Shown one piece after another: positions 1-33,974 of a stretch of DNA of 33,974 nt. Where the stretch lies: contig JAPVXR010000022.1 of NCBI GenBank assembly GCA_027214385.1, positions 1 through 33,974 on the forward strand, in the 5' to 3' direction. The notes below the pieces were generated by a model. That model saw only the letters and a list, made by a program, of their open reading frames with translations. It was not told the DNA's origin and made no database searches. Positions within the stretch are counted from its first letter, which is position 1; every line of letters begins with the position of its first letter. The translations under genes were made by a program, and so were the position numbers. The DNA is from Cryomorphaceae bacterium 1068 (lineage in GTDB: Bacteria > Bacteroidota > Bacteroidia > Flavobacteriales_D > Cryomorphaceae).

Positions 1-11
1 TTTTGTATCGG
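1..11 (+). repeat. Terminal direct repeat, left copy (candidate attL core)
   Basis: TTTTGTATCGG is identical to the last 11 bases of the window. Directly inside it, positions 12-25 are a perfect 14-bp palindrome (AAAGTAATTACTTT), which could be part of an integrase core site. The integrase gene begins about 600 bp further in. Confidence 0.65.
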
Positions 12-84
12 AAAGTAATTACTTTTCATATAGTACGCTAAAGCCTTCCTTTTCTTGATTTTAGACTGTTTTTACTTCCTTTAC

Positions 85-163
85 TTGTTGCTAATTTTCC
101 TATTTTTTCCTATCTTTCGTTACTAATTTGTTGCTGACCATTCAATATTTGTTGTTAGCAACA
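85..163. repeat. Cluster of GTTGCTAA-like motifs (candidate integrase arm sites, left end)
   Basis: GTTGCTAA occurs at 87-94, the variant GTTGCTGA at 130-137, and the reverse complement TTAGCAAC at 155-162. TGTTG and CAACA at 150-163 also make a short hairpin. The same octamer recurs in both orientations at the right end (33896-33928). Clustering at both ends fits arm-type binding sites of a tyrosine integrase; this is inferred from position and repetition only. Positions 1-260 otherwise hold no gene and must contain the promoter of the gene starting at 261, for which I see no exact TAnnTTTG box. Confidence 0.4.
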
Positions 164-260
164 GATTTTTAAGATAGTGGCGAGATTATGTTACATAGAG
201 ATACATCCTGATACAAAGGGGTACACTCTGATACAGAAACAAGCCGAAAAAGGAAACACC

Positions 261-614
261 ATGAGCAGCAACATTCGAGTTCCCAAAATCTGTCAGCATT
301 GCGGTACTGAGTTTATCGCCAAGACTACTGTGACCAAATTCTGTGGTGATAACTGTGCTAAGCGTGCCTACAAGAAACGCAAGAGAGATCAGAAGGTACA
401 GGAGATTGCCCCTACTGCGGTACAGAAACAAGAATACAATCAGGAGCAAGTCAGAGACAAAGACTTTCTAAGTATTGCCGAAACCTGCAAACTACTAGGA
501 GCAAGTAGAATGACCCTGTACCGTCAAATAAAGAACGGAAAAATACAAGCTGCAAAAATTGGGAGCCGAACCATTATCAAGAGAGAAGAAATCGAAAAAC
601 TGTTTCAGGCATGA
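261..614 (+). CDS. Excisionase-like zinc-ribbon/HTH_17 protein
   Basis: A 117-aa protein. The N-terminus has a small zinc-binding motif (C11, C14, C28, C32) followed by a lysine/arginine-rich stretch. The C-terminal half (about residues 68-115) is a MerR/excisionase-type HTH_17 domain, with the usual run of a helix-turn-helix, a basic turn and a final helix ending at EKLF. I chose the ATG at 261, preceded by AAAAAGGAAA, rather than the GTG at 177, because the 28 upstream residues do not look like protein and the zinc motif starts soon after this ATG. The stop overlaps the integrase start by 4 nt (ATGA), so the two are translationally coupled. The likely role is directing excision or regulating the integrase. 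Confidence 0.8.
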
Positions 615-1705
615 AAGTAACACTAAGAAAACGTAATCAAGGTGGCAAGACCAGTCTATACCTCGACTACTACCACAAAGGGAAAAGGAAAACCGAATAC
701 CTCAAATTATACCTTTCTCCTAATGCAAAGACTAAGGAGGAAAAGGAAGTCAATAAAAAGACACTCCAATTAGCCGAGACTATTAGAGCACAGCGACAAA
801 TCGAAATCCAAAACGGTGTTTATGGATTCCGAGACAATGAGAAATTAAAAGGCAGCTTCCTTGCATATATTGAGCTACTTGCCAACCAGAGACAAGACAG
901 TCCAGGCAATTACGGCAATTGGACAAGTATGCTGAAACATCTAAAGGCTTTCTGTTCCTATGAGGTATCCTTCTCAGATATTGACCGACAGTTTATTCAG
1001 GATTTCAAATACTACCTTGATAAGAAGGCTATTGCACATGGTGACCAGAAACTATCTCAAAATTCTAAGTACTCCTACTTTAACAAGCTGCGAGCAGCTT
1101 TAAAGCAAGCAGTGAAAGACGGTATTCTACCTACCAACCCAAGTGAAGGAGTTGACGCCTTTAAACAAGGTGAACCTGAAAGAGAATTTCTGACTTTGGA
1201 GGAACTGCAAGCAGCAGCCAATACGGAATGTGAAATACCTCAGATGAAAACGGCATTCATATTTTCATGCCTTACTGGTTTGCGGTGGTCAGACATTAAT
1301 AAGCTACTCTGGTCAGAGGTGCAGCACTCAAATGATAACGGGTATTACATCCGATTCAGACAAAAGAAAACCAAGGGAGCAGAAACCCTCCCTATTTCAG
1401 AACAAGCCTTTGGCTTGCTCGGTGAAAGGCAAGCTCCAGAAGAGCGAGTATTCAAAGGATTGAAATACTCTGCATGGCATAACCTGAAATTGCAACAATG
1501 GATGATGAAAGCTGGTATCTCCAAAACCATCACTTTCCATTGTGCCCGTCATACCTATGCCACTTTGCAGCTTACGGCAGGAACTGATATTTACACAGTC
1601 TCAAAGCTCTTAGGCCATAAGGAATTGAAGACCACCCAAGTCTATGCCAAAATCATAGATGAAAAGAAACAGGAAGCAGCCAACAAAATCAAACTTGACC
1701 TATGA
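611..1705 (+). CDS. Tyrosine recombinase / site-specific integrase
   Basis: A 364-aa Bacteroidota-type integrase. It has an N-terminal arm-binding-like region (about 1-80), a SAM-like core-binding domain (about 85-185) and a C-terminal catalytic domain (about 195-350). The catalytic set is complete: R225 in TGLRWSD, H310 and R313 in [10 protein letters not shown]336 in [10 protein letters not shown], and the nucleophile Y345 in QVYAKI. It should cut and rejoin DNA at the terminal repeats through a 3'-phosphotyrosyl intermediate. It overlaps the excisionase gene upstream by 4 nt and the next gene by 4 nt (ATGA at 1702), so all three are likely co-transcribed. Full length and intact motifs suggest an active element. 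Confidence 0.93.
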
Positions 1706-2718
1706 GCAATCAAACCAAATTACTTGACGACATCCTGTACCAAGAGCTTCGCCCTTGGTTAGGAAAAAACAGCCTTGATCAAAAGTATGCTTCCAAACTC
1801 AGTAGCGTAAAGGAAGCCTCCACAGATTTTCAATTCAAATATGAAATCAGCTTTCACAGGCCATTCGATCACAAAACAAAGTACTATTCCAAACTAATAT
1901 TGAATAATGTCAAATCAGAATGTGTCAGGCTTGTCGAGCTGATCAAGGAGGACAACAACGAAAACTTAATCAAGTATTGGCTTGAAGACACACTTAACAA
2001 GCGGATTAAAACACGTTTAAAAGACCTTGGAAAGCTCATTAAAGAAAAGGACTATGCACTGACGTACATAGATCCTAAAAAAACATCCTTTGAATTAGAC
2101 CAAACTCACAAGGCAAACACATTCATCTTACAGCTTCTAAAGCTTGCATACATGCAGCTTTACTTAGAAATCCAAAATGCTTTCAGCACTTGGATAGAAG
2201 ATCAATTCATACTGGAGGACTTTTACAGCCAACTACTTTTAGAACCTGTCCCGGACAAACATTTCTTGAAACCAGTTCAAGTAATTGAAGTTGAATCCAA
2301 ACCATTACCAGCAGCCAAAACGGAAACCGCAGCAACGGCAAATTCATTTCATTCATTTACCTACAAGCAGCTAAACACCAACCCAGATAAATTGACCGAT
2401 TTATGGGATAGCCTAAAGCTGAATCATTTCATTAGCAAATCCACAACCCTACTCAACTTCAAAAAGGTATTCTCAGGAGGTGAAATCAAAACACCTATAG
2501 AATGGACAGGAAATATCAGCGAGCTATTCTATTTCATTAAGCTGATATACTCAGAACATAAGTTGGTGGATGATCTAAAGCAAAAGCAATGGGAAGTGAC
2601 TTGCCTATGCTTCGTTGATACTGATGGGAATTCCTTTGACAGGTCAAAGTTCAGGTCTTTAAAAAGACCGAACCTGACAGGAGATAAAATAGAAAAGGCA
2701 GTTTCGCACCTGATATAG
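1702..2718 (+). CDS. Uncharacterised 338-aa protein of the integration module
   Basis: I do not recognise a domain with confidence. The protein is hydrophilic and mostly helical by composition. A proline/alanine/threonine-rich linker (about residues 195-220) separates an N-terminal part from a C-terminal part with a pattern around FKKVFSGGEIKTPIEW then ELFYFIKLIY. The C-terminal part loosely recalls the RteC-like accessory proteins that follow integrases in Bacteroidota elements, a weak resemblance. It has no signal peptide or membrane segment. The start codon overlaps the integrase stop, so it is probably translated with the integrase, which suggests a role in excision control. Its stop codon lies inside one arm of a long inverted repeat. 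Confidence 0.6.
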   Translation: MSNQTKLLDDILYQELRPWLGKNSLDQKYASKLSSVKEASTDFQFKYEISFHRPFDHKTKYYSKLILNNVKSECVRLVELIKEDNNENLIKYWLEDTLNKRIKTRLKDLGKLIKEKDYALTYIDPKKTSFELDQTHKANTFILQLLKLAYMQLYLEIQNAFSTWIEDQFILEDFYSQLLLEPVPDKHFLKPVQVIEVESKPLPAAKTETAATANSFHSFTYKQLNTNPDKLTDLWDSLKLNHFISKSTTLLNFKKVFSGGEIKTPIEWTGNISELFYFIKLIYSEHKLVDDLKQKQWEVTCLCFVDTDGNSFDRSKFRSLKRPNLTGDKIEKAVSHLI

Positions 2719-2792
2719 TCCACTCTGCACTATACTCCTTTTATCTTTTTTCTGTTTTTGTTTAGTCCTCTTTTACCTTAAAAGTGGACTAT
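2715..2792. repeat. 10-bp perfect inverted repeat around the end of the integration operon
   Basis: ATAGTCCACT at 2715-2724 and its exact complement AGTGGACTAT at 2783-2792 are separated by 58 nt. The left arm includes the TAG stop of the preceding gene. It could close a long stem and act in termination, or form part of a replication or transfer origin together with the adjacent heptamers. Confidence 0.45.
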
Positions 2793-2834
2793 CAATTTTT
2801 ACAGCCCACTCTGCACTCTGCACTCTACACTGCA
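2721..2834 (+). repeat. Iteron-like CACTCTG heptamers in two clusters
   Basis: Tandem 7-bp units related to CACTCTG occur at 2721-2734 (two units) and 2807-2834 (four units, the last two degenerate). Intergenic region 2719-2949 holds no gene. It contains these repeats, the 10-bp inverted repeat, and a second inverted repeat before the next gene. The position, just upstream of HTH and primase-like genes, resembles an origin region. Confidence 0.4.
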
Positions 2835-2881
2835 CCATGCTTTAGAGCCTCATAACGCCCCTTTTAGCCTCCTACTTTAGC

Positions 2882-2944
2882 ATCGTATTCGACAATCGGA
2901 TATGACTTTTGGCCAAGAGTCCATTCATTAATTCTTAATACGAT
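2882..2944. promoter_or_regulatory. Inverted repeat upstream of the HTH/primase operon
   Basis: ATCGTATT (2882-2889) and AATACGAT (2937-2944) are perfect complements flanking the presumed promoter of the gene starting at 2950. The right arm ends 5 nt before the start codon. This fits an operator, possibly bound by one of the two small HTH proteins that follow. No exact TAnnTTTG box was found here. Confidence 0.35.
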
Positions 2945-2949
2945 TTAAG

Positions 2950-3249
2950 ATGGACGAAATAATTGAACGTCTTGAAAATCTCCAACGCCTAATTGAGAGC
3001 CAGGGGATTTACACGAAAGAAGTTTTAAACTTCAATGAGGCTTGCCAGTACTTGGAGCTTTCACAGTCACACTTATACAAGTTGACAAGTGGAGGTAATA
3101 TTCCACACTACAAGCCAAACGGAAAGAAGCTCTATTTCAAGAGAACGGAGTTAGAAAGCTGGTTGCTTCGCAACCGCAATTCTACTCAGGAAGAAATAGA
3201 CCGCAGAGCTGCGGATTACCTAATCAAGAAAGGGAGGGTAAAGCTATGA
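2950..3249 (+). CDS. Small HTH_17 (excisionase/MerR-like) DNA-binding protein
   Basis: A 99-aa protein. Residues about 24-75 form a helix-turn-helix of the HTH_17 family, with N-terminal helix FNEACQYLELSQSHLYKL, then a basic wing NGKKLYFKRTELESWL. A short N-terminal helix (1-20) may mediate dimerisation. The stop overlaps the start of the next gene by 4 nt (ATGA at 3246). Proteins of this type sit before primase-like genes in Bacteroidota elements and act as excisionases or regulators of mobilization genes. The exact target is unknown. Confidence 0.8.
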   Translation: MDEIIERLENLQRLIESQGIYTKEVLNFNEACQYLELSQSHLYKLTSGGNIPHYKPNGKKLYFKRTELESWLLRNRNSTQEEIDRRAADYLIKKGRVKL

Positions 3250-3542
3250 CAGAGGTATTCGATATGCTCCTGACACTTGCACAGGACATCAAAACAATCA
3301 AAGCCTACCTCCTCAATTTCCATAAGTCACGATTGGAGCAATTCAGTGATGAATGGATTGACGGACAGGTAGTGATGCAAACGCTGCATATTAGCAAAAG
3401 AACCCTTCAATCCCTTCGGGATAGTGGGGTTCTTCCCTACAGCCGAATCAATGGCAAGTTCTATTACAAAGTTTCTGACATGGAAGCTTTACTGGAATCC
3501 AACTACTCACCTTCAAAATCAAAGCATTATGGAGATAAGTAG
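3246..3542 (+). CDS. Second small HTH_17 DNA-binding protein
   Basis: A 98-aa protein similar in architecture to the one before it: an N-terminal helix (about 1-30), then an HTH_17 domain (about 40-88) with LHISKRTLQSLRDSGVLPY followed by NGKFYYKVSDMEALL. It looks like a diverged tandem paralog. Translation is coupled to the upstream gene (4-nt overlap). Its last 14 nt overlap the start of the BT4734-like gene. Probably a DNA-binding accessory factor for excision or replication; no direct evidence of target. Confidence 0.8.
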   Translation: MTEVFDMLLTLAQDIKTIKAYLLNFHKSRLEQFSDEWIDGQVVMQTLHISKRTLQSLRDSGVLPYSRINGKFYYKVSDMEALLESNYSPSKSKHYGDK

Positions 3543-4449
3543 AGAAGCCATATTAAGCAAGACACACTACGGCCTGAATATCTATGCCCATGTGTTACGC
3601 CACTACTATCAGGGTGAAACAGTCCTATCCCTTTCGGGCCGGGACTGTAAACCTGCTAAGAATCCATTCAATGCGGACAAGCCCACATTGATGGTTAAAG
3701 TAGTTGACGGCATTGCTACACACACAGATACAGAAGAAGCCATTGCACAGGGCAATGTCTTTGATTTTGCTTCATTGCATTTCAGCCTCGAAGGGCAAGC
3801 CCTTCTCGATAAGATCAATGAAGAACTATACCTGAGAATTGGCAAGGAAAGAGGTTTTTATCATCAAGAGGAAACGCAACCTGCTGTTGCTATTCCTGAA
3901 ATTCAAAAGCCTACACCGCCAGTATTTAGCTATTTCAAAAAACCTGTTTCTAATGTGAAACCAAGTCGCCAAGTCTCCCTGATTGAGGTGTACCACCTCA
4001 TCAAAGGCAATGATTTTGCTACGTGTACAAGTACACTTCGCAATATCTCAGAGCCAAAGGATGCCCGTAAGTACAAGGCTCAAAAATTCGATTATGTGAC
4101 CTTCTCAGGCTCATTCTCTAAGCGGAATGATGCAAACCTCCAAAGACATTCAGGTTTGCTTACAATCGATTTTGACCACATTGAGGACATCCCAACGCTC
4201 AAGCAATCATTACTCAATGACCATTATTTTGAAACGGAGCTACTGTTTGTATCTCCTTCAGGTGATGGGTTGAAATGGGTAATACCGATTGATTTGACAC
4301 AGGCAAAACACCAGGACTATTTCAAGGCAGTGGCAAACTACGTTTCCCACACCTACCAGATTGAAGTAGACCAATCAGGAAAGGACATTTCAAGAGCATG
4401 TTTCCTTCCGCACGATACAGACATATTCATCAACCCTAAATACATATAG
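3529..4449 (+). CDS. BT4734-like (VirE N-terminal) primase-module protein
   Basis: A 306-aa protein. The C-terminal half (about residues 130-300) matches the BT4734/VirE N-terminal type domain seen in Bacteroidota mobile-element primases. Recognisable parts are KAQKFDYVTFSGSFSKR, HSGLLTIDFDHIED, FVSPSGDGLKWVIPID and SRACFLPHDTDIFINP. These resemble a primase-polymerase fold with acidic residues in the IDFDHIED strand. I chose the ATG at 3529, which overlaps the HTH gene by 14 nt; the reading frame is open further upstream to 3424 but that part lies inside the HTH gene. The gene ends in TAG, in frame with the next gene and only one codon from its ATG. Confidence 0.8.
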   Translation: MEISREAILSKTHYGLNIYAHVLRHYYQGETVLSLSGRDCKPAKNPFNADKPTLMVKVVDGIATHTDTEEAIAQGNVFDFASLHFSLEGQALLDKINEELYLRIGKERGFYHQEETQPAVAIPEIQKPTPPVFSYFKKPVSNVKPSRQVSLIEVYHLIKGNDFATCTSTLRNISEPKDARKYKAQKFDYVTFSGSFSKRNDANLQRHSGLLTIDFDHIEDIPTLKQSLLNDHYFETELLFVSPSGDGLKWVIPIDLTQAKHQDYFKAVANYVSHTYQIEVDQSGKDISRACFLPHDTDIFINPKYI

Positions 4450-4452
4450 GTT

Positions 4453-6270
4453 ATGGAGCGAAAAACATTCAATCCGTTGGAATGGCTTGATAAGCCTGAC
4501 CAACAAGTAAAAGTTACAGAGCAAAGCAATTACACTACAAATACACAACTCGAAGAAGTTGAACGAATCATTCAAGGCATTGAGGCCAGCCGTATAGATG
4601 TTACCTCCGCTTACAGCGATTGGGTAAATATCGGCTTTGCCTTTGCGGATGAGTTTGGTGAGACAGGTAGAAACCTGTTCCACCGTGTTAGTCAATATCA
4701 TCCTGAATATTCTACACAGGAATGCGACAAGCAGTTTGATAATTGCATGAAGGCAAGAGGTCAGGGAGTTTCCCTGAAAACCTTCTTTTATCATGCCAAG
4801 GAAGCAGGAATACCATTGACTACCCCAAAGCAGGAAAGACAGACTTACAGCCCTGCTAGCAGGTCTGAGAATCAAAGCAAGAATCTCAATAGTCAGGCAG
4901 AAATCAAGAAAGAACCAGAGCAAATGCCAACCTTTCCTGATTCCTTGTTTCCTGAACTTCCTGAGTTTTTGCAAAAGGTAATACAGATAGCCACTTCTAA
5001 TGAGGAAAGGGATATTCTACTCCTTGGCTCCTTAGTGGCTATTAGTGCCTGTTTACCCAAAGTGTCAGGCATCTATGATGGCAAGCGTGTCTATTCCAAT
5101 CTGTTTCTATTCATTACCGCCCAAGCCTCGGCAGGTAAAGGTCGTTTGGTGCATTGTCGTCAACTAGTGAATCCAGTACACAAAGAGTTCAGGAAGCAAG
5201 CCAAACTCCACAAGCAACATTACGAACTGGAATTGGCTGAATACAACGCCAACAAAGGGAAAGTTGAAGGAATAGAGAAACCCGAGAAGCCACCCGAAAA
5301 GATGCTCTTTATCCCCGCCAATAACAGCTCCACAGGAGCTTATCAATTATTGGGTGATAGTGACGGTAAAGGACTGATATTTGAAACTGAGGGTGACACA
5401 CTTGCACATGCTTTTAAGAGCGATTACGGCAATTATAGTGACGGCTTTAGAAAAGCCTTTCACCATGAGACTATTTCCTATTATCGCAGGACAGACCGTG
5501 AATATGTGGACATAGAAAGCCCTTGTCTTTCTACTGTCTTGTCAGGTACGCCCAAGCAAGTAGCAGCACTAATCCCGAATGCAGAAAACGGCTTATTCAG
5601 CCGTTTCATATTCTATTACATGAATGTTCGGCCAGTGTGGAAGAATGTATTTGCTTCGCAAACTACCAATGGATTAGATGACTACTTTGATGCGTTAGGA
5701 AATGAGTTCTTTAACCTTTACAGTTCGTTGAAAGCTGGACAGGATGTTCAATTCTTTCTCACCGCTGACCAGCAAGACCAATTCAATCAGTTCTTTGGTC
5801 AGATACAAGAAAAGTATATGAGCATTCAAGGAATCGACTACATGGCAACCATCCGAAGGTTGGGATTGATTGCCTATCGTTTCTGCATGATATTCTCCGC
5901 TTTGCGGATCATGGAGACTGGTGAAACATCATCAAAGATGATTTGTGAAGAAAGAGACTTTCAAGCTTCGCTTGCAATGGTCAAAGTGTTGGTAAAGCAT
6001 TCGAGTAAAGTATTTGCAGAACTCCCGGAAGACGTACAGAAACCTACTCGATTAAATAGGAAAGAGAAATTCTTGAATAAGCTACCCAAACACTTCAACC
6101 GTCAAAAGTACCTTGAAGTGGCAGCAGCTTTGAGCATTCCTCACAAAACGGCAGAGGGCTATATCACTGACTTCTGCAAATCAGGTCTGCTTCACCGTGA
6201 GTCTCAGGACAACTACATAAACACCTCGATTGAGGATACTCAGGATTCTGAGGATGCTAAGGAAAATTAA
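4453..6270 (+). CDS. PriCT-2 and DUF3987 primase/helicase-like protein
   Basis: A 605-aa protein. Residues about 35-118 match a primase C-terminal PriCT-2 domain (SDWVNIGFAFADEF and ECDKQFDNCMKARG are characteristic). A variable linker (about 120-165) follows, then a DUF3987 domain (about 165-550) with a P-loop-like ASAGKG (K229) and the segment LIFETEGDTLAHAFKSDYG, typical of the family. Such proteins are thought to prime or unwind DNA during mobile-element replication. It follows the BT4734-like gene by 3 nt in the same frame, and the pair corresponds to what is often one long polypeptide. The last 20 residues are acidic and low complexity. Confidence 0.85.
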   Translation: MERKTFNPLEWLDKPDQQVKVTEQSNYTTNTQLEEVERIIQGIEASRIDVTSAYSDWVNIGFAFADEFGETGRNLFHRVSQYHPEYSTQECDKQFDNCMKARGQGVSLKTFFYHAKEAGIPLTTPKQERQTYSPASRSENQSKNLNSQAEIKKEPEQMPTFPDSLFPELPEFLQKVIQIATSNEERDILLLGSLVAISACLPKVSGIYDGKRVYSNLFLFITAQASAGKGRLVHCRQLVNPVHKEFRKQAKLHKQHYELELAEYNANKGKVEGIEKPEKPPEKMLFIPANNSSTGAYQLLGDSDGKGLIFETEGDTLAHAFKSDYGNYSDGFRKAFHHETISYYRRTDREYVDIESPCLSTVLSGTPKQVAALIPNAENGLFSRFIFYYMNVRPVWKNVFASQTTNGLDDYFDALGNEFFNLYSSLKAGQDVQFFLTADQQDQFNQFFGQIQEKYMSIQGIDYMATIRRLGLIAYRFCMIFSALRIMETGETSSKMICEERDFQASLAMVKVLVKHSSKVFAELPEDVQKPTRLNRKEKFLNKLPKHFNRQKYLEVAAALSIPHKTAEGYITDFCKSGLLHRESQDNYINTSIEDTQDSEDAKEN

Positions 6271-6351
6271 TCCTTGGTATCCTCCATTTCCTTAAAATCC
6301 TGAAACATTAAATCCACAAATCTACCTACTTCGTTTCTTCTTTTTCTTTCC

Positions 6352-6388
6352 TATATTTGGCATTATTTGTCAAGTAATATATTGCCAA
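6352..6388 (+). promoter_or_regulatory. Promoter and operator of the XRE-Argonaute operon
   Basis: TATATTTG at 6352-6359 matches the Bacteroidota -7 consensus TAnnTTTG. The inverted repeat TTGGCA (6357-6362) / TGCCAA (6383-6388) starts inside this box and ends 2 bp before the ATG at 6390. A dimeric repressor bound there would block the start site, so autoregulation by the XRE protein is plausible. The rest of 6271-6351 shows nothing distinctive. Confidence 0.55.
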
Positions 6389-6389
6389 C

Positions 6390-6680
6390 ATGGATAACTT
6401 CGGTTCTAGACTGAAAGCATTAAGAACAAAACAAGGGCTATTAATGCGACAAGTCGCTGCTGCTACAGATGTGGACACCTCTATGATAAGCAAGTTTGAG
6501 AATGGTGATCGACTTCCAACAAGAAAACAAATTGAAAAGCTCGCTTTGATTTTAAAGGTTACAGAAGAGGAATTACTCGTTCAAGCATATAGTGAAAAAA
6601 TTGCATACGATTTAATCAAAGAACCGCTAGCTGAGGAAATTGTCGAATTGGCATTAAAAAAATTACAATTAAAAAAATGA
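6390..6680 (+). CDS. XRE-family HTH regulator (restriction-control type)
   Basis: A 96-aa protein with an HTH_3 domain at about residues 6-62: LKALRTKQGLLMRQVAAATDV, then MISKFENGDRLPTRKQIEKLA. The C-terminal helix (about 70-94) resembles the controllers found beside restriction-modification genes in Bacteroidota. A promoter and inverted-repeat operator lie directly upstream. The next gene begins 22 nt downstream on the same strand, so this regulator most likely controls the Argonaute-like gene as well as itself. No methyltransferase or restriction endonuclease is present, so the controller is either co-opted or part of an Argonaute cassette. Confidence 0.85.
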   Translation: MDNFGSRLKALRTKQGLLMRQVAAATDVDTSMISKFENGDRLPTRKQIEKLALILKVTEEELLVQAYSEKIAYDLIKEPLAEEIVELALKKLQLKK

Positions 6681-6702
6681 ACTAACCAAACAGTACATCT
6701 TT

Positions 6703-8802
6703 ATGCCTAGCCATACCTTCAACATACTCACATTCAATCATCCTCAGGAAGAACAAACCTTTTACTTCACTGACCAGGAACAAGCCAACCTCACACGGAT
6801 TTACAAATCCTTAGTGCCAGATGAAGTCATTGAAAAGTATGGAGAGCAAGACCACTATTACACATCATTTACAGTTGAGGCCGAAGGTTTCTTAGCGGTA
6901 TCAAAACCAACAAGTCCACAGTTTGAGACCAAGACAAATGAGCAAGGAGAAGAACGGTCATATACCATCCGTAATTCTACCTTTTCCACTTCAGTACTAA
7001 AGAGATATTACAATTCACTCATTCATAGCCATTTCAAGGAGAAAGGATTTTTAGTGAAGCCCAATTTTGTAAGTGATACAGAAGTTTGGCTTCCAAGTGC
7101 CAAACAAGACACCACAGGCAAGTACAAGATATTCGACCGCTTCTCACTCAAAGTACAGTTTAAGACAGTTTCCGACAGTCTTGAATTGTTGGTGACATTT
7201 GAAGGTAAATCCAAAATCTTCAAAGTTCCTGTCTCCACTCTTTTAGAGGATGTATCACCGACAGATATTAATTGGGTAGTGTATGAAAAGGGTCTGTACC
7301 GTTTTGATGAGTTACCTGATAGCGGTAAAAGAGAATATGACAAGGTGTATCCAGTATGGAATTTCGAAATCAGAGATGCATTAATGCAAGGAACGGAAGC
7401 CCCGGACAAAACCAATAAGTACAAAAAGTTTAGAGAGGGAATCGACAAGTTCTACAATCAATACCTGAATACAGAGGAGTTCAAAGCAATCATTCCAATT
7501 ACCTCCAATGGATTCATACCAGTTAATAAAATCAATGTCGGGTCAGTCAACAATTCCAGTAACCGACTTTTATTCGGTGAACAAAAGTCTGGTATTGTGC
7601 CAATGGATGGAATGAAAGAGCATGGCCCCTTTGATTTCAGCTCTACTTCTAAAATCCACTTCTTTTTCATCTTCCATAAAGATGATCAACACATCGCCCA
7701 GAAGATGGACGGTTATTTCAAAGGATCAGAATTTGGCTTCAAAGGATTGACCAAGTTTATTCATACGCCATACCATACTGAAAAAGGATTCAGTATAAGG
7801 TTTGATGACAGAGATGATCCATGGCCAGAAATCTATGAAGCCATTACCAATAAACACTTTGAATCTGACATTCAGTACATCGCCATTTATATCAGTCCAT
7901 TCTCCAAGAACTCACCAGACAAATCAAGAAGGAAGATATACTACAAGCTGAAAGAATTGCTACTGAAAGAAGGCGTATCCTCACAGGTAATTGACGGAGA
8001 GAAGGTATTGACCAACGAAAAGTACTATTACAGCCTACCGAATATTGCTATCGCCATTTTAGCCAAACTGAACGGCATCCCTTGGAAGCTGGATACAAAG
8101 CTCAAAAATGAATTGATAGTAGGCATTGGAGCATTTAGAAACTCAGAAGTTGACATACAATATATAGGAAGTGCTTTTAGCTTCGCTAACAATGGGAAAT
8201 TCAACCGTTTTGAGTGCTTCCAAAAAGACCAAACAAAGGAGTTAGCAGGTTCAATTATCAGGGCAGTAAAGGAGTATGCTAATGTAAATACAGGCATCAA
8301 ACGGCTTGTGATACACTTCTACAAGAGTATGAGGCAAGATGAACTTCAACCAATAGAAGACGGCCTCAAAGACCTTGGATTAGACATTCCGGTATTTATA
8401 GTGTCCATCAACAAAACAGAATCCTCAGACATTGTTGCATTTGACAACAGTTGGAAAGACCTTATGCCAATGAGTGGCACATTCATAAAGGTTGGGTACA
8501 ATAAATTCCTGTTATTCAACAACACACGATACAATCCAAAATTTTACAGCTTCCATGACGGTTTTCCGTTCCCGATCAAGCTGAAAATCTTTTGCACAGA
8601 AAAAGAGCTGGTAGAGGAATATAAGACCGTAAAAGAATTGATAGATCAGGTGTATCAGTTCAGCCGTATGTATTGGAAATCAGTAAGACAACAGAACTTA
8701 CCAGTTACCATCAAATACCCTGAAATGGTCGCAGAAATGCTCCCTCATTTTGATGGTAATGAAATACCTGAATTTGGAAAAGACAACCTTTGGTTCTTGT
8801 AA
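6703..8802 (+). CDS. Prokaryotic Argonaute, catalytically inactive PIWI
   Basis: A 699-aa protein. Residues about 285-470 read as an Argonaute MID domain: LLFGEQK then HGPFDF mark its start. Guide 5'-phosphate ligands fit a Y-K-Q-K pattern (Y413, K417, Q428, K455), with SLPNIAIAILAKLNGIPWKL leading into PIWI. PIWI (about 470-699) has the usual strands, LIVGIGAFR, KRLVIHFYK, VFIVSINKT and the C-terminal SVRQQNLPVTIKY. The first catalytic aspartate (GID in active enzymes) is G476, and the second (RDG after the IH strand) is replaced near Y540, so guide-directed cleavage is unlikely. The N-terminal 280 residues should hold the N domain; I cannot delimit a PAZ domain. No SIR2, TIR or nuclease partner is adjacent. 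Defence by guided binding, or regulation, is inferred. Confidence 0.82.
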   Translation: MPSHTFNILTFNHPQEEQTFYFTDQEQANLTRIYKSLVPDEVIEKYGEQDHYYTSFTVEAEGFLAVSKPTSPQFETKTNEQGEERSYTIRNSTFSTSVLKRYYNSLIHSHFKEKGFLVKPNFVSDTEVWLPSAKQDTTGKYKIFDRFSLKVQFKTVSDSLELLVTFEGKSKIFKVPVSTLLEDVSPTDINWVVYEKGLYRFDELPDSGKREYDKVYPVWNFEIRDALMQGTEAPDKTNKYKKFREGIDKFYNQYLNTEEFKAIIPITSNGFIPVNKINVGSVNNSSNRLLFGEQKSGIVPMDGMKEHGPFDFSSTSKIHFFFIFHKDDQHIAQKMDGYFKGSEFGFKGLTKFIHTPYHTEKGFSIRFDDRDDPWPEIYEAITNKHFESDIQYIAIYISPFSKNSPDKSRRKIYYKLKELLLKEGVSSQVIDGEKVLTNEKYYYSLPNIAIAILAKLNGIPWKLDTKLKNELIVGIGAFRNSEVDIQYIGSAFSFANNGKFNRFECFQKDQTKELAGSIIRAVKEYANVNTGIKRLVIHFYKSMRQDELQPIEDGLKDLGLDIPVFIVSINKTESSDIVAFDNSWKDLMPMSGTFIKVGYNKFLLFNNTRYNPKFYSFHDGFPFPIKLKIFCTEKELVEEYKTVKELIDQVYQFSRMYWKSVRQQNLPVTIKYPEMVAEMLPHFDGNEIPEFGKDNLWFL

Positions 8803-9212
8803 TGGACAGAATAGAAGAAATATTTAAAATTAAGGACGTAAAGCCGACTGCTGTAAGGATAGTAGTACTGCGCTACCTATTAGAACAAAAGAAAGCACAG
8901 TCTTTAAAGGACATTGAAGTTGGTCTCGATCAATCAGACAGAAGTTCAATTTTTCGCACACTAAAAACTTTTGAAGATCATAAGGTGATCCATAGTATCG
9001 AAGATGGCTCAGGGATGACCAAGTATGCTGTATGTGTAGAAGGCTGCAATTGCGATCCAGAAGACCTTCATTATCATTTCTATTGCACTTCATGTGAAAT
9101 GACTTTTTGCCTTTTAGACCACCCTATTCCTTTAGTCAATCTACCAAATAATTTTAAAATGGCACAAGCTAACATGGTCATTAAAGGATTATGCGATAAG
9201 TGTAACCAATAA
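8802..9212 (+). CDS. Fur/Zur-family metal-responsive repressor
   Basis: A 136-aa protein. The winged-helix DNA-binding half (about 1-75) includes KPTAVRIVVLRYLL and RSSIFRTLKTFEDHKVI. The metal-binding half has HYHF (H90, H92) and two CxxC pairs, C95/C98 and C131/C134, which form the structural zinc site of Fur proteins. I chose the ATG at 8802, which overlaps the Argonaute stop (TAATG), over the TTG at 8790 because the shorter form matches the family N-terminus. It precedes the Czc-type genes. An inverted repeat in the next promoter (9217-9231) is a likely operator, so this is probably the zinc-type sensor for that block. Confidence 0.88.
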   Translation: MDRIEEIFKIKDVKPTAVRIVVLRYLLEQKKAQSLKDIEVGLDQSDRSSIFRTLKTFEDHKVIHSIEDGSGMTKYAVCVEGCNCDPEDLHYHFYCTSCEMTFCLLDHPIPLVNLPNNFKMAQANMVIKGLCDKCNQ

Positions 9213-9216
9213 CCTT

Positions 9217-9251
9217 TGCAATCGGGTTGCACTATCGCTTCATTATCTTTG
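9217..9251 (+). promoter_or_regulatory. Promoter with Fur-type inverted repeat before the czc genes
   Basis: TGCAA (9217-9221) and TTGCA (9227-9231) form an inverted repeat with a 5-bp spacer, like Fur/Zur operators. TATCTTTG at 9244-9251 matches the -7 box TAnnTTTG. The expected transcription start is only about 2 nt before the ATG at 9258, so the first transcript would be nearly leaderless. The repeat overlaps the upstream promoter element, as expected for repression. Confidence 0.55.
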
Positions 9252-9257
9252 TGACCA

Positions 9258-9590
9258 ATGAAGTATTTATCTTTGATATTCGCCACGTTTACGCTGATGC
9301 TCTCCACAGTCCCTATTGAGGGAGCTTGTCGTAGTAACTCGTATGATGGTGTTTACAACTACTCAAATACAGAATCTAGTCAGCAGGAGAGCGGAAATCA
9401 GGATAACGAAAATTGCCCCCCACTCTGCGGTTGTCAATGTAGTCATGTACATGCAATCTCTTTTGGAAACAATAGGGTAATTATCAATCTGGTATTTGCG
9501 GATAATAATAAGTTGCCCAGAAACTACAACAATGGTATTTCTTTTAATTTAATCAATGCCATTTGGCATCCCCCAAAGTTCTCCGAATAG
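9258..9590 (+). CDS. Small secreted Cys/His protein, DUF6660-like
   Basis: A 110-aa protein with an N-terminal signal peptide (about 1-23, hydrophobic, ending before C24). The central segment is Ser/Asn/Gln-rich. It has a metal-ligand cluster C53, C57, C59, C61, H63, H65 (CPPLCGCQCSHVH). This architecture matches the small DUF6660-type proteins found next to Czc and Cus systems in Bacteroidota; the family name is from memory. A periplasmic metal-binding or sensing role is inferred from the cysteines and position, directly behind a putative Fur-regulated promoter. Confidence 0.65.
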   Translation: MKYLSLIFATFTLMLSTVPIEGACRSNSYDGVYNYSNTESSQQESGNQDNENCPPLCGCQCSHVHAISFGNNRVIINLVFADNNKLPRNYNNGISFNLINAIWHPPKFSE

Positions 9591-9660
9591 GTTATTGCTT
9601 ACTTATTCAAAGGTATTAACACATGTGATTTTCAAGTCACATGTGTGATATTCAATAACC
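9590..9660. promoter_or_regulatory. Nested inverted repeats after the DUF6660 gene
   Basis: An outer pair, GGTTATTG (9590-9597) and CAATAACC (9653-9660), encloses an inner perfect 10-bp pair, ACACATGTGA (9619-9628) and TCACATGTGT (9637-9646), with an 8-nt loop. There is no U-run, so it is not a standard terminator. It may be an attenuator, an mRNA-stabilising structure between the DUF6660 and pump genes, or an operator. Confidence 0.5.
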
Positions 9661-9732
9661 ACCACTACGCCTACAGTCCAATAGAACAGTACGGCTTGTA
9701 TTTCCAAATCAACATGTTTAAAAGTCATAAAC

Positions 9733-9762
9733 ATCAGGACTTCTTTATCAAGAGATCCTGAT
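9733..9762 (+). promoter_or_regulatory. Hairpin just upstream of the CzcA start
   Basis: A 30-nt hairpin begins ATCAGGA and ends TCCTGAT. It has 13 positions per arm with one mismatch and one G-T pair, and a TATC loop. Only 12 nt separate it from the ATG at 9775, so it would affect ribosome access to the pump gene. Confidence 0.5.
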
Positions 9763-9774
9763 AAAAGTAAAGCT

Positions 9775-12700
9775 ATGATTAATCAAATAATTTCATTTTC
9801 AATAAAAAACAAGCTTATTATTGGCATGCTCACCATTGCCCTCATTATTGGTGGCTTATGGAGTGCGTCCCAAGTACCGCTAGATGCTGTGCCGGATATT
9901 ACAAATAACCAGGTACAGGTCATTACACAAGCTCCGAACCTGGGCACAGAGGATATTGAGCAGTTTGTTACCTATCCAGTGGAGGTGGCAGTAGCCAACC
10001 TACCCGGTGTAACTGAAATCCGCTCGGTTTCCCGATTTGGTTTATCGGTAGTAACTATCGTTTTTGAAGACGATATTGGAACTTATCTGCCAAGGCAATT
10101 AGTGGCTGAAAAGCTTGCAGAAATCAAAGAAAGTATCCCAAAAGAATTTGGTGAGCCTTCAATGGGGCCAATATCCACCGGGTTGGGAGAAATCTATCAA
10201 TACACACTAAAAGTAGATTCTACTCACAAAGGCCAATTCACTCCCACTGATTTACGCACGATGCAAGATTGGATTGTGCGTAGGCAAATGGCAATGGTTC
10301 CCGGAGTGGTAGAAATAAACGCCATTGGAGGAAGTTTGAAACAGTATGAAGTGGCCATCAACCCAGATGAACTGAAGGCAATTGGCATTACTATTCTTGA
10401 TATTTTCAATGCACTGGAAGCCAACAATCAGAATACAGGTGGCGCTTATATCGAGAAAAACCATCAAGCCAATTTTATTAGAGGCGAAGGTTTAGCCAGA
10501 AATCTGAAAGACATTGAGAACATAGTGGTTAAAAATGTGAATAACCTGCCTATCCGAATCAAGGATGTAGCAAAAGTTCAATATGGTAATGCGGTTCGTT
10601 ATGGTGCACTAACGCAGGATGGTGAAGAAGTTGTAGGTGGGTTAGTGTTATTGCTCAAAGGAGCCAACTCCAATGATGTAATAATTCGTGTGAAAGAACG
10701 CATGATGGAAATTCAGAAATCCTTACCTGAAGGTATTGTAATTGAACCACTACTTGACAGAAGTAAACTCATAGCAAAAACAACAGACACAGTCAGCACT
10801 AACCTGATGGAAGGGGCATTGATTGTCATTTTTGTTTTGGTGTTTCTGCTTGGGAATTGGCGTGGTGGATTAATCGTAGCATCAACTATTCCCCTATCCT
10901 TATTGTTTGCTTTTGTATTAATGAACGTTTTTGGCGTTTGGGCAAATTTGATGAGCCTGGGAGCCATTGATTTCGGAATCATTATAGACGGTGCTGTAAT
11001 AATTGTGGAAAGCACCGTATTTCTCCTTCATGAACGTGTATTGAAAAAACAGAACATCACTGCACAGGTTAGAGATGAAGTATCCTATTCGGCCTCAAGC
11101 AAAATGATGAATGCTGCCTTCTTTGGTCAACTCATTATACTCATAGTGTTTATCCCGATTCTTGCCCTACAAGGTGTTGAGGGTAAAATGTTCAAGCCGA
11201 TGGCACTCACCTTCATGTTTGCCATGATTGGTGTTATGATCCTTTGCCTAACCTATGTTCCTATGATGTCGGCTTGGTTTATTCGTACAAGCAACAGTAA
11301 TAAAGCTTCATGGGGTGATCGTTTTGTCCTTTGGCTTGAGAATATTTATGACCCCACATTGGGTAGGGCATTAAAAAAAGCCAAATGGGTAATCGTTTCA
11401 GCGGTTGTATTGCTCGGCTTGGCGGTCTTTACCTTCTCACGCATGGGTGGAGAATTTGTTCCACAGTTGGATGAAGGAGATATTGCATTTCATGCTATTC
11501 TAAAACCGGGTAGCTCGCTATCGGAAACCATCGAAACCACCACCAAAATAGAAGGTATTGTTAAGACTAAGTTTCCTGAAGTACTGAAGATAGTTAGCCG
11601 TATTGGGTCTGCCGAAATCCCAACAGATCCTATGCCCTTTGATTATGCAGATGTATTCGTCATAATGGCTCCCAAGGAAGAATGGGTTTCTGCCGAAAGC
11701 AAAGACGATCTGATATATAAAATGAAAGAGGAACTGGAAAAGATACCAGGTGTCAATTTCGAGTTTACCCAGCCCATCGAAATGCGGTTCAACGAATTGT
11801 TAGAAGGAATTAAGGAGGATATTGCCATCAAATTATACGGGGAAGACATCAATATCTTGGCCGCAAAAGCGGAAGAAATATCAAAGATTATTGCCGGGAC
11901 TCAAGGCATAGGTGATATGCGTGTGGAGGCAACAACAGGACTTCCCCAAATGACTGTGCAGTATAACCGGAATAAACTGGCTCAATATGGGGTAAATATC
12001 CAAGACCTGAATAGGTTGATTCAATCAGCTTTTGTAGGTGGTAAGGCGGGGGTAATTTTTGAAGGTGAAAAACGTTTTGATTTGGTCGTTCGACTAGATG
12101 AACAACACCGTAAAAGCATTGACGATATAAAGAACCTCTACATTAGTTTACCCAGCGGCTCACAAATCCCTCTGAAAGAAGTAGCAAACATAAGCTACCA
12201 ACCAGGCCCCATGCAAATCAGCCGGGATAATACCAACCGCAGGACTTATGTAGGCATCAATGTCAGGGGACGTGATATAAAATCACTTGTAGAAGAAATT
12301 CAGCAAAAGTTGGACGCAAAGCTTGACCTCCCCCCTGGTTATTACATACGGTATGGGGGCGCTTTTGAGAACCTGGAACGAGCAAGTAAACGCTTACAAG
12401 TAGTTGTGCCAATTGCTTTGGGATTGATATTCTTACTCATATTTTTTGCTCTAAAGTCTTTCAAACAATCCATGATGATATACATGGCCATTCCATTGGC
12501 AGCCATTGGAGGGGTTTTCTCTTTATGGTTGAGAGATATGCCGTTCAGTATTTCAGCAGGCGTTGGTTTTATTGTACTCTTTGGAGTAGCGGTATTAAAT
12601 GGATTGGTACTCATAAGTGGATGGAACGAACTGAAGGATGAAGGTGTAAGCGATTTGAATGAACGTATCCGGTTAGGCGCAAGAAGGCGGATAAGGCCAA

Positions 12701-14142
12701 TTCTTCTTACAGCACTCACAGATGTCTTTGGCTTTTTGCCAATGGCTGTTTCTACCTCGGCAGGTGCAGAAGTCCAGCAACCCTTAGCGACCGTGGTAAT
12801 TGGCGGAATGATTACAGCCACTTTACTTACCTTATTTGTGCTTCCTATATTATACAGGTGGGTAGAAAACAGAAGCTCCAAAGTAATGATACCCAAAGCC
12901 ATGACTATTCTGATACTGATTGGTGGATTCACTCTTTTTTCGTCCGGTGAACTGAAAGCTCAAGAGACTAAAGATAAAACAGTCACCACATTAGAGGAAG
13001 CCCTCAGGATCGGTTTATCGAATAACGGCAATGTGCAGGTAGCGAAAACCAATATCGAGTTGCAGGAACAAGGGAAAAAAGCTGCTTTTGATCCGGGCAA
13101 GACCAATATAGGTGCACAATATGGGCAGTACAACAGTTTTGAAAATGATTTTGCACTTAACCTGACCCAGCAATTTGATTTTCCAACGGTCTATACCAAC
13201 CAGCACAAACTGGCAAAAGAAAAGACGGAAGGAAGCCAGATGCAACTGGCGGTAACTGAGAACAGCCTGAAACGAGACATCCGCCAAAGTTGGTATCAAC
13301 TTGCCTATTTAAGGGAAAAGGAAAAGTTGTTGTTGTATCAGGATACTATTTATGGTCGGTTTCTACATGCAGCCACCATCCGTTATGAAACGGAAGCTAC
13401 CAGCTACCTGGAAAAAGCAGCAGCAGAAACCAAGGTGATGGAAATCCAAAATACACTTAAACTAATAGCATCGGACATTGCCATTCAGGAGAAGCAGCTT
13501 CGTATCCTCCTGAACGATACAACCGGAATCCACTTTATGCCAGGGGTCTTAGCCGAAAGGACTATGGCGGGTATTCAGGATTCAACACAAGTAGCCAATA
13601 ATCCTCTACTTGCCTATGCCAAACAGCAGATTGATATTGCTGGTGCTGAAAAAGCAGTCCAGTCGTCCAAAATGCTGCCCGGGTTATCAGTCGGATATTT
13701 CAATCAATCACTAATAGGACAATTAACTACAACTGGTGATATTGCAGGCCCTTCTAATCGATTTTCCGGAGTGCAAGTTGGCATTTCAATACCGATATTT
13801 TACGGTTCTTATAAGGCCAATATAAAATCAGCCCAGCTCAAAGAGCAGATGGCCGAAACCAATGCTAATTACTACACTTCCGTCCTTCAGGGGCAGTACG
13901 AACAGCAGCTACAGGAAGTGTTCAAATACGGGGGGAGCTTGAGCTACTATAAGGACAAAGCAATTCCACAAGCAAATCTCATCATTGGCAATGCTCAAAA
14001 GAGTTTCGAGAATGGAGCCATAGATTATGTGGAATATTTTCAAAATCTAAATCAGGGGCTGGAACTGAAATTCAATTATCTCAATACATTAAACGGGTAC
14101 AACCAGGCCATTATCAATCTGGAATACCTGATTGGTCAATAA
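9775..14142 (+). CDS. czcA: CzcA-type heavy-metal RND pump fused to a TolC-type outer-membrane factor
   Basis: A 1455-aa protein. Residues 1 to about 1035 are an HME-RND inner-membrane pump with two sets of transmembrane helices (TM1 about 12-30, others around 340-520 and 870-1030) and large periplasmic loops. The proton-relay motif DFGIIIDGAVIIVES has D399, D405 and E412, the pattern of the divalent-cation (Zn/Co/Cd) HME class. After about residue 1040 a new hydrophobic signal-like segment (about 1043-1061, ending LKAQ) leads into a TolC/CzcC-type domain (about 1065-1455) with LEEALRIGLSNNGNVQVAK and long coiled-coil helices. Such CzcA-TolC fusions are known in Bacteroidota. The adaptor gene follows after 18 nt. 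Confidence 0.93.
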   Translation: MINQIISFSIKNKLIIGMLTIALIIGGLWSASQVPLDAVPDITNNQVQVITQAPNLGTEDIEQFVTYPVEVAVANLPGVTEIRSVSRFGLSVVTIVFEDDIGTYLPRQLVAEKLAEIKESIPKEFGEPSMGPISTGLGEIYQYTLKVDSTHKGQFTPTDLRTMQDWIVRRQMAMVPGVVEINAIGGSLKQYEVAINPDELKAIGITILDIFNALEANNQNTGGAYIEKNHQANFIRGEGLARNLKDIENIVVKNVNNLPIRIKDVAKVQYGNAVRYGALTQDGEEVVGGLVLLLKGANSNDVIIRVKERMMEIQKSLPEGIVIEPLLDRSKLIAKTTDTVSTNLMEGALIVIFVLVFLLGNWRGGLIVASTIPLSLLFAFVLMNVFGVWANLMSLGAIDFGIIIDGAVIIVESTVFLLHERVLKKQNITAQVRDEVSYSASSKMMNAAFFGQLIILIVFIPILALQGVEGKMFKPMALTFMFAMIGVMILCLTYVPMMSAWFIRTSNSNKASWGDRFVLWLENIYDPTLGRALKKAKWVIVSAVVLLGLAVFTFSRMGGEFVPQLDEGDIAFHAILKPGSSLSETIETTTKIEGIVKTKFPEVLKIVSRIGSAEIPTDPMPFDYADVFVIMAPKEEWVSAESKDDLIYKMKEELEKIPGVNFEFTQPIEMRFNELLEGIKEDIAIKLYGEDINILAAKAEEISKIIAGTQGIGDMRVEATTGLPQMTVQYNRNKLAQYGVNIQDLNRLIQSAFVGGKAGVIFEGEKRFDLVVRLDEQHRKSIDDIKNLYISLPSGSQIPLKEVANISYQPGPMQISRDNTNRRTYVGINVRGRDIKSLVEEIQQKLDAKLDLPPGYYIRYGGAFENLERASKRLQVVVPIALGLIFLLIFFALKSFKQSMMIYMAIPLAAIGGVFSLWLRDMPFSISAGVGFIVLFGVAVLNGLVLISGWNELKDEGVSDLNERIRLGARRRIRPILLTALTDVFGFLPMAVSTSAGAEVQQPLATVVIGGMITATLLTLFVLPILYRWVENRSSKVMIPKAMTILILIGGFTLFSSGELKAQETKDKTVTTLEEALRIGLSNNGNVQVAKTNIELQEQGKKAAFDPGKTNIGAQYGQYNSFENDFALNLTQQFDFPTVYTNQHKLAKEKTEGSQMQLAVTENSLKRDIRQSWYQLAYLREKEKLLLYQDTIYGRFLHAATIRYETEATSYLEKAAAETKVMEIQNTLKLIASDIAIQEKQLRILLNDTTGIHFMPGVLAERTMAGIQDSTQVANNPLLAYAKQQIDIAGAEKAVQSSKMLPGLSVGYFNQSLIGQLTTTGDIAGPSNRFSGVQVGISIPIFYGSYKANIKSAQLKEQMAETNANYYTSVLQGQYEQQLQEVFKYGGSLSYYKDKAIPQANLIIGNAQKSFENGAIDYVEYFQNLNQGLELKFNYLNTLNGYNQAIINLEYLIGQ

Positions 14143-14160
14143 TATAAAAAACTGAATAAT

Positions 14161-15375
14161 ATGAACTCTTACATAAAAAATTACACTACTCCATTGTTAA
14201 AGACTTGGAGTATTGGCAGCTTGTTCGTTGCAGCAAGTTTATTCATTGTATCGTGTGGAAACTCGGTGAATAAAGAAGAAGGGGAAGAACTAGAAGAAGA
14301 ACATGTTGAAGAAGTACTCTTTTCTACCCAGCAATTTCAATCGCTAAGAATGAAGGTAGATACTTTACCACTTCGCAACATCTCCTCCTATGTGGATGCA
14401 AACGGACAATTGGAAGTACCCCCACAAAATGAAGCAGCGGTTACAGCCGTCATAGGTGCGAACATTATCAGCATTAAAGTAATTGAAGGCGATAAAATAA
14501 AAAAAGGACAGGTACTGGCATACCTCAACCATCCTGACCTGATTAAACTACAAACCGATTACATCAATAGCTGGAACCAACTTCAATACATTGATAAAGA
14601 ATACCAGCGTCAAAAGACGCTCTATGATGAAAAAGTAGGGTCAGGAAAAGAATTTCAGAAAACACAGGCGGATTACCAGTCAATGAAAGGAACGGTAGTA
14701 GGTTATGAAGCACAGTTAAGACTATTGGGATTGAGCCTTATGAAAATACAGCAAGGTGAAATCTACGATCAAGTACCAGTATCCACTCCTATTTCAGGAT
14801 ACGTACGACATGTAAATGTAAAAACAGGCCAATATGTACAGCCACAAACCGAGATGTTTGAAATCGTCAATATAGATCACATCCATACCGATTTAACGGT
14901 GTTTGAAAAAGACATACACAAGGTAAAAGAAGGCCAGAAAGTTAAGTTTTCTATTGAATCCTTGCCAGGAAAAGAACTGGAAGCAACCATTTATTCAGTA
15001 GGTAAAGCATTCGAGCAAGACCCTAAGGCCATTCACCTTCATGCAGAAATTCATAATAAGGAAGGATTGCTTATTCCCGGTATGTATGTGCGGGGACGTA
15101 TCATAATTGATGACGTTCGTTGTTATGCTCTGCCTGAAGCTGCTGTAATTAGAGATGGTGATAAATATTTCATTTTCACGGCTGAGAAGAAAGATGAAGA
15201 TGGTGAAGTTGAGTGGGAATTTGTACCGGAGGAAATTATTGTTGGAGCAATGGATAACGGTTGGATAGAAGTTAAACTTCTCCAACCATTAGAAGAAGGT
15301 ACAACTGTCGCTTGGAACAATGCATATTACTTATTAGCAGAAATGAAAAAGGGTGAGCTGGGAGATGATGATTAA
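14161..15375 (+). CDS. czcB: CzcB-type RND periplasmic adaptor lipoprotein
   Basis: A 404-aa protein. A signal peptide with lipobox FIVSC (C32) predicts a lipid-anchored membrane-fusion protein. An acidic stretch (about 36-51) follows. The barrel-sandwich/lipoyl half-motifs (about 90-125 and 200-235), an alpha-helical hairpin (about 125-195) and the beta-barrel (about 235-320) are in the usual order. It would bridge the RND pump in the inner membrane and the outer-membrane factor. The position directly after the CzcA fusion supports that assignment. It lacks the N-terminal HMBD domain seen in the CusB-like adaptor encoded at 26239, consistent with a different substrate. Confidence 0.9.
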   Translation: MNSYIKNYTTPLLKTWSIGSLFVAASLFIVSCGNSVNKEEGEELEEEHVEEVLFSTQQFQSLRMKVDTLPLRNISSYVDANGQLEVPPQNEAAVTAVIGANIISIKVIEGDKIKKGQVLAYLNHPDLIKLQTDYINSWNQLQYIDKEYQRQKTLYDEKVGSGKEFQKTQADYQSMKGTVVGYEAQLRLLGLSLMKIQQGEIYDQVPVSTPISGYVRHVNVKTGQYVQPQTEMFEIVNIDHIHTDLTVFEKDIHKVKEGQKVKFSIESLPGKELEATIYSVGKAFEQDPKAIHLHAEIHNKEGLLIPGMYVRGRIIIDDVRCYALPEAAVIRDGDKYFIFTAEKKDEDGEVEWEFVPEEIIVGAMDNGWIEVKLLQPLEEGTTVAWNNAYYLLAEMKKGELGDDD

Positions 15376-15385
15376 AGATAGAAGT

Positions 15386-16177
15386 ATGAAAAAAACAATA
15401 TTCAAAATATCGAGAATGGACTGCTCCTCTGAGGAACAGTTAATTCGTATGAAATTGGAGTCGTTTTCCAATATAAAACACCTTGAATTTGACATACCTT
15501 CCCGTCAACTTGGAATTTACCACATTGGTGACATAGATCAAATTCATCAGGCTATCAGCGAGTTGAACCTAAACGATAAATTGGAAAACACAGAAGACGC
15601 TGATTTGCCTTCAGTTGTTGACGAATCGCATCAAAGGAAAATACTATGGTGGGTATTGGGCATCAATTTCGGCTTCTTTGTAGTAGAAATGACTACCGGA
15701 TGGATATCCCGCTCTATGGGTCTGGTGGCTGACTCGCTGGATATGCTGGCAGATTCCATCGTCTACGGCCTGAGCTTATTTGCTGTCGGTGCAGCTATTT
15801 CTCGTAAGAAGAAAGTAGCCAAAATCAGTGGCTATTTTCAGATGGGATTGGCTCTGTTAGGTTTTTCAGAAGTTTTGCGCAGGTTTTTCAGCGAAAGCGA
15901 AACACCGCTGTTTCAATGGATGATCATCATTTCGGTACTTGCCTTAATTGGTAACTTGGTCTCGCTTTGGCTGATCAACAAAGCTAAAAGTGATGAAGCT
16001 CACATGCAGGCCAGTGCGATATTTACATCTAATGATATTATAGTGAATGGAGGGGTAATACTAGCTGGGATTCTGGTTTATTTTCTAAAAAGTAAATGGC
16101 CGGATCTGGTTGTTGGTGGTGTTGTTTTCTCCTTTGTTATGCGTGGTGCTTTTCGAATACTGAAATTGGCAAAATGA
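15386..16177 (+). CDS. CDF-type cation transporter with degenerate HMA-like N-terminus
   Basis: A 263-aa protein. Residues about 3-70 resemble an HMA ferredoxin-like fold, but the metal loop is MDCSSEE, with one cysteine instead of CxxC. Residues about 90-260 are a cation-diffusion-facilitator transmembrane domain with VADSLDMLADSIVYGLS and, later, HMQASAIFTSNDIIVN, which carry the Asp/His metal ligands. There is no long cytoplasmic C-terminal domain. I chose the ATG at 15386 because the second copy (29256) aligns from there; in-frame starts at 15353 and 15365 overlap the adaptor gene. The stop overlaps the next CDF gene (ATGA). It is a paralog of the protein at 29256-30053. Confidence 0.83.
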   Translation: MKKTIFKISRMDCSSEEQLIRMKLESFSNIKHLEFDIPSRQLGIYHIGDIDQIHQAISELNLNDKLENTEDADLPSVVDESHQRKILWWVLGINFGFFVVEMTTGWISRSMGLVADSLDMLADSIVYGLSLFAVGAAISRKKKVAKISGYFQMGLALLGFSEVLRRFFSESETPLFQWMIIISVLALIGNLVSLWLINKAKSDEAHMQASAIFTSNDIIVNGGVILAGILVYFLKSKWPDLVVGGVVFSFVMRGAFRILKLAK

Positions 16178-17067
16178 TTATGGGACATAATCACAATCAT
16201 TCACATAATCATTCAGAGGGCAATGTAAAAGTAGCCTTCTTTCTCAACCTTGCCTTTACAATCATTGAGATCATTGGTGGTCTCTATACCAATAGTTTGG
16301 CTATCCTGTCGGATGCACTGCATGATTTAGGAGATAGCCTCAGTTTAGGACTTTCGTGGTACTTTCAGAAGCTATCCAAGAAAGGTAGAACCAAGACATT
16401 CTCTTACGGGTACAAACGATTCTCATTGCTTGGTGCGATAATCAATTCGATTGTGTTAGTGGCAGGGTCAATATTCATCCTGACAAAAGCGATTCCTGAA
16501 CTCTTTAATCCTGGGGGAACAAATGTTGAAGGCATGCTCTATCTATCGATTTTGGGAATAGTAGTAAATGGTGCAGCTGTTTTCAAACTCCGAAAAGGAG
16601 AATCTCTGAATGAAAAAGTAGTTTCACTACATCTTTTAGAAGATGTCTTGGGATGGGTGGCCGTTCTTATAGGTAGTGTCATTATGATGTATACAGATGC
16701 ACCATTTATAGATCCGTTACTCTCAGTACTAATCTCGCTTTTTGTTTTGTACAATGTTTACAAAAACCTCAAAAAGAGCCTTTTAGTAATTCTTCAGGGC
16801 ATTCCCGAGGAAATTTCCATTGACGACATTCGGCAAAAGCTCAAGAACATATCAAAAGTTACTGACATCCATGACTGCCACGCATGGTCGATGGACGGCC
16901 AGTACAACATTCTTACACTTCACCTTCGACTAGATAAAGACTACAAACTTTCAGAACAAGCTAAGCTCAAAGAGCAAGTAAGAACACAATTAAAAGATGA
17001 ATCGATTAATCACATTACCATAGAGTTTGAAGCACAGGGTGAAAACTGTGAGTTGGAGGATTGTTGA
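16174..17067 (+). CDS. czcD: CzcD-type CDF zinc/cation exporter
   Basis: A 297-aa cation diffusion facilitator. The N-terminus is His-rich (GHNHNHSHNHSEG). Six transmembrane helices span about residues 15-205, with metal ligands in LSDALHDLGDS (TM2) and HLLEDVLGW (TM5). A cytoplasmic C-terminal domain (about 210-295) includes VTDIHDCHAWSMDGQYNILTLHL. It exports Zn2+ or related cations in exchange for protons. The ATG at 16174 overlaps the previous stop by 4 nt; a start at 16180 (MGHNH) is equally plausible. It completes the Zn/Co/Cd block begun at 9258. Confidence 0.9.
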   Translation: MIMGHNHNHSHNHSEGNVKVAFFLNLAFTIIEIIGGLYTNSLAILSDALHDLGDSLSLGLSWYFQKLSKKGRTKTFSYGYKRFSLLGAIINSIVLVAGSIFILTKAIPELFNPGGTNVEGMLYLSILGIVVNGAAVFKLRKGESLNEKVVSLHLLEDVLGWVAVLIGSVIMMYTDAPFIDPLLSVLISLFVLYNVYKNLKKSLLVILQGIPEEISIDDIRQKLKNISKVTDIHDCHAWSMDGQYNILTLHLRLDKDYKLSEQAKLKEQVRTQLKDESINHITIEFEAQGENCELEDC

Positions 17068-17112
17068 TCAAATCATTTGATAAGTGATGAAAAAATATCA
17101 GATTAAAACAAA

Positions 17113-17682
17113 ATGAAGCTAAACACCCTCTACATAAAAAACATGGTTTGTCCTCGCTGTATTGACACAGTGAAGGACATTTTGGATAACCTGAATATAG
17201 AAACCTCCTCCATTGAACTCGGAGAAGTTCATACACCAAACAACATCACGAGTGATCAGAAATCACAGCTGGAGGAACTACTGGCAGCACGAGGCTTTGA
17301 GTTGCTTCAAGATCAAAAGTCGAAACTGATCGGACAGATCAAAGCGATCATTGTAGATCAAATTCATCACAACAAAGAAGCCTTAAATATCAATTTCTCT
17401 ACCCTAATAGCTGATAAACTGCACCAGGAGTATTCTTCTCTCAGCAGGCTTTTCTCTTCTGTCGAAGGAGTCACTATTGAGCGGTTTATCCTTAAACAAA
17501 AAGTAGAGCGAGTGAAAGAGCTCATCTTTTACAATGAGCTAACGCTCTCAGAGATTGCTCATCAAATGGACTACAGCAGTGTAGCCCATCTATCCGCCCA
17601 ATTCAAAAAAGAGACGGGCATGACCCCCACAGCTTTTAAGAAAATGAGAAATCCGGGACGGCAATCACTGGATCAGCTGTGA
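17113..17682 (+). CDS. HMA-AraC metal-responsive transcriptional regulator
   Basis: A 189-aa protein. Residues about 3-75 resemble an HMA fold with the metal motif NMVCPRC (C13, C16). Residues about 100-182 are an AraC-type double helix-turn-helix, with SRLFSSVEGVTIERFIL and the signature LTLSEIAHQMDYSSVAHLSAQFKKETGMTP. This pairing is common in Bacteroidota and suggests a sensor of Cu or another thiophilic metal. It lies 45 nt after the czcD gene. The two promoters downstream (17684-17752 and 18529-18592) each carry two direct repeats 21 bp apart, the geometry expected for its binding, so it is probably their activator. Confidence 0.85.
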   Translation: MKLNTLYIKNMVCPRCIDTVKDILDNLNIETSSIELGEVHTPNNITSDQKSQLEELLAARGFELLQDQKSKLIGQIKAIIVDQIHHNKEALNINFSTLIADKLHQEYSSLSRLFSSVEGVTIERFILKQKVERVKELIFYNELTLSEIAHQMDYSSVAHLSAQFKKETGMTPTAFKKMRNPGRQSLDQL

Positions 17683-17683
17683 T

Positions 17684-17747
17684 CAAAATCTCATAAGCCT
17701 TTTTCAAAATTGTGTAACAGCCACAAGCAGCTTACCGATCATCTTTG
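17684..17747 (+). promoter_or_regulatory. Direct-repeat promoter A (candidate HMA-AraC target)
   Basis: CAAAATCTCATAAGC (17684-17698) and CAAAATTGTGTAACA (17705-17719) are 21 bp apart, start to start. A -7-like box CATCTTTG starts at 17740, exactly 35 bp after the second repeat begins. The second repeat therefore covers about -47 to -33, where an AraC-type activator contacts RNA polymerase. The gene starts at 17775. The same layout, with the same distances, recurs at 18529. Confidence 0.6.
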
Positions 17748-17774
17748 TATCGTGACAATTAATACGATAACAAG

Positions 17775-18521
17775 ATGACCAAAGAATATACAATTACCGG
17801 AATGACTTGCACTGGCTGTTTGGCCAAAGTGAAGAGAACGATCAATGGAATCGAAGAGATACAAGAAGCCGCTATTCAACTGGAATACCCACAGGCAAAG
17901 ATTATCTCCGATGAATCTTTAGACCTTGGAGAAATTAATCTGGCATTAAAAAAGGTAGGGAACTATGCCATTTCTGAAGAATATCAAGAGACCGTACAAG
18001 CTCCGCTCCCTAAGATCAAAAAACAAGAACCACTCGCTGAGAAGTCCATTACCACCTACAAACCACTGATCCTTATTGTAGGGTTCATTGCTGTGGTAAC
18101 AGCTTTGAGCCAATACCCATTCAATGAATTTTCGGGGATGTTGTGGATGCGCCACTTTATGGCAGGGTTCTTCATTGTCTTTGCTTTTTTCAAGCTGCTA
18201 AACTTGACAGGCTTTGCGAACTCTTATCGAATGTACGATATAGTAGCCGCTAAATGGAAAGCCTGGGGATACGCTTACCCATTTGTTGAACTAGCCCTGG
18301 GATTGCTCTATTTATTGAATATTGCACCGTTTTTCACAAACATGGTGACAGTTATCGTCTTGGGCATAAGCAGCATCGGAGTGATTAAAAGCAACCTGAA
18401 CAAGAAGAAGATCAAATGTGCCTGCCTGGGAGATGTATTCAATTTACCCATGAGTACAGTCACCATTGTAGAGGATCTATCCATGGTAGCTATGGCTGCA
18501 GCTATGCTTGTTTTCACTTAG
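17775..18521 (+). CDS. HMA domain plus MauE/DoxX-like membrane protein
   Basis: A 248-aa protein. Residues about 1-68 are an HMA domain with the canonical GMTCTGC (C12, C15). After a linker, four transmembrane helices (about 93-112, 123-145, 165-190, 190-245) form a MauE/methylamine-utilisation-like domain. It ends with the family segment KCACLGDVFNLPMSTVTIVED, whose cysteines may bind metal or thiols. The start ATG at 17775 lies 35 bp after the -7-like box. It probably binds or transfers Cu-type ions at the membrane, or supports disulfide chemistry; the biochemical role is not established. Upstream repeats suggest control by the HMA-AraC protein. Confidence 0.75.
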   Translation: MTKEYTITGMTCTGCLAKVKRTINGIEEIQEAAIQLEYPQAKIISDESLDLGEINLALKKVGNYAISEEYQETVQAPLPKIKKQEPLAEKSITTYKPLILIVGFIAVVTALSQYPFNEFSGMLWMRHFMAGFFIVFAFFKLLNLTGFANSYRMYDIVAAKWKAWGYAYPFVELALGLLYLLNIAPFFTNMVTVIVLGISSIGVIKSNLNKKKIKCACLGDVFNLPMSTVTIVEDLSMVAMAAAMLVFT

Positions 18522-18528
18522 GTCGTTA

Positions 18529-18592
18529 CAAAATTCTGTAATCATTTCTCAAAATTCTATAAACCCTTCTCTGTAAGAAATCCGTATATTGC
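18529..18592 (+). promoter_or_regulatory. Direct-repeat promoter B (candidate HMA-AraC target)
   Basis: CAAAATTCTGTAATC (18529-18543) and CAAAATTCTATAAAC (18550-18564) are 21 bp apart. A -7-like box TATATTGC starts at 18585, 35 bp after the second repeat, exactly as in promoter A. The transcription start is expected near 18597, almost at the GTG at 18600, which suggests a near-leaderless transcript. Confidence 0.6.
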
Positions 18593-18599
18593 ATTATAA

Positions 18600-19019
18600 G
18601 TGAAAAGAATAATCTCCATATCGCTTGCTTTGCTCATGTTGGTTTCCAGCGTGGGTTTCTCTATGAACACACATTTTTGTGGTGGCGTAGCGGTTGAGAC
18701 TTCTTTTTCAATCGGACTTCATAATCCTGATTGCGGAATGTCCGATATGGATGGAGACTGCAAAAAAGAACCATCCTCAGAAGAACAGGTAAAACCTAAA
18801 CCCTGTTGTGAAAATCAACATGAGGTACTTCAATTAGATGAGAATGCAAATCTTCAAGCCTTCTCTGTTGATGTGAATCCTGTTTTCTTTGTTGCTTTCA
18901 TTCACACTTATGTTCAGCCGATTCTATTTGCTGATCAAGCTTTTGTTCATAACACTTATTACTCTCCTCCCATACCTGATAAGGATATTCAAGTCCTTTT
19001 TCAGACCTTTTTAATTTAA
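18600..19019 (+). CDS. HYC_CC_PP family small membrane/secreted protein
   Basis: A 139-aa protein. It has an N-terminal hydrophobic segment (about 4-21) followed by the motif NTHFCGG (residues 23-29), then CGM and CKKE cysteines, a CC pair near residue 69 (KPCCENQHE), and a C-terminal SPPIPDKD. These are the hallmarks of the Bacteroidota HYC_CC_PP family found beside Cus systems. The start is GTG at 18600; the next ATG (18663) would remove the signal-like segment, so GTG is preferred. A periplasmic metal-binding role is inferred from the Cys/His content. It precedes the CusA gene by 104 nt and is preceded by direct-repeat promoter B. Confidence 0.75.
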   Translation: MKRIISISLALLMLVSSVGFSMNTHFCGGVAVETSFSIGLHNPDCGMSDMDGDCKKEPSSEEQVKPKPCCENQHEVLQLDENANLQAFSVDVNPVFFVAFIHTYVQPILFADQAFVHNTYYSPPIPDKDIQVLFQTFLI

Positions 19020-19055
19020 TCCGCATAGTACAATTTGATGTTCCTGGTCTTGTGA

Positions 19056-19107
19056 CTATGGAGCATAGTGGCATTTCCTGCCATTGAACAATTCTTTTCT
19101 GTTCAAT
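19056..19107 (+). promoter_or_regulatory. Three consecutive hairpins in the leader of the CusA gene
   Basis: CTATG/CATAG (19056-19068, 3-nt loop), TGGCA/TGCCA (19069-19083, 5-nt loop) and ATTGAACA/TGTTCAAT (19083-19107, 9-nt spacer) follow each other almost without a gap, 16 nt before the ATG at 19124. There is no U-run. They may control read-through from the HYC_CC_PP gene or pump translation; the last pair could equally be a protein-binding site. Confidence 0.45.
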
Positions 19108-19123
19108 CAAATTCAATTGTATT

Positions 19124-22100
19124 ATGCTCAATAAAATCATAAAATATTTCTTAGAGAATAAGTTGGTCACTGTTCTCGTCCTTACAGGTTTTGTAGCCTG
19201 GGGAATTGTAACTGCTCCATTTGGATGGCAAGTGGGTGCATTGCCTTCTGACCCTGTTCCGGTGGATGCCATACCAGACATAGGAGAAAACCAACAAATT
19301 GTTTTTACCCAATGGGCTGGCCGTTCGCCACAGGATATTGAGGATCAAATCTCTTATCCTTTAACTACTTATTTACTAGGAATCCCAGGAGTAAAATCTA
19401 TTAGAAGTTCATCCATCTTCGGTTTTTCCAGTATCTATATCATCTTCTCAGAAGATGTGGAGTTCTATTGGTCACGATCCAGAATACTCGAAAAACTCAA
19501 CTCACTACCCTCTGGCTTACTCCCTGATGCCGTCCAGCCTGCATTGGGGCCAGATGCCACCGCCTTAGGGCAGGTGTATTGGTACACCATTGAAGGAAGG
19601 GACAAAAACGGAAATCCAACTGGCGGTTGGGATTTGCACGAAATCCGCACAGTTCAGGACTTCTATGTGAAGTATGGATTAAATGCAACAGAAGGAGTTT
19701 CAGAAGTTGCTTCCATTGGCGGTTTTATTCAGGAATACCAAATTGATGTAAATCCTGACGCATTGAAAGCCTACAACATCCCCTTGCATAAAGTCATGCA
19801 GGCAGTACAAAAATCCAATAAGGATGTTGGTGCAAAGACCATAGAAATCAATCAGGCTGAATATTTAGTTCGTGGTTTAGGATATGTCAAGAAAGTAGAA
19901 GACATAGAAAAGGCAGTAGTTGCAGTACAAGACAATGTGCCTATAAGGATAAAAGACATTGGTGTAGTATCTCTTGGCCCCGCTACAAGACGAGGTATTT
20001 TGGACAAAGATGGTGCTGAAGTAGTAGGTGGCGTTGTAGTAGCTCGATATGGAGCGAATCCCTTGCAGGTCATCAACAATGTAAAAGCCAAAATTATTGA
20101 AATAGCACCCGGCCTTCCCAAGAAAACATTGGCTGACGGTAGAGAAAGCCAGCTTACAATTGTCCCGTTTTATGATCGCTCAGAATTGATCTATGAAACC
20201 TTAGGTACACTGGAAGAAGCCTTGTCGCTGGAAATTCTCATTACCATTCTGGTGGTGATTGTGATGGTATATAACCTAAGAGCTTCATTCCTTATTTCCA
20301 GCCTTTTGCCCATTGCCGTGCTCATGGTGTTTATTGCCATGCGATACTTTGGTGTCGATGCGAATATTGTAGCACTATCAGGAATAGCCATTGCCATCGG
20401 AACAATGGTGGACTTAGGTATTATTCTTTCTGAAAATATCATCAAGCATATTGATGAAGCCCCACCAAGCCAAAAACTAATTGATACCATTTACAATGGA
20501 GCATCAGAGGTGGCCACTGCGATATTAACGGCTGTCTCTACCACAATTGTGAGTTTTGTCCCTGTATTTACCATGCAGGCAGCAGAAGGCAAGCTGTTTG
20601 GTCCTCTGGCTTTTACAAAGACTTTTGCCCTTTTAGCTGCATTGATCGTTTCATTGCTGATTTTGCCAACACTGGCACATTGGTTTTTCGGCTTTAATAT
20701 TAAAAACAAGTTCTTAAAAAAATACGGCCACTACGGCTTAGTCCTTATTGGAATTATTAGCCTCTTTATTGGACAGGTTTGGACGGGAGTGTTACTAATT
20801 CTATTTGGAATCATCGGTATTGTAAAAAACATTGAACAGCTCAAAAATGCTTCACTTCCGACTGTAATAAAGTTCTTACTCAAGTATGCGGAATTAATCA
20901 TTGTCCTGTTGGGAGTCATTTGGTTGCTGGCAAAATATTGGTTACCACTAGGTGCATCTAAATCCCTTCTCCTCAACTTTGTTTTTGTTGCCCTATTGGT
21001 CGGTGTTATACTCGGTGCGTTTAGGCTATTGGAATTTCAATACAAAAAAATCCTCACTTGGTGTTTAAATAACAGAATCAAGTTTTTGATTATCCCGACT
21101 ATACTCATCCTATTAGGTGCAAATATTTGGCTTGGCTTCAATGCTGTTTTTGGTTTTGTCTCCAAGGGTTTTGAGAAGGTTGGATGGAATTTGGATCAGA
21201 CCAAAGGATGGTCAGCCATGTCCCAAACCTTTCCAGGTATAGGAAAGGAATTTATGCCTTCTCTGGATGAAGGCAGCTTTCTGTTGATGCCAACCTCAAT
21301 GCCTCATTCCGGAGTAACATTCAATCGAAAGATAGTAGGCCAATTGGATATGCTACTTACCAGTATCCCCGAAGTAGAGCTAACGGTTGGTAAACTCGGA
21401 CGGGTAGAATCAGCCCTTGACCCAGCCCCTATTTCTATGTATGAAAACATTATCAATTACAAGCCAGAATATATTCTGAACAAAAAAGGACACAGGCAAA
21501 GGTTTAAAGTAGATAAAAACAATCGCTTTATAACAGTTTCTGGTGATTCACTAACCAATCAAGAAGGGTTAAGTAAAGGCATTGAAGCCAAGGAACTCAT
21601 TGCAGATGAAAATGGGGAGTACTATCGCAATTGGCGTGATCACATTCAATCTCCCGATGATATTTGGAATGAGATAGTAAAAGCCACCAAACTACCAGGT
21701 GTCACCTCAGCACCTAAGCTTCAACCGATTGAAACTCGGTTGGTCATGCTCCAAACAGGGATGCGAGCTCCTATGGGAATCAAGGTATATGGCCCTGACC
21801 TGAAAACAATAGAGAACTTTGGATTGCAGTTGGAGAACGTTCTAAAAGGAGTGCCTTCTGTAAAGGCAGAAGCAGTATTTGCGGATAGAATTGTAGGTAA
21901 ACCCTACATACACCTCAACATAAACAGGGATGAAATCTCACGATATGGATTGAATATAGAAGATGTTCAGCGCACCATAGAAACTGCAATTGGTGGAATG
22001 AAAATCACTTCCACTGTAGAAGGTCGAGAAAGATTTCCTGTCAGGGTACGCTATCCGCGAGAATTGAGGGATGACCCTGAAGCATTGGGTAAAATACTAA

Positions 22101-22948
22101 TGCAGACACCCACAGGTGCACAAATTCCATTATCTCAAATCATTGACTTTGAATATGTAAGGGGACCACAAGCGATAAAAAGTGAAGAAACCTTTCTGGT
22201 TGGCTATGTACTGTTTGATAAACGTGATGGTTTCTCGGAAGTCACTGTGGTAAACGATGCTCAACGCACGATTCAGGATAAAATTGATTCAGGTGAACTG
22301 ACCGTACCTGCTGGTGTGAGCTATAAGTTTTCAGGGAGTTATGAAAATCAGGTGAGGGCAGAAAAACGACTTTCTATCATTGTTCCTTTGGTATTAGGCA
22401 TTGTATTTCTCATTCTTTATTTCCAGTTCCGTTCGGTATCCACTTCATTAATGGTATTTACAGGTATTGCAATGGCTTTTAGCGGTGGCTTTATCATGCT
22501 ATGGCTCTATGGGCAAAGTTGGTTTGCAGACTTCTCAGTCTTCGGCACAAATTTTCGTGATTTATTCCAAATACACACCATTAATCTGAGTGTGGCCGTT
22601 TGGGTTGGGTTTATTGCCCTCTTTGGAATAGCAACTGACGATGGAGTATTGATGGCTACTTATCTGGATCAAAGCTTTGATAGAAATAAAACAGATAATA
22701 TAAAAGGAATAAGAGCGGCAACAGTGGAAGCAGGACAGCGCAGAATAAAGCCAGCAGTAATGACAACTGCCACGACCATCATTGCTTTACTACCTATCCT
22801 CACTTCTACTGGTAGAGGTTCAGATATTATGATACCCATGGCATTGCCTGCTGTTGGTGGGATGCTATTTGCTGCCATCACTTATTTCATAGTTCCGGTG
22901 ATTTACTGCTGGAGAGAAGAACGTAAAATTTCAAAAGGCCAATCATGA
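19124..22948 (+). CDS. cusA: CusA-type Cu(I)/Ag(I) RND efflux pump
   Basis: A 1274-aa HME-RND pump. It has TM1 (about 12-28), a proton-relay segment GIAIAIGTMVDLGIILSEN (D430), and the motif NxxxGxxxDGVL-like GIATDDGVLMATYLDQ near the C-terminus. The three methionines that bind Cu/Ag in E. coli CusA have matches: M722 in LLMPTS, M772 in ISMYENI and M875 in RLVMLQTG. The spacing 722-772 equals that of E. coli M573-M623. Two features lengthen it: extra hydrophobic segments at about residues 530-660, and an insertion of about 50 residues between the second and third methionine. The stop overlaps the OMF start (ATGA). This supports copper/silver export, unlike the Czc-type pump at 9775. Confidence 0.92.
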   Translation: MLNKIIKYFLENKLVTVLVLTGFVAWGIVTAPFGWQVGALPSDPVPVDAIPDIGENQQIVFTQWAGRSPQDIEDQISYPLTTYLLGIPGVKSIRSSSIFGFSSIYIIFSEDVEFYWSRSRILEKLNSLPSGLLPDAVQPALGPDATALGQVYWYTIEGRDKNGNPTGGWDLHEIRTVQDFYVKYGLNATEGVSEVASIGGFIQEYQIDVNPDALKAYNIPLHKVMQAVQKSNKDVGAKTIEINQAEYLVRGLGYVKKVEDIEKAVVAVQDNVPIRIKDIGVVSLGPATRRGILDKDGAEVVGGVVVARYGANPLQVINNVKAKIIEIAPGLPKKTLADGRESQLTIVPFYDRSELIYETLGTLEEALSLEILITILVVIVMVYNLRASFLISSLLPIAVLMVFIAMRYFGVDANIVALSGIAIAIGTMVDLGIILSENIIKHIDEAPPSQKLIDTIYNGASEVATAILTAVSTTIVSFVPVFTMQAAEGKLFGPLAFTKTFALLAALIVSLLILPTLAHWFFGFNIKNKFLKKYGHYGLVLIGIISLFIGQVWTGVLLILFGIIGIVKNIEQLKNASLPTVIKFLLKYAELIIVLLGVIWLLAKYWLPLGASKSLLLNFVFVALLVGVILGAFRLLEFQYKKILTWCLNNRIKFLIIPTILILLGANIWLGFNAVFGFVSKGFEKVGWNLDQTKGWSAMSQTFPGIGKEFMPSLDEGSFLLMPTSMPHSGVTFNRKIVGQLDMLLTSIPEVELTVGKLGRVESALDPAPISMYENIINYKPEYILNKKGHRQRFKVDKNNRFITVSGDSLTNQEGLSKGIEAKELIADENGEYYRNWRDHIQSPDDIWNEIVKATKLPGVTSAPKLQPIETRLVMLQTGMRAPMGIKVYGPDLKTIENFGLQLENVLKGVPSVKAEAVFADRIVGKPYIHLNINRDEISRYGLNIEDVQRTIETAIGGMKITSTVEGRERFPVRVRYPRELRDDPEALGKILMQTPTGAQIPLSQIIDFEYVRGPQAIKSEETFLVGYVLFDKRDGFSEVTVVNDAQRTIQDKIDSGELTVPAGVSYKFSGSYENQVRAEKRLSIIVPLVLGIVFLILYFQFRSVSTSLMVFTGIAMAFSGGFIMLWLYGQSWFADFSVFGTNFRDLFQIHTINLSVAVWVGFIALFGIATDDGVLMATYLDQSFDRNKTDNIKGIRAATVEAGQRRIKPAVMTTATTIIALLPILTSTGRGSDIMIPMALPAVGGMLFAAITYFIVPVIYCWREERKISKGQS

Positions 22949-24177
22949 AAAAAATAATCATAATCATATTCACGGCATTTGGCTTTTCCACATTAACAAA
23001 TGCTCAGTCGTTAGATGACTATTTCAAGTTAGCGGCAGAAAACAATCCGGGATTGCAGGCTAAATACAAATCCTTTGAAGCTGCTATGCAAAAAGTAACA
23101 CAAGTTAGCAGTTTGCCAGACCCCAATCTTTCCTTCGGTTATTTCGTGTCTCCGGTGGAAACAAGAGTGGGGCCGCAACGAGCAAGGTTTTCTTTGACAC
23201 AAATGTTTCCATGGTTCGGCACTTTAAAAGCCCAGGAAGATGCTGCTACTTTAATGGCAGAAGCAAAATATCAAGAGTTTTTAGATGCCCGAAACAAATT
23301 GTACTACCAAGTATCAGCATCATATTATCCACTCTATGAGCTGCAAAAGTTGATTTCAATTGAAGAAGAAAATCAACGCATCCTATCCTCATACAAAGAG
23401 ATAGCCACTATTCAATTTCAAAACGATAAAGGCTCAATGGTAGATGTATTGAGGGTGGACATTATGCTCAAAGATGCAACTACTAATTTGTCTATATTGG
23501 AACAAAAGCAAAAACCTCTTGTAACTCGTTTTAATAAGCTTTTGAATCGGTCTGATGACGACAATATTGTTGTTCAGGACTCTTTATTCACTTTTAGTTT
23601 ACCTGCAAACTATCGTAAAGACTCGTTACTCGCGTCCAATCCTATTCTGGATGAATTGGAGTTGAAAATTGAAGCCAGTAAAGCAAGTGAACAAGCCGCA
23701 ATCAAGCAGGGTCTTCCAAAACTTGGTGTAGGCTTAGATTATGTAATCGTAGGTCAACGAACGGATATGTCTGTGCCTGACAATGGAAAAGATGCATTTA
23801 TGCCAATGGTGTCTGTGAGCCTTCCAATTTTCAGAGGAAAATATAAAGCAGCACAAAAAGAAGCTCAACTCATGCAAGAATCTTATTCCCTGCAAAGAGA
23901 AGAAGCTGCTAACAGGCTAATCAGTTCCTATGACATGATTTGGTTCGAGATCCAAAAACAGATTGAGTTGATACAGTTATACGAAGAACAAATACAGGAG
24001 TCTGGTCAATCATTAAACCTTTTATTCTCTGCTTACAGCAATTCGGGAAAAGACTTTGAAGAAGTACTTAGGATGCAACAGCAAATATTAAAGTATCAAA
24101 AAATGAAAGCTACTGCCTTGTCGGAATACCACATCGCATTAGCAGAACTGGATTATATCACAGCTAAATCGAAATAA
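22945..24177 (+). CDS. cusC: TolC/CusC-type outer-membrane factor
   Basis: A 410-aa protein. A signal peptide (1-20, cleavage likely before Q21) precedes two outer-membrane-efflux-protein repeats (about 25-200 and 225-405) with the long amphipathic helices typical of the family, e.g. [21 protein letters not shown]. It begins on the last codon of the cusA gene (4-nt overlap), so the two are translated together. It would form the outer-membrane channel for the CusA/CusB pump. In contrast, the other pump in this window carries its outer-membrane domain as a fusion. Confidence 0.9.
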
Positions 24178-24179
24178 TC

Positions 24180-26237
24180 ATGGAAAATAAACATCATAAT
24201 CATACAAACGAAGATCACAAGCATAGTCATGAACACCATGACCATAGTAATCATAATAATGGCCATGAATCTCATGACCATCACCAGGGACATCATGCCC
24301 ACATGATTGAAGATTTCAAAAAACGCTTTTGGATTTCTTTAGTCATCACCCTGCCTATCGTAGTGCTTGCACCAATGATACAGGGATTAATCGGTTATGA
24401 ACTTCGCTTCAATGGTGATCGATATGTTCAATTCGTGCTTTCATCCATTATTTTCTTTTATGGAGGTTGGCCATTCCTAAAAGGTCTCGCAGATGAAGTA
24501 AAAAAGAAAGCTCCGGGTATGATGACTTTGATTGCTTTAGCTATTTCAGTAGCCTATTTCTACAGTTCAGCTGTAGTATTTGGACTTGGTGGCAAAATCT
24601 TCTTTTGGGAACTCGCCAGCTTAATCGTCATCATGCTATTAGGCCACTGGATAGAGATGAAATCCGTTATGGGAGCTTCCAATGCCTTGCAGGAATTGGC
24701 CAAAATGATGCCTTCAACAGCTCGCAGAATTAAAGAAGATGGGGAGCATGAAGATGTGCCTATTGATAATTTAAAAGGCAATGACACCATACTGGTAAGA
24801 CCAGGCGAAAAAATCCCTGCTGATGGTATCGTATTGGAAGGTGAAAGTCATGTAAATGAATCCATGCTTACTGGGGAATCAAAACCAGTAACCAAACATA
24901 GAAATGATCAGGTTATTGGTGGTTCGGTCAATGACAATGGCACCTTAAAAATCAAAGTGAAGCATACGGGCAAAGATTCCTACTTGTCTAAGGTGATAGA
25001 AATGGTGAAAGAAGCTCAGGAAACGAAATCCAAAACCCAAAATCTGGCAGATAAAGCCGCTGCATGGTTATTCTACATCGCTTTAGGAGCAGGTATGACC
25101 ACACTTGTAGTATGGTTGAGCCTCGGTAAAGACTTTGAATATGCATTAGAACGTATGGTAACCGTCATGATTATCTCATGTCCTCATGCTTTGGGCTTAG
25201 CTGTCCCTTTAGTAGTGGCCATTTCCACGGCTGTTTCTGCTAAAAATGGATTATTGATCAGAAACCGAACAGCATTTGAGAATGCAAGGAAACTAACCGC
25301 AATCATATTCGACAAAACAGGCACTTTAACCAAAGGTGAATTTGGGGTAACACGGTTTAAAAGTACTTTAGACAATTACTCGGACAATGAATTACTTCAA
25401 ATTGCTGCGTCTATAGAAAATAGTTCTGAGCATCCTATAGCGGCAGGTATCGTTCGTAAGGCAAAAGCAAATGATTTGACTTTACAAGAGCCTGAGAACT
25501 TCCAAAATATTACAGGAAAAGGAATCAAGGCAAACCTAAAAGGACAGGAAATCAAAATTGTTAGTCCAGGAATGCTTACAGAGCAGGGATTTGACACTCC
25601 AGCTGATGCTTTTAAAACAGAGGATGAAACGGTAGTATTTGTTTTGATTGACAATTCATTGGCAGGATACATTGCCCTTGCAGACGAAATTCGACCAGAA
25701 TCTTTATCAGCAATAAATACGCTAAAAGAGAGAGGTATAAAAGTTTACATGGCAACAGGTGATAACCAGCAAGTGGCAAAAGCAGTTAGCCAGCAACTCT
25801 CTTTGGACAACTTCTATGCAGAAGTACTACCGGAAGACAAACAACGCATCATTAAAGAGCTTCAGGAAAAAGGTGAATTTGTAGCCATGACGGGTGATGG
25901 TGTAAATGATGCCCCTGCACTTGCACAGGCTAATGTGGGTATTGCCGTTGGTTCAGGCACAGATGTAGCAGCCGAAACGGCTGATATTGTTTTGGTCAAC
26001 AGTAACCCAAAAGACATTGCCAATTTGATTCTTTTCGGTGCTGCTACTTACAAAAAAATGATGCAAAACTTATGGTGGGCAGCAGGTTATAACATTGTAG
26101 CCGTTCCTTTAGCTGCTGGTGTTTTGGCTGGTGCTGGCATTATTCTTAGCCCTGCCATCGGTGCGGTTCTAATGAGCCTTAGCACTGTGATAGTTGCTTT
26201 CAATGCACAATTATTAAAAAGACAAATCAAGAATTAA
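24180..26237 (+). CDS. copB: P1B-type copper/silver ATPase with CPH motif (CopB-like)
   Basis: A 685-aa heavy-metal P-type ATPase. The first 42 residues hold 17 histidines and probably bind metal; no HMA domain is present. The ion-binding helix has SCPHALG (C334, P335, H336), the CPH signature of P1B-3 (CopB-like, Cu/Ag) enzymes. Other landmarks are TGES (actuator), DKTGT (phosphorylated D378), SSEHPIA (His-Pro of the nucleotide domain) and GDGVNDAP (D573). It exports Cu ions from the cytoplasm using ATP. It starts 2 nt after the OMF stop and is followed immediately by the adaptor gene, so it is embedded in the Cus operon. Confidence 0.93.
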
Positions 26238-26238
26238 G

Positions 26239-28017
26239 ATGAAAAATACAAATAAAACAACAGTAATTATCGCCATAAGCACATTAGCAATCGGCTTGCT
26301 ACTTGGCTGGATAATTTTTGGAAGATCCAATGAAAACCAAACGAATGAACATAACCATTCAACAACTGCTGAATCTGAAACTATCTGGACATGTTCAATG
26401 CATCCTCAAATCCGTCAAAACGAACCTGGTGATTGTCCGCTTTGTGGAATGGATTTAATTCCATTGGAATCAACTGATGTTGAATTAGACCCTATGGCAG
26501 TGAACATGTCACCTACTGCCATGCAGTTGGCACAAGTTCAAACTATGGTGGTTGATAAGGGTAAGACTAATAAATCAATACGTCTGAATGGAAAAGTACA
26601 GGCAGATGAACGTTTGCTATCTACCCAATCTTCACACATCCCAGGCAGGATAGAAAAACTTTCAGTCAATTTTACAGGAGAATTTGTGTCGGCAGGTCAG
26701 GTTTTGGCAAATGTGTATTCCCCTGAATTGGTGACTGCACAAGAAGAATTGTTTGAAGCAAAAAAAATTAAAGAATCCCAACCTGCATTGTTCAATGCAG
26801 CCAAAGAAAAGCTGAAAAACTGGAAGCTCTCAGACAAACAGATTGACCAGATAGTCGCTTCAAATAAATCCATAGAACAGTTTCCAATTCTCGCCAATGT
26901 TTCAGGGTATGTAACTAAGAAAATGGTCAATCTGGGTGACTATATCAAACAAGGGGAAGCATTATATGAAATAGCAGACTTATCTAAAGTATGGGTGCTT
27001 TTTGATGTGTATGAGTCAGATATGACTTGGATAAACAAAGGTGATGCTGTCATATACACAGTGCAATCAATACCCGGTAAAACATTTAAAGGAAGAATTA
27101 GCTACATCGATCCTGTTATCAATCCAAAAACCAGAGTGGCAAAAGCAAGACTTGAAGCAACAAACAAAGGTTTAATGCTCAAACCAGAAATGTTCGCAAC
27201 TGGAACGATAGAAGCAATAACCAATACTGGTAATGCATCCTTAATTGTTCCAAAAACTGCTGTAATGTGGACGGGCAAACGCTCCGTAGTTTATGTGATG
27301 CAAATGTCAGCTCAAGGTGTAAGTTTCGTCATGCGAGAAGTTACTTTGGGTCCAGAATTAGGAGAAAGTTATGTGATTGAAGAGGGCTTGCAGCCTGGCG
27401 AAGAAATAGCAATCAATGGAACATTCAGTATTGATGCAGCAGCACAATTGGCAGGCAAACCAAGTATGATGAACCCGGAAGGTGGTGTAGCCATGACTGG
27501 CCACAACCATGGGGGAAATACCAATTCAAATATGGAAAAAATGCCTGTTTCATCTAAGAAAACAACATTATCAGAGGATGCCAAAAAGTCTTTACAACCA
27601 CTTTTTGACAACTACTTCAAATTGAAGGATGCGTTGGCAAGTGATGATTTTGAAGATGCTAAAGCATCGGGCGTGGCGATGAACAACTCCTTAGGAAAGA
27701 TTGATATGAACCTTTTTAAAGGGGATGCACACTCTTTATGGATGCAACAGTCAACTGCGTTGAAAACAGTTTTACAGCACATCGAACATCTTGGTGACAT
27801 CAAAGCCATTCGAGAAAAGTTCATCAGCATATCCAATTCAATGATAGCATTAGCAGAATCTTTTGATCCATTGCCTACACCTATTTATGTCCAGTACTGT
27901 CCGATGGCAGATTCCAATAAAGGGGCAGATTGGTTGAGCAAGGAAAAGGAGATTCTGAATCCCTATTTCGGTGAGGCCATGCTTTCATGCGGTGAAACAA
28001 CAAAGACAATAAAATGA
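26239..28017 (+). CDS. cusB: CusB-type RND adaptor with HMBD and DUF3347 domains
   Basis: A 592-aa protein. An N-terminal transmembrane anchor (about 8-27) is followed by a heavy-metal-binding domain at about residues 49-76, with C52, M54, H55, C66, C69 and M71 in WTCSMHPQ and CPLCGMDL. The membrane-fusion core (about 95-410) has lipoyl and beta-barrel segments such as GYVTKKMVNLGDYIKQGE. After a Met/His-rich linker (about 415-440), a DUF3347 domain (about 450-590) ends with YVQYCPMADS and MLSCGET. It would accept periplasmic Cu/Ag and pass it to CusA. A small gene starts on its stop codon (ATGA at 28014). Confidence 0.9.
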   Translation: MKNTNKTTVIIAISTLAIGLLLGWIIFGRSNENQTNEHNHSTTAESETIWTCSMHPQIRQNEPGDCPLCGMDLIPLESTDVELDPMAVNMSPTAMQLAQVQTMVVDKGKTNKSIRLNGKVQADERLLSTQSSHIPGRIEKLSVNFTGEFVSAGQVLANVYSPELVTAQEELFEAKKIKESQPALFNAAKEKLKNWKLSDKQIDQIVASNKSIEQFPILANVSGYVTKKMVNLGDYIKQGEALYEIADLSKVWVLFDVYESDMTWINKGDAVIYTVQSIPGKTFKGRISYIDPVINPKTRVAKARLEATNKGLMLKPEMFATGTIEAITNTGNASLIVPKTAVMWTGKRSVVYVMQMSAQGVSFVMREVTLGPELGESYVIEEGLQPGEEIAINGTFSIDAAAQLAGKPSMMNPEGGVAMTGHNHGGNTNSNMEKMPVSSKKTTLSEDAKKSLQPLFDNYFKLKDALASDDFEDAKASGVAMNNSLGKIDMNLFKGDAHSLWMQQSTALKTVLQHIEHLGDIKAIREKFISISNSMIALAESFDPLPTPIYVQYCPMADSNKGADWLSKEKEILNPYFGEAMLSCGETTKTIK

Positions 28018-28145
28018 AAGAGTGTTGCAAAACCGGAGATCAGCCACCTCCCTCAAAATTAAAAAAATGGACTTCAAGAATAATTTGGGGTATCGTTCTC
28101 CTTACCATTCTAGTCTTGTCAGTAATTCAAATATTTAACTTCTAA
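28014..28145 (+). CDS. 43-aa single-pass membrane peptide with N-terminal CC motif
   Basis: A small gene of 43 codons: MKECCKTG, then PPPSKLKKW, then a hydrophobic helix (about residues 23-40, IIWGIVLLTILVLSVIQI) and a stop (TAA). Its ATG overlaps the CusB stop by 4 nt (ATGA), and the next gene begins 11 nt after it. Such coupling and the charge and hydrophobicity pattern support a real gene. Cytoplasmic CC and basic residues before one membrane helix suggest an accessory or regulatory peptide of the Cus system. I do not know a named family for it. Confidence 0.6.
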   Translation: MKECCKTGDQPPPSKLKKWTSRIIWGIVLLTILVLSVIQIFNF

Positions 28146-28156
28146 ATTTTAACACA

Positions 28157-28774
28157 ATGAAAAAATCAAATTCAATCTTAAATCTCGCTTTAGTAGCAGG
28201 TCTCTCATTTTCGCTTCTTGCCTGCGGAAATAGTAAATCAACCGATCATAACGATGATAATACTGAACATGATCATAGTGGTATCGATCATGTAGCCGAG
28301 CATAAAATGCCCGATGGTTCAGTTATGGAAATGAGCGAAAACAAATCCATTTCTCAATTGATCGATCAATACCTCGCAATTAAAAATGCCTTGGTACAAG
28401 ACGATTCAAAATCTGCTGCAAGTGCGGGTCAAAAACTTGCAGAAGAGGCTTCAAGTATAGACGTTAACACTTTTGAAGTGTCCAAGCAGCCCGAGATTAA
28501 GGAAATATTGGAAGTAGTAAAAGAACATGGCGAACACATTGCTAAAAGCGAAATAGTTCATCAACGTGAGCATTTTGAAGGAATGGCAAAAGATTTCATG
28601 GACATACTTGCAATCACAGGAACTGACAGAACACTATATCAGCAGTATTGCCCAATGTACAACAAAAATAAGGGAGGGTATTGGTTGAGTGACTCTCAAG
28701 AGATCAAAAATCCATTATTTGGCAGTAAAATGCTGACTTGTGGTTCGGTGAAAGAAACCATTTCAATGAAATGA
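28157..28774 (+). CDS. DUF3347 lipoprotein
   Basis: A 205-aa protein. A lipoprotein signal peptide ends in LLAC (C23). A His/Asp-rich stretch (about 30-50) follows, then a DUF3347 domain (about 62-200) with ISQLIDQYLAIKNALVQDD and the C-terminal QYCPMYNKNKGGYWLS and MLTCGSV. The same domain is fused to the C-terminus of the CusB protein just upstream, so it looks like a free-standing copy of that module. The likely role is periplasmic binding or handover of copper. The start of the following gene overlaps its stop (ATGA at 28771). Confidence 0.85.
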   Translation: MKKSNSILNLALVAGLSFSLLACGNSKSTDHNDDNTEHDHSGIDHVAEHKMPDGSVMEMSENKSISQLIDQYLAIKNALVQDDSKSAASAGQKLAEEASSIDVNTFEVSKQPEIKEILEVVKEHGEHIAKSEIVHQREHFEGMAKDFMDILAITGTDRTLYQQYCPMYNKNKGGYWLSDSQEIKNPLFGSKMLTCGSVKETISMK

Positions 28775-29232
28775 AAAAATGGCTTAAATTATCTCTATGG
28801 ATAGTTTTAATTGTGTTGGTGGGGATTCAATTTGTCCCCGTCCAACGCAATGAAATAGAACCAGTTACCAATGCTGATTTTATTGAGCATTACGAGTCCC
28901 CTATTGTCATTGGAAATATTATCCGAGCATCCTGTTATGATTGCCATAGCAACCAAACCAAATACCCATGGTACAGTAATGTTCAACCTATAGGCTTTCT
29001 TTTACAGAATCATATTTCAGAAGGAAATTCTGAATTAAACCTATCAGAATTTGGTCTTCTATCAAATCGAATGAAACGGACAAAACTAAAATCAATTCTA
29101 AGTCAAATTGATAACGATAAAATGCCAATGCCATCCTACCTATTTCTTCATTCAGAAGCCAAACTGGATTCGCTAAAAAAAACTCTTTTGGTTAGTTACT
29201 TTGATTCAATATTAGTTGATATTGATAGGTGA
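28771..29232 (+). CDS. Haem-binding-domain protein
   Basis: A 153-aa protein. An N-terminal membrane anchor or uncleaved signal (about 4-22) precedes a cytochrome-like CxxCH motif, SCYDCHS (C55, C58, H59), followed by NQTKYPWYSNVQPIGFLLQNHI, as in the Bacteroidota haem-binding-domain (DUF/Haem_bd) proteins. The remainder contains a KMKRT-like basic region and DNDKMPMPSYLFLH. It begins on the previous stop (ATGA). These proteins often follow DUF3347 genes; a redox role in the periplasm is inferred. Confidence 0.8.
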   Translation: MKKWLKLSLWIVLIVLVGIQFVPVQRNEIEPVTNADFIEHYESPIVIGNIIRASCYDCHSNQTKYPWYSNVQPIGFLLQNHISEGNSELNLSEFGLLSNRMKRTKLKSILSQIDNDKMPMPSYLFLHSEAKLDSLKKTLLVSYFDSILVDIDR

Positions 29233-29255
29233 AAAAAAAACCTTTGTTTTTTATA

Positions 29256-30053
29256 ATGGAAAAACCTGTATTCAAAATATCACAAATGGATTGCCCTTCT
29301 GAGGAACAAATGATTCGGATGAAATTGGATGGAATAAACGAAATCAAACAACTTGAATTTGAGATACCTCAAAGGAAACTAACCATATTTCACATTGGCA
29401 ATACTACGGAAATTGAAAGGATATTAGCAGAACTAAAATTAGGTTCAAAACTAATATCAAACACACAATCACAGGTAGTAATTGATGTAGAATCAGACCC
29501 AAGCAACCAACGAAAAATCCTTTGGGCTGTTCTTATCATCAATTTTGTCTTTTTTGTTCTTGAAATGCTATTCGGCTTGATTTCTAAATCTATGGGGTTG
29601 GTGGCAGATTCTTTGGATATGCTAGCAGATTCGTTAGTGTATGCATTAAGCTTACTGGCAGTAGGTCAAACATTAATTCGTAAAAAGAAAGTAGCTAAAC
29701 TAAGTGGGTACTTTCAAATGTCATTAGCTCTATTTGGTTTATTGGAAGTCATTAGACGTTTTGTAGGATCTGATGGCATACCGATTTTTCAAAACATGAT
29801 TATCATATCCTTTTTAGCTCTTTTGGCAAATTCCGTTTCACTTTACCTGATTCAAAAGGCGAAGAGCAAAGAAGCACACATGCAAGCTTCTGCAATTTTT
29901 ACTTCCAATGATATTATCATCAATTTAGGTGTAATTTTGGCTGGAGGCTTAGTCTACTATTTTGAAAGTAAAATACCTGACTTAGTTATTGGTTCTGTTG
30001 TTTTCATTATTGTATTTAGAGGAGCAACAAGGATTTTAAGATTAGCGAAATAA
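29256..30053 (+). CDS. CDF-type cation transporter, second HMA-like paralog
   Basis: A 265-aa protein closely related to the one at 15386-16177 (by eye roughly 60% identical, aligning end to end without large gaps). The N-terminal HMA-like region has the same one-cysteine loop, MDCPSEE. The CDF membrane domain has VADSLDMLADSLVYALS and HMQASAIFTSNDIIIN. I chose the ATG at 29256 because it aligns with the paralog and the GTG at 29229 only adds nine lysine/phenylalanine-rich residues. It closes the Cus block. The pair suggests that each RND block acquired or duplicated its own copy. Confidence 0.83.
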   Translation: MEKPVFKISQMDCPSEEQMIRMKLDGINEIKQLEFEIPQRKLTIFHIGNTTEIERILAELKLGSKLISNTQSQVVIDVESDPSNQRKILWAVLIINFVFFVLEMLFGLISKSMGLVADSLDMLADSLVYALSLLAVGQTLIRKKKVAKLSGYFQMSLALFGLLEVIRRFVGSDGIPIFQNMIIISFLALLANSVSLYLIQKAKSKEAHMQASAIFTSNDIIINLGVILAGGLVYYFESKIPDLVIGSVVFIIVFRGATRILRLAK

Positions 30054-30999
30054 CCCCACCCTCACCCATGTGCTTCCAGTAGGTTCATTGCATTCGTTCG
30101 TACCTCACTCTTTACATTCACCCACTTCCTGCACCACACAGCAAGAGCACTCCTTCATTCCTTTCCGTTGCACTCCAATCCATTCAGTCATACACTTGCT
30201 TTTCCCAACGCACACCCCAACGCAGGTAAAGCGGTGTTCGTCAATCGTTCCGTTTTGTTCCGCAAAAACATATCTGCAAGGGTAAAATGTACTCCCTTCG
30301 GTCGCCCTTGCATATACCGTTCACTTACCAGGTGGTTTGTGCTCCAGTAGGTGCTCACCACCTGCCGTTCACTTGTTTTGCTTCACACACTACTCTCAAT
30401 CCTCACTTGCAGCTACTTCATCCCCCCAAACCCCAATAAGGTGTTCGCTGTACTCACAGAAGAATTAAATTGGGGGTCTGTCGCTGCATGTGTTTTTGCT
30501 CGCCTGCGGGTCGCTGCGGGCTAATCGGGCTGTCATGCTTTTTGCAGTTAGTCCAGTGCCTTCAGTCGCTTCATTTCATTCTCTCGTTCCTCTTTCCTTG
30601 CATTCAGCCACTTTCAGCACCCCACACAAGAGTAGCTCATTCACTTCACTCAACGACCCGACACAGTTCCATTCCGCAATCCGTCTGTTATGCCTTCAAT
30701 TAGTATTTGGTGGATTTATTAAGATGTCAAATACTCCAACACCAATAACAGCCAGTAATTGCTTCATTCCACCCAACAAATCGTTTCGTTCCGTTCAATC
30801 GCTACCCTTGCCTTTCCCGACCCTAATGCAAAAAATCACGCCAGCCCTGCCGTAAACGGTAGCTGTCTGCCGCCCTCATTCTTCGGGCTTTTGCAGCCAC
30901 CACCCTTGCTCCACTCGCAGGCGGCTCGCATAAATGGCTACGCCTTAGTTTACCTGCGTTCACACAGCAATTACATTTAAGCATGTCAATGACTCTTGT
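30054..30999. other. About 0.95 kb of C-rich, structured non-coding DNA
   Basis: I see no credible gene on either strand: the short open frames have irregular, Ser/His/Pro/Phe-rich translations without domain signals. The + strand is rich in C and poor in G (in 30061-30180, 45 C and 14 G). Notable structures are an imperfect 12-bp inverted repeat at 30271-30282 and 30305-30316 (TGCAAGGG/CCCTTGCA core), CAGGTGGT/ACCACCTG at 30329-30336 and 30357-30364, a direct repeat CCGTTCACTT at 30317 and 30365, and CCCCAAT/ATTGGGG at 30431 and 30469. Its function is unknown. Confidence 0.55.
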
Positions 31000-31069
31000 A
31001 TTTAAGTATTTGCTTAAACATTAAACTAAATTTCTTTTCTTTGCGTTTATTTAAGTAATCACTTAAATA
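31000..31069 (+). promoter_or_regulatory. Promoter with two ArsR-type operators
   Basis: Operator 1 (31001-31018) has TTTAAG and CTTAAA arms. Operator 2 (31048-31069) is a perfect repeat, TATTTAAGT and ACTTAAATA, with a 4-bp spacer. A -7-like box TTTCTTTG lies between them (31036-31043). Operator 1 would overlap the upstream promoter element and operator 2 the start of transcription, suiting repression by the ArsR protein encoded at 31079. Confidence 0.65.
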
Positions 31070-31078
31070 CGATTCATT

Positions 31079-31447
31079 ATGACCAAAACATGTATTAGAG
31101 TTTATGCTGATGAAAAACAGATCAAGCAGTGTAAGCAAGACATTGAAAAAGTAGGTGATGCAGTAAACCGAATAGCAAGGGCACTTAACCTTGCTGGCAA
31201 TGAGGTACGACTAAAAATTCTGTTTCTATTGGACAAGGAATCCAAAATGTGTCCATGTGATCTAAGTGATATTCTGGGCATGACAGTTCCTGCCATTTCT
31301 CAGCATTTGAGAAAGCTAAAAGATGCGGGACTGGTTGAAACAAACAAAGTAGGACAAACAATATTCTACTCTATTTCCGAATCAAACGACCTCATACTGA
31401 ATCCAATATTAGGGTTATTAACACCAGAAAAAGAATCAACAATATGA
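31079..31447 (+). CDS. ArsR-family metal-responsive repressor
   Basis: A 122-aa winged-helix protein. The DNA-recognition part is VPAISQHLRKLKDAGLV (about residues 70-86), followed by the wing NKVGQTIFYSI. The metal site includes C58 and C60 in KMCPCDL, as in CadC/ArsR proteins, plus N-terminal C5 and C18. Two palindromic operators precede it. The stop overlaps the merTP start (ATGA at 31444). It is therefore the likely mercury- or thiol-metal-responsive repressor of the operon, replacing the MerR usual in Proteobacteria. Confidence 0.9.
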   Translation: MTKTCIRVYADEKQIKQCKQDIEKVGDAVNRIARALNLAGNEVRLKILFLLDKESKMCPCDLSDILGMTVPAISQHLRKLKDAGLVETNKVGQTIFYSISESNDLILNPILGLLTPEKESTI

Positions 31448-32052
31448 CGAATAAGAAATCAAGCTCATTAGTAATGACAAGTGTACTGACCGCTATTAGT
31501 GCATCACTTTGTTGCATTACCACAGTGTTGGCACTACTTGCAGGATCAAGCGGAGTAGCCGCAACATTTTCTTGGTTAGAACCTTTTCGACCTTGGTTGA
31601 TTGGAATAACTGTAGTCGTTTTAGCTTTTGCATGGTATCAGAAATTGAGACCAAGAACTGAGGAAGAAATTGCTTGTAATTGTGATGAGGACAAACCTTC
31701 TTTTTGGCATTCAAAGAAATTCCTTGGTATAGTGACGGTATTTGCAGCGATCATGCTTGCATTCCCTTATTACTCGGATGCCTTTTACCCTGAAACCAAA
31801 CTATCAGTATCAGATAATGTCAATCTCGAATCAACCTACGAAATCAAAATTACTGGAATGACCTGCACGGGATGTGAAGAACATGTGAAACTTGAAATTG
31901 GAAAACTACCTGGCATTTCTGGTTTAGAGGTTTCTTATGAAAAAGCGAATGCAGTGGTAACTTTTGATGAATCTAAAACAGACATTGAGAAAGTAAAATC
32001 GGCTGTTGACAAAACAGGTTACAAAGTAGAATCAGTAAACAAATCAAAATGA
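31444..32052 (+). CDS. merTP: MerTP: mercuric transporter fused to MerP-like HMA domain
   Basis: A 202-aa protein. Residues about 8-110 are a MerT-like membrane domain with the cysteine pair of TM1 (C23, C24 in ASLCCITT), a second pair in the cytoplasmic loop (C78, C80) and three hydrophobic segments. Residues about 130-200 are a MerP-like HMA domain with GMTCTGC (C141, C144). The fused arrangement is known in Bacteroidota mer operons. It should bind periplasmic Hg(II) and move it inward. It is coupled to the ArsR gene upstream (4-nt overlap) and to a small Cys-rich gene downstream (4-nt overlap). No merA reductase follows in this window. Confidence 0.9.
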   Translation: MTNKKSSSLVMTSVLTAISASLCCITTVLALLAGSSGVAATFSWLEPFRPWLIGITVVVLAFAWYQKLRPRTEEEIACNCDEDKPSFWHSKKFLGIVTVFAAIMLAFPYYSDAFYPETKLSVSDNVNLESTYEIKITGMTCTGCEEHVKLEIGKLPGISGLEVSYEKANAVVTFDESKTDIEKVKSAVDKTGYKVESVNKSK

Positions 32053-32267
32053 GTGAAGTAGTTCTTAAATCAACAATTACTTGTCCTAAGTGTGGACATC
32101 AAAAAGAAGAAACCATGCCAACAGATGCATGTCAGTATTTCTATGAATGCGAAAACTGTAAAGAAGTACTTAAACCCATACAAGGTGATTGTTGCGTTTA
32201 TTGCTCTTATGGTACAGTAGCTTGCCCACCAATCCAAGAAGGTGGTAAAAGTTCATGTTGTGGGTAA
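32049..32267 (+). CDS. GDCCVxC-motif small Cys-rich protein
   Basis: A 72-aa protein with an N-terminal zinc-ribbon-like pair C12/C15, a second pair C34/C37, and the motif GDCCVYCSYG (C48, C49, C52) that names this family, in which some members carry selenocysteine. Here every position is a cysteine codon. C59, C70 and C71 add further ligands. It overlaps the MerTP gene by 4 nt. A cytosolic Hg or thiol-metal binding protein that accepts metal from MerT is a reasonable inference; a catalytic role is not shown. Confidence 0.8.
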   Translation: MSEVVLKSTITCPKCGHQKEETMPTDACQYFYECENCKEVLKPIQGDCCVYCSYGTVACPPIQEGGKSSCCG

Positions 32268-32302
32268 ATCAGACAATCAAAATAAAGAGAGCAGCAAAGT
32301 TA

Positions 32303-32385
32303 GGTGGGTTCGCACATGCCCACCGCACAACCGGATTGCCAAGGTCAAGCCCTACGGGTTTTGATAAAAACCTCCACCCTACGGG
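32303..32385 (+). other. Structured non-coding region (candidate origin of transfer or small RNA)
   Basis: The stretch 32268-32527 holds no credible gene. GGTGGG (32303-32308) pairs with CCCACC (32319-32324). CCCTACGGG mini-hairpins occur at 32350-32358 and 32377-32385. GGTTTT (32357-32362) pairs with AAAACC (32367-32372). It is followed by a 40-nt pyrimidine tract at 32439-32478. Similar hairpin-rich DNA occurs in intergenic regions of Bacteroidota elements near mobilization genes; this parallel is from memory, so the role is not settled. Confidence 0.35.
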
Positions 32386-32438
32386 TAGTATTTTTCCCAA
32401 AAACCTTGTCAACCGTGCCACACCCACCTTTTCAAGAG

Positions 32439-32478
32439 CTTTCTCTTTTCTTTTTTTCCCTTTTTTCTTTTCTCTTTT
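32439..32478 (+). repeat. 40-nt uninterrupted pyrimidine tract
   Basis: Forty consecutive C/T bases lie 49 bp before the DUF6943 start. On the opposite strand it is a pure purine run. It could be a structural or transfer-related element, or a site of slipped replication. Confidence 0.6.
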
Positions 32479-32527
32479 GAAAATGTCTGTGCGAAGCGCA
32501 GCGAGCATAATTCTAATGGCTTGCTAT

Positions 32528-32962
32528 ATGAAATCGTTTCGCTTGAAAACACACAGACTAGGAACCACCTACAACAAACCCCATTTCTTTATCCTGAATA
32601 AAGGATTGAACAGTGGAAAACCTCTTTGCACACCTTGCCCGAATTGCTTTGTATGTCTTTTGGAAAATGAGGCAGATAGAGAGTTTCTGTATTGGCTATG
32701 CTTCGGACTGTGGAGGTCTAAGTCATTCCATTTCTATTTGAAAGGCTCGGTGATTCCATTCATAACTATTGACGAGATCCGAAAGGTTATAAGAGAAAGT
32801 GAAGTCAAAGCAAGCACCAAAGAGAAGGCATTTGAAAAGTCGATTCAGGCACTAAAACTATTGGATGTCAACGAGCAAAAAATCAAGCTCACCTTAAAAA
32901 TGATAGATACTGCCAGGCAGTCAATATTCCACAACCTAATGAAGGAAACAGGGGCAGGATAG
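32528..32962 (+). CDS. DUF6943-like hypothetical protein
   Basis: A 144-aa protein. Recognisable features are the N-terminal KPHFFILNKGLNSGKP, CPNCFVC and the aromatic segment FLYWLCFGLWRSK, as in the DUF6943 family of Bacteroidota elements (family name from memory). The C-terminus is helical and charged. I chose the ATG at 32528; an ATG at 32516 adds MACY. The frame is open back to 32255 but that portion covers the hairpins and pyrimidine tract and is not protein-like. No function is known. Confidence 0.7.
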   Translation: MKSFRLKTHRLGTTYNKPHFFILNKGLNSGKPLCTPCPNCFVCLLENEADREFLYWLCFGLWRSKSFHFYLKGSVIPFITIDEIRKVIRESEVKASTKEKAFEKSIQALKLLDVNEQKIKLTLKMIDTARQSIFHNLMKETGAG

Positions 32963-33140
32963 CTTCTTGATCTGACAAAAGAACAGGGCAACAAAGGCAA
33001 AATAAAGCACACCAAAGCAACAGCACCTAAGAATGAATCTTCGCCTGTTTCTTGTAGTATTTTAGATGGTGAAGGGCAAATCCATGGTAAGTCCGTGTCA
33101 AGTCCAAGCAAATGTTTAACCCTTAAAAAATCGTAAAAAG

Positions 33141-33782
33141 ATGGGAAAAATTAATCAAGGTATTCTCGGTGGTGTCTCAGGACAGGTTGGGAATGTAATC
33201 GGTGGAACTTGGAAGGGCATCGATTACCTAAGAATCAAACCTTCCAGTGTAGCGAACCCAAGAACTGAAGGTCAGGTTGACCAGCGTTCTAAGTTCTCAA
33301 CTGTATTGAAGTTCTTGCAGCCAATGACAGACTTCCTTAGAGTTGGTTTTAAGCAGTATGCCAACAAGATGACGCAATTCAATGCGGCCATGTCATACAA
33401 CCTGAACAATGCCATTACAGGAGCTTACCCCAACTTCATGGTAGACTATGCAAGTGCATTGGTCTCAAGAGGAAACCTGACTGGTGCTGCGAATGGTGCA
33501 GCTTCTTCTCCAAGTGCTGGAAACGTAGAAGCGACCTGGACAGACAATTCAGGAAGTGGTAGTGCCTTAGCAACGGACAAAGCTCTGATTGCTCTTTTGA
33601 ATACCACAAGAGGTGAGGCAGTTTTCACAACTGCGGGACCAGCAAGATCAGTTGGTACAGCAACCATTCCAGTGCCTTCTGAATACTCAGGAGAAGACGT
33701 TGAAGTCTTCTTAGGGTTTGTATCAGAAGACGGAACTAAAGTTGCTAACAGCTCTTATTTAGGCTCTGTAACAGTTGCGTAA
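33141..33782 (+). CDS. DUF6266 family protein
   Basis: A 213-aa protein. It begins MGKINQGILGGVSGQVGNVIGGTWKG, the very conserved start of DUF6266, followed by YLRIKPSSVANPRTEGQ. The second half (about 110-213) is Ala/Ser/Gly/Thr-rich and resembles a beta-rich, possibly immunoglobulin-like domain. The gene has a clean start (AAAAAG before the ATG) and a strong terminator just downstream. It is the last gene before the right end of the element. Function unknown; the family is often found in Bacteroidota mobile DNA in several copies. Confidence 0.85.
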   Translation: MGKINQGILGGVSGQVGNVIGGTWKGIDYLRIKPSSVANPRTEGQVDQRSKFSTVLKFLQPMTDFLRVGFKQYANKMTQFNAAMSYNLNNAITGAYPNFMVDYASALVSRGNLTGAANGAASSPSAGNVEATWTDNSGSGSALATDKALIALLNTTRGEAVFTTAGPARSVGTATIPVPSEYSGEDVEVFLGFVSEDGTKVANSSYLGSVTVA

Positions 33783-33802
33783 AGCGATTGGTGTTTTCGA
33801 TA

Positions 33803-33835
33803 AAAACCGCTTCCTTTGTGAGGCGGTTTTTTTAT
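33803..33835 (+). terminator. Rho-independent terminator after the DUF6266 gene
   Basis: AAAAACCGC pairs with GCGGTTTTT around a short loop, and the hairpin ends in a run of seven T. It lies 20 nt after the stop codon. Confidence 0.85.
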
Positions 33836-33895
33836 GTCCGCTCCGCTCCATTTTTCCTTTCTTTATCCCTTATTTTGCTATTACTCAGCTATTTC

Positions 33896-33928
33896 TGTTG
33901 CTAATTCGTTTCTACTATCTTAGCAACA
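33896..33928. repeat. Perfect 9-bp inverted repeat at the right end (candidate integrase arm sites)
   Basis: TGTTGCTAA (33896-33904) and TTAGCAACA (33920-33928) are exact complements with a 15-bp spacer. The core octamer GTTGCTAA also occurs near the left end (87-94, with its complement at 155-162). The repeat lies 35 bp inside the right terminal direct repeat. Confidence 0.45.
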
Positions 33929-33963
33929 TGCTGATATACAGTAAGTTAAATTAGTATCAAATA

Positions 33964-33974
33964 TTTTGTATCGG
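33964..33974 (+). repeat. Terminal direct repeat, right copy (candidate attR core)
   Basis: This is an exact copy of TTTTGTATCGG at positions 1-11. It lies outside the last gene (DUF6266) and its terminator, where the right attachment site of an integrative element would be expected. Confidence 0.65.

Follow-up and report, generated by a model that had tools for sequence, protein, structure and literature searches.

The locus analysed here raises the question whether a very short open frame, wedged between two larger genes, encodes a protein, and what such a protein could contribute to metal export. The window, i.e. the whole stretch of DNA that was analysed (33,974 nucleotides), carries this frame on the forward strand at positions 28014-28145. 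It starts with ATG and encodes 43 amino acids, with the translation MKECCKTGDQPPPSKLKKWTSRIIWGIVLLTILVLSVIQIFNF*. The original prediction held that the frame is a real gene for a single-pass membrane peptide in a copper operon. Our results bear this out: the frame has relatives in other genomes, its protein sequence is under constraint, and it lies among metal genes. It belongs to a new family of small proteins in Bacteroidota copper/silver-type resistance loci, for which the sources searched contain no description. Small single-helix membrane proteins that go with transporters are a known kind; what is unusual in this family is its head of two adjacent cysteines.

The surrounding genes on the forward strand confirm the copper operon membership. 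The series opens with a CusA-type RND pump (19124-22948, named by eye from the translation) and a TolC-like outer membrane factor (22945-24177, named by eye from translation and position). A P1B-type ATPase follows at 24180-26237 (TIGR01511/TIGR01525), with a His-rich N-terminus and a CPH motif read in the translation; a Pfam scan of this ATPase found no HMA domain. Next comes the CusB-type periplasmic adaptor of 592 amino acids at 26239-28017, with an HMBD domain and a C-terminal DUF3347 domain (Pfam HlyD_D23, HMBD, DUF3347), and then the peptide gene. Downstream of the peptide are a DUF3347 protein (28157-28774, Pfam DUF3347) with a start that looks lipoprotein-like by eye, a Haem_bd domain protein (28771-29232, Pfam Haem_bd, with an in-frame ATG chosen as start), and a CDF-type transporter (29229-30053, Pfam Cation_efflux) with a weak HMA-like head that scores below the HMA cut-off. 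Further along, the window also contains an ArsR-type regulator (31079-31447, by eye), a MerTP-like gene (31444-32052) and a GDCCVxC domain (seleno)protein (32049-32267).

The peptide start and the CusB stop share the letters ATGA at 28014-28017 (TGA/ATG), so that the two genes indeed overlap by 4 nt, and they may be translationally coupled. The same overlap with CusB was seen at four other loci (L058, L168, L170 and L175), where the start in L170 was taken at an in-frame ATG. On the other side, only 11 nt separate the peptide stop from the DUF3347 gene at 28157.

Homologues were found by sequence search and not by context. An alignment of 23 members, with 18-79% identity to the window peptide, showed a head rich in Lys and Arg, often also rich in Pro, and one hydrophobic helix in every member. 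M1 and C4 are invariant (23/23) and K2 is nearly so, while C5 is present in 22 of the 23 members; in the window, the codons of this vicinal pair lie at 28023-28028. The exception, in G160, has CY instead of CC. This CY relative (L174, 8825-8965) has two DUF3347 genes and a Haem_bd gene in its locus, and blastp found no CusA or CusB gene within 6.5 kb of it.

The hydrophobic helix of the window peptide spans approximately residues 23-42 (28080-28139), with its best 17-mer at residues 23-39. In line with the single transmembrane helix of the original prediction, AlphaFold2 modelled one helix at residues 15-42, with a mean pLDDT of 93-94 over residues 21-40; the head was modelled with low confidence (mean pLDDT 55 over residues 1-10). 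The positive-inside rule relates the distribution of basic residues to membrane orientation. In all 48 sequences compared (three identical pairs counted, L196 left out because its frame ends after 28 amino acids), Lys and Arg were more numerous before than after the hydrophobic 17-mer, and 47 of the 48 had CC within the first eight residues. Hence, an N-in/C-out topology is predicted, which would place the MKECCK head in the cytoplasm, as had been proposed.

The peptide has a wide but patchy distribution. The window genome itself has one convincing copy; two more weak matches sit in long frames. Among seven other genomes of the same family, including one of the same genus, the only match was in G005, a member of another genus. 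There, a frame with 69% identity lies between the CusB-DUF3347 and DUF3347 genes, 125 nt 3' of CusB and without overlap. A search with the single sequence found relatives with 37-45% identity in other families, and in a sample of the phylum it matched 4 of 395 genomes at E <= 0.01 (window genome counted). The first profile (A1) matched 84 of 395 genomes at E <= 0.05, five of them at E <= 5.4e-10, and nearly all matches outside these five looked like transmembrane noise. With a later profile (A3), matches at E <= 0.001 were obtained in 13 of 399 genomes of the order, 7 of these at E <= 9e-10, while the class yielded 17 of 395 genomes, 11 of them at E <= 2.7e-8 (window genome counted in both). 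In the genus of G203, 19 of 62 genomes matched at E <= 1e-4, at 26 places and at most three per genome.

Extraction yielded 46 coding sequences, 43 of which are distinct, from collections that overlap (L116 and L197 have identical DNA, and L167 and L180 represent one locus). L191, L192 and L202 were left out, as extraction gave no ATG frame. The sequence of G096 (L176), whose E-value of 6e-4 falls within the weak band, was kept as a member by judgement, for its MKSCC head and its position near a CopA gene. The relative in L196 (G1160), whose frame ends before the helix, has possibly decayed. In G255, the CC peptide is followed by a second small peptide of 37 amino acids that has a single hydrophobic stretch (L026, 1742-1855; L177, approximately 9113-9226).

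Several relatives are carried on plasmids, namely Spirosoma linguale pSLIN02, two Hymenobacter plasmids and Runella pRUNSL02. A tblastn search of plasmids with the window peptide gave no match, whereas the G203 peptide matched 12 records with E-values of 0.2-7, none of them significant alone. Because of these weak E-values, carriers were accepted on motif and context: the Spirosoma, Runella and two Hymenobacter records combine an MKxCC head and a helix with metal genes nearby; one of the two Hymenobacter records, NBH84, was accepted from its match and gene table. Three Agrobacterium plasmid records had the best E-values and were rejected, as the one inspected contained no metal genes; the G255 peptide gave one partial match, in Rhizobium. 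The plasmid records of Spirosoma linguale (ADB42830.1) and the two Hymenobacter (WP_264682448.1, WP_258049174.1) list the relatives as 'hypothetical protein'. Hence, the claim that the gene is too short for usual gene calling does not hold on these plasmids; it agrees with Runella pRUNSL02, for which no such gene is listed, although the incomplete gene table of this plasmid gives the absence limited weight.

Short frames of this type recur after CusB/DUF3347 genes, as an accessory. A scan by CusB alignment gave 272 loci, the best 80 of which were examined with the profile, and the peptide was found in 5 of these 80, which is a lower bound because some of the loci (e.g., L082) end soon after CusB. 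In each of the five it lies on the CusB strand and within 77 nt of the CusB stop. The carriers are Algoriphagus algorifonticola, UBA1842, UBA2371, UBA2338 and a MAG named Rickettsiales NP5. L056, which has the closest CusB among the best 80 of 272 (80%), has no peptide at CusB. This absence and the low carriage indicate that the pump does not need the peptide. The peptide is therefore accessory to these loci, and its patchy distribution implies that it tunes or improves such systems without being indispensable to them.

DNA of 11-18 kb was fetched around 17 members, and all 17 sit among copper-type metal genes. Homologues of the window's Cus, DUF3347, Haem_bd, CDF, MerTP or ATPase genes occur within 1.5 kb in 15 of the 17 members versus none, over up to 1.5 kb, of 54 weak-hit controls, which ranged from E 1.1e-5 (L031) to 0.95 and comprised only the weak matches for which loci had been issued (most of the 84 genomes matched by the A1 profile had none). 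Weak search matches were treated as helix noise and not as members. Eleven of the 17 members were not rows of the A3 profile, and nine of these 11 are among the 15. The remaining two also have metal genes beside them: multicopper oxidase, HMA and HMBD genes in L165, and HlyD_D23, OEP and HMBD genes in L172. In the genus of G203, such a homologue lies within approximately 1.5 kb at 23 of the 26 places; two of the other three have a P1B ATPase homologue approximately 2.3 kb away, and the last has a protein that looks HMBD-like by eye at approximately 4 kb. The immediate neighbour varies (CusB, DUF3347, HMA protein, OEP or DUF2231 protein), which ties the peptide to the metal locus as a whole and to no single gene. 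The original prediction would have been undermined by a lack of conservation of the frame or of its CC-helix pattern in related operons; both turned out to be conserved there.

Selection acts on the encoded protein. Across 12 pairs of sequences, 116 of 247 changes were synonymous, while only 22% of the sites are synonymous. The pooled pairs gave a pS of 0.35 versus a pN of 0.11, with a binomial P of ~3e-18 that serves only as a guide, since the pairs were chosen by hand and the counts are Nei-Gojobori style. Two of the pooled pairs (L190/L193 and L198/L203) differ by nonsynonymous changes only. Outside the pool, dN and dS were 0.20 and 0.32 between the window and L170, and 0.24 and 0.47 between L170 and L168. 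Constraint is thus weaker in the close trio of the window, L170 and L168, which includes the lowest-dS pair of the window.

The peptide matched none of the named families searched. No meaningful match came from scans against Pfam, NCBIfam and PDB sequences, and assignment to a known family was rejected because all matches were weak. The best of these were NF045849 (NCBIfam, E 5e-4, 2 of 23 members), DUF4044 (Pfam, E 0.002) and a PDB sequence at E 0.33. Across the 23 members, Pfam gave only TM_PetC, DUF4044, DUF2116 and DUF3094 (E 0.002-0.008), and the window peptide (P0001) matched only TIGR02896 and TIGR03927 in NCBIfam, far under the cut-off. The HMA domain of the HMA/CopZ metallochaperones was likewise without a Pfam match in the peptide. 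The open-access literature (subscription journals lie outside it) held no description of the peptide in titles and the opening parts of abstracts, and neither the head motifs nor DUF3347 together with copper were found there; DUF3347 by itself occurs in a single Streptococcus paper. The accessible part of PMC11213822 does not mention the peptide.

What, then, might the peptide do? We favour the view that it is a membrane-tethered Cu(I)/Ag(I) relay or sensor subunit that works beside the exporter of its locus, with a probability of roughly 0.45. The peptide would sit in the inner membrane by its one helix, N-in/C-out, with the vicinal cysteine pair of the head at the cytosolic surface. The two thiolates, perhaps of two copies, could bind Cu(I) or Ag(I), and the metal might then be placed at, or reported to, the exporter of the same locus, i.e. 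the CusA-type RND pump and/or the P1B ATPase. We infer the metal binding, the partner and the choice between relay and sensor: where a copper-type locus encodes a predicted cytosolic thiol pair, a Cu(I)/Ag(I) site is the most plausible reading, which favours a relay or sensor.

The metal-site reading is best read together with an analogy. MerF and MerT are small membrane proteins in which CC pairs exposed to the cytosol carry another soft metal, Hg(II), according to the consulted part of PMC5500634. They share with the peptide a small size, the inner membrane, a soft-metal locus and a CC pair on the cytoplasmic side, which is predicted for the peptide (PMC5500634, same part). MerF has two helices and two CC pairs, whereas the peptide has one predicted helix and a single CC pair before it. 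The peptide has no MerF or MerT match in NCBIfam or Pfam, and none of the 23 members matched the MerF model at E <= 0.01 (NCBIfam).

Most discussion of Cus-type systems treats them as periplasmic exporters. Should its thiols bind copper, the peptide would add a cytosolic metal-handling piece to these systems, and this would bear on how RND metal pumps obtain their substrate. A more specific version, in which Bacteroidota Cus-type exporters have the peptide as a subunit dedicated to metal loading or gating on the cytosolic side, with a membrane-anchored Cu(I) thiolate site, is doubtful; if true, cytosolic copper could be sensed or drawn on by an RND system that otherwise faces the periplasm, or by a P-type ATPase that lacks HMA. 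Finding small membrane proteins is difficult, and few have been linked to a pathway. This one offers two conserved neighbouring residues, a topology prediction, metal genes around the fetched relatives and named cultured carriers, so that a two-residue mutant can test it directly.

The main rival explanation is a modulator like AcrZ. The helix of the peptide would bind to the membrane-spanning part of the RND pump or P-type ATPase, with a tuning or stabilising effect, and the cysteines would serve dimerisation, redox state or anchoring and not a metal site. Such a role is possible, although we consider it rather unlikely. Pfam holds an AcrZ model, and the 23 members showed no match to the AcrZ family, nor to any other described small regulator in Pfam. 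In the available parts of the sources, AcrZ is a protein of 49 amino acids that forms a helical belt on AcrB (PMC10710835) and bends toward a groove on it (PMC7267776). With its approximately 40-50 amino acids, single helix and association with RND efflux, often directly after CusB, the peptide resembles AcrZ and other small transporter regulators (PMC10710835, in part). It differs in being encoded inside a metal locus and in its CC head. This head speaks against the AcrZ-like explanation, because in the 23-member alignment the CC pair is better conserved than any position of the helix. Moreover, some members (e.g., L165, L172 and L174) have no CusA homologue within 6.5 kb, which weakens CusA as the only partner.

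Alternatively, the peptide might be a sensor or signalling peptide, in which the metal-loaded cytosolic CC pair alters contact with a regulator or protease instead of a transporter. The predicted cytosolic thiols and the variable neighbours would suit this, as would the AraC- or ArsR-type regulators in a few loci (L170, L173, L204 and L207), yet no regulator is consistently adjacent, and we regard it as improbable.

It is more unlikely still that the frame is a cis-acting leader or translational coupler, where translation and not the peptide controls the next gene. The precedent is CutF, a copper-sensing nascent peptide upstream of cutO, which is likewise encoded by a small cysteine-bearing gene in a copper operon (PMC9973294, in part). 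The ATGA overlap and the tight spacing to DUF3347 in several loci are consistent with such a role. However, the gene that follows is not the same at every locus and can lie more than 100 nt away, selection acts on the amino acids, and the motifs differ: the window peptide has CC at residues 4-5 only and no CxxxC, its CC pair is predicted to be cytosolic, and the alignment showed no C-terminal proline-rich motif, as the prolines are in the head and the C-terminus is helix. A terminator-like site was also lacking at 27600-28400.

The motif scan (ATG, CC in the first eight residues, one hydrophobic 17-mer, 30-60 amino acids) found six frames in the 80 CusB loci (1.17 Mb, both strands); five of these share the strand of CusB and lie no more than 77 nt from its stop. 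First-order Markov sequence gave six over three replicates (~2 per 1.2 Mb); the motif alone is therefore not rare, but its position is. A chance open frame without function, for which the short length and this background rate of the motif might speak, can be dismissed in view of the distant homologues, the synonymous excess and the metal neighbourhood.

The DNA around the peptide gene also appears to have a history of exchange. Compared with L170, from another GTDB family, the identity of the window over 27000-30053 rises from 77-96% before approximately 28150 to 98-100% from approximately 28200; compared with L168, from a third family, it rises from 56-88% to 94-100% at approximately 28800. 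Given these jumps, the metal island appears to be a mosaic that families have shared recently, and one of its junctions would lie just 3' of the peptide gene. Ahead of the metal genes, at 177-8802, the window contains a tyrosine integrase (611-1705), a PriCT_2/DUF3987 protein (4453-6270) and a Piwi-domain, Argonaute-like protein (6703-8802), which suggests an integrative element with a prokaryotic Argonaute.
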